The position numbers and the translations under genes were made by a program. This document shows, piece after piece, positions 1 through 53,715 of a stretch of DNA of 53,715 bases; the first letter of the stretch is position 1; every line of letters starts with the position of its first letter. The notes under the pieces were generated by a model. It had not been told where the DNA came from. It made no database searches and saw nothing but the letters and a program-made list of their open reading frames with translations. Location: NCBI GenBank assembly GCA_009920495.1, contig RFZW01000002.1, positions 1 through 53,715 of the forward strand, in the 5' to 3' direction. The DNA is from Chitinophagia bacterium (lineage in GTDB: Bacteria > Bacteroidota > Bacteroidia > Chitinophagales > Chitinophagaceae).

Positions 1-1
1 T

Positions 2-856
2 AGCTTCACCCTACTTGCTCCCCTATTTGATATTCAAAATAAAACCAGATCCGGGTCCTTTCTAGTTAAGAAAAAGGCGAACTTATTTTCAATTTTACGT
101 ATGCTTCGCAATAACCAACAACCCATAGTAAAATTTATATTAAACAAAGTAAGAACCAAGGGGGAGTTAGCTAAATTAATCTCCACTACTTTTACAACCG
201 ATAGTAGTGAAGCAGCCTTGTATTTAAATAGCAATGACTCATTGGCGCCATTTAATATTGATACCGCACAATTATTCACTTTATTTATTCCAAACACTTA
301 CGAATTTTATTGGAACACTTCCATGTCCAAATTATTAAAAAAAATGAAGGAGGCACAAGGAAAATTTTGGAATGCCAATAACAGAAATAATAAAGCAACA
401 AGCACTGGATTAACGCAACAACAACTATACACCCTTGCTTCCATTGTGGAAGAAGAAACGAATAATGATTCTGATAAAATTTTAATTGCAAGTGTATACC
501 AAAATAGACTTAAAAAAAGTATGCCATTGCAAGCCTGCCCAACCATTAAATATGCAATGCAAGATTTTACCATTACGCGTATTTATGAAAAATACTTAAC
601 CAACCCTTCCCCTTATAATACTTACCAAAATATAGGTTTACCTCCAGGTCCAATTTGCACACCATCGCCTAATACGATTGACTTAGTATTGAATGCCCCT
701 AAAACGGATTATCTTTACTTTGTAGCCAAAGCCGACTTTAGTGGATACCACCATTTTAGTAGCACTTATGAAGAACACAATCGTTATGCAAAAGAATACC
801 AAAAAAAGCTAGACGAATACCAAGCAAAAAAGAAACTAAAAGAGGAAGAAAAATAA
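2..856 (+). CDS. mltG: Endolytic murein transglycosylase MltG (YceG-like), 5' end outside window
   Basis: MltG cleaves nascent peptidoglycan strands in the inner membrane and so sets glycan chain length. The open frame runs upstream from the ATG at 101 to the window edge without a stop. The upstream residues (PLFDIQNKTRSGSF, SILRMLRNNQQ) match the family's 'GRYxI...LRxLR' region, so the track start at 101 is internal and the N-terminal membrane anchor lies outside. The catalytic-Glu region 'LASIVEEET' is present, followed by 'NRLKKSMPLQACPTIKYA' and the signature 'GLPPGPICTPS'. The family usually has LQADPT; here Asp is Cys, which I cannot interpret. The C-terminus is a charged Lys/Glu tail. 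Recognition of the family is confident. Confidence 0.93.
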   Translation, partial: SFTLLAPLFDIQNKTRSGSFLVKKKANLFSILRMLRNNQQPIVKFILNKVRTKGELAKLISTTFTTDSSEAALYLNSNDSLAPFNIDTAQLFTLFIPNTYEFYWNTSMSKLLKKMKEAQGKFWNANNRNNKATSTGLTQQQLYTLASIVEEETNNDSDKILIASVYQNRLKKSMPLQACPTIKYAMQDFTITRIYEKYLTNPSPYNTYQNIGLPPGPICTPSPNTIDLVLNAPKTDYLYFVAKADFSGYHHFSSTYEEHNRYAKEYQKKLDEYQAKKKLKEEEK

Positions 857-897
857 ATGATTGTAATAATAAAAACGATCATTAAAAACAATATAAT

Positions 898-1842
898 TTG
901 AACAAACTATTCGACATATTACATAAACTCATTCAGCCACTGCTCCAATTTTTAAAGCAAAAAGCGAAGTTGGTTTATATCCCAGGATTTGAAAGGGTGA
1001 ATTTATACCAAGTTATCAAATTTTTATACACGCAACTAAATACCATTGGATTATATGATCGGGCTTCTGCCATTTCATTCAATTTAATCATGGCGCTTCC
1101 GGCTTCCTTTTTATTTTTATTTTCAATTATTCCCTATTTTCCAAAAACATTAAAAGTAAAAAAACAGATACTTTCCATCTTTAAGGATATCTCACCCAAC
1201 TCAAGCACCTACCGTTTTATATTGGATATTATTAATGATTTACTAAGTCAGCATGTGGGTATATTTTCATTCGGTTTCCTTTTATTGCTCTTTTATGCAT
1301 CTAATGCCATGACCGGTATTATTCGCAGCTTTGACAAATCATACATGGAACATAAACCATTTTTTTTACACCAACGTTGGCGTGCCATTCGCCTGACACT
1401 GATTTTAATTTTATTAGTATTCGCGAGTTTATTGGTTTTGATTGGACAGGATCAATTAACCACTTTATTAAGAGAAGTATTTGATATCAAGCGCAAAACC
1501 ATCATTCCTTATTGGAATGTTTTAAGATGGGGAATCATTGTTTTATTACTATTTTTCGGAAATGCATTTATTTATAAATATGCCCCCCATATCAAAGAAA
1601 GATGGTCATTATGGTCACCAGGCGCCATCCTTTCCACCTGCTTAATGCTAGCAACCACCCTTGGCTTTTCTTATTGGGTAAATAACTTTAGCAGCTATAA
1701 TAAAATTTATGGCTCAATAGGAACCGTATTAGTAGTCATGACTTTAGTTTACTTAAATGCACTTATTCTACTCATTGGATTTGAATTGAATGTAAGCATT
1801 GAAGTACTAAAAAAAGAGCAGAATCAATTAGACTTACTCTAA
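898..1842 (+). CDS. YihY/virulence factor BrkB family inner-membrane protein
   Basis: Integral membrane protein of the YihY/BrkB (once 'RNase BN') family; the molecular function is not established. About 60 soluble N-terminal residues are followed by roughly six hydrophobic segments, with the family-typical 'RASAISFNLIMALPASFLF' and, near the C-terminus, 'YGSIGTVLVVMTLVYLNALI'. Length of 314 aa is normal. The start is taken as TTG at 898 because an in-frame TAA lies at 883-885 and the next in-frame ATG is about 60 codons in, inside the first membrane segment. It begins 41 bp after mltG on the same strand and probably shares its transcript. Confidence 0.85.
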   Translation: MNKLFDILHKLIQPLLQFLKQKAKLVYIPGFERVNLYQVIKFLYTQLNTIGLYDRASAISFNLIMALPASFLFLFSIIPYFPKTLKVKKQILSIFKDISPNSSTYRFILDIINDLLSQHVGIFSFGFLLLLFYASNAMTGIIRSFDKSYMEHKPFFLHQRWRAIRLTLILILLVFASLLVLIGQDQLTTLLREVFDIKRKTIIPYWNVLRWGIIVLLLFFGNAFIYKYAPHIKERWSLWSPGAILSTCLMLATTLGFSYWVNNFSSYNKIYGSIGTVLVVMTLVYLNALILLIGFELNVSIEVLKKEQNQLDLL

Positions 1843-1857
1843 TGAATGCTGCTCTTT
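1813..1857 (+). terminator. Hairpin at the 3' end of the YihY gene
   Basis: AAAGAGCAG (1813-1821) pairs with CTGCTCTTT (1849-1857), and inside it ATTAGA (1827-1832) pairs with TCTAAT (1838-1843), giving a long interrupted stem that overlaps the last codons of the YihY gene. A T-rich stretch follows. It sits between convergent genes (YihY gene and the SPT-like gene), so it probably ends the mltG-yihY transcript. Confidence 0.55.
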
Positions 1858-1888
1858 CAAAATTATTTTCAGTTTTTTTTAGGAACTA

Positions 1889-3145
1889 CTACTTATTCGC
1901 CATATCTGGAATCTCTGCTGACTTATAAGCGCCAGCATCCAACTTCGCTTTTGTTTCGCTAAATGCTTTTAAGGTTAAATCAATCTCCTCCTGCGTGTGC
2001 TCAGCAGTCGGAATCAACCTGTAAATAATATGTCCTTTAGGTATCACAGGATATACAACTATCGAACAGAAAATTTTATAATTCTCTCTTAAGTCCATCA
2101 CCATTAGGGTTGCTTCTTCTACACCCCCTTTCATATAAACCGGCGTTACTACTGAATCTGTTTTACCAATATCAAACCCTCTTTCCTTCAAACCTTTTTG
2201 TAAAGCAAGGGCATTTTTCCACAAATTCTCCTTTAAGTGAGGCTGTGTTTGCAATAATTCTAAACGCTTTAAGTTTCCAACCACATAAGGCATGGGTAAA
2301 CTTTTTGCAAATATTTGAGAACGGATATTATAACGGATATAATCAATAATCGTTTTAGGGCCTGCCATGAATGCACCTATCGATGCCATACTTTTCGCAA
2401 AAGTGGAAAAGTACAAATCAATCCCATCCTGACATCCTTGCTCCTCACCAGCACCAGCGCCTGTTTTACCTAGTGTACCAAATCCATGTGCATCATCCAC
2501 CAACATTCTGAAAGGCACTTTTGATTTTAAATCTACAATTTCCTTCAGCTTACCTTGGTCACCTGCCATACCAAATACCCCTTCTGTAATTACTAAAATT
2601 CCACCAGATTGTTGTTTTTCAATTAAGGCCTGTGCGCGATGTAATTGCTTTTCACAATCTTCTACATCATTGTGCTTAAAAACAAAACGATGTCCTGGCA
2701 ACATTCTTAATCCATCAATGATACAAGCATGACACTCCGCATCATATACAACCACATCATGACGACCACAAATTGCATCAATCGCACTCATGATTCCTTG
2801 ATAGCCATAATTCATTAAAATAGCATCTTCCTTATTTTCAAAACTAGCTAATTCGGCTTCTAGTTGTTCATGCAAATCACTATTTCCACTCATCATTCTA
2901 GCACCCATTGGTAATGCCAAACCATATTTGGCACTAGCATCTGCATCTGCTTTTCGTACTTCTGGATGATTGGCTAAGCCCAAATAATTATTCAAACTCC
3001 AAACAATCATTTCTTGCCCTCTAAACTTCATTTTAGAACCAATTTCTCCTTCTAACTTTGGGAAAGCAAAGTAACCATGCGCTCTTTCACGATGTTGACC
3101 AATAGGGCCATAGTTTTTAATGAGTCTTTCAAATATATCTGCCAT
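1889..3145 (-). CDS. Pyridoxal-phosphate alpha-oxoamine synthase, serine palmitoyltransferase / KBL type
   Basis: PLP enzyme of the class II aminotransferase fold that condenses an amino acid with an acyl-CoA. In Bacteroidota the closest role is serine palmitoyltransferase, the first step of sphingolipid synthesis, acting in the cytosol or at the inner membrane. Seen: 'SLNNYLGLANHPEV', 'DAECHACIIDGLRM' with the PLP-stacking His, 'VDDAHGFGTLG' with the PLP-binding Asp, and 'FSTFAKSMASIGAF' with the Schiff-base Lys. I start at the ATG at 3145 (MADIFERLIKNYG), which is family-typical; the track start adds eight residues with no counterpart. The protein is about 418 aa and intact. 2-amino-3-ketobutyrate CoA ligase is the alternative. 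Confidence 0.85.
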   Translation of the reverse strand: MADIFERLIKNYGPIGQHRERAHGYFAFPKLEGEIGSKMKFRGQEMIVWSLNNYLGLANHPEVRKADADASAKYGLALPMGARMMSGNSDLHEQLEAELASFENKEDAILMNYGYQGIMSAIDAICGRHDVVVYDAECHACIIDGLRMLPGHRFVFKHNDVEDCEKQLHRAQALIEKQQSGGILVITEGVFGMAGDQGKLKEIVDLKSKVPFRMLVDDAHGFGTLGKTGAGAGEEQGCQDGIDLYFSTFAKSMASIGAFMAGPKTIIDYIRYNIRSQIFAKSLPMPYVVGNLKRLELLQTQPHLKENLWKNALALQKGLKERGFDIGKTDSVVTPVYMKGGVEEATLMVMDLRENYKIFCSIVVYPVIPKGHIIYRLIPTAEHTQEEIDLTLKAFSETKAKLDAGAYKSAEIPDMANK

Positions 3146-3240
3146 AATAAGTGTGATTAAGTTATGCAAATTTAATAAAATTTTAGGTTTAAAACACTAA
3201 TAAATAGCTGTAATTTGCAGCATCATTTAAACAAGAATTT

Positions 3241-4887
3241 ATGCGATTTACACTTTTGTTAATAGTAGGCTTGATAACAACGCAAACTTTTGCTCAAAAA
3301 ACCAACTCCGTTAAAGCAACAGATACAAAACCAAAATTAGTGGTAGGCATCGTTGTTGACCAAATGCGTTGGGACTATGTCAATAAATTTAAACCCTTCT
3401 TTAAAACACAAAATGGCTTTTTAAAATTGATGAATCAAGGTGCTAGTTGTAATAACAACCTTATTCCCTATTTGCCTACAGTAACCGCTTGTGGACATAC
3501 CGCAGTGTATACTGGTAGCACCCCAGCTATTCATGGCATCACGGGTAATAGTTGGTATGATAACATTCAGCAGCGAATGGTGTATTGTGTTGAAGATAAT
3601 TCAGTACAAGCCGTGGGTATTGAAAATAGCAGTGCAGGAAAAATGAGTCCATTGAATGTTTGGACTACCACCATTGGAGATGAGCTAAAATTAGCCACCA
3701 ATTTTAAAAGTAAAGTGTTTGGTGTTTCCTTAAAGGACAGAGGCGCAATCATTCCTGCTGGTCATTCGGCAGATGGTGCTTTTTGGTATGATAGCAAATC
3801 AGGTAATTTTATTAGTTCCACTTATTATGGCAAATCACTTCCAACTTGGCTAACCAACTATAATAATGCAAAAAAGGTAGATAGCTTTTATAAATTAGGC
3901 TGGAGCTTAAGCTTACCAGCAAATGTTTATGAAGCAAATTGTGACACGGATCAAAACGAATATGAATCAATCCCTTTTGGCAAAGATGCTAAAGGATTTC
4001 CATATGGCTTAAATCAGTTTATTGGCAAGGACTACGGTAAAGTTGCAAATACACCTTACGGAAATAATTTAGTGCTTGATGTCGCAACCCAAACCATCAT
4101 CAATGAAAAAATGGGATTAGATGATATTACTGATTTATTGGCGGTAAGTTTTTCTTCTCCGGATTATATTGGACATGCTTTTGGTCCTAATTCATGGGAG
4201 ACCTTGGATGGCTATATTAAATTAGATGAACTATTGGCGCAGTTTTTCACAACCCTTGATCAGCAAGTTGGAAAAGATAACTATACTGTATTTTTAACTG
4301 CAGACCATGCAGTTGCCCCAATTCCAGGATATGCGCAAAAGCACAAAATACCAGCTGGTACAATTACAGATGATGGTATTAAAAATGAACTAGGTAAAAT
4401 GCTAACTGCGAAAGGATTGAATCCAAAATTAATTTCAGCAATTACCGAATTCAATATTTACTTTAACCATAATTTGATGGACAGTCTTCAAGTTACGCAA
4501 GATAAATTGACCAGCCTTATCACCAATTACCTTGAACAAAAAAGTAATATTATTCAAGTGGTTGAATCGCGCAAAGCGGCCATTGCACCCTTACCGCAAA
4601 GCATCAGAGAACGCATTGTCAATGGATTTAATCCACAACGAAGCGGCGACTTAATGTTTATTACAAAATCAGGTGTGGTTGGCGGTGGTAATACAGGCAC
4701 TGGCCATGGTGTATTTTACAATTACGACGCACATATTCCATTATTATTTTATGGCAAAGGAATTAAGAAGGGCCAGGTGAATAATGTAAACTACATGACA
4801 GATATCGCACCTACCATTACCACATTATTAGGCATCCAGATGCCAAGTGGCAGTATTGGAAAACCAATTTTAGAAGTAATTCAATAA
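3241..4887 (+). CDS. pafA: PafA-type periplasmic alkaline phosphatase
   Basis: Secreted broad-specificity phosphomonoesterase of the alkaline phosphatase superfamily, related to Chryseobacterium (Elizabethkingia) PafA, with nearly the same length (548 aa). A Sec signal peptide ends near TTQTFAQ. Metal and active-site motifs are all visible: 'VVDQMRWDY', nucleophile Thr in 'LPTVTACGH', the Lys/Arg pair in 'SLKDRGAIIPAGH', Asp/His in 'SSPDYIGHAFGP', 'TADHAV', and the final His in 'TGTGHGVFYNYDAHIP'. It supplies phosphate from organic phosphomonoesters. It stands alone between a minus-strand gene and a small Cys-rich gene. No defect seen. Confidence 0.92.
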   Translation: MRFTLLLIVGLITTQTFAQKTNSVKATDTKPKLVVGIVVDQMRWDYVNKFKPFFKTQNGFLKLMNQGASCNNNLIPYLPTVTACGHTAVYTGSTPAIHGITGNSWYDNIQQRMVYCVEDNSVQAVGIENSSAGKMSPLNVWTTTIGDELKLATNFKSKVFGVSLKDRGAIIPAGHSADGAFWYDSKSGNFISSTYYGKSLPTWLTNYNNAKKVDSFYKLGWSLSLPANVYEANCDTDQNEYESIPFGKDAKGFPYGLNQFIGKDYGKVANTPYGNNLVLDVATQTIINEKMGLDDITDLLAVSFSSPDYIGHAFGPNSWETLDGYIKLDELLAQFFTTLDQQVGKDNYTVFLTADHAVAPIPGYAQKHKIPAGTITDDGIKNELGKMLTAKGLNPKLISAITEFNIYFNHNLMDSLQVTQDKLTSLITNYLEQKSNIIQVVESRKAAIAPLPQSIRERIVNGFNPQRSGDLMFITKSGVVGGGNTGTGHGVFYNYDAHIPLLFYGKGIKKGQVNNVNYMTDIAPTITTLLGIQMPSGSIGKPILEVIQ

Positions 4888-4993
4888 GGGTATTATAAAT
4901 ATGATATCTATCAACCCAAATTAAAACCTATTATTTAAAAAATATATTAAATTGCAGTAAGAAATTAATTCTATTACCATAAAAAATTAAATC

Positions 4994-5215
4994 ATGAAAA
5001 AAATAGCTATTTTTTTATTAGCGGGTTTACTTTCACTTTCTACCACAGCCGTTATGGCAAATTGTGATGGAAAATGCAAAGACAAAACCAAATGTGCTGA
5101 ATGCAAAAAGAAAGAAACAAAAGATCCTAAAGCACACAAATGCACTAAAGAGTGTATGAAAGATGGCAAATGTGCTGAAATGAAAAAAGAGTCTAAAGGA
5201 AAAGGCAAAGGATAA
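4994..5215 (+). CDS. Small exported Cys/Lys-rich protein of unknown function
   Basis: 73 residues: a clear signal peptide (MKKIAIFLLAGLLSLSTTAVMA) followed by a mature part of about 50 residues with eight cysteines arranged in CxxxC and similar spacings (CDGKC, CAECKKK, CTKEC) and many lysines. Cysteine pairs of this kind suggest metal binding or disulfides, but I do not recognise a named family. It has its own upstream gap and its own terminator, so it is probably a single-gene transcript. It is a real gene by virtue of its signal peptide, codon pattern and terminator position. Confidence 0.75.
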   Translation: MKKIAIFLLAGLLSLSTTAVMANCDGKCKDKTKCAECKKKETKDPKAHKCTKECMKDGKCAEMKKESKGKGKG

Positions 5216-5234
5216 TTAATCACCCTATTCCACT

Positions 5235-5270
5235 AAAAAAGCGATCCCGATAAACGGGATCGCTTTTTTT
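5235..5270. terminator. Bidirectional intrinsic terminator between the Cys-rich gene and icd
   Basis: Perfect 9-bp stem GCGATCCCG / CGGGATCGC (5241-5249 with 5255-5263), loop ATAAA, preceded by six A and followed by seven T. The genes on both sides converge on it, so it can stop transcription from either side. Confidence 0.93.
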
Positions 5271-5298
5271 ATAAGCAACATTATATAGTTAAATATAA

Positions 5299-6528
5299 TT
5301 ACCCAAGTTTCGCTTTCAAATTCGCATCTAACGCATCCAAAAACTCTTCGGTATAAACATAGTGATCGCCATGTTTCACTTTACTTCCATGTACACATAC
5401 CGCTAAATCCTTGGTCATAATACCAGATTCTACTGTTTCCACACAAACATCTTCCAATGCTTTAGAGAAACGAATTAGCTCTTGGTTATTATCTAATTGG
5501 CCTCTGAATTCCAAACCTCTTGTCCAAGCAAAAATAGATGCAATAGGGTTCGTTGAAGTTCTGTTTCCTTTTTGGTGTTCACGGAAGTGACGTGTTACCG
5601 TTCCATGTGCCGCTTCTGCTTCCATTACTTTTCCATCAGGTGTAATTAAAGTTGAAGTCATTAAACCTAATGAACCAAACCCTTGTGCTACCGTATCAGA
5701 TTGTACGTCACCATCATAGTTTTTACAAGCCCAAACAAAATTACCATTCCACTTTAAAGCACTCGCCACCATATCATCAATTAAACGGTGTTCGTAGGTA
5801 ATACCTGCAGCCTCATACTTCGCTTTAAATTCTCCTTGGTACACTTCTTCAAAAATATCTTTGAAACGACCATCGTATTTTTTTAAGATGGTATTTTTTG
5901 TAGACAAATATAAAGGCCATTTTTTAACCAAAGCTTGGTTAAAACAAGCGCGTGCAAAACCATAGATACTTTCGTCGGTATTGTACATCGTTAATGCAAC
6001 ACCATCTCCTTTAAAATTAAATACTTCAAATTCTTGCACTGTTCCGTCCTCGCCTTCAAACTTAACGGTTAATTTACCCTTGCCTTTTGTTACAAAGTCG
6101 GTTGCACGGTATTGATCACCAAATGCATGACGACCAATACAAATAGGTGCTGTCCAGTTAGGAACCAAACGAGGCACATTACTACAAACAATGGGCTCTC
6201 TAAAAACAGTACCATCTAATATATTACGAATAGTCCCATTGGGGCTCTTCCACATTTGTTTTAACTTGAATTCTTCTACTCTTTGTTCGTCAGGTGTAAT
6301 CGTCGCACATTTAATACCAACACCATATTGTTTAATCGCATTTGCAGCGTCAATGGTTACTTGGTCATTCGTTTCATCGCGGTACTCCATTCCTAGATCA
6401 TAATACTTAATATCAATCTCTAAATAAGGAAGAATTAATTTGTCCTTTATGAACTTCCATATAATTCTGGTCATCTCATCTCCATCCAATTCTACGACTG
6501 GATTAGCTACTTTAATTTTTTGTCCCAT
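5299..6528 (-). CDS. icd: NADP-dependent isocitrate dehydrogenase
   Basis: Oxidative decarboxylation of isocitrate to 2-oxoglutarate with NADPH formation in the TCA cycle; cytosolic homodimer of the eukaryote-like class (409 aa, normal length). Seen: substrate-binding '[20 protein letters not shown]', metal-binding aspartates in '[11 protein letters not shown]' and 'LIDDMVAS', coenzyme-binding '[11 protein letters not shown]' and '[14 protein letters not shown]'. It stands alone, separated from mntH by about 120 bp and sharing a bidirectional terminator with the convergent small gene. Fully intact. Confidence 0.97.
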
Positions 6529-6648
6529 AATGTTTGAAATTTAATGCACAAATGTACAAAAACTACGCTTAAAAATTGACAATATTCACCTTAAATCAGG
6601 TGGGATTACCCCCTCATTCCTTTGTTTGAACAGATGTTAGTAGACTGC

Positions 6649-8541
6649 TTAATGATTTACAATTAAAACTGGAATACTTACTTGATGCCTTACCGACTCA
6701 ATGGTTTCTCCAAAGATATAGTCCTTCCAACCTTGGTGCCTGTGACCGCCCATGACTAGTAATTGCGCATCACATTCATGCACCATTCTTACTATTTCCT
6801 TTACCCTATTTTTATAGCCCAAACAGGTTTTTACTTGATATCCTTTGTTGATAAGTGCATTCGCATAAGTGTCCAATCTTTCTTGGTCCTTTCGAGTTTC
6901 TGCATCATCACTCGCATCCTGTAAATAGTTTGCGGTGACACTTTCAACAACATGTATAAAAATGAATTGGGTATCCTGGTGGGGCGTATGTTCAAATCCA
7001 CTAGAATGGGCTTGTTGTATCGCCTTTTTGATCAGCTTTGCATCCGTTACAGAAAAATCAACAGCGATAGCAATACGATGCACCGGTAAATCATCTGACC
7101 AATCTAATTCAATGGGCATGCCATGAAAATCTGTTTCAGATTGTGGCTTATTTTTAAGTGTTAAGGGATAAAATGTAATGAACAAAAGTAGCGCTAAAAA
7201 TAGTAGGACTAATAATACAAGCCCTATTTTTAAAACCAATGAATTTGAATTTTGAAAAAATGTACCCACAAAATCAATCACCAAATGACTATTTAAATAA
7301 ACCAAAATAGCGGCAATGATCCATGCAAATATTTTAATTTTTATACCAATGGCATATTCTCCCATTTTATTTTTATCACTTACAAAATGAATTAAGGGGA
7401 TAACCGCAAAACCTAATTGCAAACTCAAAATAACTTGACTAAAAACCAATAAGGCATCCACCCTTTCCTCCCCCATAATTCCAATTACTAATACTGCAGG
7501 CGTGATGGCCAATAAACGCGTAAGCAATCTTCTAATCCAGGGATTCAATCTTAATTTCAAATATCCTTCCATCACAATTTGCCCAGCCAATGTTCCAGTA
7601 ACTGTTGAGCTTTGACCTGCTGCAATTAAGGCAATTGCAAATAAAATAGGCGCCAACTTTGAGCCAAGCAAGGGCGCCAATAACGAATGCGCCTCTTCAA
7701 TTTTCGCTACACCTTGGTGCCCTGTGTAAAAAAAAGTGGATGCTGCTAAAATAAGTATTGCAGCATTAACGAAAAATGCCAAATTTAAAGCAACTGCACT
7801 ATCAATAAAATTATATAAGATGGATTTTCGAATTCCCTTCGGAGTTCTATCTATTTTTCGAGTTTGTACTAAGGCCGAATGCAAATATAAATTATGCGGC
7901 ATCACTGTAGCACCAATGATTCCAACGGCGATATATAAAGCGGTTGGTGATAATTTAGTTGGAATGAAACCCACAATTGCTTGTGACAAATCAGGCTTCG
8001 CTATAAATAATTGTGCTAAAAAACTAAACCCAATGGTCGCGACCAATAAAATAATAAAGGCCTCCATTTTTCGAATACCATAGCGTTGTAAAAGCAAAAA
8101 TAAAAACGTATCTAAAACTGTAATACAAGTACCATACATCAAAGGAATACCTGTCAGCAACTTAATTCCAATAGCCATTCCTAAAACCTCGGCTAAATCG
8201 GTCGCAGCTATCGCTAATTCTGCTAAAATATATAAAGCGAAGTTAACTGCTGGAGGATATGTTTCGCGATTGGCTTGTGCCAAATCCAACCGTCTAACAA
8301 TGCCCAACCTTGCGCTTAAGCTTTGTAAAAGGATTGCCATAATATTACTTAAAAGCAAAATCCAAATAAGTTGATACCCAAAAGCAGCGCCGCCTTGTAA
8401 ATCTGTGGCCCAATTGCCTGGATCCATATAACCCACGCTCACCAAATAGGCTGGGCCTATAAAGGCAAGAAATTTACGCCAGCCCCGTTTATTTTGCACG
8501 GGAACTGATTCATGTAAAGTATCAAGTGATTTATTAGACAT
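6649..8541 (-). CDS. mntH: Nramp-family divalent metal transporter fused to a C-terminal universal stress protein domain
   Basis: Proton-coupled Mn(II)/Fe(II) importer of the inner membrane. Residues 1-450 carry the Nramp core with the metal-site motifs 'MDPGNWATDLQGG' in TM1 and 'VMPHNLYLHS' in TM6. After more membrane segments, residues about 485-630 form a UspA-like domain: it begins 'VHRIAIAVDFS' and ends with the nucleotide-binding pattern 'MGGHRHQGWKDYIFGETIE' and 'PVLIVNH'. Plain MntH is about 410-440 aa, so the extra length is the fusion. The fusion implies nucleotide or stress control of metal uptake, which is inference. It is divergent from the lipoprotein gene at 8616. Confidence 0.93.
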   Translation of the reverse strand: MSNKSLDTLHESVPVQNKRGWRKFLAFIGPAYLVSVGYMDPGNWATDLQGGAAFGYQLIWILLLSNIMAILLQSLSARLGIVRRLDLAQANRETYPPAVNFALYILAELAIAATDLAEVLGMAIGIKLLTGIPLMYGTCITVLDTFLFLLLQRYGIRKMEAFIILLVATIGFSFLAQLFIAKPDLSQAIVGFIPTKLSPTALYIAVGIIGATVMPHNLYLHSALVQTRKIDRTPKGIRKSILYNFIDSAVALNLAFFVNAAILILAASTFFYTGHQGVAKIEEAHSLLAPLLGSKLAPILFAIALIAAGQSSTVTGTLAGQIVMEGYLKLRLNPWIRRLLTRLLAITPAVLVIGIMGEERVDALLVFSQVILSLQLGFAVIPLIHFVSDKNKMGEYAIGIKIKIFAWIIAAILVYLNSHLVIDFVGTFFQNSNSLVLKIGLVLLVLLFLALLLFITFYPLTLKNKPQSETDFHGMPIELDWSDDLPVHRIAIAVDFSVTDAKLIKKAIQQAHSSGFEHTPHQDTQFIFIHVVESVTANYLQDASDDAETRKDQERLDTYANALINKGYQVKTCLGYKNRVKEIVRMVHECDAQLLVMGGHRHQGWKDYIFGETIESVRHQVSIPVLIVNH

Positions 8542-8615
8542 AGGATACCCTAAATTTAATCATAAATCCCTTGTAGAACTGCATATGAAAGCCTATTTTA
8601 GTGAAAATTTACTAA

Positions 8616-9563
8616 ATGCGTAAAGGGACCTTTATATTTTGTCTGGTATTGTTATTTTCTTGCGGTGAAAAAAAAACCGATTTGACAGGCAACACCCCCC
8701 TAAAAATTAATGATTTTAATAAAGCATTTAAACTTGCCACGCTCCCAGTCACTATCACAGACTCGAACCTTACAAAATATACTGACACAATACAAATAGG
8801 TCGAAAAGCATTAGTACAATTTATACCTGACTCCATTGTCGAACAAATTATTGCCGACAAGGATAAAAAAGCAGTTTTACACCCTATCTTAAAAATTGAA
8901 AAAGAGGAAGAATATTATTTATTACTAAATGTGCAACATCCAACACAACAGGATATTGCTGTAGTGGTTTTTAGTAAAAAAAATAAATACTTAGGCTTCA
9001 AAGTTGTAGCTGAATTTAATGAGCAGCAAAAAAATTCAAGGTTATATGGCAAAACTTTAACTATCAATAAAGAACCCACATTCTTAGTTGCTGAAAATAA
9101 AATGGGGGAAGAAAACGGAGCCAGTTATGAAAAAAAAGGATGGGCTTATTCAGATAGCATTTTTAAACTTATCTTTTTTGATAGTAATAAAAAACCAAAC
9201 TCAAGTGTAATCATTAATCCGATTGATACGTTACCCACCTTGAATACTTATAGTGGCGACTATGCTAGAGATAGTAAAAACTTTATTTCAATTCGTGATT
9301 TAGCTACCCCCAATAAATATCAGTTTTTTTTACATTTTGAAAAACAAAATGGCGACTGTGTGGGTGAACTAAAAGGGCTTTTAAATTTTACAAAAAACAA
9401 AGCAACCTATACTGAAAAAGGCGACCCCTGCATTATACATTTCACCATTACGGGGAATGTTATCGCAATTAAAGAAGAAGGCAATTGTGGTAATCACCGC
9501 AACATGACTTGCTATTTCAATGACAATTACGACAAAAAAAGGAAGCGGAATAAGAAGAAATAA
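8616..9563 (+). CDS. Hypothetical lipoprotein
   Basis: 315 aa with a lipoprotein signal peptide (lipobox LLFSC near residue 16, then GEKK), so probably attached to the outer or inner membrane facing the periplasm. I do not recognise a family. The middle resembles beta-strand-rich Bacteroidota surface lipoproteins; the C-terminal third contains four cysteines (GDCVG, DPCII, GNCGN, MTCYF) that could form disulfides, and the end is a strongly basic tail (KKRKRNKKK). It is divergent from mntH, which may mean a shared control region, but no operator is evident. Confidence 0.7.
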   Translation: MRKGTFIFCLVLLFSCGEKKTDLTGNTPLKINDFNKAFKLATLPVTITDSNLTKYTDTIQIGRKALVQFIPDSIVEQIIADKDKKAVLHPILKIEKEEEYYLLLNVQHPTQQDIAVVVFSKKNKYLGFKVVAEFNEQQKNSRLYGKTLTINKEPTFLVAENKMGEENGASYEKKGWAYSDSIFKLIFFDSNKKPNSSVIINPIDTLPTLNTYSGDYARDSKNFISIRDLATPNKYQFFLHFEKQNGDCVGELKGLLNFTKNKATYTEKGDPCIIHFTITGNVIAIKEEGNCGNHRNMTCYFNDNYDKKRKRNKKK

Positions 9564-9669
9564 TCCACATTTTTGGTCAATAAAGTCATCTTTTCCACAG
9601 TTTAATGTGTAAAATGTACATTTTAACTAAATACCATTATATTGCAGGCATATTATCAAACCAAGATTT

Positions 9670-11325
9670 ATGAGTTTTAGAAACTATCAGGTGCCATATG
9701 AGATAAATGAACAGTTTAAGAAGAAGGCGGCTTATTTTTCTATGGAATTTGCAATACATCAGCCTTTGAAAATTTACAGTGGTGGTTTGGGTTTTCTGGC
9801 TGGTTCTCATTTAAGAAGCGCATTTGAACTGAACCAAAATTTAATTGGGGTTGGTATTTTATGGAAGTATGGCTATTATGACCAAGCAAGAAACCAAGAT
9901 CAAACTTTGCAGGTCACCTTCATGGAGAAAATGTATAGTTTCTTGGAAGATACCGGTATTAAATACCAAATTTTAATTCACGACCACCCTGTTTGGGTAA
10001 AAGCTTATTATTTAGCGCCCAATACCTTTTGTAGTGCACCCTTATTTTTATTAAGTACCGATTTACCTGAGAACGATTATGTATCTCAAACAATCACACA
10101 CCGTTTATATGACGCCAATGTGGCAACCAAAGTGGCACAATTTATTTTATTAGGGGTGGGTGGTGCAAAATTGATTGACGAATTAAATTTCGAACCTGAA
10201 GTATATCATTTAAATGAAGCACATGGATTTTCATCAGCCTTTTATTTATTGAATAAATACAAGTCATTAGACGAGGTTAAAAAAAGACTGGTATTCACTA
10301 CACATACTCCTGAAGAAGCAGGTAATGAAAAACACGATATCTACTTATGTCATAAGATGGGTTATTTCTGCGGCTTAAGCTTGGATGAAGTAAGAAAATT
10401 AACGGGCATTGATGATGATCAATTTAATCATTCTTTGGCCGCACTAAGGTTTGCCCGAAAAGCCAATGGCGTTTCTGAACTACACGGACATGTGAGCAGG
10501 GCCTTATGGGGTAAATACGAAGGTATTTGTCCGATCACGCATGTTACCAATGCACAAAACTGGCGCTATTGGGCGGACAAACAATTATATCGTTTTGCTG
10601 AAAATAGTGATGATGCAGGATTTGATGATCGTAAAATGTATTTGAAAAAAAGAGCATTTGAAATTGTAGCAGATCAAACAGGCAAGGTATTTGACCCGAA
10701 TGTTTTAACGATTGTTTGGGCAAGAAGATTTGCTGGATACAAACGTGCTGATTTTTTATCTTGGGATATGGATCGATTTGAAAAATTACTATCCAACAAA
10801 AAACATCCAGTTCAAATTATATTCGCAGGCAAGCCCTATCCGGTGGACTACCCCGCAATTTCACAATTCAATAACCTAGTTCATTTAAGCAAAAACTACA
10901 ATAATGTTGCTGTATTAATTGGATACGAATTAGGCTTAAGTAAAAGAATGAAACAAGCATCTGATGTTTGGTTAAACAATCCACGTGTACCAAGAGAAGC
11001 TTCGGGCACCAGTGGTATGACTGCTGCTATGAATGGCGCTGTAAATTTTTCAACGGATGATGGATGGATACCTGAATTTATAAACCATGGCAATAATGGT
11101 TTTGTAGTTCCTAAGGCCGACTACGATAATATGTCCACGCAACAACAAGACGACTATGATTTAGATGAAATGTATAAAATATTAGAAGAAGAAATTGTTC
11201 CTATGTATTATGACAATAAGGAAACATGGCGTCAAATTACACAAAACGGAATGAATGATGTTCGATTCCAATTTGACAGTAATAGAATGGCAGAAGAGTA
11301 TTACGAAAAAATGTATAAAATCTAA
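9670..11325 (+). CDS. glgP: Alpha-glucan family phosphorylase-like protein (GT35-type) lacking the usual PLP lysine
   Basis: Homologue of the short (about 550 aa) bacterial alpha-glucan phosphorylases thought to release glucose-1-phosphate from glycogen or maltodextrins. Seen: 'AAYFSMEFAIHQPLKIYSGG', 'GLGFLAGSHL', 'EVYHLNEAHGFSSAF', 'RRFAGYKRADF', and 'PREASGTSGMTAAMNGAVNF'. In classical phosphorylases the last motif is GTxNMKxxLNG, whose Lys binds PLP. Here the aligned residue is Thr (GMTAAMNG) with no Lys close by. This may be typical of a subfamily that is not a PLP phosphorylase, so phosphorylase activity should not be assumed. It has its own terminator and no glycogen genes nearby. Length looks complete. 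Confidence 0.82.
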   Translation: MSFRNYQVPYEINEQFKKKAAYFSMEFAIHQPLKIYSGGLGFLAGSHLRSAFELNQNLIGVGILWKYGYYDQARNQDQTLQVTFMEKMYSFLEDTGIKYQILIHDHPVWVKAYYLAPNTFCSAPLFLLSTDLPENDYVSQTITHRLYDANVATKVAQFILLGVGGAKLIDELNFEPEVYHLNEAHGFSSAFYLLNKYKSLDEVKKRLVFTTHTPEEAGNEKHDIYLCHKMGYFCGLSLDEVRKLTGIDDDQFNHSLAALRFARKANGVSELHGHVSRALWGKYEGICPITHVTNAQNWRYWADKQLYRFAENSDDAGFDDRKMYLKKRAFEIVADQTGKVFDPNVLTIVWARRFAGYKRADFLSWDMDRFEKLLSNKKHPVQIIFAGKPYPVDYPAISQFNNLVHLSKNYNNVAVLIGYELGLSKRMKQASDVWLNNPRVPREASGTSGMTAAMNGAVNFSTDDGWIPEFINHGNNGFVVPKADYDNMSTQQQDDYDLDEMYKILEEEIVPMYYDNKETWRQITQNGMNDVRFQFDSNRMAEEYYEKMYKI

Positions 11326-11381
11326 ATATACAACTCCCCCATTTTTAATTTTAAGACTTACTTACACTAACCCAGCTAATA

Positions 11382-11413
11382 AAAATGCCCCTCGAATTAT
11401 CGGGGGGCATTTT
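11382..11413. terminator. Terminator between the glgP-like and Gfo/Idh genes
   Basis: AAAATGCCCCTCG pairs with CGGGGGGCATTTT around the loop AATTAT, a 13-bp stem with one T-G wobble (11382-11394 with 11401-11413). Both flanks are A/T-rich and the neighbouring genes converge, so it can work both ways. Confidence 0.88.
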
Positions 11414-11456
11414 AGTAAAGAGCAATTTTTTTTAACCAAAAAAATGATCTGCTTGA

Positions 11457-12815
11457 TTAATATTTAAATGGTTTGCCATTCACCATCACCTCTTGTGTTT
11501 TTTGGTCAAAAGTAACTTTAGCACCAGTCCTACAAGCAGCATTGGCCATGATGGTTGCAATAGAATGTTGGTACCCTGCTTCCACTGGCGCATTAGGTTG
11601 TTTTCTTGAACGAATACATTCCATCCAGTTACGCACATGCGCTGATGTCAATGGATCACTTCCAGTATTTGCCGCAGAAGACACTTTTATTTCCTTATCT
11701 GTTAAACTAAATTCAGGCAATAAATTTGGTTGCATATTCATCGCATCCGCAAACCTTTTGGTCAGCCCACCTTTTGGAGAAACTTTATTATTCACCAAGT
11801 TTAATTCACCGCCATTAGAATAATACATTTCTGAAGCATTGTCATCCCCATTATGCATACGTGACATAAACACCACTTGGAATCCTTTGCTCATATCATC
11901 TAATGGCCCGTAATCAAATACAGCGGTTGTAGTATCCCAATTGCGGCGACCATCTTTCCATGCATAAATGCCGCCATTCGCTGTTACACTTCGAGGATGT
12001 GGTAATTCACTGAACCAGTTAACCGTATCAATTTGATGACTCATCCATTGACCTGGCATACCAGATGAATAAGGCCAGAATAAACGATATTCTAAGTATT
12101 TTCTAGGATCAAAATTTTCATAGGGGCGATTGATTAAAAATCTTTTCCAATCCAAATCTTCCTCTTTACACTTTGCTACTAAATCTGGTCTTCTCCAACG
12201 ACCTGGTTGGTTTACATTCCAAGTTAATTCAACCATCGTGATAGGTCCGAATTTCCCTTGTTGGATAAAGTCAGCTGCAGCTTTATAATTTGAGCCACTA
12301 CGACGTTGAGATCCAATTTGAACGATACGGTCGGATGCTTTAATTACTTTGAATGCATTTCGGTTGTCCTCCATGGTTTCTGCAAATGGCTTTTCACAAT
12401 ACACATCCATTCCTGCTTTAACCGCTTCAGTTGCATGCGTTGCATGTTGAAAATCGGCAGTGCTTATAAATACACCGTCAATATCCTTACCTGCATATAA
12501 CTCATCATTGTTGCGCGCTGCGCGTACGCCATGACCAAATGTTTTTTCTAAAAAGGCAGACCCTTCTTCTCTTCTTACTTTCCATAAATCTGAAACGGCT
12601 ACAATATCAAAATTTAATTCCTTATAATGATTTAAGAAACTTGGCAAATGCGCTTGTCTGAAACGATCAGAAAAACCCACTACCCCTAACCTTACGCGAT
12701 CATTGGCGCCCAAAATATTGGCATAACTTTTAGCACTAAAGCCTAAAGTAGTCGCATAGGTAACAGCCGCAGCCTTCGCAGTTTGTTTGATAAAATTTCT
12801 TCGATTGTTTTCCAT
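11457..12815 (-). CDS. Gfo/Idh/MocA-family oxidoreductase with Tat-like signal
   Basis: NAD(P)-dependent sugar oxidoreductase family; exact substrate unknown. N-terminus NNRRNFIKQTAKAAAVTYATT is a twin-arginine-type signal, so it is probably folded in the cytoplasm with its cofactor and exported to the periplasm. Rossmann start 'VRLGVVGFSDRF', then 'GVFISTADFQHA' and the family's 'DVYCEKPFAETMEDN'. The C-terminal substrate domain includes 'GMPGQWMSHQIDTVNWF'. 452 aa, intact. It is the last gene of the minus-strand hexuronate/malonate run but lies about 130 bp after madM, so it may have its own promoter. Confidence 0.88.
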   Translation of the reverse strand: MENNRRNFIKQTAKAAAVTYATTLGFSAKSYANILGANDRVRLGVVGFSDRFRQAHLPSFLNHYKELNFDIVAVSDLWKVRREEGSAFLEKTFGHGVRAARNNDELYAGKDIDGVFISTADFQHATHATEAVKAGMDVYCEKPFAETMEDNRNAFKVIKASDRIVQIGSQRRSGSNYKAAADFIQQGKFGPITMVELTWNVNQPGRWRRPDLVAKCKEEDLDWKRFLINRPYENFDPRKYLEYRLFWPYSSGMPGQWMSHQIDTVNWFSELPHPRSVTANGGIYAWKDGRRNWDTTTAVFDYGPLDDMSKGFQVVFMSRMHNGDDNASEMYYSNGGELNLVNNKVSPKGGLTKRFADAMNMQPNLLPEFSLTDKEIKVSSAANTGSDPLTSAHVRNWMECIRSRKQPNAPVEAGYQHSIATIMANAACRTGAKVTFDQKTQEVMVNGKPFKY

Positions 12816-12943
12816 AATTATGAATTTATTAGTTTTATTATTATTTATGTTTAATTCTTTGAATTAATTAGCTAGCATCGGACTATTTGCATCTTCAATT
12901 TAATTATAAAATCTAGCATTCTACAAATAAATTTTTTGTGTGA

Positions 12944-13690
12944 TTAAATAAATTGTTGAACAATATAATAAAGAATGGAAGGGCATAATAAACAACCCAT
13001 ACCAGTGCTAAATGTTGCTGTTAATGCCCCATAAGGAACCAACTTCATATCGGTCGCAGCCAGGCCTGCCGAAACCCCACTCGTCGTTGACAACATTCCG
13101 CCATAAATCATTGCTGTATGTGGATTATTTAATTGGATTTTATTAGCTATAATTGGTGTTGCAATGGTAACAAAAACCGATTTTATTACCCCAATGGCAA
13201 TACTTATTGCAATCACTTCCGAGCTGGCTCCAACAGCCGCCCCAGTGACTGGCCCTACAATAAAAGTACAGGCTCCAGCCCCAATAGTCGTTAATGATTT
13301 GGCATCCGTGAATCCCATAAAATAGGCAATAACACCCCCTACAAAAAAAGCAATAACAATCCCTAATACAATGCTAATGACACCAGCTAATCCTGCTTTT
13401 TTAATTTCAGAAAAACTAGCACCCATCGCAGTGGATACAATCGAAAAGTCGCGTAACATAGCGCCCCCTAATAATGCCATTCCAGAAAACGCAGGTATAG
13501 CTGCAATTCCTTTTTCACCTTTTCCAAAATAAGCAATAAATAAACCAAAACTGATGGCAATGGCTGCAGCAGGAATTTTATTATTTGTTACTTTTTTACC
13601 AACTAAAAAAGATAAGTACATAATTACCCCAACTACAAGAAAGGCGAATATCAGTCCATTTTTATCTAAAATATTTATGATGTTTTGCAT
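12944..13690 (-). CDS. madM: Malonate transporter subunit MadM
   Basis: Large membrane subunit of the two-component malonate:Na+ symporter first described in Malonomonas rubra. 248 aa, almost entirely hydrophobic with seven or more helices; characteristic glycine-rich stretches 'GAGACTFIVGPVTGAAVGAS' and 'YGGMLSTTSGVSAGLAATD'. The gene begins 2 bp after the madL stop, as in known madLM pairs. Together with matB about 2 kb upstream on the same strand this indicates import and activation of malonate. Family assignment comes from recognising both subunits side by side. Confidence 0.88.
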   Translation of the reverse strand: MQNIINILDKNGLIFAFLVVGVIMYLSFLVGKKVTNNKIPAAAIAISFGLFIAYFGKGEKGIAAIPAFSGMALLGGAMLRDFSIVSTAMGASFSEIKKAGLAGVISIVLGIVIAFFVGGVIAYFMGFTDAKSLTTIGAGACTFIVGPVTGAAVGASSEVIAISIAIGVIKSVFVTIATPIIANKIQLNNPHTAMIYGGMLSTTSGVSAGLAATDMKLVPYGALTATFSTGMGCLLCPSILYYIVQQFI

Positions 13691-13692
13691 AC

Positions 13693-14055
13693 TTATTTTT
13701 TTATTCGGTTTATTTTAGCAATTAAAGGAATAAGTAAAAAACAAACCGACGTCGCAATAATTGCTACAATTAAAGCAACCCAACCTCCTATCAAAGCAGC
13801 CTTTACATTTTGGGTAGCCGACATCGCAACAATTACAGGAATATACATGCTACTCCAAAACAATATACCTTGCTCTGTTTCAGGTACCAATAATTTTTTT
13901 TTATTTAAATAATCATTCAACAAAATCAATAATATCATTGCGAATCCAACACCGCCTAAATTTCCGCTCATATCAAATAAACGTCCAAACCAATCACCAA
14001 TAAATTGGCCCACTAAATAACATGCTGCTAAAATGGCGACTCCATATATTTTCAT
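13693..14055 (-). CDS. madL: Malonate transporter subunit MadL
   Basis: Small membrane subunit of the MadLM malonate carrier, 120 aa with four hydrophobic segments. The opening 'MKIYGVAILAACYLVGQFIG', the 'NLGGVGFAMILLIL' segment and 'FWSSMYIPVIVAMSATQNV' closely follow the MadL pattern. It lies 12 bp after the broken esterase gene and directly before madM, so the three are almost certainly cotranscribed. Confidence 0.9.
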   Translation of the reverse strand: MKIYGVAILAACYLVGQFIGDWFGRLFDMSGNLGGVGFAMILLILLNDYLNKKKLLVPETEQGILFWSSMYIPVIVAMSATQNVKAALIGGWVALIVAIIATSVCFLLIPLIAKINRIKK

Positions 14056-14067
14056 GCTTGATGTGTT

Positions 14068-15009
14068 TTATTTTTTATTAATTATTTGCTTTACTTCTGA
14101 TTTAATCGCGCTCCCCCATACCTTATACCCTTGCTCATTATAATGCAGCTTATCGTCCTTATATAAACTTGTTATAGGGAACCCATCTGCCCCTAAAAAA
14201 TGCTCCTGAAAACCAATCGTATATAAATTAGCTTGTGTATTGCAATAGGCTTCAATCAATGTATTCGCCTGTTGTACTTTATCCCAAACCTTCCATCGTT
14301 TTTCACTGGGTGAAATTTTAAGCCAAGTAATTGGAATCAGCGGTTGTTGAACACGAATTTCTTGCACTATAAATTTAAATAACTCGAAGACTTGTTCAGG
14401 ATCCTTATCACTATTGCCATCAACGATATCATTCCCTACATAAAAAAAGATGCCTTTGGGATGATGTGACGCTAAAATCCGATCAATATAATAAGCTACA
14501 TCTCTTAAATTACAGCCCCCAAAACCACGATGAATGATATCATTGTATGAAATATCATTACGAATATTTTGCCACATTCGAATATAGGAACTACCAAAAA
14601 ACAAAAGTGCAGTATCAGAATGCTTCTCTGATTTATTTAAAATATCAAATCTTGCAAAAGTGGTATCATATTTCCAAGGTCCAGTAATTGAATTATCTAT
14701 ATTGTCCACCTTTCGTTTTAATTGTGTAAAAAGCCAATGTTCCATAGAATTTAATAATGTATCCTGTCGCAATTTACTATCTCCCCCATTTCCTTGACCA
14801 GGAACATTAGTTAGTGTATGGCCTGCATTATAAAATGGACGCCATGCTGTTGGTATCCCTAATCGCAGACAATGCTGATAAAGGATAGCTGGTCCATATT
14901 TGAAACTATGGTAATCATAGGAACTGTCATAAGGTACAGTTAAATCAGCAAGCCCTGCAGCATTATATAAGGGCGCATCCCCTTTTTTTATCCATGTGTA
15001 ATCAATCAT
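14068..15009 (-). CDS. Secreted two-domain esterase, 3' fragment: end of alpha/beta-hydrolase plus SGNH (GDSL-type) hydrolase
   Basis: Residues 1-100 are the rear half of an alpha/beta-hydrolase (WIKKGDAPLYNAAGLADLTV, a catalytic His region 'YNAGHTL'); residues about 120-313 are an SGNH hydrolase with block I 'FFGSSYIRMW', block II Gly in 'HRGFGGCNLRD', block III 'YVGNDI' and the Asp/His block 'DDKLHYNEQGY'. The start ATG overlaps the preceding stop (ATGA), but it is not a natural start: reading this frame upstream gives GNEGYASKVQGVFNLWGS, which continues the hydrolase. It is therefore the 3' part of the gene ending at 15006, displaced by a frame-shifting deletion near 15055-15072. The SGNH part could still act if translated. 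Confidence 0.82.
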   Translation of the reverse strand: MIDYTWIKKGDAPLYNAAGLADLTVPYDSSYDYHSFKYGPAILYQHCLRLGIPTAWRPFYNAGHTLTNVPGQGNGGDSKLRQDTLLNSMEHWLFTQLKRKVDNIDNSITGPWKYDTTFARFDILNKSEKHSDTALLFFGSSYIRMWQNIRNDISYNDIIHRGFGGCNLRDVAYYIDRILASHHPKGIFFYVGNDIVDGNSDKDPEQVFELFKFIVQEIRVQQPLIPITWLKISPSEKRWKVWDKVQQANTLIEAYCNTQANLYTIGFQEHFLGADGFPITSLYKDDKLHYNEQGYKVWGSAIKSEVKQIINKK

Positions 15010-15578
15010 GGATCCCCATAAATTAAATACCCCTTGTACTTTTGAAGCATATCCTTCATTCCCGAACTTCCTGCTAAAAATATTTGGGTTTCATCTATCC
15101 CATATTGTGATGCATTTTTCCTAAAAAATCGAACAGCCGCGCGTGCATCTTGTTGTGCTCTATACATGGCTTCATGATAATCTTTATTTGTATTGGTTGC
15201 AGCTATCCCCAAACGATAATCAATAGAAGCAACCACAAAACCCTTTTTCCCTAGCCTAATACCCAACTTATTACTTATTGAACTTGATTTATTATTATTT
15301 CTAAAACCACCCCCATGAATAAAAATAACCAAGGGCCTTTTTTTAACAGTATCAACTTGGGGTGGCATAAATAAATTTAATAGCAATTTCTCATTCTCCC
15401 CTTTTAAATTGATGGATTCTCCATAGGGGATATCAATCAAGGAATCAATATTCGTAAACAGCTCATTTTTATAACGCTTTCCCAAGTTGGTTCCTTCTGT
15501 ATTTTGCTTTTGTGCAAATACTTGAAAATGCGCTATAAGAAATAATATAAAACAAAATGACTGCACAAATTTTTTCAT
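15006..15578 (-). CDS. Secreted two-domain esterase, 5' fragment: front half of alpha/beta-hydrolase
   Basis: Signal peptide MKKFVQSFCFILFLIAHFQVFAQ (start at 15578; the track start adds eight residues and crowds the matB stop). Then the carboxylesterase-like front half: oxyanion motif 'FIHGGGFRNN', 'VVASIDYRLG', 'AQQDARAAVRFFRKNA' and the start of the nucleophile elbow 'FLAGSSG'. After this elbow the frame leaves the family and stops 17 codons later. About 25-30 residues expected between 'GSSAG' and 'GNEGYASKV' are missing, and the loss is not a multiple of three. Alone this fragment lacks the catalytic Asp and His. Confidence 0.82.
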   Translation of the reverse strand: MKKFVQSFCFILFLIAHFQVFAQKQNTEGTNLGKRYKNELFTNIDSLIDIPYGESINLKGENEKLLLNLFMPPQVDTVKKRPLVIFIHGGGFRNNNKSSSISNKLGIRLGKKGFVVASIDYRLGIAATNTNKDYHEAMYRAQQDARAAVRFFRKNASQYGIDETQIFLAGSSGMKDMLQKYKGYLIYGDP

Positions 15579-15594
15579 AGTGATTATTGAATTT

Positions 15595-17094
15595 TTAAAC
15601 AAACATTTTTTTTATATCATTCTTAACTACCTTACCCATTGCATTTCGTGGTAAATCTTTCATGACCAAATATCTTCTCGGTTTTTTATAAGAAGCGATA
15701 TAATTTACAATCCAATCTGACAATGATTTCTCATTAAAATCATTTATGAAGGGCTTTTTTAAAACAATAGCTGCTGCAATTAACTCTCCCCACTCATCAT
15801 CATCAATACCAACCACTGCACAATCTTGAATCATTTCATTGGTTCTTAAAATCTCTTCTATTTCTAATGCAGATATTTTATAACCGCCCGACTTTATGAT
15901 GTCTACCGATTGTCGCCCCATGATTCTATAATATCCATTTTCAATCACCGCAATATCTCCAGTTTTAAACCAGCCATCATTTGTAAAAGTGGCTTGTGTC
16001 GCCTCCGGTCGTTGCCAATATTCTTTAAAAACATTATCTCCTTTTACTAATATCTCCCCTGGCATTTGATCTCCCACTTGAACAAAGTGTTCGTCTGCTA
16101 GTTTTATTTGAACGCCGGGCAAGGGAATGCCAACATATCCCGCTTTCCGATCTCCATGATAGGGATTACTAATTGCCATCCCAAGTTCAGTCATCCCATA
16201 TCTTTCTAATAATTGATGGCCGCTAATTTGCGCCCACTTATCCATCACACTTACCGGAAGGGCCGCTGACCCACATACCATTAGCCTAAACTTTTTCATG
16301 CATTCACGGAGTGTATTTTGATTCTCCATCGCTAAGGTTTCAAAATACGCAATCAGCTTATAGTAAATAGTAGGCACTGCCATGAATACATTTAACTTGT
16401 TTTGTCCAATTAAATTAAATATTTGTTCAGGCGAAAAGCCAGCAGTGAAATTACAGCTAGCGCCTGCCCAAAGTGAACAACCAACCACATTTATAATTCC
16501 ATGCACATGATGCAAAGGCAATACACAGATAATTCGATCATGGGGCGACCATTCCCAAGCTTTAATTAATGTATTAATTTGGGCTTCAATATTTTTATGC
16601 GTTGTAACCACCCCTTTGGGTTTATTGGTGGTACCACTCGTATATAAAATCAACGCATTTCTTTGCTTTTCTATTGGAGGTAATAATTCAGGGAATGCTA
16701 ATTGCTGATCATTTATTTCTTCAATAACAATGACGCTTATATTTGAATTTTGTAAATAAGGCCCTAATACTTCTTTGAATTCTTTGGAAATAACTAAAAT
16801 AGTTGATTGCGTATCGTCCAACACATATTCCAAAGATGGAAGTGGATGTGTAATACATAATGGAACTGCAACGCCTCCTGCGATCCAAATCGCCCACAAT
16901 GTTTTTACATAATCAAAACCTGGATGCACCATAAAAGCAACCCTAGCTTGATTCAAATCGGAGGTATTATTTAAGAGTATGCCTGAAAATTTCTCCGCAC
17001 TTGCTATTAGTTGCTCATACTTATAAATGACGCCATCATGAATGATGGCGTCATTATTTAAATGCTTTTTTGCTTGTTCAAAAAATTGAAGCAT
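15595..17094 (-). CDS. matB: Malonyl-CoA synthetase (MatB-type acyl-CoA ligase)
   Basis: ATP-dependent ligase of the ANL family that activates malonate to malonyl-CoA in the cytosol. The P-loop motif 'ILYTSGTTNKPKGVV', the aromatic motif 'LLERYGMTELGMAISNPY', and the MatB-typical hinge 'GRQSVDIIKSGGYKISALEI' are all present, as is the C-terminal catalytic Lys region 'PRNAMGKVVKNDIKK'. 499 aa is the usual length. It follows the ExuT-like gene by 13 bp and precedes the esterase and madLM on the same strand. The context with MadLM strengthens malonate over other short acids. No malonyl-CoA decarboxylase is in the window. Confidence 0.87.
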   Translation of the reverse strand: MLQFFEQAKKHLNNDAIIHDGVIYKYEQLIASAEKFSGILLNNTSDLNQARVAFMVHPGFDYVKTLWAIWIAGGVAVPLCITHPLPSLEYVLDDTQSTILVISKEFKEVLGPYLQNSNISVIVIEEINDQQLAFPELLPPIEKQRNALILYTSGTTNKPKGVVTTHKNIEAQINTLIKAWEWSPHDRIICVLPLHHVHGIINVVGCSLWAGASCNFTAGFSPEQIFNLIGQNKLNVFMAVPTIYYKLIAYFETLAMENQNTLRECMKKFRLMVCGSAALPVSVMDKWAQISGHQLLERYGMTELGMAISNPYHGDRKAGYVGIPLPGVQIKLADEHFVQVGDQMPGEILVKGDNVFKEYWQRPEATQATFTNDGWFKTGDIAVIENGYYRIMGRQSVDIIKSGGYKISALEIEEILRTNEMIQDCAVVGIDDDEWGELIAAAIVLKKPFINDFNEKSLSDWIVNYIASYKKPRRYLVMKDLPRNAMGKVVKNDIKKMFV

Positions 17095-17107
17095 TTAGTA
17101 TAGCTAG

Positions 17108-18688
17108 TTACAAGTTGATAATTTTTTCCTTTGGAACCAATGACTTCATGATGCTCCAAGCAATTAAATACGCCACTGCACAAAAAGCAAACATCATTGA
17201 ATAAGCAGTGGTTAGGGAACCACGTACTGCTTCCTTTTGAATATGAATAAACAATTCATATTGGGTTGGATCCACCGCTTGTAATTTTGCTTGTATATCT
17301 TTGGTTAAATTTGACCAATCTTTTTGTGCCACATTAATCAATACCCCTTTTTTATCGGTTACATTAAGTGATACCACTTTATTTAAATAATCAGCATACC
17401 CTGTATTTGTAGCACTTGACCAAGTCGCATTCACCGCTTTCAATTTGTAGCTATCGAATAACCATCCGCCTACTTTTGAAACCACAACACCCCCTAATCC
17501 GCCAGCCATTCCGCCAATACCCACTACGGTTGCAATGGATCTTTTTGGAAACATATCAGACACAGTAGTGTAAATATTTGCAGACCATGCCTGATGAGCA
17601 GATGCACCAATACCAATAAAAATTACGGGCACCCAATAACTCAAATAACCCAAAGGTTGCACTGCTAAAACCACCAAAGGAATAAATGCAATCATCAACA
17701 TGGCTTTCATACGACCATCATACGGCTTCATTCCTTTATTAATGAAATAAGTGGGGAAATAACCACCACCAATACTACCCACCATCGTCATACTATATAA
17801 CACCGTTAATGGAATGATAATAGCAGTACCCTCCATACTATATTGGTCCTTTAAATAGCCCGGTAACCAAAATAAGAAAAACCACCAAACACCATCCGTC
17901 ATAAACTTACCAATAGCAAAAGCCCAGGTTTGCTTATAACCCATCAAGGTAGCCCATGAAATACGATTAGTCACTTTACCATCCACGACTGTATCCTCCA
18001 CTTCAGTATGATCCGTTATGTATTCTAATTCGGCAGCAGATAACCTTTTTTGCTCAGTGGGTTTTTCATAATAAATAAACCAAAAAATTAACCACAAGAA
18101 CCCAATAGCGCCAATGATAAAGAATGCTTCTTCCCAACCCCAAGTGGTTACAATCCATGGCACAGAAAGCGGCGCTAATATCGCACCCACATTGGTACCT
18201 GAATTAAATATACCTGTAGCAAAAGATCTTTCTTTTTTGGGGAAATATTCCGCTGTTGCTTTAATAGCCGCCGGAAAATTGCCCGCTTCTCCAAAACCCA
18301 ACAAAGCCCTTGATAACATAAAACCTGCTATAGAAATTGGCACAGCAGTAATTCCTACCCAACCTAATACAGTGGCTACCATCATACCCGCTGGCACCGC
18401 ATAAGCATGTAAAATTGCAGCTAATGACCATATAATGATTGCCCAAGCATATCCTGCTTTTGTGCCTAATTTATCAACGATGCGTCCTGCAAATAATAAA
18501 GATATTGCATAACTAAATTGAAATACGGATGCGATATTAGCGTAATCACTATTACTCCAATCAAATTCACGCTCCAAAGTGGGTTTTAATAAACTCAACA
18601 CTTGACGATCAAGATAATTTACGGTAGTTGCAAAAAACAACAACGCACAAATGGTCCAGCGATATTTCCCAATAGCAGTTTGTTTCAT
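17108..18688 (-). CDS. exuT: Hexuronate transporter, MFS (ExuT-like)
   Basis: Major facilitator of the anion:cation symporter family, probably importing glucuronate and/or galacturonate across the inner membrane. Motifs: 'TVNYLDRQVLSLLKPTLERE' at TM1, 'GEAGNFPAAIKATAEYFPKK' (the ACS family signature) and a late insert between the last helices. The insert (about residues 415-485) explains the 526 aa length against about 430 for E. coli ExuT; Bacteroidota members often have it. It abuts the KDPG aldolase gene with no gap and lies within the uronate operon, which supports the substrate. Confidence 0.87.
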   Translation of the reverse strand: MKQTAIGKYRWTICALLFFATTVNYLDRQVLSLLKPTLEREFDWSNSDYANIASVFQFSYAISLLFAGRIVDKLGTKAGYAWAIIIWSLAAILHAYAVPAGMMVATVLGWVGITAVPISIAGFMLSRALLGFGEAGNFPAAIKATAEYFPKKERSFATGIFNSGTNVGAILAPLSVPWIVTTWGWEEAFFIIGAIGFLWLIFWFIYYEKPTEQKRLSAAELEYITDHTEVEDTVVDGKVTNRISWATLMGYKQTWAFAIGKFMTDGVWWFFLFWLPGYLKDQYSMEGTAIIIPLTVLYSMTMVGSIGGGYFPTYFINKGMKPYDGRMKAMLMIAFIPLVVLAVQPLGYLSYWVPVIFIGIGASAHQAWSANIYTTVSDMFPKRSIATVVGIGGMAGGLGGVVVSKVGGWLFDSYKLKAVNATWSSATNTGYADYLNKVVSLNVTDKKGVLINVAQKDWSNLTKDIQAKLQAVDPTQYELFIHIQKEAVRGSLTTAYSMMFAFCAVAYLIAWSIMKSLVPKEKIINL

Positions 18689-19354
18689 TTACTTTGTTTT
18701 AATTGTTTGGATAAGTTCCAACACTTTTATTGTTTCTGTTTCAATAGTCGCATATTCCTTTGCTTCCATTAATTTTTTACTAATCAATTTACTACCCATA
18801 CCCACTGCACAAACCCCTGCTTTAAACCAACCTTCAATATTTTCCCTAGTGGTATCCACGCCACCTGTAGGCATAAATAAAAGTTTAGGAAATATATCTT
18901 TGATGCCACTTAAAAATTCAGGGCCTAATAAATTACCTGGGAATAATTTAATAAATTTTACGCCATTGTTTTCAGCTGCAATAATTTCAGTAGGCGTCAT
19001 ACAACCTGGCGCATATAACAATCCTTTTGCGTGCGTATAATCAGCTACCTCGGCGACATAACCAGGACTCACTAAAAAATCAGCGCCTGCATTGATATAA
19101 TCTGTCGCTTGTGCTACATTTTTGATGGTACCCACCCCAATTAATAACTCAGGCATTTCTGCATTTCTAATGGCCACCATTGCTTTGAAGTTTTTTAAAG
19201 CCGCTTCGCCACGATTGGTATACTCTACTGCTTTCACACCAGCTTTATAAATTGAACGCAAAATTTCAATACTCACAGACTCATCTGCATTAAAATATAA
19301 AGGCAACATTCCTTGGTGAATAATTGCGTCGATTGCTTGTTGATTTTTACTCAT
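18689..19354 (-). CDS. eda: 2-keto-3-deoxy-6-phosphogluconate aldolase (KDPG aldolase)
   Basis: Class I aldolase that splits KDPG into pyruvate and glyceraldehyde-3-phosphate, the end of the uronate route. 221 aa TIM barrel; Schiff-base Lys in 'GVKFIKLFPGNLLG', phosphate-binding 'MPTGGVD', and 'GADFLVSPGY'. The stop is directly followed by the ATG of the transporter, so the two are tightly coupled. Confidence 0.93.
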   Translation of the reverse strand: MSKNQQAIDAIIHQGMLPLYFNADESVSIEILRSIYKAGVKAVEYTNRGEAALKNFKAMVAIRNAEMPELLIGVGTIKNVAQATDYINAGADFLVSPGYVAEVADYTHAKGLLYAPGCMTPTEIIAAENNGVKFIKLFPGNLLGPEFLSGIKDIFPKLLFMPTGGVDTTRENIEGWFKAGVCAVGMGSKLISKKLMEAKEYATIETETIKVLELIQTIKTK

Positions 19355-19412
19355 GATTTTTTTTATTACTATTAATATTAAATTACAATTGATCCATCAT
19401 TCATCGGAAATA

Positions 19413-19862
19413 CTATATACGCACTTTTATCACCATTTTTGTAATCTCTCCTTGCCCAATCATTGGGGCATGAACATCTTCCGGAAAGAAAATAACAAAC
19501 TGATGATCGGTTAAACTAAAAAAGGTATCTGGTTGATCCAAATACAATTGCACATCTTTTTCAGCGTTATACTCACCATTAGGTAATACACACTTACTTC
19601 TTGGCTTCCATCCCATTTGCTCGTCCCCTTTGATACAAAGTTGAATATCAATATTTTTATTATGGCATTCAAATTTAGCAACACTTGCTTCGGCTGTTTT
19701 ACCAACAGCGGTGTTGTTAATCACTTTTAATCCATCTGAAATATCAAACTTACCTATTTCAATGGCAGTTAAATTTTGCGCAGCAATATATTCAAAAGCT
19801 GACTGAAATAAAGGATGTACACTGTAATATTTGTGTGCATTCTGTAGGGTATCTATAATCAT
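19413..19862 (-). CDS. YhcH/YjgK/YiaL family protein (DUF386)
   Basis: 149 aa cupin-fold protein of the YhcH family, often found in sialic acid and uronate gene clusters; proposed sugar anomerase or isomerase role, not proven here. Seen: 'MIIDTLQNAHKYYSVHPLFQ', 'ECHNKNIDIQLCIKGDEQMG' and 'VIFFPEDVHAPMIG', the last containing the conserved metal-binding His. It sits between kdgK and the aldolase gene. Confidence 0.85.
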   Translation of the reverse strand: MIIDTLQNAHKYYSVHPLFQSAFEYIAAQNLTAIEIGKFDISDGLKVINNTAVGKTAEASVAKFECHNKNIDIQLCIKGDEQMGWKPRSKCVLPNGEYNAEKDVQLYLDQPDTFFSLTDHQFVIFFPEDVHAPMIGQGEITKMVIKVRI

Positions 19863-19896
19863 ATTCTTCCGTTTTAAATCATCTATTCTTATAATG

Positions 19897-19928
19897 AATG
19901 ATGCAATTCATTATAGAATTGCATCATT
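19897..19928 (-). other. Perfect 13-bp hairpin between kdgK and yhcH
   Basis: AATGATGCAATTC and GAATTGCATCATT (19897-19909 and 19916-19928) with loop ATTATA. There is no T-run after it on the minus strand, so it is unlikely to be a simple terminator. An intra-operon mRNA processing or stabilising hairpin downstream of kdgK is more likely. Confidence 0.6.
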
Positions 19929-19942
19929 GGTAAGTTACTATT

Positions 19943-20968
19943 TTATCTTTGAACGCGGCCGCTGCCATCGCCTTTCATTAAATCCTTAACATCACTCAAG
20001 GTTGCGTGGTTCAAGTCGCCTGGTATGGTATGCTTTAAAGCACTAGCTGCAACACCAAACTCTGCAGCATCTGCCATGGACATGCCAGTGACTAATCCAT
20101 AAATTAAACCACTTGCAAAACTATCCCCACTACCTACTCTGTCCACAATGCGAACATTGTATTGTTTGGTATGGTAAAAATCAGTTCCATTATAAACTAA
20201 AGCGCTCCAACCATTATCACTTGCGCTATGACTTTCACGTAATGAAGATGCAATAAATTTAAATCCGAACTTGGCTTGCATTTGCTTAAATACATCCTTA
20301 AATCCATCCAAGTTCAACTCTCCTTTAGTGACATCTGTATCAGCAGCTTTAAAACCTAAAGTGGTATCTGCATCTTCTTCGTTTCCGATACAAACATCTA
20401 CATACTTGCATAATTCTGACATTACTTCTCTTGCCTTTTCCTTCGTCCACAATTTTTTACGATAATTTAAATCAATACTTGTGGTAATTCCTTTTGCTTT
20501 TGCCGCTTTCAATGCCGCCAAAGTTAATGCAGCTGCTTTATCACTTAAAGCAGGTGTGATGCCTGTCGTATGAAACCAATCAGCCCCATCTAAAATTTTA
20601 TCAAAATCAAATTCAGACGCATCCACATCAGCTATAGAAGCTCCTGCTCGATCATATACCACCTGCGAAGCACGCATGGATGCACCTGTTTCTAAAAAAT
20701 AAATCCCTAATCTATCACCACCACGCGCAATAAATTGGGTATCTACGCCATATCTTCTTAAATGATTAATTGCCGACTGTCCAATTGGATTGTTAGGGAC
20801 TTTAGTCACAAATGTTCCATTTAATCCATAATTACATAAAGCAGCAGCCACATTCGCTTCGCCACCACCATAAGTGATATCAAAGGTATCTGCTTGTACA
20901 AATCTTTTAAAGTCAGGTGTTGACAAACGCAACATAATTTCCCCGAGTGTAACTACTTTCTTGCTCAT
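19943..20968 (-). CDS. kdgK: 2-keto-3-deoxygluconate kinase
   Basis: PfkB-family kinase that phosphorylates KDG to KDPG. 341 aa; 'FDITYGGGEANVAAALCNYG' at the N-terminus, and the C-terminal catalytic signature 'DRVGSGDSFASGLIYG' with the base Asp. It is the convergence point of the two uronate branches: KDG from UxuA and KDG from KduD both need this enzyme. It lies 18 bp downstream of uxaC. Confidence 0.93.
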   Translation of the reverse strand: MSKKVVTLGEIMLRLSTPDFKRFVQADTFDITYGGGEANVAAALCNYGLNGTFVTKVPNNPIGQSAINHLRRYGVDTQFIARGGDRLGIYFLETGASMRASQVVYDRAGASIADVDASEFDFDKILDGADWFHTTGITPALSDKAAALTLAALKAAKAKGITTSIDLNYRKKLWTKEKAREVMSELCKYVDVCIGNEEDADTTLGFKAADTDVTKGELNLDGFKDVFKQMQAKFGFKFIASSLRESHSASDNGWSALVYNGTDFYHTKQYNVRIVDRVGSGDSFASGLIYGLVTGMSMADAAEFGVAASALKHTIPGDLNHATLSDVKDLMKGDGSGRVQR

Positions 20969-20986
20969 AACTTGTTTTATTTATTA

Positions 20987-22408
20987 TTAATTAATTTTAA
21001 AATAATCCTTTGCATTATAATAACAGATATTCTTTAAAATATCCGCGATCCATTTTTCATCAGTAGGAATCAGTCCTTTTTCCATATCTTTTGCAAATAA
21101 GTTACAAATGATACGTCTAAAATACTCGTGCCTTGAATAAGATAAAAAACTTCGACTATCAGTAAGCATACCAATAAATGAAGAAATTAACCCCATGTTA
21201 GATAAAGTATTTATTTGTTTTTCCATACCATCCTTTTGGTCCAAGAACCACCATCCTGACCCAAACTGCATTTTACCTTTCAATTTGCCATCATTAAAGT
21301 TTCCACACATGGTCGCAAAAACTTCATTATCTGCAGGATTAATATTGTATAAAATAGTTTTTGCTAATTCATCCCTCTGATCCAAAGCATTTAAAAAATG
21401 AGACAAACTCACCGCTTGTGAATAATCACCAATAGAATCAGTGCCTGAATCAGCGCCAATACGTGCTAATAATTTCGAATTATTATTTCGAATAGGCCCC
21501 AAGTGGAACTGTTGTACCCAACCTTTTTTACAATACATTCTAGATAATGACAAAAGTATAGCACCTGCGAATCGCTCCGGCTGGGAGAAAGGATTGCTAT
21601 TTTTATTTTGAATGAATTGTACAAACTCTTTCTCCAAAGCAGTCGTAAAAGTAATTTGTGACGGCATTTGCGTAAATGCATGATCAGAAACACGACAACC
21701 ATTTTGATGAAAATAATTTACTCTGCTCTCTAATGCAATTAAGAAAGTATTGATGCATTTAACTTTTGTTCCTGAAACTTTCTCCAACTTTTGCAGATAT
21801 TTTATAAATGCTCCCTTATCCGCAATATTCAACGCCTTATCCGGCCTGAAAGTGGGTAATACTTTACACTTAAATCCACTTTTTGCTATTTTTTTATGAT
21901 CCGCCAAATCATCACATGGATCATCGGTGGTTCCTACTAATTCCACCTTATAGTTATTTAAAATTCCTTGTGTTGAAAATTTATCTTGGGCCAAAAGTGT
22001 ATTGCATTTTTTATAAATCGCACCCGCAGTTTTTTCATCTAAATATTCATTGATCCCAAAGGGTCTTTTTAATTCTAAATGTGACCAATGAAATAATGGA
22101 TTACGAATGGTTTGTGGCATACATGCAGCCCAGGCTTTAAATTTTTCTTCATCACTTGCATTGCCCGTAATTAATTTTTCATCTATACCTAATGCGCGCA
22201 TCGCTCTCCATTTATAGTGATCCCCTTTTAACCAAATCTCGGTTAAATTTTTGAACTTTTTATTTTCTGCTATTTCATTTGGAGGCAGATGATTGTGATA
22301 ATCAATAATAGGCAAATTGGCTACATGATTATGATACAACTTATTGGCCATTTTACTTTCAAGTAAAAATTGGTCTGTAAAAATGGTTTTCTTTTTCGAA
22401 ATCGACAT
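20987..22408 (-). CDS. uxaC: Glucuronate isomerase (uronate isomerase)
   Basis: Converts D-glucuronate to D-fructuronate and D-galacturonate to D-tagaturonate; member of the amidohydrolase superfamily. 473 aa, usual length. 'PIIDYHNHLPPNEIAENKKF' carries the metal-binding HxH; further conserved 'LGPIRNNN', 'RIGADSGTDSIGD' and 'LTDSRSFLSYSRHEYFRR'. It starts 16 bp after uxuA and is intact. Confidence 0.96.
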   Translation of the reverse strand: MSISKKKTIFTDQFLLESKMANKLYHNHVANLPIIDYHNHLPPNEIAENKKFKNLTEIWLKGDHYKWRAMRALGIDEKLITGNASDEEKFKAWAACMPQTIRNPLFHWSHLELKRPFGINEYLDEKTAGAIYKKCNTLLAQDKFSTQGILNNYKVELVGTTDDPCDDLADHKKIAKSGFKCKVLPTFRPDKALNIADKGAFIKYLQKLEKVSGTKVKCINTFLIALESRVNYFHQNGCRVSDHAFTQMPSQITFTTALEKEFVQFIQNKNSNPFSQPERFAGAILLSLSRMYCKKGWVQQFHLGPIRNNNSKLLARIGADSGTDSIGDYSQAVSLSHFLNALDQRDELAKTILYNINPADNEVFATMCGNFNDGKLKGKMQFGSGWWFLDQKDGMEKQINTLSNMGLISSFIGMLTDSRSFLSYSRHEYFRRIICNLFAKDMEKGLIPTDEKWIADILKNICYYNAKDYFKIN

Positions 22409-22424
22409 GCGTCTATTATTTATA

Positions 22425-23639
22425 TTATTTAATTTCTTCTAAGCTTCTTAATATGCCTAATTCAACACCTCTTAATTCCGCTAATCCTTTTAATCTTCCA
22501 ATAGCAGAATAACCAGGATAGGTTTTCTTTTTTAAATCATCTAACATCTGATGTCCATGATCAGGTCGCATTGGGATATCTACCCCACGCTGCTGCATCA
22601 CAAGAACAATTTCTTTAATCACTCCATACATATCCACATCTCCTTCTAAATGATTGTCCTCATAAAAATCACCTAGCGCATTGCGTCTCGTGCTTCGCAA
22701 GTGAATAAAATTAATTCTGTCCCCGAACTGCTTTACCATTTCAGGTAAATTGTTATCAGGCCTTACGCCAAAAGAACCTGTACAAAAACACAAACCATTA
22801 CTCAAAGATGGCACTGCTGTTGCTAATGCTTGTATATCAGATGCTGTACTTACAATTCTTGGCAATCCTAAAATAGCATGTGGCGGATCATCTGGATGAA
22901 TCACCATTTTAATACCTGCCGCTTCTGCAACTGGAACTACTTGTTGTAAAAAAAAGATCAAGTGACTTCTTAATTTTTCAGCATCTATTCCTGCATAAGC
23001 GTCCAACGCTGCTTGAAATTGTTCCATTGTAAAACTTTCCTCACTTCCCGGCAAACCTTTGATCATGTTTTTTTGTATCAATTCCAGTTCAGCCGCACTT
23101 GCATTTTCAAATTTATGTTTTGCTATGGCTATTTCTTCAATGGTGTAATCCTTTTCAGCACCCTTTCTTTTTAAAATAAATAAATCAAAAGCCATGACCG
23201 CCGCTTTTTCATATAACAAAGCCAAGGAACCATCCGGCATGGGGTATTCTAAATTAGTTCTTGTCCAATCCATGACAGGCATAAAATTGTAAGTCACAAT
23301 TTTGATCCCACATTGTCCAAGATTTTTTAAACTGACTTTATAGTTTTCGATAATTTGCAAATAGCCATCGACTTGTGTTTTAATGGACTCGTGCACAGGC
23401 AAACTTTCAACCACTGACCATTTCAATCCAGCTGCAGCCACCAAATCAATTCTTTTTTGAATTTCCTCCACTGTCCAAACATCCCCATTCGGAATATGAT
23501 GCAATGCGGTAACAACGCCAGTACAGCCAGCTTGTCTTATATCTGATAAAGAAACTGGATCGTTAGGTCCATACCAGCGCATGGTTTGTTCCATTCTATT
23601 TTTCACATTCCCATAAGAAGGATAAAAATGATTTCCCAT
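22425..23639 (-). CDS. uxuA: Mannonate dehydratase
   Basis: Dehydrates D-mannonate to 2-keto-3-deoxygluconate; Fe/Mn-dependent TIM-barrel enzyme. 404 aa; '[20 protein letters not shown]' at the start, metal-binding 'MVIHPDDPP', '[15 protein letters not shown]', 'FIHLRSTRR' and '[10 protein letters not shown]'. All expected metal ligands are present. It lies about 110 bp after the SDR gene on the same strand. Confidence 0.96.
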
Positions 23640-23752
23640 TATTTTATTTCAACTTTTATAATTTAATCAAATACAATCTCAACAAATATTTAGAACAATT
23701 AAAGGATCGGCTTTAAAATATTTTATATGCCCTCATGCAATGAAAACATTTT

Positions 23753-24574
23753 TTATACCCCACTATTAATGGTGAATCCTCCATCCACACCAATATCCAT
23801 ACCAGTCACAAATTTTGAAGCGTCACTTAACAACCAAATCAATGCCCCAATTAATTCATCAGGCTGACCAAATCGCTTGTAGGGCGTGTTACGAATAATT
23901 GCATTCCCTCTGTCCGTATACGAACCATCATCATTGGTTAACAAAGTTTTATTTTGACTTGTAAGAAAAAAACCAGGCATGATGGAATTGATTCTTATTT
24001 TATCACCATAACGATTGGCCATTTCAATTGCAAACCACTTGGTATATATATCAATGGCCGCCTTACCCATACTATATCCTAAAACCTTTGTTATAGCTCG
24101 TTTGGAACTCACCGATGAAATATTAACGATACTCCCATTGCCAGTTTTTGCAATTTCAGGCCCAAATACTTGAACAGGAATAATGGTACCCCATAAATTA
24201 AGGACTAAAGCATCTTTCATTCCATCAATATTCAAATTGAAAACATCTTCCGTTGGTTGCAAAACACCCGATGGTATATTTCCTCCAGCGCCATTCACCA
24301 ACCCATCTATTTTACCATACTTCCCTAAAATTTCATTTTTTGCTGAAACCAATTGTGCTTCTTCTAATACATTCACCGAAATAAAATGAGCATCCCCTCC
24401 ATTCGCTTTCACTTCTGCAACTCTTTCATTTCCCTTCTCCACGTTCTGACCCAAAATAATTGGAATCCCCCCCTGTGTTGCAATACCTTTTACAAAACCT
24501 GCACCTAATACACCAGTACCTCCAGTAACCACAATTACTCTCCCTTGCAAACTAAACATATCCGATTGTGCCAT
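23753..24574 (-). CDS. uxuB: SDR-family D-mannonate oxidoreductase (fructuronate reductase, YjmF/UxuB-like)
   Basis: Short-chain dehydrogenase, 273 aa: cofactor motif 'VVTGGTGVLGAGFVKG', 'NGAGGN', catalytic Ser in 'NISSVSS' and 'YSMGKAAID', C-terminal 'GMDIGVDGGFTI'. Its size and its place directly before uxuA and uxaC point to the Bacillus YjmF-type fructuronate reductase, which makes D-mannonate from D-fructuronate. The classical E. coli UxuB is a different, longer family and is absent here. First gene of the long minus-strand run and divergent from lacI. Confidence 0.85.
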   Translation of the reverse strand: MAQSDMFSLQGRVIVVTGGTGVLGAGFVKGIATQGGIPIILGQNVEKGNERVAEVKANGGDAHFISVNVLEEAQLVSAKNEILGKYGKIDGLVNGAGGNIPSGVLQPTEDVFNLNIDGMKDALVLNLWGTIIPVQVFGPEIAKTGNGSIVNISSVSSKRAITKVLGYSMGKAAIDIYTKWFAIEMANRYGDKIRINSIMPGFFLTSQNKTLLTNDDGSYTDRGNAIIRNTPYKRFGQPDELIGALIWLLSDASKFVTGMDIGVDGGFTINSGV

Positions 24575-24923
24575 TTTTTATAATTTAATTTTTAAAAACA
24601 TCTTTAATTTTTTACTTCATTTATGATCCCTATTTAATAGATAAAATTATCTAACTAAAAAGAAGAACAAACAAGCAAATGATTTAATTAATTGTTTCTA
24701 TATTGTTCAAATACAATAAGTTAAGTGCATAGATCCCTTCACTTAAAGCAAGCACAAAAAACCAATTAACTGATTTGAAAATTACTAAATTTTAGACAAA
24801 TTTGGAATTATTCAATCGACAAAAAAACAATAAAACTATAATATTTACGCAAACGATGTAGTAATATTAGTAAATTGGCATTTAATTTAGTGGTAACAAA
24901 GCAAACAACAGTATAATAAGGCC
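24575..24923. promoter_or_regulatory. Divergent control region between the uxu operon and lacI (349 bp)
   Basis: No gene fits here. On the minus strand a possible Bacteroidota-type promoter for the uxu run is TTTG (24668-24671) with 18 bp to TAATTTTA (24642-24649), close to the TTTG / TAnnTTTG consensus. The region also holds the palindrome described separately at 24845-24864. Otherwise it is A/T-rich sequence without clear structure. Confidence 0.45.
24845..24864. promoter_or_regulatory. Candidate LacI-family operator upstream of lacI
   Basis: TTACGCAAACGATGTAGTAA is an imperfect 20-bp palindrome (6 of 10 half-site positions match) about 60 bp upstream of the lacI start. A central C-G step flanked by A-rich bases is usual for LacI-family sites. 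The site between susC and thuA (32801-32820) has the same layout: TTACG, AACGAT in the centre and GTnA at the end. Confidence 0.5.
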
Positions 24924-25943
24924 ATGGCAGCAGTAAATTTAAAGCAATTAGCAAAAATATTGAACCTTTCCATTTCAACGGTATCAAAGGCTTTACGGGA
25001 TAGCCATGAAATTGGAGATGCCACTAAAGAGCGCGTTTTGGCTAAAGCAAAGGAAATGGACTACACCCCCAATCCGTTTGCAAGCGGATTAAGAAGAAAT
25101 AAAAGCAAAACTATCGCCGTTGTGGTACCTGAAGTGGCCAATAACTATTTTTCATTGGCCATTAATGGCATTGAGCGTATCGCACAGGAAAATGACTACC
25201 ATGTGCTCATCTACTTAACCCATGAAGATATTGAAAAGGAAAAAGGGATCATGAAGCATTTGGAAAATAAAAGAGTAGATGGGGTTTTGATGTCAGTAAC
25301 AATGAATACCAGTAATCAAACCCATTTATCAGATTTTCAACAAAAAGGAATACCCATTGTATTTTTTGATCGAATTTGTAATGAAATTGAAACCGCAAAA
25401 ATTACCACTGATGATTATATCAGCGGCATCAATGCAACCAAACATTTAATTGAAAATAACTGTAAGGATATTGCCTTTTTATCATTAGGTGATGAAATTT
25501 CAATTATGCAAAAAAGGAAAAGTGGCTATTTAGAGGAATTGCATAAAAACAATATGGAAGCCAAACCGGAACGAATTGTAAAATGTGGTAATGATGATGA
25601 AATGAACTACCAACTTGTGAAAGAACTTCTAACTGGTAAAAATAAACCAGATGGCATTTTTGCATCTGTGGAAAAATTAGCCATCACTACCTATCAAGTT
25701 TGTAGAGAACTAAATATTAATATACCGGAAGAAGTGAAAATAATTTGTTTTTCTAATCTTGAAACCGCTTCCCTATTAAGCCCTTCGCTTTCCACCATCA
25801 CCCAACCAGCCTATAATATTGGCAAAACTGCCGCAGAAGTGATGTTCAAATACCTAGACAAAAATAAGACCTATATTCCGAATGAGAATATTGTTTTACA
25901 ATCTACTTTACACATCAGAGAATCCTCTCAACAAATTGTTTAA
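24924..25943 (+). CDS. LacI-family transcriptional regulator
   Basis: 339 aa. N-terminal helix-turn-helix and hinge helix: 'NLKQLAKILNLSISTVSKAL' then 'MDYTPNPFASGLRRNKSKTI'; the rest is a periplasmic-binding-protein-like sensor with 'VDGVLMSV', 'GIPIVFFDRI' and 'PDGIFASVEKLA'. It is divergent from the hexuronate operon, so it probably senses a uronate or KDG-like intermediate and controls that operon and possibly the SusCD block. The effector is inferred only from position. Confidence 0.92.
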   Translation: MAAVNLKQLAKILNLSISTVSKALRDSHEIGDATKERVLAKAKEMDYTPNPFASGLRRNKSKTIAVVVPEVANNYFSLAINGIERIAQENDYHVLIYLTHEDIEKEKGIMKHLENKRVDGVLMSVTMNTSNQTHLSDFQQKGIPIVFFDRICNEIETAKITTDDYISGINATKHLIENNCKDIAFLSLGDEISIMQKRKSGYLEELHKNNMEAKPERIVKCGNDDEMNYQLVKELLTGKNKPDGIFASVEKLAITTYQVCRELNINIPEEVKIICFSNLETASLLSPSLSTITQPAYNIGKTAAEVMFKYLDKNKTYIPNENIVLQSTLHIRESSQQIV

Positions 25944-25993
25944 TATTTATTTCACCACGCAGAACCATTTGCAACTTTAATTGTTATTGAAAT

Positions 25994-26557
25994 ATGAATA
26001 AGATAATTATTGCGATTACCGGTGCAAGCGGTGCTATATATGCTAAATGTTTGATGGACGCACTTGTCCCGCTAAATCACCAATACGAATCAGTGGGTGT
26101 GGTGATGAGCGATAATGCAAAAATAGTATGGGAAACCGAATTAGATAATAAAGACTACACCAAATATCCTTTTACTTTTTATCAAAAAAATGATTTCAAC
26201 GCGCCTTTTGCATCAGGATCCGCGCAATACAATATCATGTTTGTGGTGCCTTGCAGCATGGGTACTTTGGGGCGTATTGCTTCAGGCATCAGTGATGATT
26301 TAATTACGCGCGCAGCCGATGTGGTTTTAAAAGAAAGAAGAAAACTCATCTTAGTAGCGCGCGAAACACCATATAACTTAATACATATCAAAAATATGGA
26401 AACCATCACCTTGGCGGGTGGTATCATTTGCCCTGCGACACCTAGCTTTTATAGCAAGCCAAAAACAATGGAAGAAATGGCGATGACTGTGGTGAACAGG
26501 ATGTTAGATTTAGCAGGCATTGACAATAAAAGTTATCGTTGGGGAAATTCCCAATAA
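25994..26557 (+). CDS. ubiX: Flavin prenyltransferase UbiX
   Basis: Makes prenylated FMN, the cofactor of UbiD-type decarboxylases. 187 aa flavoprotein with 'IAITGASGAIYAKCLMDAL', 'VVPCSMGTLGRIASGISDDL', and the signature 'ARETPYNLIHIKNMETI'. It lies 50 bp after lacI on the same strand, but its function has no obvious tie to uronates. No ubiD is in the window. Confidence 0.94.
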   Translation: MNKIIIAITGASGAIYAKCLMDALVPLNHQYESVGVVMSDNAKIVWETELDNKDYTKYPFTFYQKNDFNAPFASGSAQYNIMFVVPCSMGTLGRIASGISDDLITRAADVVLKERRKLILVARETPYNLIHIKNMETITLAGGIICPATPSFYSKPKTMEEMAMTVVNRMLDLAGIDNKSYRWGNSQ

Positions 26558-26591
26558 AAAAAGTCCTACCCTTTGAAGAATAAGACTTTTT
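26558..26591 (+). terminator. Probable terminator after ubiX
   Basis: AAAAAGTC (26558-26565) pairs with GACTTTTT (26584-26591) across an 18-nt loop, directly downstream of the ubiX stop. The stem is short and has little G/C, so strength is uncertain. Confidence 0.55.
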
Positions 26592-26674
26592 AGTAAATAC
26601 AGTTTCTATTTTTGTCCTACCAATTGTTACGATACAAAATTGATTGGCAATAATATTTTACATCTGATTTTATA

Positions 26675-27412
26675 TTAATCCTCTGCAGCCATTCTTCCTT
26701 TGAAATAACCCACTGACTCCGCAATTCCAGGCAATGGATCTGTCATATCTTTTTCATATTCGATACTACATACTCCAGTATATTTTACTTTACGAAGTGA
26801 TTCAATGACAGCGCCAAAATTGATAACACCGCGGCCAAACTCAATTCCTTTACCCTCTTTTGCTGCTGTATTAATATCCTTAATATGCAAATCAAATAAC
26901 CGATCCTTGAAATCACGAATCGCTTTTTCCGGCAAAGTACCAGCGCGCAATGAATGCCCAATATCAATACACATACCCATTCTTGCATCTAAATTTTTAA
27001 CACGATTATATACATCTCCAGGTGCTGGATATAAAGCATCCTCAGGTCCATGATTATGAGTGTTATCCACTGCCTCTTTGGTTTTCATATAAATAACCCC
27101 CACTGTATATATATTGATGCCTGCTGCTTTATACTTAGCCATTGCCGCACTAATTTGTTCATCCGTGCTATTCAATGGCAAATGGATTTCTTTTAGTGAC
27201 ATATTTGTGAGTCCTACGCGTTTCATCATTGCAATGGACTGATCCAAACTAAATTTTGCAAAACTATAACCTGCCATCCCAATTTGCAAAGGGCTATTGG
27301 CACTACTTAATGACTTAATTGAACTACTATTCGCATTTCCAATCACTGGCAATAATGCAGATCCTGAAATTCCTAAAATAGTTTGTTGAATAAATTTTCG
27401 ACGATTTGACAT
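26675..27412 (-). CDS. Sugar phosphate isomerase/epimerase-like TIM-barrel protein with in-frame internal deletion
   Basis: AP-endonuclease-2-type TIM barrel (xylose-isomerase-like). I start at the ATG at 27412 (MSNRRKFIQQTILGISG), a Tat-like signal; the track start at 27517 lies inside the terminator hairpin of the preceding susD. 'MAGYSFAKFSLDQSIAMMKR' and 'HNHGPEDALYPAPGDVYNRV' are typical. However, 'YMKTKEAVDN' is joined directly to 'THNHGPED', while family members have about 35-40 residues in between (the strand with 'GVKLIVGVP' and the next helix). The frame is kept, giving about 245 aa instead of roughly 285. One barrel strand is missing, so the encoded protein would probably not fold. 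Confidence 0.78.
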   Translation of the reverse strand: MSNRRKFIQQTILGISGSALLPVIGNANSSSIKSLSSANSPLQIGMAGYSFAKFSLDQSIAMMKRVGLTNMSLKEIHLPLNSTDEQISAAMAKYKAAGINIYTVGVIYMKTKEAVDNTHNHGPEDALYPAPGDVYNRVKNLDARMGMCIDIGHSLRAGTLPEKAIRDFKDRLFDLHIKDINTAAKEGKGIEFGRGVINFGAVIESLRKVKYTGVCSIEYEKDMTDPLPGIAESVGYFKGRMAAED

Positions 27413-27481
27413 AACCTTATTTTTTAAAAAGAAATGATAAAATTTTATTATAACTAAAGTTACAACATAATAATTAAAACC

Positions 27482-27519
27482 AAATGTCCCCGCCCCGATG
27501 ATTCGAGACAGGGACATTT
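27482..27519 (-). terminator. Terminator after susD
   Basis: AAATGTCCC (27482-27490) pairs with GGGACATTT (27511-27519), with further G/C-rich pairing inside. It lies 23 bp downstream of the susD stop on the minus strand and upstream of the TIM-barrel gene, so it probably ends the susCD transcript. Confidence 0.75.
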
Positions 27520-27541
27520 AAAAAAGTTGGAAGCAGTTTTA

Positions 27542-29392
27542 TTATTGCTCTGGAATTTTATCCAAAGCAGGTACATTTAATTCTGCACCAGAATACCCCA
27601 CATTTTGATTAATACGTCCTCCAGTATTCCCCAAAATAGCAGATTGTGGTATTGGCCATAATACGTGGTATTGACTAATTTTCATCATATCATTATGGAG
27701 GGTCACAAAATTAGTTCTATAAAATATATTTTTTTCCAAAATACGATCAATCATAAAATTAGATGTGGAAAAAGCAGATAGTGTGTAAGTTTTACCATTA
27801 TATGACTTGCCAGTAGATGCAAAAATATAAGCAATTCTAGTTAACTCTGTTTTACGTGGCTCTTCCCAATATAATTCACGCGCTCTTTCATCTAAAATAG
27901 TTCCAATGCCAGTCACTTGCGAAGCTGTATAAGGCGAACACTTCGCACGCGTTCTTACCACATTAATATCAGCAGCTGCATTTGCCATATCCCCTTTCCA
28001 TACATAGGCCTCTGCTCTTAATAAATAAGTTTCTGCCAAACGGAAAACGTACCAATCACTATGTCCCCCTTGCATTGGATTTGCTTCTGTATCTGGCACA
28101 TATAATTTATAATGCGGCCAAGGATACCAGCTACGTAATGTATCTGCACATAATAATTTCCCTTTGGAATCATATAATTGCATACGTGCGCCATAATAGG
28201 TTGGATCAGATGTTTTTAAAGCTGGAGCAAAGTAGCGCACATTTTCCATGAACATATAGTTACCTGAAGTGGAGTCATGTCTTAAATCCTTTGCATCGTC
28301 CCAAATGTCCTTATACTCATAAGGCGTAGAACGACAACGACCAATACCACGACCATACAAATTCATGATATCAATTTCATTACCACCAGTAGCCGCAGCT
28401 CCCGCTTTACCATTAGGTGTAACGATATTAGTTCCAATAGAAATTCCTGGCACTGCTTGACGCATGATACGAGTACCTAATCCAGTACCCACACCAAATG
28501 CACCTGCACTACCTAAGCGATCAGTTACTAACATTAATACTTCCGTATTTGCAGCAGCCGCTTTATTATCTGGACGATGTAAATCCCAAGTTACATTCTT
28601 TGAAGCAATACCAGCATCTACTCCAAAACGATTGGTCATCAATTTATATGTACCATTATTAATCAGTGCTGTTGAAGATGCTATTGCATCATCAAATAAA
28701 CCTAATGCTAAATTTATTTTAGTTAATAAATGATAGCAAGCTCCGCGATTTACAGTTCCTTTATCAGCTGTCCATGGCACATATTGCACCGCATATTCTA
28801 AATCCGTTTTCATTCTTTTTAAAATCACATCGCGCTTAACAGTAGCAAAATCTACTTTCGCAGTGGTGATTTCAGTAATTGGACATGGTACATCTCCAAA
28901 CTGATTGGTTAAACGATAATAGTTATAAGCTCTGAAAAAGTAAGCCTGCCCCATAAAACTATTTCTTTCAGCATCTGTTAATGATTTCGCAAGTGGCAAG
29001 CGCGTTATAATTGTATTTGCCATACGAACACCAATCCACTCTTGATCCCAATACCAACCAATTCTATTAAAGTCACCACTATTTAATTGCGCATCAGGAC
29101 GTATTTGTAAATCCATATTTTGCGCAGGACCTGTTTTATCATCGGTACCTTCTACAGAAATATCGGAGAATATGCTTTCTGTAATAATGGGAGAACCGTC
29201 TCCAAAAAATTCATCCCTTATGTTTTTTGCCGAAGCACCTAAAGCTGCTTTAAAACCAGTTGCATCCACAAAAGTGTTTTCTGGTGAATAAATGGATAAA
29301 GGCTTTGGTGTTAACCAATCCTTATTACAACTACTTACTACTACCATCAGCAGGTAAGCAAATATGCTAAAGTATTTTATATTATTTTTCAT
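27542..29392 (-). CDS. susD: SusD/RagB-family outer-membrane nutrient-binding lipoprotein
   Basis: Cell-surface glycan-binding lid of a SusCD importer. Lipoprotein signal ends at 'VVVSSCNKDW'. 616 aa with typical segments: 'AYFFRAYNYYRLTNQFGDVP' early, 'RLAETYLLRAEAYVWKGD' and 'INVVRTRA' in the TPR part, 'ILDERARELYWEE' and 'WPIPQSAI' near the end. It follows susC by 27 bp. The surrounding lyase and uronate genes suggest it binds an oligouronide. Complete. Confidence 0.94.
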   Translation of the reverse strand: MKNNIKYFSIFAYLLMVVVSSCNKDWLTPKPLSIYSPENTFVDATGFKAALGASAKNIRDEFFGDGSPIITESIFSDISVEGTDDKTGPAQNMDLQIRPDAQLNSGDFNRIGWYWDQEWIGVRMANTIITRLPLAKSLTDAERNSFMGQAYFFRAYNYYRLTNQFGDVPCPITEITTAKVDFATVKRDVILKRMKTDLEYAVQYVPWTADKGTVNRGACYHLLTKINLALGLFDDAIASSTALINNGTYKLMTNRFGVDAGIASKNVTWDLHRPDNKAAAANTEVLMLVTDRLGSAGAFGVGTGLGTRIMRQAVPGISIGTNIVTPNGKAGAAATGGNEIDIMNLYGRGIGRCRSTPYEYKDIWDDAKDLRHDSTSGNYMFMENVRYFAPALKTSDPTYYGARMQLYDSKGKLLCADTLRSWYPWPHYKLYVPDTEANPMQGGHSDWYVFRLAETYLLRAEAYVWKGDMANAAADINVVRTRAKCSPYTASQVTGIGTILDERARELYWEEPRKTELTRIAYIFASTGKSYNGKTYTLSAFSTSNFMIDRILEKNIFYRTNFVTLHNDMMKISQYHVLWPIPQSAILGNTGGRINQNVGYSGAELNVPALDKIPEQ

Positions 29393-29419
29393 GTCTTTTG
29401 TTTTGTAATTATTAAGTGC

Positions 29420-32059
29420 TTATAAAGTAATGTTTAACCCAAAGTTGACATTATATGGCGTTGGCGCACCTCCGCTTGTTCCATTCTTATTTTCTGGATC
29501 AAAGTATATCCAATTGCTAAACACATGGGCGTTTACAATGTTTACGTAAAACTTAACATTGTCAAACTTCCATTTTTTTGCTAATTGACTTGGAACATTA
29601 TAAGCTAAACTTGCATTACTTAATCTTACGAATGAAGAAGCTCTATATACACCCCATGATACTGGACCACCCACATTTGAACCAATCCCAGCATAATCAT
29701 TGATTGGATTACTAGGTGTCCAATATGGTATTTTGTAAAAGTTAGAACGATCATAAAAAACGTTTCCTCCATTTAATTGCGAATTGGTTGCTTCACTAAA
29801 TGAACTTAACTGCCCAATTTTCGCATATAATGTAAATGACAAATCAAAGTTTTTATAAATTCTAAAATCATTTCTCAAGTTCCAAGAATACTTTGGTGTT
29901 GTTTCTCCTAAAAATTGTTTGTCAGCGATGGTATAAGCGCCATCATTATTTAAATCCACCAAACGCATATCCCCTGGTTTATACCCATAAGTTTTTGCTA
30001 AAGCTGCATCAGCAACCTGCCATACTCCTTGAATACCATAATTATAAATTGATGAAATTGAATGTCCAATAAACCATTGATTGGTCAAATCATCTTTTTC
30101 TGAACTTCCAATTTGCTTTCCAGTTGCAGGATCATAATCAGGAGTTGCACCATACAAATGGTTTATTTTGTTTCTATTTAACCAAAAACTAATCGTGCTT
30201 TTCCAAGTTAAATTTTTTCGTTCTAAGTTGACAGTGTTCATACTCATCTCAAAGCCCTTATTTTCCACTTCACCTAAGTTTACTAAAATACTGCTAAACC
30301 CTGTTACAGTAGGCAAAGAACGATTCACTAATAAATCCTTTGTAGTACGAACATAATAATCAATCGAACCACTTACTTTACCATTGAAAATTGAATAATC
30401 AATCCCTGAGTTTATCGCACTATTTCTTTCCCATTTCAAACTTGGATTGGACAAATTACTAGCAGCAACTGTTGAACCATTGTAAGCAGTACCCCCAGAG
30501 GTTACAAAAACAAAGGTACCTGACGTTAAGTTGGATAATGCTGCATAGCGGCCAATTTCTCGGTTACCATTTTCACCATAGGAAACTCTCAACTTTGCAT
30601 AATCCAACCACTTTTGAGTTCCTTTCATGAATTTTTCCTCATTCAATGCCCAGCTTAATGCAACAGATGGGAATGTAGCTCTTGGGTTTTGTTGTCCAAA
30701 TGCAGAATAACCATCACGGCGTGCAGTGGCTGTTAAGAAATATTTTTGATCATAGTTGTAATTGATACGACCCATTAAGGCATCCCCAGTTGCCATCTGA
30801 TCATCACTTGCAATTGTCGCAGGCAATGTTCCAGATTGAACTGCATGGAAACTTAAATTATCATTAGGTGCAAAATTCTCCGCATGCATTGTTGAGTTCC
30901 ATGATTGAAACTTTTCCGCATTGAATAAAAATGTCGCTTCAATGGTATGCTTGTCCAACTTCTGATTCCATCTCAAAATATTATCTAACTGCCAAGAATA
31001 AGTAGTTTGATTTCTTCTGTCTACCACACCTTTTTTAGCAGCAATGGTTGGGTTTAATGCAGACTGATGATTGAACTGCATTAAAAAATCATAACGAGGT
31101 GAAAAATTCACTTGGTAAGAAAAACCAAACGGCAATTTACCTTTTGCATATAATGATCCAAAAAAGTTGTTGTACTGATACATACGATCTGTATAAGTTT
31201 GATCCATAAATGGATGTGTATTATTTCCCGGATCATCATTTGGGCTTGTTCTTAAGGTTACCCCATCAGCTGCGTAATAGGAACCCCACGGCGTGGTTCT
31301 TGTAACATCACTTAAGTTTACGGGTATTGAACTTTCATCGCGATTTGAAAATTGAAAATTCATACCAACAGTTAAAAATTTAGCAGCAGTTGCTTCTAAG
31401 TTTAAACGTGTACGGAAAGTTTTGTAAGTATCCCCTACTGTTAAACCTTCATTGGTTAAATAACCTAAGGATAAATAATAATTATAATCATCTCTTCTTT
31501 GTGCTATACTAACTGTATGATCATGTTGTAAAGCATTGTCATTATAGATTAATTTTTCCCAATTTAACATTTGACCAGCTTGGTAGTTGGTAATTTCAAT
31601 GGGTTTTAAACGCAGCCTATTTAACCATTCAGTTGTAACATCACCAGTTGCACCCGTCAAAGCCATCCAGTCTGCTTGTGATATACTACCTGAAGGTAAT
31701 TTAGTGGGGTTTTGATATCTATATTTAATTCCTGGTTTTGATGTTGAATCATAACCCATCATACTCCAAATCGCATCAGCTCTAAAATCTAGCATCTCAT
31801 TGCCATCCAATAAATGTGGTTTATTGGCCAATTTATTGAACCCTATATTGTCATTAAATGTGATGATTGGCTTTCCTGACTTTCCTTTTTTAGTACTTAT
31901 CAATATTACCCCATTCGCAGAACGTGCTCCAAATACTGCAGCTGAACTCGCATCTTTTAAGATATCTATTGTTGCGATATCATTCGGATTAATATCCTCT
32001 AAGCCACCAGGATAAATAACTCCATCCAATACGATTAGAGGGCTTGAGCTAGCAGTCAT
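29420..32059 (-). CDS. susC: SusC/RagA-family TonB-dependent receptor, 3' fragment (plug end and beta barrel)
   Basis: 879 aa covering the second half of the plug (SSPLIVLDGVIYPGGLEDIN, 'ILKDASSAAVFGARSANGVI') and the whole 22-strand barrel to the C-terminal 'PYNVNFGLNITL'. The ATG at 32059 is not a natural start; it lies at a junction where about 25 residues of the plug (the 'AAG...GGG...IRG' stretch) are missing and the frame changes relative to the 5' fragment. Without the signal peptide and TonB box of that fragment it could not reach the outer membrane. Partner of the adjacent susD. Confidence 0.88.
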   Translation of the reverse strand: MTASSSPLIVLDGVIYPGGLEDINPNDIATIDILKDASSAAVFGARSANGVILISTKKGKSGKPIITFNDNIGFNKLANKPHLLDGNEMLDFRADAIWSMMGYDSTSKPGIKYRYQNPTKLPSGSISQADWMALTGATGDVTTEWLNRLRLKPIEITNYQAGQMLNWEKLIYNDNALQHDHTVSIAQRRDDYNYYLSLGYLTNEGLTVGDTYKTFRTRLNLEATAAKFLTVGMNFQFSNRDESSIPVNLSDVTRTTPWGSYYAADGVTLRTSPNDDPGNNTHPFMDQTYTDRMYQYNNFFGSLYAKGKLPFGFSYQVNFSPRYDFLMQFNHQSALNPTIAAKKGVVDRRNQTTYSWQLDNILRWNQKLDKHTIEATFLFNAEKFQSWNSTMHAENFAPNDNLSFHAVQSGTLPATIASDDQMATGDALMGRINYNYDQKYFLTATARRDGYSAFGQQNPRATFPSVALSWALNEEKFMKGTQKWLDYAKLRVSYGENGNREIGRYAALSNLTSGTFVFVTSGGTAYNGSTVAASNLSNPSLKWERNSAINSGIDYSIFNGKVSGSIDYYVRTTKDLLVNRSLPTVTGFSSILVNLGEVENKGFEMSMNTVNLERKNLTWKSTISFWLNRNKINHLYGATPDYDPATGKQIGSSEKDDLTNQWFIGHSISSIYNYGIQGVWQVADAALAKTYGYKPGDMRLVDLNNDGAYTIADKQFLGETTPKYSWNLRNDFRIYKNFDLSFTLYAKIGQLSSFSEATNSQLNGGNVFYDRSNFYKIPYWTPSNPINDYAGIGSNVGGPVSWGVYRASSFVRLSNASLAYNVPSQLAKKWKFDNVKFYVNIVNAHVFSNWIYFDPENKNGTSGGAPTPYNVNFGLNITL

Positions 32060-32555
32060 TCCCTCTTAACATATCGCCGACGGAACGTGGATTTTCATTT
32101 TCAAGTTGTGTCGCTTTAATTTGAGATACAGCACCTGTTAAATCTTTTTTACTTTGTGTACCATAACCCACCACCACCACATCCGAAAGTGATGATACTT
32201 GTTCTGTTAAAACTACATTTATCAATTTGTTGTTTTTTACAGCTACTTCTTTAGTTAAAAACCCAACAGCTGAAAATACTAATGTAGCATTATCTGGTAC
32301 ACTAATTGTAAATACACCTTTGGCATCTGTTATCACCGATGTTTTAGTTCCTTTCACAGTTATGGTAATACCGTCTAATGGCGTATTTCGACTGTCAGAT
32401 ACTTTACCCGTTACAGTAATTTGTGCTAATGCTATTTTCATTGCTGAAACACGCGCAGTAACAGGAGTTGAAGTAGTCACCAAGATGCTCAATAAACTTA
32501 GCATCAGTAAGCTACTCGACATTAGTTTTTTGCAATTTTTTTTGGTTTGTTTCAT
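32049..32555 (-). CDS. susC: SusC/RagA-family TonB-dependent receptor, 5' fragment (signal, CarboxypepD-like domain, TonB box, plug start)
   Basis: 168 aa: signal peptide, then a carboxypeptidase-regulatory-like domain starting 'ITVTGKVSDSRNTPLDGITI', then the SusC TonB-box region 'LSDVVVVGYGTQSKKDLTGA' and the plug start 'ENPRSVGDMLRGN'. After RGN the frame reads DC and stops, where families continue 'AAG...'. The next ORF takes up the plug in another frame. Both fragments together would make a normal receptor of about 1,070 aa. The deletion point is about 32055-32063. Confidence 0.88.
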   Translation of the reverse strand: MKQTKKNCKKLMSSSLLMLSLLSILVTTSTPVTARVSAMKIALAQITVTGKVSDSRNTPLDGITITVKGTKTSVITDAKGVFTISVPDNATLVFSAVGFLTKEVAVKNNKLINVVLTEQVSSLSDVVVVGYGTQSKKDLTGAVSQIKATQLENENPRSVGDMLRGNDC

Positions 32556-32800
32556 TTAACTATATTTTATTTAATGTTTTGCTTTTTACAGAACTGTACC
32601 TGATACATTATTCATTATTGAATTTTATACCAACTACAATTACCGCTTGTAAAATATTAATTAGAAAATTTTACCTAGATTAAACCCATCTAAGCAAAAA
32701 GTATCGAAGCAAAAAATAGCAAGCAATCGTAATTAAGCAGATTAAATTTATGTATAGAATTTGATATATAATAAAAATCAAATAACATTTTATTAACATG

Positions 32801-32820
32801 TCACGAAATCGTTGTCGTAA
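32801..32820. promoter_or_regulatory. Candidate LacI-family operator between susC and thuA
   Basis: TCACGAAATCGTTGTCGTAA, an imperfect 20-bp palindrome (7 of 10 half-site positions match). Its reverse complement, TTACGACAACGATTTCGTGA, resembles the site before lacI (TTACGCAAACGATGTAGTAA). It lies about 33 bp upstream of the thuA -7 element and about 250 bp upstream of susC. Confidence 0.5.
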
Positions 32821-32853
32821 TTATATAGCTTTATAGTAATTATTTTAGTAATT

Positions 32854-32861
32854 TAACTTTG
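32854..32861 (+). promoter_or_regulatory. Bacteroidota-type -7 promoter element for thuA
   Basis: TAACTTTG matches the Bacteroidota TAnnTTTG consensus exactly. The upstream box is a weak TTTA about 20 bp before. Transcription would start very close to the ATG at 32872, leaving a leader of a few bases. Confidence 0.5.
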
Positions 32862-32871
32862 CAAAAAACCT

Positions 32872-33777
32872 ATGAAAAAACAAAGCAATATCTGGATAGT
32901 ATTATTCGCTATCACTGCATTATGCAGCTCATTTTTATCTATATCGAAACCTTCAGATAATAGAAATAGAATTCCGTCTATAAAAAGTCACTCGAAGTCG
33001 AGTATAAAAATGCCAGACAAAGACAAGCTAAAAGGAAGCCACGTATTAGTATATACTAAAAATGGTAAAGGATATGTGCATGATAATATTGCTTCGGCAG
33101 TTGCTTGTATTCAAGCATTAGGCAAATCCAATAATTTTATTGTAGACGTATCAGACAACGCCACTGTTTTCACCGAGGCAAATTTGAAAAAATATAACTT
33201 ACTTATTTTCACAAGTACCAATAATGATGTTTTTGAAAATGATGATCAAAGGGTACAATTCAGACGTTATATTGAAGCAGGTGGTGGTTTTGTTGGTGTA
33301 CATTCAGTTACAGGTACCGAGCGAAACTGGACTTGGTTTAAAATGATGTTAGGCGAAACATTTTCATGGCATGCAAAATTTCAAAAATTTAGTATCAAAA
33401 ATTTAGCCCCCACCCACCCTTCTATGAAAGGTGTACCAAGTTTATGGACAAAGGAGGATGAGTGCTATTTTGGTAAGGAATTATATCCTGGTATTCAAGT
33501 ATTAATGGCACATGACTTATCTACACTAGATACAACTCAGAATGATATGATTACAAAAAATGCTGGATCATACGCACACTATTACCCCGCAGTTTGGTAC
33601 CAACATTTTGAAGGAGGTAACATTTGGGTAACTGCCTTGGGGCATGCAAAAGAAAATTACCAAGAACCCACCTATATCAATCATTTATTACAAGGTATTA
33701 AATTTATAGCCAACCAATACAACGGCTTAAATTATAATAATGCACATGCCATTACACGAGATGACCATTTAAAATAA
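32872..33777 (+). CDS. ThuA-like domain protein, exported
   Basis: 301 aa with an N-terminal signal/anchor segment and a ThuA-like (class I glutamine-amidotransferase-like fold) domain: 'GSHVLVYTKNGKGYVHDNIA', 'LLIFTSTNND', 'YIEAGGGFVGVHSVTGTERN' and 'PAVWYQHFEGGNIWVTALGH'. ThuA-type proteins occur with Gfo/Idh proteins in sugar 3-keto metabolism, and here it is followed by two Gfo/Idh genes. The exact reaction is not known. First gene of the plus-strand block divergent from susC. Confidence 0.85.
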   Translation: MKKQSNIWIVLFAITALCSSFLSISKPSDNRNRIPSIKSHSKSSIKMPDKDKLKGSHVLVYTKNGKGYVHDNIASAVACIQALGKSNNFIVDVSDNATVFTEANLKKYNLLIFTSTNNDVFENDDQRVQFRRYIEAGGGFVGVHSVTGTERNWTWFKMMLGETFSWHAKFQKFSIKNLAPTHPSMKGVPSLWTKEDECYFGKELYPGIQVLMAHDLSTLDTTQNDMITKNAGSYAHYYPAVWYQHFEGGNIWVTALGHAKENYQEPTYINHLLQGIKFIANQYNGLNYNNAHAITRDDHLK

Positions 33778-33802
33778 TAAAGAAATCATTAAAATAAAAA
33801 AA

Positions 33803-35188
33803 ATGAACAGACGAAATTTTGTAAAAAACTCATTCAAAGCAAGCGCAGCTACAACCCTAGCTGTTACAGGTTTTCCCACTATCGTTCCGGCATCCGTGAG
33901 AGGTAAAAATGCCCCTAGTAATAAAATTAATATTGGCGCCATTGGAGTGGGACGTATTTCACGTGAACACGATATGAAAGAAACCTTACCATTTGATCAA
34001 GCTCGCATCATGGCAGTTTGTGACTTAGATGCTAAGAGATTAGCCGATGGTAAAAAATATGTCAATGATTATTACGCAGCAAAAACTGGTAAACCCTATG
34101 ATGGGGTGACGATGTATGATGATCACCGTGCCCTATTACAAAATAAAGATATCGATGCTGTATTAATTAGTACCCCGGATCATTCACATGCTTATTTAGG
34201 TATTCATGCAGTGGAAGCGGGTAAAGATGTTTATTTACAAAAACCTGCATCTTTGACAATTGCAGAAGGACGTGCATTGAGTAATGCAGTACACCGTACA
34301 GGTCGTATTTTGCAAATTGGAAGTCAGCAAAGATCTTCCACACAATTTCGTTATGCCGCTGAACTAGTTCGTAATGGGCGTATTGGTGATTTAAAAACAG
34401 TGTACGTTGGTTTACCTGGTGATCCAGGTGGAGATGAGGAACCAGAAATGCCGATTCCAAAAAATTTAAATTATGATGCTTGGTTAGGATCTACACCCAA
34501 TGTTTATTATACGGAAAAAAGAGTGCATCCGCAAAATGATTATAGCCGACCAGGTTGGTTGCGTATGGAACAATTTGGCGCTGGTATGATTACCGGTTGG
34601 GGCGCACACCATGTTGACTGTGCCCATTGGGGAATGGATACAGAATATACTGGACCTATTGAAATTTCAGGACACGCTGATTTTCCAAAGTCAGGCTTGT
34701 GGAATGTGCATGGTTTATTTCAAACAGAAGGTGTTTATGCCAATGGCGTAAAAATGATTATCAGCAATGAAATACCCAATGGAATAAAATTTGAAGGAAC
34801 CGAAGGTTGGATATTTGTTACCCGTGGCGATTATCGTGCTAGTGCAAGTGATCCAATTCCAACAGGAAAAAATAAAGTATTACCATTAACTGCAAGCAAT
34901 AACAAAATCATTACTTCAGTGATTGGTGAAAATGAAATTAATTTATATAAAAGTGCGGACCAACATGGCAACTGGTTGGAAAGTATCATCAGCAGAAAAC
35001 AACCTATTTCTCCAGTTGAAATTGGACATCGCTCTTGCTCTACTTGTTTATTACATCATATTGCAATGAAATTAAAACGTAAAATTTATTGGGACCCAAT
35101 GAATGAGCGTTTCTTAAATGATGATGAAGCCAATGCAATGTTAAACCGACCACACCGCTTCCCATATGAAGTAAAGGGTTTGGATTAA
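33803..35188 (+). CDS. Gfo/Idh/MocA-family oxidoreductase with Tat-like signal
   Basis: 461 aa. N-terminus 'MNRRNFVKNSFKASAATTLA' is a twin-arginine-type signal. NAD(P) fold 'INIGAIGVGRISREHDM', then 'DAVLISTPDHSHAYLGIHAV', and 'DVYLQKPASLTIAEG', which has the family's catalytic-type Lys-Pro. 'GWGAHHVDCAHWGMD' in the C-terminal domain carries His residues typical of the substrate site. Lies 25 bp after thuA. Substrate unknown. Complete. Confidence 0.9.
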   Translation: MNRRNFVKNSFKASAATTLAVTGFPTIVPASVRGKNAPSNKINIGAIGVGRISREHDMKETLPFDQARIMAVCDLDAKRLADGKKYVNDYYAAKTGKPYDGVTMYDDHRALLQNKDIDAVLISTPDHSHAYLGIHAVEAGKDVYLQKPASLTIAEGRALSNAVHRTGRILQIGSQQRSSTQFRYAAELVRNGRIGDLKTVYVGLPGDPGGDEEPEMPIPKNLNYDAWLGSTPNVYYTEKRVHPQNDYSRPGWLRMEQFGAGMITGWGAHHVDCAHWGMDTEYTGPIEISGHADFPKSGLWNVHGLFQTEGVYANGVKMIISNEIPNGIKFEGTEGWIFVTRGDYRASASDPIPTGKNKVLPLTASNNKIITSVIGENEINLYKSADQHGNWLESIISRKQPISPVEIGHRSCSTCLLHHIAMKLKRKIYWDPMNERFLNDDEANAMLNRPHRFPYEVKGLD

Positions 35189-35234
35189 ATATTGAATTGC
35201 AAGAATTATAGCAAACTGAAAACAAACGCTAAAA

Positions 35235-35837
35235 ATGAAAAACAACTATTTTACTAGGAGCATTTTATTTTTAATTTGTTTTCAGTTTTTTTTAAATAGC
35301 AGCGCGCAAAATAGGTTAACCATTGGCACGTATAAAAACATATATGATATGTTAAAAGATGTGCCTGGGTTAGATGTTACCACCAATGGTGGCAAAGCTG
35401 GCTCAATCATTATTAGGGGTATTAGTAGTTTAAAAAGCCAACAACAACCCCTATTTGTAGTTGATAATGCAATTTATAATGGCGACATTATGAATATCAA
35501 TGTGCAGGATGTAGAAAATATCTCCGTTTTAAAAGATGCAGCGTCCCTCACTGCCTATGGCGCACAAGGCAGTGCAGGTGTAATTATAATTTCTATGAAG
35601 AAAGGCGCCAACCTATCCAAAGGACCTTTGGTTGAAAATCATAATGAATCCGCTTATACTTATTTTATTGACCATCAAACCAATTTAAAAATAATTGGAT
35701 TGGATGATAAAACAATTATTGAAGGGGTCATCAACAAACAGGTGGATACTGTATTGATTTTTACAAAAAGGCGAAAGGAAGTCATCGTCCCTATTAGGTT
35801 GATTAAAAGAGTTGAAATGCTACCCACTGATAACTAA
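35235..35837 (+). CDS. Stand-alone TonB-dependent-receptor plug-domain protein, exported
   Basis: 200 aa with signal peptide (ending near FLNSSAQ). Residues about 30-125 are a plug domain as in SusC: 'MLKDVPGLDVTTNGGKAGSI' followed by 'IIRGISSLKSQQQPLFVVDN' and 'ISVLKDAASLTAYGAQGSAG'. No beta barrel follows; the C-terminal 70 residues are unrelated to SusC, and the gene ends with its own stop before the next gene. The barrel is not hidden in another frame downstream. It may bind the same ligand or TonB-linked partner as SusC, but this is inference. In the thuA block. Confidence 0.75.
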   Translation: MKNNYFTRSILFLICFQFFLNSSAQNRLTIGTYKNIYDMLKDVPGLDVTTNGGKAGSIIIRGISSLKSQQQPLFVVDNAIYNGDIMNINVQDVENISVLKDAASLTAYGAQGSAGVIIISMKKGANLSKGPLVENHNESAYTYFIDHQTNLKIIGLDDKTIIEGVINKQVDTVLIFTKRRKEVIVPIRLIKRVEMLPTDN

Positions 35838-35939
35838 TCATCGGCTAAGAACCTTTTGAAATAAAACGTCCTAGAAAATAAAGAGTAAAACAATAACAAA
35901 GTTTAAATTATATTTGAAAACAAATTACAAAACAACCCT

Positions 35940-37030
35940 ATGAGTAACACTAATTCAGATCGTCGCAAATTTATTAAAACTACTTCCGCCCTATCAGGTA
36001 TGCTATTATTTTCAGGCATGTCTAATAAAATAAAAGCAGAAACAATACCGCAAGCAGCACCTATTAAAGTAGTTCCTAACCGCATAAAGTTTGGGGTCAT
36101 CAATATCAATCATCCACATATTTATGGCATGACTGAAGCGATTAAAAGAGGAGGTGGTCAACTTGTTGCTTTATATGCAAAAGAACCAGAATTAGTGGCT
36201 GATTTTTTAAAATCATTCCCAGAAGCAAAATTAGCAAAAGATGAAAAAGAAATTTTAGAAGACCCCAATATTCAATTGATTTTAAGTTCGGGCATTCCTG
36301 ACGAACGTGCCCCATTGGGTATTCGAGCAATGCAACATGGCAAGGATTATTTGACAGATAAGCCAGGGATTATTACTTTAGAACAACTTGCCGCAGTTCG
36401 GAAGGTACAAAAGGAAACGAAAAGGATATTTTCAATCATGTATAGCGAAAGATTGGAAAATAAAGGCACCGAAATGGCCAGCCAATTGGTAAAATCTGGT
36501 GCGATTGGTCAAGTGATCCAAACGGTAAACTTAGCACCACATCGCATCAACAATAGTATTGGTAAAACAGGATTAGCCGTTAGACCTGATTGGTTTTTTG
36601 ATAAAAAAAGATACGGTGGCATTTTAACTGATATTGGCTCGCATCAATTTGATCAATACTTACACTTTACACAATCAACAGAGGCGCAGGTATTAATGTC
36701 TCAAACAGGCAATGTGCATTACCCACAATACCCAAATTTCGAAGATTTTGGAGATGTCATGTTACAAGGCAATGGTGGTGCAGGCTATATTAGAGTTGAC
36801 TGGTTTACACCAGATGGTTTAAGTAGCTGGGGCGATGGCAGATTAACCATTTTAGGAACCGATGGTTATATCGAGGTTCGTAAAAATATTGATGTATCCT
36901 CAGGACATAAAGGGGGCAATCATTTATACATAGAACTGAAACCGCTATGTCCCAAACGCATTGCCTATTAGCTACAGAATTAGCATTAAAAGCACAAAAA
37001 ATGGCGAAGCCATTGATTCTGAAAAAATAA
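35940..37030 (+). pseudogene. Gfo/Idh/MocA-family oxidoreductase, frame-shifted near the C-terminus
   Basis: Tat-like signal ('SDRRKFIKTTSALSGMLLFS'), NAD(P) fold 'IKFGVININHPHIYGMTEAI', 'DYLTDKPGIITLEQL' and 'GGILTDIGSHQFDQYLHFT'. The ORF reads to a stop at 36971 with an atypical tail ELKPLCPKRIAY. In another frame just downstream, 'RTETAMSQTHCLLATELALK' and AQKMAKPLILKK to a stop at 37030 is the expected C-terminal helix of the family. About 20-25 residues are missing at 36925-36938 and the frame is shifted. Most of the enzyme (NAD fold and substrate site) precedes the lesion, so residual function is possible. Confidence 0.8.
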
Positions 37031-37062
37031 AGTTTACACAAACTACCTTTAGTATAGTGAAA

Positions 37063-37097
37063 AAAATAGCCATCCCAAATTAAAGGATGGCTATTTT
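37063..37097. terminator. Bidirectional terminator between Gfo/Idh and kduI
   Basis: AAAATAGCCATCC pairs perfectly with GGATGGCTATTTT (37063-37075 with 37085-37097), loop CAAATTAAA. The flanking genes converge and both sides have A/T runs. Confidence 0.92.
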
Positions 37098-37116
37098 AAT
37101 ATTAAACCCTTGCTAA

Positions 37117-37947
37117 TTATTTAATCGTTGCAATAGGCACAGGATCCATATCCGTAAACTCCTTGTTCTCCCCTGCCATACCCCAAATAAAACCATAGTT
37201 GGCTGTACCCACGCCAAAGTGCATACTCCAAGGGGCTGATAAAACTGCTTCATTATTACCTATAACAATATGTCTTGTTTCCTGTGGCTCACCCATAAAA
37301 TGCATAACGCGATGTGCTTCATTCATATCAAAATAAAAATAAGCTTCCATTCTTCTAGTGTGGGTATGCGGTGGCACTGAATTCCAAACACATCCTTCGT
37401 CTAAGATGGTTAAGCCCATTACTAATTGACAACTATGTATGCCATCATTATGAATGTATTTGTAAATAGTTCTTTTATTAGAAGTAGCCAACTCACCCAA
37501 CTTAACGGGTGCCGCATCCGCTTTGGTCATTTTTTGATTTGGATAGGTATGATGCGCTGGTGTAGATAATAAATAAAATAAAGCAGGATTCGATGCATCC
37601 ATACTTGCAAAGGATACTTGCTCCGTTCCTTTGCCTAAATAAACACATTCTAATTTGTCAATTTCATAATCAACGCCATCTGCAGTAACTGTTCCTTTGC
37701 CACCCACATTAATAATACCTAATTCACGACGTTCTAAAAAATAGTTTGCCTTTAATTCGCCTTCATTGGCAAGGTCAATTTTATTTTTACCAGGCACGAC
37801 CCCGCCAACAATCATTCGATCATAATGAGAATACACCAAATTAATTTGATCCTGTTTCATTAAGTCTTGAATTAAAAAATTAGCGCGTAGTTCGGTCGTA
37901 TTCATTTTACTTGTTTCTACTGGGCTATTTTGAAATCTAATCTGCAT
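37117..37947 (-). CDS. kduI: 5-dehydro-4-deoxy-D-glucuronate isomerase (KduI)
   Basis: Isomerises 5-keto-4-deoxyuronate to 2,5-diketo-3-deoxygluconate in the unsaturated-uronate route. Zinc cupin, 276 aa: 'NVGGKGTVTADGVDYEIDKL', the metal-binding 'PPHTHTRRMEAYFYFDM', and 'PWSMHFGVGTANYGFIWGMA' with the last ligand His. All ligands are present. It follows kduD by about 55 bp on the minus strand. Confidence 0.96.
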   Translation of the reverse strand: MQIRFQNSPVETSKMNTTELRANFLIQDLMKQDQINLVYSHYDRMIVGGVVPGKNKIDLANEGELKANYFLERRELGIINVGGKGTVTADGVDYEIDKLECVYLGKGTEQVSFASMDASNPALFYLLSTPAHHTYPNQKMTKADAAPVKLGELATSNKRTIYKYIHNDGIHSCQLVMGLTILDEGCVWNSVPPHTHTRRMEAYFYFDMNEAHRVMHFMGEPQETRHIVIGNNEAVLSAPWSMHFGVGTANYGFIWGMAGENKEFTDMDPVPIATIK

Positions 37948-37986
37948 ATGTATATATTTTATTTTTTGATTCTTATTTATTTTGCT

Positions 37987-38010
37987 CCTTACCTTACCTT
38001 ACCTTACCTT
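37987..38010. repeat. Pentanucleotide tandem repeat (CCTTA) at the kduD 3' end
   Basis: CCTT followed by four ACCTT units. On the coding strand it reads GGTAA/AGG repeats, and the kduD stop codon (TAA at 38004-38006) is formed inside it. Slippage would change at most the stop context and the leader of kduI. Confidence 0.8.
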
Positions 38011-38765
38011 CCCATCCAGCCACCATCCACGGTGATAATTGAGCCATTGATATAATCCGCTGCCGAGGAACATAAAAATACATAAGCCCCAGCTAAATCA
38101 GCTGATTTGCCCCAACGACCCGCTGGTATTCTTGATAAAATGGACTTACTCCTTTCAGGATCAGCGCGTAAAGCCTCTGTATTATCCGTTTCTATATACC
38201 CAGGCGCAACACCATTCACATTTACCCCCTGAGATGCCCATTCGTTGGCAAATGCCTTTAATAAGGAGGTAATGGCCCCTTTACTCGCTGCATAGCCAGG
38301 CACATTAATTCCTCCCTGAAAACTCAACAAAGAGCAAGTGAAAACTATTTTACCTGATTTATCCGCTACCATTCTTTTTCCTATTTCTCTGGTAAGTACA
38401 AATTGGGCATTTAAATTAATTTCCATAATCGTATCCCAGTATTCATCTGGATGCTCGGCCGCCGGTGCGCGCATAATACTTCCAGCATTGTTGATTAAAA
38501 TATCAATGCGTGGATGCTCCAATTTTACTTTTTCTATAAAGGCATGTAATGCAGTTCGATTAGAAAAATCAACCGCATAGGAATAAAATTTTCGACCCGC
38601 TGCTTCCACTGCCTTCCCTACTTCACTGCCTTGCTTGGGCATACTATTTGAAACACCAATAATATCAGCGCCTGCATTGGCTAATTCAATAGCAATCGCC
38701 ATACCAATTCCACGGCTACAACCTGTAACTAATGCTAATTTATGGTCTAATCTAAAATTGCTCAT
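38004..38765 (-). CDS. kduD: 2-dehydro-3-deoxy-D-gluconate 5-dehydrogenase (KduD)
   Basis: SDR enzyme reducing 2,5-diketo-3-deoxygluconate to KDG with NAD(P)H. 253 aa; cofactor motif 'LVTGCSRGIGMAIAIELANA', 'NNAGSIMRAP', catalytic 'YAASKGAITSLLKAFANEWA', then 'VNGVAPGYIETDNTEALRAD' and 'ADYINGSIITVDGGWMGR', all KduD-like. Neighbours kduI and the lyase confirm the role. Its product feeds KdgK at the other end of the locus. Confidence 0.93.
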   Translation of the reverse strand: MSNFRLDHKLALVTGCSRGIGMAIAIELANAGADIIGVSNSMPKQGSEVGKAVEAAGRKFYSYAVDFSNRTALHAFIEKVKLEHPRIDILINNAGSIMRAPAAEHPDEYWDTIMEINLNAQFVLTREIGKRMVADKSGKIVFTCSLLSFQGGINVPGYAASKGAITSLLKAFANEWASQGVNVNGVAPGYIETDNTEALRADPERSKSILSRIPAGRWGKSADLAGAYVFLCSSAADYINGSIITVDGGWMGR

Positions 38766-38784
38766 CTGTAGTTTTATGTTTTAA

Positions 38785-39978
38785 TTAAAAAAGTTGAAGT
38801 AATAAATTATTGTAATTGTCGCCTGCAAAATTTTGTATCGAAACCTTACAACTGGCACAATCATATTTTTCAGAAGCATGTAAAAGTAAGTTAAACGCTT
38901 CTTCCACATAATAAGGCGTTATTTCAGGACCCGTCCAGGTTTTTTCTTTTTTAATGTATGGCAATAATGCCAGGTATGATTTTTTTAAAGAATGTTGATG
39001 CACTGTTTCTTTTTCCCAAAAATTCACACCCACTTTTTCCGCAAGCTGCGCGATTGAACTAAATGCAACTAAATTAAAAACCGAATAATGTAATGAATTC
39101 GTTCTGGCTAATTCTAATGGAAATAAATGATCACTATTTGACTGGTCGTCCAAGCGCTGTAAGCTTCGGTCAATAATTTTTTTAGCCAATTCATTGCTAT
39201 CTAAATATAAGGCAATACCCAAACATTGAAAATCATACCATACCCCATGATTATTTTTAGTCATCATTTCTTCCTTCCCATTTTCAGTGGTCTGCAACCA
39301 ATCTAAAAATTGTGCAAACCATGCTTTCGTGGCTTTATCTGTTTTATTATTCCAATTGGAAGAACCTTTTAATAGTTGCACCCCATTAAGCATATAAACA
39401 AAATGCCTGGTATCAATAATACCTGTACCCCTACCACTATTGATTCCCTTCACTAACTGTGCAAAATTTAAATTTGGATTCATCTTGGTTGCAGAATCCA
39501 AAAACCAAACAGTCACCAATTCATTTACTTTTTTTGCATATTGCTCATTACCACTTAAATAATAGGCAATCCCCAATAAATATATGTTACCACATAGTCT
39601 GGGCATGTTTTCTTTATCCGGATAATTTTTTACTTCCGGATTAATTTGACCGTCCTTTTTAATATAAGGCAACCCATTGGGAGTTTTCGGGTTTGGCCAC
39701 CAATAGGGCGCCAAGCTAACATAATCATGTTTATTTCCACTCGGCGGCATGTCTACCTTATCCATCACTGACACCGGTTTGTATGCTAAAATTTTATTCG
39801 CAGAAGTAATTAACTTCTTGTAAGCATCCATCACTGATTTGTCGCCACTTTGCACTTTTGCTTTTGTTACTGCTAATTGTTTAAAATCAAATTGTATGGT
39901 TTCACCACTGCCCACATTTTGCCCACTTACCATTGTAATAAAAAAAAGGCACACACTGAATAATAAGAATTTGTTCAT
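38785..39978 (-). CDS. Alginate-lyase-family polysaccharide lyase (PL38-like)
   Basis: Secreted (signal MNKFLLFSVCLFFITMVSGQ) alpha/alpha-toroid lyase of the Alginate_lyase Pfam family. 397 aa; 'YVSLAPYWWPNP', 'NPNLNFAQLVKGINSGRGTG', and the catalytic-type 'KNNHGVWYDF' with Asn/His at residues 242-244. The PL38 family, known for glucuronan/alginate lyases in gut Bacteroidota, is the closest by pattern; substrate here could be glucuronan, alginate or another polyuronate. It is the only clear endo- or exo-lyase in the window. 20 bp upstream of kduD. Confidence 0.82.
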   Translation of the reverse strand: MNKFLLFSVCLFFITMVSGQNVGSGETIQFDFKQLAVTKAKVQSGDKSVMDAYKKLITSANKILAYKPVSVMDKVDMPPSGNKHDYVSLAPYWWPNPKTPNGLPYIKKDGQINPEVKNYPDKENMPRLCGNIYLLGIAYYLSGNEQYAKKVNELVTVWFLDSATKMNPNLNFAQLVKGINSGRGTGIIDTRHFVYMLNGVQLLKGSSNWNNKTDKATKAWFAQFLDWLQTTENGKEEMMTKNNHGVWYDFQCLGIALYLDSNELAKKIIDRSLQRLDDQSNSDHLFPLELARTNSLHYSVFNLVAFSSIAQLAEKVGVNFWEKETVHQHSLKKSYLALLPYIKKEKTWTGPEITPYYVEEAFNLLLHASEKYDCASCKVSIQNFAGDNYNNLLLQLF

Positions 39979-40017
39979 GATTTTTTTATAAAAATTATAG
40001 AAATGAATTTATTGCGT

Positions 40018-41226
40018 CTACTCTTTATCCATTACGCATCTAAAACCCAAATGTTCCATTCCGGAATCAGGGGAACTTTTCATACGTGCTGATACACGGT
40101 AGCCACTACAATAGGAATCGTTGCACAAAAAGGATCCGCCCCTCATGACACGCTTGGTAATTAATGGCTCGTCCGGATCAAAGCTTTTAGTAGGACCTTT
40201 GGGATTGATAGAAATTTTTGCTTTTCCTAATTGGGTGTAGTACTCATTATTATAAAAATCAGCACACCATTCCCACACATTGCCCGCTACATCATATAAT
40301 CCATAACCATTGGGGGCAAACGATTTTACAGGAGCAGCACCCATAAAACCATCTTTATTTAAATTCAGGTAGGGAAATTTACCTTGCCAAAAATTACATT
40401 TGCTCACCCCCATCTCCTCAAAGGTATTACCCCAACTATAGGTATTATTGACTAATCCACCACGGGCAGCATATTCCCACTCTGCTTCTGTTGGTAATCT
40501 TTTACCCGCCCATTTACTATAGGCGACTGCATCATCCCAGCTAACATGTGTCACTGGATAATTATCCTTACCTATAATATCACTTCCTGGCCCATTTGGA
40601 TGCCTCCAATTGGCACCCCTGGTCCATGACCACCATTGACTATAATCATTTAAATCAACTTCGGATTTTGTAGGAACAAATATTAAGGACGCGGCCTTTA
40701 ATACTGAATCAGGTGGTTTAGGCGTATTAGGAGGCACTTGAGATTTAATCTCCTCCCAATTAATGTCTTTTTCTGCGGTGGTAACATATCCAGTTGCATT
40801 TACAAAATCCCTAAACTGCGCATTGGTCACTTCGGTTGCGTCCATATAAAACCCATTCACTTTAACACCATGTTTTGGATATTCATCTTTGCGTGCTTGC
40901 TTATTGTCCCCACCCATCATAAAAGTTCCAGCAGGTATCCAAACCATTCCATCGTGTTTATCAATCTGTATTCCAAATGCATTAAAACGAGAAGGGATTT
41001 TACTACAACATGATTTTAACGTATCAGCAATTGCTACTTTTTTTACAGCGGTCCCTTTTTTAATGACAGTTACAGGCACATTTTTTTTTGCAGAAACTGT
41101 TTTTGGATTCGCTACTTTATTTTGGGGGTCTTTTTTTTGTTGCGCCATTATATTGACTGACAAAAAAAACATGACCGTAAAAAATAAAAAAAAGATGCTT
41201 TGGAAATTCGACTTGCTATTTTTCAT
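40018..41226 (-). CDS. Formylglycine-generating enzyme (SUMF1/FGE)-family protein, exported
   Basis: 402 aa. After a signal peptide and a basic, low-complexity stretch comes an FGE-sulfatase domain: 'DGMVWIPAGTFMMGGDNKQA', 'VNGFYMDATEVTNAQFRDFV', 'PVTHVSWDDAVAYSKWAGKR', 'LPTEAEWEYAARGG', 'GNVWEWCADF' and 'MRGGSFLCNDSYCSGYRVSA'. The two cysteines (368 and 373) match the copper-binding Cys pair of true oxidases, so it may activate sulfatases by making formylglycine. No sulfatase is visible here, so a sulfated polyuronate is only a possibility. Many FGE-fold proteins lack this activity, but those usually lack the Cys pair. Confidence 0.85.
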   Translation of the reverse strand: MKNSKSNFQSIFFLFFTVMFFLSVNIMAQQKKDPQNKVANPKTVSAKKNVPVTVIKKGTAVKKVAIADTLKSCCSKIPSRFNAFGIQIDKHDGMVWIPAGTFMMGGDNKQARKDEYPKHGVKVNGFYMDATEVTNAQFRDFVNATGYVTTAEKDINWEEIKSQVPPNTPKPPDSVLKAASLIFVPTKSEVDLNDYSQWWSWTRGANWRHPNGPGSDIIGKDNYPVTHVSWDDAVAYSKWAGKRLPTEAEWEYAARGGLVNNTYSWGNTFEEMGVSKCNFWQGKFPYLNLNKDGFMGAAPVKSFAPNGYGLYDVAGNVWEWCADFYNNEYYTQLGKAKISINPKGPTKSFDPDEPLITKRVMRGGSFLCNDSYCSGYRVSARMKSSPDSGMEHLGFRCVMDKE

Positions 41227-41294
41227 AATTCATTTTACTTAATTAGTGCAACCAGGAGATACAATTTTAATAGGATGATATTTAAAATTTGTGT

Positions 41295-41630
41295 CTAGCC
41301 TTCAATAAAGTCCTTTCTCATGGGACTAAAAGTATCCATTAAAACGCCTTCCTCCAAACAAATTACCCCATGCCAAACATTGGATGCTGCAAAAAAGGTT
41401 TCCCCTTGATGTAATATCTTTTTTACCCCAGCTACTTCCACCTCAAATTGTCCAGATGCCACATAACTTATTTGAACATGTGGGTGTTGATGCAAAGCCC
41501 CAATGGCCCCTTTTTCAAACTTCACTTTAACCAACATCACTGATTCGTCATAAGCTAAAATGGCGCGCTCTACTCCTGGCGCAACATTTGTCCATTTTAC
41601 TATATCGTTTTCGGTAAAAACATTGGTCAT
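41295..41630 (-). CDS. kdgF: KdgF-like cupin, ketonisation of unsaturated uronates
   Basis: 111 aa single-domain cupin. KdgF converts 4,5-unsaturated monouronates from lyase/GH88 action to their linear keto form. Metal motif 'GALHQHPHVQISYVASGQFE', second-strand 'GETFFAASNVWHGVICLEEG' with the other His. The size, motif and position between the FGE gene and the divergent GH88 gene support KdgF over a generic cupin. Confidence 0.83.
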   Translation of the reverse strand: MTNVFTENDIVKWTNVAPGVERAILAYDESVMLVKVKFEKGAIGALHQHPHVQISYVASGQFEVEVAGVKKILHQGETFFAASNVWHGVICLEEGVLMDTFSPMRKDFIEG

Positions 41631-41761
41631 TTGATTGATTTTAATTATTTTGTATACGTAAATTTAACTTAATTTGAATGTTTGACAATCATATCAAAAG
41701 CAAGAATTAAACTACACTTACCTATCACATAAAGATAAATTTTATTTCTAAATTAAAAGCT

Positions 41762-42970
41762 ATGCAATTCAAATCATTGTTATTATCAATGCTTCTTATG
41801 TCATTTATTTGCGAAAACGTTATCGCCCAACCAGGCAGCAGAAATGACATCATGAAAAATTTGATTACTGAAAACTATGCATTGGCCGAAAGCCAATATA
41901 CATTGATGATGAAATCGGTCCCTTCAGACAGACTTCCGCAATCCTATGATGCCAATAAAAACCAGCTGATATCTAGAGAAATCACTTGGTGGTGCACCGG
42001 TTTCTATCCTGGCTCCTTATTATACATTTATGAGCAAACCAAAAATGAAACAATAAAAGCAGAAGCATTACGTGCTTTAAAAGTGATTGAACCTAATCAA
42101 AACTACACAGGGAACCATGACTTAGGATTCATGATGTATTGTAGCTATGGAAACGCTTATCGTTTATTTAAAGATGAAAAATACAAGCAAATTATTTTCA
42201 ACGCTGCCGCTTCCTTAGCAACTAGGTACCGCCCTACCATGAAATCCATTCAATCTTGGAATAAAAATCAATACTTTAATTGCCCTGTGATCATTGACAA
42301 TATGATGAATTTAGAAATGATGAACTGGGTGAGTCAAAATGGAGGGGATGCCAAATACCAACAAATTGCTGTTACACATAGTAACACTTCCATGAAAGAA
42401 TTTTATCGCCCTGATTATAGCTCATTCCATGTAGTTGATTTTGATGAAAAAACAGGAAAAGTATTAAGAAAAACAACCCACCAAGGTGCAGCAAATACTT
42501 CCGCATGGTCAAGAGGACAAGCTTGGGGTTTATATGGTTATATCACCATGTACCGTGCAACAAAAAATATTGCTTACTTAAATCATGCTAAAAAAATTGC
42601 AGCATTCTATTTAAATCACCCCAATTTACCAGCAGATAAAGTTCCTTATTGGGATTTTGATGCAGGTCAACAACCCATTGCAAAGCGGGATGCTTCGGCT
42701 GCAGCAATTACTGCATCCGCATTAATGGAGTTAGCACAATATAGCACTGGCGCTGAAAAAGAAAAATACATTAATGATGGTGTAAAAATGTTGCAATCCC
42801 TTTCCAATGAAACCTATAGAGCAAAACAAGGTGAGAATGGTGGATTTTTAATCAAACATTGCGTAGGTGCACTTACCTTAAACTCAGAAATTGATGTGCC
42901 ACTTGTTTACGCTGACTATTATTTTTTAGAAGCATTGAAACGTTATAAAGATTGGTATTTAAATAACTAA
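41762..42970 (+). CDS. GH88 unsaturated glucuronyl hydrolase
   Basis: Removes the 4,5-unsaturated uronic acid from the non-reducing end of lyase products by hydration. 402 aa with a signal peptide ending near NVIAQ, so periplasmic. Catalytic aspartates are in 'TGNHDLGFMMYCSYGNAYRL' (Asp120) and 'NCPVIIDNMMNLEMMNWV' (Asp179). Late motifs 'TSAWSRGQAWGLYGYITMYR' and 'SEIDVPLVYADYYFLEALKR' are family-typical. It is the divergent partner of kdgF. Confidence 0.94.
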   Translation: MQFKSLLLSMLLMSFICENVIAQPGSRNDIMKNLITENYALAESQYTLMMKSVPSDRLPQSYDANKNQLISREITWWCTGFYPGSLLYIYEQTKNETIKAEALRALKVIEPNQNYTGNHDLGFMMYCSYGNAYRLFKDEKYKQIIFNAAASLATRYRPTMKSIQSWNKNQYFNCPVIIDNMMNLEMMNWVSQNGGDAKYQQIAVTHSNTSMKEFYRPDYSSFHVVDFDEKTGKVLRKTTHQGAANTSAWSRGQAWGLYGYITMYRATKNIAYLNHAKKIAAFYLNHPNLPADKVPYWDFDAGQQPIAKRDASAAAITASALMELAQYSTGAEKEKYINDGVKMLQSLSNETYRAKQGENGGFLIKHCVGALTLNSEIDVPLVYADYYFLEALKRYKDWYLNN

Positions 42971-42988
42971 TACATCTACCACATTGGT

Positions 42989-43036
42989 AAAGAGGAATAA
43001 TTTACGCAGCAATTTGCGCGAAAATTATTCCTCTTT
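42989..43036. terminator. Bidirectional terminator between GH88 and the TIM-barrel gene
   Basis: AAAGAGGAATAATTT pairs with AAATTATTCCTCTTT (42989-43003 with 43022-43036); an inner CGC/GCG stem extends it. Both genes converge on it. Confidence 0.9.
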
Positions 43037-43955
43037 ACATATAGGGCTTTAACTGATCACTTACTTTTTTCAAAAAAGGAGGAATGACTATTCTTGGATC
43101 TCCAGGATTTAAAGTTTCTGTGGGCAAATAGCCTTTATAAGGAGAAGCAGCAATAATTTTTACTAACTTTTTTAAATCCATGGTTTGCACTTTACCATTA
43201 ATGGTAATAAGCTCCTTAATTTGCCAGTTGACAGCATAAGGTGCCACTAATTCAATTTCACTATAACCTTCCTTAGTTTGAAAATTTCCGGTGTCCACTA
43301 CCAACCCAAACCACTGCTTATCTAAACGATCTACAAAATAAATTGCTTGTTCGGCAGTCAAAATAAAATCATTATGATTTTGCATGGCGATGATCACCCC
43401 TAATTTTTTCCCATATTGAACGCATTGGTCAAAGCTTTCAATGATCCAATCTGCCACCTCCTTCCAAGCGTATCCTTCTGGTAATTTTTTTGCACTATAA
43501 ATACGAATCACTGGCGCTCCTAATTTCGCCGCTACTTCAATCCACTTTTTTACAAAATCAACTTCGGCTTGTCGGTCCGCAGGATTGGGTGATCCAAAAT
43601 CATTGCGGATACCGGTTCCACTAATACTCAGGCCTGCCTTATGTACCCTATTTTTAATGCTACTAATATATGTATCAGAAGGCACTTGCGGATAGTTTTG
43701 CAAGTAATATCCCGTAATATCAATCGCATCAATATTCAAATTCCCGCAAAAGTCAATCACTTCCTCAATCGTGATTTCCTTTTTGGTTAAGGGTGCATTA
43801 AAGGAATATGCATTTAAACTAATTTTAAAGCGGTGGCTTAACGATGAATTAGATTCGGAAGTAAATGCCAGCTCATTTGAACTAACCCCCATATTTGATT
43901 TGGCTATCGCAGGTACAAAAAATAATGACTGCAAAAACTTTCTTCTTTGACTCAT
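43035..43955 (-). CDS. Sugar phosphate isomerase/epimerase-like TIM-barrel protein, exported
   Basis: 306 aa with signal 'MSQRRKFLQSLFFVPAIA' (Tat-like RRKF). AP-endonuclease-2-type barrel: 'FKISLNAYSFNAPLTKKEIT', 'IDAIDITGYYLQNYP', 'KLGAPVIRIYSAKKLPEGYA', 'AMQNHNDFILTAEQA', 'FGLVVDTGNFQ' and 'PTETLNPGDP'. Acidic and His residues of the metal site appear intact. Complete, unlike the paralogue at 26675. Substrate unknown; likely acts with the Gfo/Idh proteins on an exported sugar intermediate. Confidence 0.83.
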   Translation of the reverse strand: MSQRRKFLQSLFFVPAIAKSNMGVSSNELAFTSESNSSLSHRFKISLNAYSFNAPLTKKEITIEEVIDFCGNLNIDAIDITGYYLQNYPQVPSDTYISSIKNRVHKAGLSISGTGIRNDFGSPNPADRQAEVDFVKKWIEVAAKLGAPVIRIYSAKKLPEGYAWKEVADWIIESFDQCVQYGKKLGVIIAMQNHNDFILTAEQAIYFVDRLDKQWFGLVVDTGNFQTKEGYSEIELVAPYAVNWQIKELITINGKVQTMDLKKLVKIIAASPYKGYLPTETLNPGDPRIVIPPFLKKVSDQLKPYM

Positions 43956-44017
43956 AGTATACTTTCGTTTAAATGAAAAAAAGTTGATTTACTAAATGTA
44001 CCAAATATTTCTAAAAA

Positions 44018-44044
44018 AATAACCCCAGTAAAACTGAGGTTATT
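44018..44044 (-). terminator. Terminator after clpC
   Basis: AATAACC-CAGT pairs with ACTG-GGTTATT around a three-base loop, one bulge on each side (44018-44044). On the minus strand a T-run follows (seven A at 44013-44019 on the plus strand). Lies 29 bp downstream of the clpC stop. Confidence 0.85.
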
Positions 44045-44072
44045 GAAAAATATTGAAACTAGTTAAGGTTGA

Positions 44073-46580
44073 TTAAGCTTCTTTTGATTTTGGGGCTTTT
44101 TCATTGGGTTTTTTCTGTAAAGTAAACACCAATTTGTTTTGTGCCGTATCAAAATCACCAATCAAAGTATCTCCCTCTTTTACACTAAAGTTTAAAATTT
44201 CTTCAGCCAATGGATCTTCAATGTATTTTTGAATAGCTCGGTGTAATGGTCTTGCACCAAACTGCACATCATACCCTTTATCTGCGATGAATGTTTTAGC
44301 TTCAGCAGTTAATACTAAGTTTAATCCTAAATTAACCAAGCGCCCTAATACATTCTTCATGATAATATCGATGATTAAGAATATATCGTCCTTTGTCAAT
44401 GAATTAAATACGACAACATCATCCACCCTATTTAAAAATTCAGGAGAGAATGTTCGCTTTAATGCCTTTTCAATGACAGATCGGTTGTTTTCTTCCGTTT
44501 GCTCAACGCGTGTTGCAGTGGCAAATCCAACGCCATCGCCAAAATCTTTTAATTGACGCGCACCAATATTAGAAGTCATGATGATCAATGTATTTTTAAA
44601 ATTCACTTTACGACCTAGGCCATCAGTTAAAATACCATCATCTAACACTTGTAATAAAATATTATAAATATCTGGATGTGCTTTTTCAATTTCATCTAAT
44701 AAATAACCTGGAGGCGCACCAATCAAACGGCTCACAGAAAATTTCTCCATGTATTCACTCATGTCAATTCTAATTAAAGCATCTTCAGAATCAAACATGT
44801 TACGTGCTAGTGCACGTGCCAATTCTGTTTTACCCACTCCGGTTGGACCTAAAAATATGAAAGTACCAATGGGTTTTTTGGGATCCTTCAAGCCAACCCT
44901 ATTTCGTTGAATGGCTTTCACCACTTTACTAATTGCATCATCCTGACCAATGACCATACCTTTCATTTCATCGGCCATTTTCCTGAGCTTGGTTGTTTCG
45001 GCTTCCACCATGCGTTTCACAGGAATGCCTGTCATCATGCTCACCACCTCCGCAATGTTTTCCTCATTAATGGGGAAACGTTTTGTTTTGCTTTCATCTT
45101 CCCACAAGCTTTTTGCTTTTTCTAAAGCTTCCCCTAATTTTTTCTCTGTATCTCTTAAGTTAGCCGCTTCTTCAAAACGCTGACTTTTTACCACCCTATT
45201 CTTTTCGTTTTTAACTTCCTCTATTTGTTTTTCTAATTCAACAATATCCTGAGGAACATTAATATTTTTTAAATGCACCCTTGCCCCAACTTCATCTAAT
45301 ACATCAATTGCTTTATCAGGTAACAAGCGGTCTGTCATATAACGATCACTCAACTTAACACAAGCTTCAATAGCTTCTTGATCATAAACAACGCTATGAT
45401 AATCCTCGTATTTGGATTTGATATTATTTAAAATAGTGATGGTATCCGCTACACTTGGTGGCTCAATCACTACTTTTTGGAAACGTCTATCTAATGCACC
45501 ATCTTTTTCAATGTGCATACGATACTCATCTAAAGTAGAAGCACCAATACATTGTAATTCTCCTCTCGCTAAAGCGGGTTTAAATATATTAGAAGCATCC
45601 AATGAACCACTTGCACCTCCAGCACCCACAATGGTATGTATTTCATCAATGAACAAGATCACATCTCTATTCTTTTCTAATTCATTCATGATGGCCTTCA
45701 TTCTTTCCTCAAACTGCCCTCTGTATTTAGTACCCGCCACTAACGCAGCCAAGTCCAATGAAATAACGCGCTTATCAAATAAAACACGACTTACTTTTCT
45801 TTGTACAATACGTAAAGCTAATCCTTCCACAATGGCAGTTTTACCCACCCCAGGTTCTCCAATTAAAATAGGATTGTTCTTTTTACGACGACTTAAAATT
45901 TGACTTACTCTTTCAATTTCGGCTTCCCTTCCTACAATTGGATCCAAGGAATCCATTTCGGCAAGCTTAGTAATATCACGGCCAAAATTATCGAGTACGG
46001 GTGTCTTAGATTTGCTTGCAGTGGCAGTTTTTGCTTTTGGACTAGCCCCAAAACCTGCACCTCCTCTTTTCTCTTCATCAAATTCATCATCTGCATCATC
46101 CGGGAATTCCGCACTTGGCGGATTAATTGGATGGGTGGGTGTTGAACCAACCATTCCTAATTCAGTACGGAACAAATCATAATCAACGTCAAATTGATTT
46201 AAAATTTGCGTTGCTATATTTTCTTTATTTTTTAAAATACTTAAAAGCAAATGTTCCGTTTCAACCATCGGACTTTTCAAGGCTTTTGCTTCAAGCACCG
46301 TCACCCTAATCACTTTTTCAGCTTGTTTGGTTAAAGGCAAACTGTTTATGTTTGTTACATTTTTACCCGACTTATCCTTAACGGCTAATTCTATTTCTTT
46401 GCGTAACTCCCCTAAATTTACATTGAGTTGCTTAAGCACTTTGATGGCTGTATTTTCTTGGTCACGAATAAGCCCCAACATTAAATGCTCTGCACCAATA
46501 AAATCATTCCCTAATCTTAAAGCCTCTTCGCGGCTATAAGCAATGATTTCCTTAACTTGTGTTGAAAAATTATTATCCAT
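44073..46580 (-). CDS. clpC: ClpC-type AAA+ protease chaperone with 21-residue in-frame deletion in the second AAA domain
   Basis: Unfoldase partner of ClpP. Clp_N repeats (residues 1-145) with '[20 protein letters not shown]'; D1 with Walker A '[13 protein letters not shown]' and 'ILFIDEIHT'; middle UVR region; D2 with '[14 protein letters not shown]'. At 44699-44706 '[18 protein letters not shown]' is abnormal: ClpC proteins have '[30 protein letters not shown]'. The missing 21 residues carry the D2 pore loop (GYVG) and the strand before Walker B. The rest is in frame and normal to the end. Encoded as shown the D2 ring could not work. 835 aa against about 850-860 expected. Confidence 0.9.
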
Positions 46581-46673
46581 TATCTTAATTTGGAGTTGTT
46601 ACAAGATTAACGAAAATTTTTGACCTAAAGTATGTCAACCATTACTAGTTATTCACCTTTTAAATGAAATCAC

Positions 46674-47072
46674 ATGCAATACAAAACAGACCTTAAGGAG
46701 AAATTTACAGTCGTTACCTTCCTCGATACTTCCTTAACTTCAAATAGTGTGCCAGAAATCAATGAATTAACGCAAAAAATGCTGTCACAAAGCCCCAAAA
46801 ACCTGGTTTTAAACTGCGGTCATGTGAAACAATGGGACGCTTCCATCATTGAAGTTTTGGCCAATGCCCAACAGCAATTTTATGACAATAATGCTTCTTT
46901 TGTCATTTGTGCATTGTCGAATGACCTACAAAAAGGCATTGATGACTCAGAATATGCTGAAATGATGAATTTAACCCCTACTGAAACAGAAGCCTGGGAT
47001 ATTGTTCAAATGGAAGAAATAGAAAGGGAGTTATTGGATAGTGATGATATGGAATTTTCGGCTGAAATTTAA
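46674..47072 (+). CDS. STAS-like domain protein of unknown function
   Basis: 132 aa acidic protein. The hydrophobic strand 'KNLVLNCGHVKQWDASIIEV' followed by a helix and 'ASFVICALSNDLQKGIDDSE' suits a STAS (anti-sigma-factor antagonist-like) fold, with Asp/Ser at the usual switch region 'WDAS'. I do not recognise a specific regulator family. Divergent from clpC and upstream of dnaG; the C-terminal 30 residues are strongly acidic. Confidence 0.6.
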   Translation: MQYKTDLKEKFTVVTFLDTSLTSNSVPEINELTQKMLSQSPKNLVLNCGHVKQWDASIIEVLANAQQQFYDNNASFVICALSNDLQKGIDDSEYAEMMNLTPTETEAWDIVQMEEIERELLDSDDMEFSAEI

Positions 47073-47116
47073 AACCCAATATAGGGTGTATAAGATACCT
47101 CAGGGGCTTCATTAGG

Positions 47117-47142
47117 AAAAGTGGCCACATTTAGGCCTTTTT
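47117..47142 (+). terminator. Possible weak terminator after the STAS-like gene
   Basis: AAAAGTGGCC and GGCCTTTTT can form a short stem (GGCC/GGCC plus A-T pairs) around ACATTTA, followed by five T. The core is only four G/C pairs. Confidence 0.4.
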
Positions 47143-47202
47143 ACTCATGCAATTGATTAAGATTAACCTACAAATTAGCTCAAATTAGTTATTTTCGCCG
47201 TC

Positions 47203-49131
47203 ATGATTACCGCGCAAACCATACAACAAATTACAAACCGCATTGATATAATTGATGTGGTCGGAGAATTTGTTAAACTTAAAAAGCGCGGAACAAACTA
47301 TATTGGCAACTGTCCTTTTCACAACGAAAAGTCGCCCTCCTTTACCGTTTCTCCTGCCAAGGAAATTTACAAATGTTTTGGTTGTGGAAAAAGCGGCAAC
47401 AGCATTACTTTTTTAATGGAGCATGAAAAGTATAGTTATGTTGAATCTTTGCGATGGTTAGCCGCAAGGTATAATATAGAAATTGAAGAAACAGAATCCA
47501 GTCCTGCACAAAAAATAGCGCAGCAAGTAGCAGATAGCTTGTATGCAATTAACCATTTTGCGATGGATTTTTTCATGAAACAATATTGGGAAACAGAATC
47601 AGGCGAAGCCATTGCGCAAACCTATATGCAACATCGTGGTTTTTTAAAACCTATTGTTGAGAAATTTAAAATTGGATATAACCCAAGTGAAAGAGATAGC
47701 TTGGCAAAAGCCCTGATCCAAAATCAATTCAATCCCGAACTTTTTGCTAAAACCGGATTGGTCGTTGAACGCAATGGGGAATGGCAGGACAATTATCGGG
47801 ATCGGATTATTTTTCCCATTCACAATACCACGGGGAAGGTGATTGGATTTGGCGCGCGACAAATTGCAAAAAACGACAAGTCACCTAAATATATTAATTC
47901 CCCTGAGAATGATATTTATGTAAAAAGCAAAGTATTGTATGGCTCCTACTTTGCAAGAACCGCTATTGATAAATTAAATGAATGCTTGTTGGTGGAAGGT
48001 TATACCGATGTGGTTAGTTTACACCAAGCAGGGATTGAAAATGTGGTAGCGAGTGGTGGAACCTCATTAACGATTGATCAATTAAGATTAATAAAAAAAT
48101 ACACCCCTAACCTCACCATCATTTATGATGGGGATTCGGCAGGTGTGAAAGCTGCGCTACGCGGATTAGATATGGCTTTGGAAGAAGGACTGAATGTTCA
48201 GTTGGTATTAATTCCAGACAACGAGGATCCAGATAGTTATGTAAATAAAGTTGGGCCTGACGCGTTCAGAGAATTTGTTAGATCAGCTAAAAAAGATTTT
48301 GTCCTATTCCAATTAGAAGTGCAATTAAAGGAAGTTGGTAATGATTTAAATAAGAAGAATACTTTAGTTAATCAAATAGCAGAAACACTTAGTAAAATTA
48401 ACAAGCCCGAAGATTTTACAAAGCTGCAAGAGTATGTAAAAAAATGTAGCACTTTATTACGCATTGATGAAACAGGCTTGACGCAATTAGTCAATAAATT
48501 TAAACGTGACAAAATTGTAAAGGACGAAAAGAAAATGTCCTATGACGAGGCAGCAATATTAATGCCGAGCTTCCCTAGCACCCCATCAGAAACGGAAGAT
48601 AATGACTTGGTCATGGACCGCGACCTAGTCCATGAAAAAAATTTAGTGCGCGTAGTTATTGAATTTGGGAACGAATTACTTGCAGACGGCCGAAAAGTTT
48701 CCACTTGGGTTTGGGAGGAATTAGAATCCTTCCCTTTGGAAAATCCGGATATGATACATGTAATGCAGGCCTATAAAAATTGGCAGGACGAAGGTAAAAT
48801 GCCCAATGGTAAAACCCTACAATACCATGAGGATGAAAATGTGCAAAAATGGGTATTAACCTTGTTCGCGCCAGAGCATGAATTAAGCCAAAGATGGAAT
48901 GAAAAATTGGGACTCATTAAAAAAGAGGAAGAGAAGAATTTTTTAGCCGAAGTTGAAATAAGCTTGATGTACTTTAAGTTACGAAAAGTAAAAAAAATGA
49001 TCGCACAAAATCAAAGCGATCTTGAAAATGCAGATCCGTCGGACGAATTACACTTACTACAAATACACAAACATTTGAAACAAGTAGAGCGTGACTTAAC
49101 CCAACATATTGGGACTGTCATTTTCAAGTAA
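47203..49131 (+). CDS. dnaG: DNA primase DnaG
   Basis: Synthesises RNA primers for replication. 642 aa: CHC2 zinc finger 'CPFHNEKSPSFTVSPAKEIY' ending KCFGCG; RNA-polymerase domain with 'IGYNPSERD', 'NYRDRIIFPIHNTTGKVIGF'; TOPRIM with 'LLVEGYTDVVSLHQAG' and 'IYDGDSAGVKAALRGLDMAL' holding the metal-binding acidic residues; C-terminal helicase-interacting part. Complete and in frame. Probably monocistronic, ending before the YdeI-like gene. Confidence 0.97.
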   Translation: MITAQTIQQITNRIDIIDVVGEFVKLKKRGTNYIGNCPFHNEKSPSFTVSPAKEIYKCFGCGKSGNSITFLMEHEKYSYVESLRWLAARYNIEIEETESSPAQKIAQQVADSLYAINHFAMDFFMKQYWETESGEAIAQTYMQHRGFLKPIVEKFKIGYNPSERDSLAKALIQNQFNPELFAKTGLVVERNGEWQDNYRDRIIFPIHNTTGKVIGFGARQIAKNDKSPKYINSPENDIYVKSKVLYGSYFARTAIDKLNECLLVEGYTDVVSLHQAGIENVVASGGTSLTIDQLRLIKKYTPNLTIIYDGDSAGVKAALRGLDMALEEGLNVQLVLIPDNEDPDSYVNKVGPDAFREFVRSAKKDFVLFQLEVQLKEVGNDLNKKNTLVNQIAETLSKINKPEDFTKLQEYVKKCSTLLRIDETGLTQLVNKFKRDKIVKDEKKMSYDEAAILMPSFPSTPSETEDNDLVMDRDLVHEKNLVRVVIEFGNELLADGRKVSTWVWEELESFPLENPDMIHVMQAYKNWQDEGKMPNGKTLQYHEDENVQKWVLTLFAPEHELSQRWNEKLGLIKKEEEKNFLAEVEISLMYFKLRKVKKMIAQNQSDLENADPSDELHLLQIHKHLKQVERDLTQHIGTVIFK

Positions 49132-49171
49132 CCCCACCCCTTTTAATTTTATTAAACAATAGGAATAAAAA

Positions 49172-49190
49172 AGGCGCCTACCTGGCGCCT
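49172..49190 (-). terminator. Terminator between dnaG and the YdeI-like gene
   Basis: AGGCGCC / GGCGCCT (49172-49178 with 49184-49190), loop TACCT. A-run upstream on the plus strand gives a T-run for the minus-strand transcript, so it fits the YdeI-like gene best, and the opposite strand may also use it for dnaG. Confidence 0.85.
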
Positions 49191-49214
49191 CAAAATCATA
49201 ATTATATAAATTGG

Positions 49215-49880
49215 CTACTTCTCAGAAGGGTTTTGCTTCCCCGCTAATAATTTCTCTAAAGTAGCTTCTAATCTTTTTTGTTTTGTTTCTTCCTTCTTTG
49301 CGCCTTGAATCCAACTTAAATATTCCTTTTGATTGATGATGGATAGAGAAGTAAAAAACTCTCTTGCCTCTTCATCAGCTGCAAATAATTTATCCAATTC
49401 TATAGGAAGGGCAATTAATCTTTTTTCAAAATCGTCCACTTTAATATCTGCTGACTTGAATTCAACAAAAGTTCTGTTCTTATTTGGCAATTGATCCACC
49501 TTTTTAAAGCGCATTGCGGTCCAAACATGGTCCAAGGTCACTTGGCGAATAGCTTCAAAATCGTTTTTAGAAAGAATATCCCAGCTTGCATCTCTGTTTA
49601 AATCGGATACAATTTTTGAGGTTGTTTTAGGATAAGCAATCCACAATTTGCAATCTGTATGCAAAGCGGTGAAAAGCTCCTTTAATATATTATTTAACTG
49701 AAATTGATTAATTGCAAAAATGAGCGCAAAGTCAATTTTCCGCGTCTTTAAAAGGGGCGTTAAGTTTTTATTATAAGAAAGCTTCGCAAACTGCTTTTCA
49801 ACTGATGATGGTAAACCTTGAATTAATAAGTTTTTTTCATCCTTCAACTGTAATTTCTCCAAAAGGTGCAGACTACTCAT
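49215..49880 (-). CDS. YdeI/OmpD-associated-like protein
   Basis: 221 aa. The C-terminal part 'LPIELDKLFAADEEAREFFT' followed by 'SWIQGAKKEETKQKRLEATL' matches the YdeI/OmpD-associated family, whose function is unclear. The N-terminal 130 residues have the pattern of a methyltransferase-like or DUF3052-like fold ('SSLHLLEKLQLKDEKNLLIQ', 'KLWIAYPKT') as seen in related two-part proteins. I cannot assign a role. Own terminator, own promoter gap of about 100 bp. Confidence 0.7.
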   Translation of the reverse strand: MSSLHLLEKLQLKDEKNLLIQGLPSSVEKQFAKLSYNKNLTPLLKTRKIDFALIFAINQFQLNNILKELFTALHTDCKLWIAYPKTTSKIVSDLNRDASWDILSKNDFEAIRQVTLDHVWTAMRFKKVDQLPNKNRTFVEFKSADIKVDDFEKRLIALPIELDKLFAADEEAREFFTSLSIINQKEYLSWIQGAKKEETKQKRLEATLEKLLAGKQNPSEK

Positions 49881-49977
49881 AATACTTAGGATTTAAAAGA
49901 GGGCGAAGTTACGAAATTCTACATTGTTAACACTAAAAATAGGAGATAAAATTTGATACTAACTGATAATCAAATAA

Positions 49978-50619
49978 TTAGATTGATTCAGATTTATCTC
50001 TTTTCTTGAAAATGGGAAGCTTGGTTTCAGTTCCCTTATACAACCTGGAAATATTTTTATGATGTGTTACCACGACCATAATTGCGACAATCATTGCAAA
50101 GTAACGATACAAGGTTTCTTTTTCGTTAAATACATATAATATGAGCACCATAAAAGCAATGGATGCTAGAATGGAACTAAGGGATACAAAACGAGTTGAA
50201 ATCAAAGAAATTAAGAATATGCCTAAACAAATAAGCGCGACTGCTGGCTGAATGGCTAAAGTCATTCCCAATAATGTTGCCACTCCTTTTCCGCCTCTAA
50301 AATTTGCCCAAATAGGAAATATGTGACCTATAACAGCGGCCAATCCCAACAGGATCATTAAATTGGTTCTCGCTAACTCATTGGATAAGTAAAATGGAAT
50401 CACAATATATAATGAGGTTGCAATAACTCCTTTTGTTACATCGGCTAACATAACAAAACTACCCCATTTGGACCCTAAAACTCGAAAGGTATTGGTTGCA
50501 CCTGCATTTCCACTACCATAATCTCGTATGTCAATTCCGAATATAGATTTGCTCACCCAAACCGCGGTTGGTATGGATCCAATCAAATAAGCCAATATGA
50601 TTAAAATAATTTCAGTCAT
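49978..50619 (-). CDS. plsY: Glycerol-3-phosphate acyltransferase PlsY
   Basis: Transfers acyl from acyl phosphate to glycerol-3-phosphate, first step of phospholipid synthesis, in the inner membrane. 213 aa with about five membrane segments; signature motifs 'RDYGSGNAGATNTFRVLG', 'VIGHIFPIWANFRGGKGVAT' and 'HHKNISRLYKGTE'. Complete. Follows prmA on the same strand by about 77 bp. Confidence 0.95.
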   Translation of the reverse strand: MTEIILIILAYLIGSIPTAVWVSKSIFGIDIRDYGSGNAGATNTFRVLGSKWGSFVMLADVTKGVIATSLYIVIPFYLSNELARTNLMILLGLAAVIGHIFPIWANFRGGKGVATLLGMTLAIQPAVALICLGIFLISLISTRFVSLSSILASIAFMVLILYVFNEKETLYRYFAMIVAIMVVVTHHKNISRLYKGTETKLPIFKKRDKSESI

Positions 50620-50696
50620 TCAAACAATTCTTATGGGTCACAAAGATACATCCAAAAAAATTAATGGTTTGTTAACATTGGGAATAATATATCTTA

Positions 50697-51494
50697 TTAA
50701 AGCTTAAACAAAAGGCTCACCCAGCCATTCAAAGGCTGTGATTTTACAAAATTCCATCCTTTTTCAGTTGCTAATTTTATCATATCTTCTTGATCCTCAA
50801 TTAATAAGCCACTTAGAATTAATTCAGATTCCAAGTGTGCCACTTGGGTCAATTCCCGCATATTGGCTTCAATGATATGCCTATTCACATTGGCTAAAAT
50901 GATATCGAATTGGTGATCCTGATAGGCAGAATCCACTTTCTTAATCAATATACCCTTAGTGCCAAAGTCATACACCGACTTTCCCGTAAAACTTAGATGC
51001 TCCATCATTTGCATCACTGAAAAAGTGGTCGCATGATGCCCAGTTCCAAAGCTCATTTTCGGGGTAATCTTTATTTCATATTTTACTGCTGGGGTAAAGC
51101 TTGGATGAAAATGGGCCCGAATTCCTACAAAGTCGCCCACCCTTACTGGTTCAAAATTCGACTCCCATAAAGCATTCCAATTTTCTTCTTTAACTATTGA
51201 TTTTAAATAAGTTAAATTATGTTGATTAAATATTATTTCTAATTCCTTTTCAATATTTTGATTGTCAAAATCAGTGGATAAAATAAAGGCTTTGCAAACA
51301 CCCGCTCCGGCGCCTAACCCTGTTGTTGCCCCAAGGATACTACTCATTCCTACGCCATTATTTATACCTGTGGCTGCTTCCTCTTCATTAAAGCCTTCAA
51401 ACCCCAAATTAGCCAACTGGGCAACCAGCATGTCTAATTGGTCCTGGGTATTAAAATTGAATTCTATTTGTAGGTAGGTTTTAGGCATTTTCAT
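50697..51494 (-). CDS. prmA: Ribosomal protein L11 methyltransferase PrmA with in-frame deletion of the SAM-binding region
   Basis: Methylates ribosomal protein L11. N-terminal substrate-binding part and 'ITPKMSFGTGHHATTFSVMQ' are normal, as is the late 'FDIILANVNRHIIEANMREL'. At 50955-50962 'GKSVYDFGT' is joined to 'KGILIKKVDSAYQD': about 40 residues present in other PrmA proteins (GTG-VLAI... , the acidic ribose-binding loop and the following helix) are missing, in frame. SAM cannot bind without them. 265 aa against about 275-310 in the family. It lies 94 bp after pnp on the same strand. Confidence 0.88.
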   Translation of the reverse strand: MKMPKTYLQIEFNFNTQDQLDMLVAQLANLGFEGFNEEEAATGINNGVGMSSILGATTGLGAGAGVCKAFILSTDFDNQNIEKELEIIFNQHNLTYLKSIVKEENWNALWESNFEPVRVGDFVGIRAHFHPSFTPAVKYEIKITPKMSFGTGHHATTFSVMQMMEHLSFTGKSVYDFGTKGILIKKVDSAYQDHQFDIILANVNRHIIEANMRELTQVAHLESELILSGLLIEDQEDMIKLATEKGWNFVKSQPLNGWVSLLFKL

Positions 51495-51500
51495 GTGTTA

Positions 51501-51555
51501 TCGGGAGGCAAAGATACCAATTAAAATGCCCTCCCGAATAACGAGAAGGCATTTT
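51501..51555 (-). terminator. pnp terminator overlapping a competing hairpin before prmA
   Basis: On the minus strand, stem 1 pairs AAAATGCC with GGCATTTT (51548-51555 with 51523-51530), a terminator after pnp. Stem 2 would pair TCGGGAGG with CCTCCCGA (51530-51537 with 51501-51508), directly before the prmA ATG at 51494. The two stems share bases, so only one can form. The second could affect prmA translation. Confidence 0.6.
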
Positions 51556-51587
51556 GAATATTTCAAGCCTTATGCAGGCATAAAAAC

Positions 51588-52913
51588 TTAAGCTTGTGGA
51601 CCGCGGTCTTCACGAGGCGCTTGTTCTGGGCGAGGCAATAATGCCTTGTGGCTTAACTTGAACTTACCTGTTTTAGGGTCCAAACCAACCAATTTCACCT
51701 TAACAACATCACCTTCGTTGTAAATACCTTCCATCGTCTCCAAACGCTTCCAGCTTATTTCACTAATGTGTAATAAACCTTGTTTGCCTGGCATGAATTC
51801 AACAAAGGCGCCAAACTCCTTCACTCCCTTTACAACACCTTCGTATTCATCTCCGATTTCAGGAACTGCAACAATACCATTGATCCATTTTACTGCAGCA
51901 TCTAAACTATCCTTATTTGCAGAGAAGATACTTACTTCACCATGGTTACCCACTTCTTCAATATTAATAGTAGCACCAGTTGTTCTTTGCATTTCTTGAA
52001 TAATCTTACCACCTGGTCCGATAACTGCACCAATATATTCCTTATCAATAATCAATTTAACCATTCTAGGTGCATGTGGTTTCACATCAGCACGCGCTGC
52101 TGGCATACATTCATACATTGCATCTAAAATATGTAAACGGCCTTTTTTAGCTTGAGACAATGCCTCACGCATAATATCCATACTTAAACCATCTACTTTA
52201 ATATCCATTTGAACGCCACAAATACCATCACGCGTTCCTGTTACTTTAAAATCCATATCTCCTAAATGATCTTCATCGCCTAAGATATCCGTTAAGATCG
52301 CATATTTACCATCTTCTCTTGAAATTAATCCCATCGCCACACCACTCACGTGCTTAGGCATTGGAACACCTGCATCCATTAAAGCTAATGAACCAGCACA
52401 AACTGTTGCCATTGATGATGAACCATTACTTTCCAATACATCTGAAACAACTCTCAAAGTGTAAGGGAATGTTGTTGTATCAGGTAACATTTGTTTTAAA
52501 GAGCGCATTGCCAAATTACCATGTCCCACTTCACGACGACCTACACCACGCATCATTTTTACTTCTCCTGTAGAGAATGGCGGGAAATTATAGTGTAAGA
52601 AAAATTTAGTGTATTCAGCACTTGCAGCAGTTTCTTGCATTAACTCATCTAACTTAGTTCCTAATGTTACTGTAGTTAGTGATTGTGTTTCTCCTCTTGT
52701 AAATAAAGAAGAACCATGCGGCGTTGGCAACGGATCCACTTCCATCGCTAATGGACGCACTTGATCTAATTGACGACCATCTAAACGAATACGTTTGTCC
52801 ACCATCATATCTCTTACTACTTCCCATTTAAGGTCCTCGTAATACTTACCTGCTAATTTCTTTTGCAAGTCAGTAATCTCTGTTCCTAAATGTTCAATGA
52901 TTTCTTTTTTCAA
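51588..52913 (-). CDS. pnp: Polynucleotide phosphorylase, 3' fragment (second RNase PH core, KH, S1)
   Basis: 3'-5' phosphorolytic exoribonuclease. This part has the second RNase PH core (KRIRLDGRQLDQVRPLAMEV, 'GSSLFTRGETQSLTTVTLGT', 'VGRREVGHGNLAMRSL'), the KH domain (EYIGAVIGPGGKIIQEMQ) and the S1 domain (YEGVVKGVKEFGAFVEFMPG). The track start is an internal TTG; the same frame continues upstream to about 53018 (DEAIKEKVYAFAKAKVNAIA). The link to the 5' fragment is broken by a frame-shifting loss near 53016-53026. Confidence 0.9.
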   Translation of the reverse strand: MKKEIIEHLGTEITDLQKKLAGKYYEDLKWEVVRDMMVDKRIRLDGRQLDQVRPLAMEVDPLPTPHGSSLFTRGETQSLTTVTLGTKLDELMQETAASAEYTKFFLHYNFPPFSTGEVKMMRGVGRREVGHGNLAMRSLKQMLPDTTTFPYTLRVVSDVLESNGSSSMATVCAGSLALMDAGVPMPKHVSGVAMGLISREDGKYAILTDILGDEDHLGDMDFKVTGTRDGICGVQMDIKVDGLSMDIMREALSQAKKGRLHILDAMYECMPAARADVKPHAPRMVKLIIDKEYIGAVIGPGGKIIQEMQRTTGATINIEEVGNHGEVSIFSANKDSLDAAVKWINGIVAVPEIGDEYEGVVKGVKEFGAFVEFMPGKQGLLHISEISWKRLETMEGIYNEGDVVKVKLVGLDPKTGKFKLSHKALLPRPEQAPREDRGPQA

Positions 52914-52969
52914 TGCAGAAAAAGCATCACTTCTTTCATGTTTTGCAGAACCTAATTCAGCAATCGCAT

Positions 52970-53602
52970 TTACTTTTGCTTTTGCAAAAGCGTATACTTT
53001 TTCTTTGATCGCTTCGTCTTGTCACCTTCTACCATCATTAAATTCTTGTCAGTTGCAGCAATTAAAAATTCAAAATCAGAAATAGCTAATTGTGCTTTAG
53101 AAGGGTTGATAATAAATTCCCCTTTAATGCGTCCGATACGCACTTCTGAAATAATTTCCTTAATTGGAATATTAGAAACAGCCAATGCAGCAGATGCAGC
53201 CAAACAAGCCAATGAATCAGGCATTACATTTTCATCACTTGAAATCAAGGAGATCAATACTTGCACATCGCACAAATAATCTTCTGGGAATAAAGGACGT
53301 AATGCACGATCAATTAAACGACTTGTTAAAATTTCATAATCATTTAAGCGCGCTTCTCTTTTAAAGAAGGATCCAGGGATACGACCTGCAGAGGCGAATT
53401 TTTCTTGATAATCTACACTTAATGGGAAAAAGTCTTGACCATCCTTAGGATCCTTATTAGCGACAACAGTTGCTAATAAAATACAGTTGCCTTGTCTTAC
53501 GGTTACTGCTCCATCCGCTTGACGAGCTAATTTTCCAGTTTCGATAAATACCTCCTGACCAGGATTAATTTCGAATTTAACTGATTTAGGTTGTGATAAC
53601 AT
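52970..53602 (-). CDS. pnp: Polynucleotide phosphorylase, 5' fragment (first RNase PH core)
   Basis: First RNase PH core of PNPase. I start at the ATG at 53602 (MLSQPKSVKFEINPGQEVFI); the track start adds 20 residues. 'GSFFKREARLNDYEILTSRL' and 'IDRALRPLFPEDYLCDVQVL' are normal up to 'KNLMMVEGD'. Then the frame reads KTKRSKKKYTLLQKQK and stops, while the correct continuation lies in another frame. About 45-50 residues of the linking helical domain are missing. PNPase is normally strongly conserved, so a broken gene is surprising. Confidence 0.9.
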   Translation of the reverse strand: MLSQPKSVKFEINPGQEVFIETGKLARQADGAVTVRQGNCILLATVVANKDPKDGQDFFPLSVDYQEKFASAGRIPGSFFKREARLNDYEILTSRLIDRALRPLFPEDYLCDVQVLISLISSDENVMPDSLACLAASAALAVSNIPIKEIISEVRIGRIKGEFIINPSKAQLAISDFEFLIAATDKNLMMVEGDKTKRSKKKYTLLQKQK

Positions 53603-53656
53603 GTTAATTTTTTTTAAATCTTTTCTTGTAAGAAACGATCGTATATAAACAACTAA

Positions 53657-53681
53657 TCCCAACCGTGTTTGACAGTTGGGA
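53657..53681 (-). promoter_or_regulatory. Hairpin in the pnp leader
   Basis: TCCCAAC / GTTGGGA (53657-53663 with 53675-53681), with an inner TGT/ACA pairing. It lies about 55-80 bp upstream of the pnp start. It could be the terminator of an upstream gene or a leader hairpin; there is no T-run for a minus-strand terminator, and the gene that would precede pnp is outside the window. Confidence 0.4.
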
Positions 53682-53715
53682 CAGCTATTATAAGATTGTT
53701 TTGAATTATTTTCTT

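Follow-up and report, generated by a model that had tools for sequence, protein, structure and literature searches.

A predicted malonyl-ester scavenging module in the glucuronate operon of a freshwater lake bacterium

In a freshwater lake bacterium of the Chitinophagaceae (assembly GCA_009920495.1), genes for malonate import and activation lie inside a single hexuronate operon, which raises the question of what could join the two functions. We analyzed the 53,715-nucleotide stretch of contig RFZW01000002.1 that carries this operon (hereafter the window). A sequence-only reading had placed MadL, MadM and MatB in one minus-strand run with ExuT, KDPG aldolase, KdgK, UxaC, UxuA and UxuB, and had suggested a route from malonylated glycans to fatty-acid synthesis. 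The genes and their spacing were confirmed, the order being UxuB-UxuA-UxaC-KdgK-DUF386-KDPG aldolase-ExuT-MatB-esterase-MadL-MadM, with gaps of -4 to 113 bp (Table 1).

Table 1. Features of the operon and of its surroundings, in window coordinates
Feature	Position	Strand	Evidence
madM, malonate/Na+ symporter subunit, 248 aa	12944..13690	-	PF03818 5e-103; TIGR00808 327.9 bits, cut-off 236.3
madL, malonate transporter subunit, 120 aa	13693..14055	-	PF03817 2.6e-45; TIGR00807 140.3 bits, cut-off 113.45
Broken esterase, 3' ORF: remaining alpha/beta-hydrolase domain and SGNH domain	14068..15009	-	PF13472; alignment with intact relatives
Broken esterase, 5' ORF: leader and N-terminal alpha/beta-hydrolase up to nucleophile GSS	15006..15602	-	PF20434 BD-FAE 1.3e-18; DNA alignment with L034/L032/L119
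matB-type malonyl-CoA synthetase (predicted), 499 aa	15595..17094	-	PF00501; best PDB matches all MatB
exuT-like MFS hexuronate transporter	17108..18688	-	MFS_1 8.5e-52
KDPG/KHG aldolase	18689..19354	-	PF01081
YhcH/YjgK/YiaL family protein (DUF386)	19413..19862	-	PF04074
kdgK-type 2-keto-3-deoxygluconate kinase (PfkB)	19943..20968	-	PF00294; NF041633 542.8 bits across kinase half
uxaC glucuronate isomerase	20987..22408	-	PRK02925 582.7 bits, cut-off 387
uxuA mannonate dehydratase	22425..23639	-	TIGR00695 548.4 bits, cut-off 199.55
uxuB-like short-chain dehydrogenase	23753..24574	-	PF13561; operon position
LacI-family regulator, divergent	24924..25943	+	PF00356/PF13377
Polyuronate lyase, 3nfv/8bdq type	38785..39978	-	PF05426; PDB 3nfv E 2.8e-74, 8bdq E 1.4e-68

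The hexuronate isomerase pathway is represented by UxaC and UxuA, which exceed their equivalog cut-offs and share the operon with the kinase, the aldolase and the transporter. The uxuB-like dehydrogenase is assigned as fructuronate reductase by gene context, and the exuT-like gene scores 209.8 bits against the D-galactonate transporter model TIGR00893, under its cut-off of 395. The divergent LacI-family regulator, found at the equivalent position in seven other loci (L022, L030, L032, L117, L118, L153, L165), likely controls the operon, and the polyuronate lyase, which we take to be PL38-like, is a possible upstream depolymerase.

Both subunits of the MSS-family symporter are present, each above its NCBIfam equivalog cut-off, and MadLM is a predicted Na+-driven malonate importer. 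For MatB, the top five PDB matches are all malonyl-CoA synthetases (4gxq, 4gxr, 4fuq, 3nyq, 4fut; E ~1e-72), the next family appearing first at 7e-55. The motifs LERYGMTE and PLHHVHG are conserved in every aligned Bacteroidota relative, and the RYGMTE..M..SNPY region is kept. MatB reaches 360.7 bits against the PRK07514 malonyl-CoA synthase model and fails its curated cut-off of 558; we thus name it 'MatB-type', place it only via its closest solved relatives, and note that its sequence leaves other small dicarboxylates possible. With this qualification, it is predicted to convert malonate, ATP and CoA into malonyl-CoA.

Between matB and madL lies a gene overlooked by the sequence-only reading, an esterase that spans 14068-15602 and consists of two ORFs in the window and of a single protein in relatives, with an alpha/beta-hydrolase and an SGNH domain. 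The first is similar to BD-FAE and acetyl-xylan-esterase-like enzymes and the second to sialate O-acetylesterase. The 5' ORF has a likely ATG at 15578 and, as judged by eye, a Sec-type leader. DNA alignment with L034, L032 and L119 showed that 100 bp are missing at the nucleophile, and the GxSxG nucleophile, acid and His of a BD-FAE-type alpha/beta-hydrolase do not share one frame in the window; the intact relatives have GSSAG and GH in this domain. SGNH blocks I (GxS), II (G), III (GxND) and V (DxxH) are represented by GSSYIR, GFGG, YVGND and DKLH. These blocks are kept in the 3' ORF (GSSYIR, HRGFGG, YVGND, DKLHY) and invariant among relatives, with PF13472 over its cut-off. The deletion is probably an assembly artefact, since two other genes of the window, SusC (29420-32555) and the housekeeping PNPase (51588-53662), have frames interrupted in the same manner, again with sequence apparently missing; for SusC, the gap comparison with L104 covered only the opposite end of the gene. 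A natural frameshift in the organism is less likely, given these shared breaks. A search of a plasmid collection with the esterase gave only partial, distant matches.

The matB-esterase-madL-madM arrangement is recurrent in freshwater Chitinophagaceae. Among 201 related genomes, esterase and MadM occur together in 14 and one without the other in 4 and 10, an association beyond that expected by chance (Fisher p = 4e-12, without correction for phylogeny). The gap between matB and the esterase is -4 bp in 11 of 35 loci and at most 11 bp in 28 of them, a count in which a few genomes entered twice. When loci were collected by the esterase only, matB was the immediately preceding gene in 21 of the 24 Chitinophagaceae-clade members having upstream sequence. 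The pairing persists where its partners are replaced: an MFS carrier stands in place of madLM in seven loci (L111, L112, L113, L135, L160-L162), and transporter and ligase are both exchanged in L156-L158, with the order esterase-MFS-matB2 (L159 ends at a contig edge). The matB2 genes form a separate MatB lineage; their best PDB match is R. palustris MatB (341 bits), and at 473.5 bits they likewise fall under the PRK07514 cut-off. On the MatB tree, R. palustris MatB itself had an absurdly long branch, and its placement was discarded. In two sister genomes (L153, L154), matB, madM and the SGNH catalytic core are gone together, a single evolutionary event, and the alpha/beta-hydrolase domain and the uronate operon are retained. 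The persistence of the esterase with a malonate ligase through both kinds of swap strengthens the interpretation that it cleaves malonyl esters, and the joint loss of matB, madLM and the SGNH half supports a cleavage, import and activation sequence coupled to uronate catabolism.

The reading we favor, and consider fairly likely, is that this stretch encodes a malonyl-ester scavenging module set in a glucuronate operon. The esterase, whose secretion we infer, would strip malonyl groups off a glucuronate-containing glycan or glycoside, most likely via its SGNH domain, with the alpha/beta-hydrolase domain probably removing a second acyl group. The freed malonate would enter by Na+ symport through MadLM and be activated by MatB to malonyl-CoA at the expense of ATP and CoA, and the de-esterified uronate would be imported by ExuT and processed by UxaC, UxuB, UxuA, KdgK and KDPG aldolase. 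In the lineage of the window, which has no known decarboxylase, malonyl-CoA would most likely pass directly to fatty-acid synthesis, so that these apparent biotin auxotrophs would be spared the acetyl-CoA carboxylase step, which depends on biotin.

How general is the link to uronates depends on the esterase lineage. Uronate genes lie beside MatB in 18 of the 20 loci of this lineage with enough flanking sequence, and the esterase neighbors in relatives include uxu/uxa genes; in Runella (L131), the esterase is fused to an alginate-lyase-family domain. Outside the lineage the link recurs once, in a genus from a different family (L087, L089, L095), and uronate genes are absent at 24 of 27 Bacteroidota matB-madLM loci that have no esterase. 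Because most of these loci stand apart from uronate genes, matB-madLM is an independent module that became attached to uronate operons in certain lineages. On the MatB tree, the esterase-uronate association amounts to three independent contrasts (sign test p = 0.25). The earlier proposal of a malonylated-glycan route thus gains from the esterase between matB and madL, kept through the swaps, and loses in generality: matB-madLM is in part the separate unit that was to count against it, usually found alone in Bacteroidota, yet the link is conserved in the esterase lineage.

No malonyl-CoA decarboxylase (MCD) or Mdc was found in the window, as previously remarked, and neither MatA (PF05292) nor mini-MCD, described below, in its genome, which is 78% complete. 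The PF05292 search was negative in 44 of 45 MadM-bearing Bacteroidota genomes, the exception being a mini-MCD in G014 that is not linked to the module, and the MdcA/MadA-type alpha subunit (PF16957) was found in 0 of 45, with a working control. The claim that a decarboxylase is lacking does not extend to eight other loci, in which the mini-MCD adjoins the malonate module, near madM (L107, L108, L110, L116) or near the MFS carrier (L111-L113, L135). This protein of 190-196 aa has a single domain (PF05292, 77-84 bits), matches MCD 4ks9 in the PDB (E 7e-15) and gives MCD as all of its top 17 Foldseek matches. It carries the catalytic His-Ser dyad described for malonyl-CoA decarboxylase (PMC3701320) and has no N-terminal helical oligomerisation domain. 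We predict that it is a new single-domain malonyl-CoA decarboxylase, which would offer sister lineages a second route, from malonyl-CoA to acetyl-CoA. To our knowledge, it would be the smallest form of this enzyme.

The absence of a decarboxylase is, therefore, a lineage-specific trait. As Mdc and classical MatA are missing from the window's genome and nearly all relatives, malonyl-CoA is probably used there for fatty-acid synthesis, in a direction of flux that we infer; the fatty-acid fate proposed earlier remains plausible for this lineage, and eight relatives encode the minimal decarboxylase instead. In E. coli, both MadLM with MatB and MatBC provide malonyl-CoA, and malonate with MatBC rescues a strain whose own malonyl-CoA supply is blocked (PMC12303837). 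Malonate is not the sole source of malonyl-CoA here, since AccA was found in 16 of 18 genomes, which also rules out loss of acetyl-CoA carboxylase as the driver of salvage. Biotin auxotrophy was rejected as a specific driver: bioB is absent from all 17 same-genus carriers tested and also from 10 of 12 same-genus non-carriers, making the biotin argument unspecific. A tentative alternative, which concerns only the fate of malonyl-CoA and is compatible with the main reading, is that malonate simply serves the window lineage as a carbon source, and that either an enzyme from a different family or a mini-MCD encoded in the unassembled 22% of the genome decarboxylates malonyl-CoA to acetyl-CoA. The incompleteness of the genome and the mini-MCD genes of relatives speak for it, but near-complete module carriers, such as G039 (96%), G047 (100%), G045 (99%) and G090 (95%), among others, have no mini-MCD.

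It is rather unlikely that the esterase simply removes acetyl groups from acetylated glucuronate glycans, with matB-madLM taking up free malonate from decaying plant or algal matter and co-located for shared regulation. Consistent with such a role are the similarities of both domains to acetyl esterases, the solitary matB-madLM loci of other Bacteroidota, and esterase relatives that lie in uronate or SusCD clusters with no malonate ligase, namely Cytophagales loci that lack MatB, and L115, L120, L132 and L155, with uronate genes and no ligase nearby. Since the esterase occurs without the ligase, its ancestral role may be the removal of acetyl or other groups. However, acetyl specificity is established for neither domain, the esterase-ligase pairing survives transporter and ligase swaps, often with overlapping reading frames, and the sister genomes lost matB, madLM and the SGNH core jointly. 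A shift of MatB and MadLM to another small dicarboxylate half-ester, such as methylmalonate or another C3-C4 acid, would fit the sub-threshold PRK07514 score and the acceptance of methylmalonate by MatB enzymes (PMC6273144), but is very improbable given the equivalog-level MadL and MadM, the recruitment of two distinct MatB lineages, and the mini-MCD beside the module in eight loci, which indicates malonyl-CoA.

Plant glycosides commonly carry malonyl groups. In the literature searched, we found no malonylated polyuronate or malonylated exopolysaccharide, nothing relevant on MatB/MadLM in Bacteroidota, and no description of a bacterial route that harvests malonyl groups from plant glycosides. 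We give an even chance to the broader proposal that freshwater Bacteroidota use malonylated uronate glycans or glycosides by a pathway not yet described, with a dedicated malonyl esterase, interchangeable importers and ligases, and fatty acids or a single-domain decarboxylase as the fate of malonyl-CoA. If true, it names an esterase family for testing and leads one to expect malonylated uronate glycans or glycosides within the dissolved organic matter of fresh waters, where malonylated acidic glycans or glycosides would be a common, unrecorded lake substrate. It would also be a natural case of malonate feeding lipid synthesis with acetyl-CoA carboxylase bypassed, which until now has been an engineered route in E. 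coli.

The module shares with Rhizobium matABC (MatA decarboxylase, MatB synthetase and a dicarboxylate carrier) the import of malonate, its activation by MatB and a carrier gene adjoining the ligase, but employs MadLM or an MFS carrier instead of MatC, has no full-length MatA, includes a putative secreted esterase and is joined to a hexuronate operon. In the Malonomonas/Pseudomonas-type mad/mdc systems, the Na+ symporter likewise belongs to the two-subunit MadLM family; here, in contrast, the MdcA/Mad acetyl-S-ACP decarboxylase is missing and malonate is predicted to be activated with CoA. The full set for isomerase-type hexuronate catabolism in Bacteroidota (ExuT, UxaC, UxuB, UxuA, KdgK and KDPG aldolase, all in a single run, plus a divergent LacI) is also present, whereas matB, the esterase and madLM are additions at its 3' end. 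The multi-domain carbohydrate esterases of Bacteroidota glycan loci are secreted, as predicted for this esterase, and have SusCD, polyuronate lyase or uronate genes in their vicinity, but the alpha/beta-hydrolase and SGNH pair described here goes together with the uptake and activation of malonate. Lastly, the mini-MCD of relatives shares with MCD (PDB 4f0x, 4ks9) the GNAT-like catalytic domain, the His and Ser dyad and the top fold matches, and differs in its length of ~190 aa; it has no N-terminal helical domain, and its catalytic domain is missing most of the helical insert.

In the window, the uronate and malonate genes lie in one minus-strand run, with consecutive intergenic gaps, from uxuB to madM, of 113, 16, 18, 80, 58, 0, 13, 16, 12 and 2 bp, and a LacI regulator is encoded divergently upstream of it. 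The sequence-only reading had placed malonate uptake and activation genes in such a run; this observation stands, but with one large omission, an esterase gene located between matB and madL. MadL and MadM pass their equivalog cut-offs, and the ligase is most similar to solved MatB enzymes, its score being below the curated PRK07514 level. The genome to which the window belongs, as contig C2, is fragmented (348 contigs) and totals 2.29 Mb at 78% completeness. Its near kin are freshwater Chitinophagaceae/Bacteroidota metagenome genomes such as Baikal-deep-G72 (locus L118) and F1-60-MAGs052 (L117); most of their flanking genes share 92-100% identity with those of the window.

Features discussed, with their locations in the window or in loci of related genomes
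Feature	Location	Strand	Remark
uxuB-uxuA-uxaC-kdgK-DUF386-KDPG aldolase-exuT-matB-esterase-madL-madM	window 24574 (uxuB) to 12944 (madM)	minus	single run
Esterase	window 14068-15602	minus	
SusC	window 29420-32555		
PNPase	window 51588-53662		
Lyase	window 38785-39978		same Pfam family as domain fused to esterase in L131
Esterase fusion, Runella sp.	L131:9920-12595		natural fusion with alginate-lyase-family domain
Mini-MCD	L107:12694-13266		directly downstream of madM
Mini-MCD	L111:12779-13369		directly downstream of MFS carrier
Mini-MCD family member	L151:3272-4000		

Comparison with relatives showed that two window ORFs between matB and madL are fragments of a single gene, which in relatives encodes one protein of 469-544 amino acids in which an alpha/beta-hydrolase domain precedes an SGNH domain. 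The window copy lacks 100 bp at the alpha/beta nucleophile (GSS|GN), which breaks its frame. This is likely an assembly artefact, since SusC and PNPase are similarly frame-broken, with sequence apparently missing; the three breaks together suggest assembly deletions in this MAG. In an AlphaFold2 model of a relative's esterase (pLDDT 85.7), the first domain matched carbohydrate and carboxyl esterases (5ao9, 6xyc, 6mly), and the second sialate O-acetylesterase and PAF acetylhydrolases (6njc, 7pzg, 1bwp). Judged by eye, the N-terminus resembles a Sec leader.

With just the esterase as query, a search across 84,980 species genomes yielded 41 relatives carrying both domains, or fragments of such proteins, all in Bacteroidota and mostly from lakes and ponds. 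Of the 24 Chitinophagaceae-clade loci with upstream sequence, 21 have matB immediately before the esterase. Esterase and MadM co-occur (both, 14 genomes; MadM only, 4; esterase only, 10; neither, 173; Fisher p = 4e-12, uncorrected for phylogeny). An MFS carrier takes the place of madLM after matB-esterase in seven loci (L111-L113, L135, L160-L162), and in L156-L158 (genomes G061, G103 and G117) the order is esterase-MFS-matB2, an operon inserted beside housekeeping genes; in L159 (G099) this arrangement is ended by the contig edge. The matB2 products of L156-L158 are 32-39% identical to the window MatB, carry the motif ILERYGMTETLMNISNPY and, among solved proteins, match R. palustris MatB best (341 bits); matB2 is predicted to be a second, RpMatB-like malonate ligase lineage. 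The esterase-only genomes thus show that the combination of esterase, malonate ligase and carrier persists even where the carrier or the ligase has been exchanged. Between their uxuB and uxuA genes, upstream of matB-esterase-madLM, loci L107 and L110 encode a malectin-domain GH2 enzyme, and L107 likewise a sialate-acetylesterase-like SASA esterase. In L022, L025, L028 and L030, a 3-keto-disaccharide hydrolase (PF06439) gene lies downstream of madM, with GFO/IDH/MocA oxidoreductases nearby.

Esterase loci also contain uxuA, uxaC, uxuB, exuT, kdgK or KDPG aldolase. Among MatB loci with enough flank, uronate neighbours were found in 18 of 20 with the esterase versus 3 of 27 without it. Those three (L087, L089, L095) come from a single genus in a different family, are ordered uxuB-uxuA-kdgK-exuT-matB-(madL)-madM, and their MatB forms a separate branch. 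Phylogenetic proof of the association is weak, since the MatB tree provides only three independent contrasts (p = 0.25). The window lyase and the domain fused to the Runella esterase presumably belong to CAZy family PL38. Members of PL38 include characterised glucuronan and alginate lyases (PMC9227215). Sulfatase-, FGE- and GH88-type genes adjoin the fusion gene. The earlier proposal that malonylated glycans feed both branches is partly supported, and sharpened by the esterase-ligase linkage, although most matB-madLM loci in other Bacteroidota have no uronate genes beside them.

Two near-identical sister genomes (L153, L154) retain the alpha/beta domain and the uronate operon, but matB and madLM are gone and the SGNH core of the esterase is lost in frame, a single event which suggests a role for the SGNH domain in the malonate branch. 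The SGNH half is also deleted in frame in L163.

In engineered E. coli, MatB can supply malonyl-CoA when combined with MadLM or MatC, and MatBC plus malonate restores growth of a blocked strain (PMC12303837). In the window's genus, bioB is absent from 17 of 17 MadM carriers and from 10 of 12 non-carriers tested; the genus thus appears largely biotin-auxotrophic, and a biotin-free source of malonyl-CoA would be useful, but the lack of bioB is shared by non-carriers.

The reported lack of a decarboxylase holds in that MdcA is absent from all 45 MadM genomes and the malonyl-CoA decarboxylase (MCD) domain from 44 of them (some called 95-100% complete), AccA being found alongside. However, the sole MCD-domain match (G014) pointed to a family of 190-196 amino acids, mini-MCD, which adjoins the module in relatives, directly downstream of madM (L107, L108, L110, L116) or of the MFS carrier (L111, L112, L113, L135). 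It is absent from 65 of the 66 genomes searched, the window's among them, so the fate of malonyl-CoA would depend on lineage: some can presumably make acetyl-CoA via mini-MCD, and that of the window most likely directs malonyl-CoA to fatty acids. A 36% relative of mini-MCD is encoded on a 355-kb viral-collection contig (L167, IMGVR_UViG_3300032236_000747). Mini-MCD matches the MCD catalytic domain only, as well as solved MCDs, and retains both residues, Ser and His, of the dyad described for MCD (PMC3701320). The best 17 fold matches of its model (pLDDT 88.2) are MCD, followed by the CurA GNAT decarboxylase. Unlike MCD, it is a single-domain protein devoid of the N-terminal helical domain.
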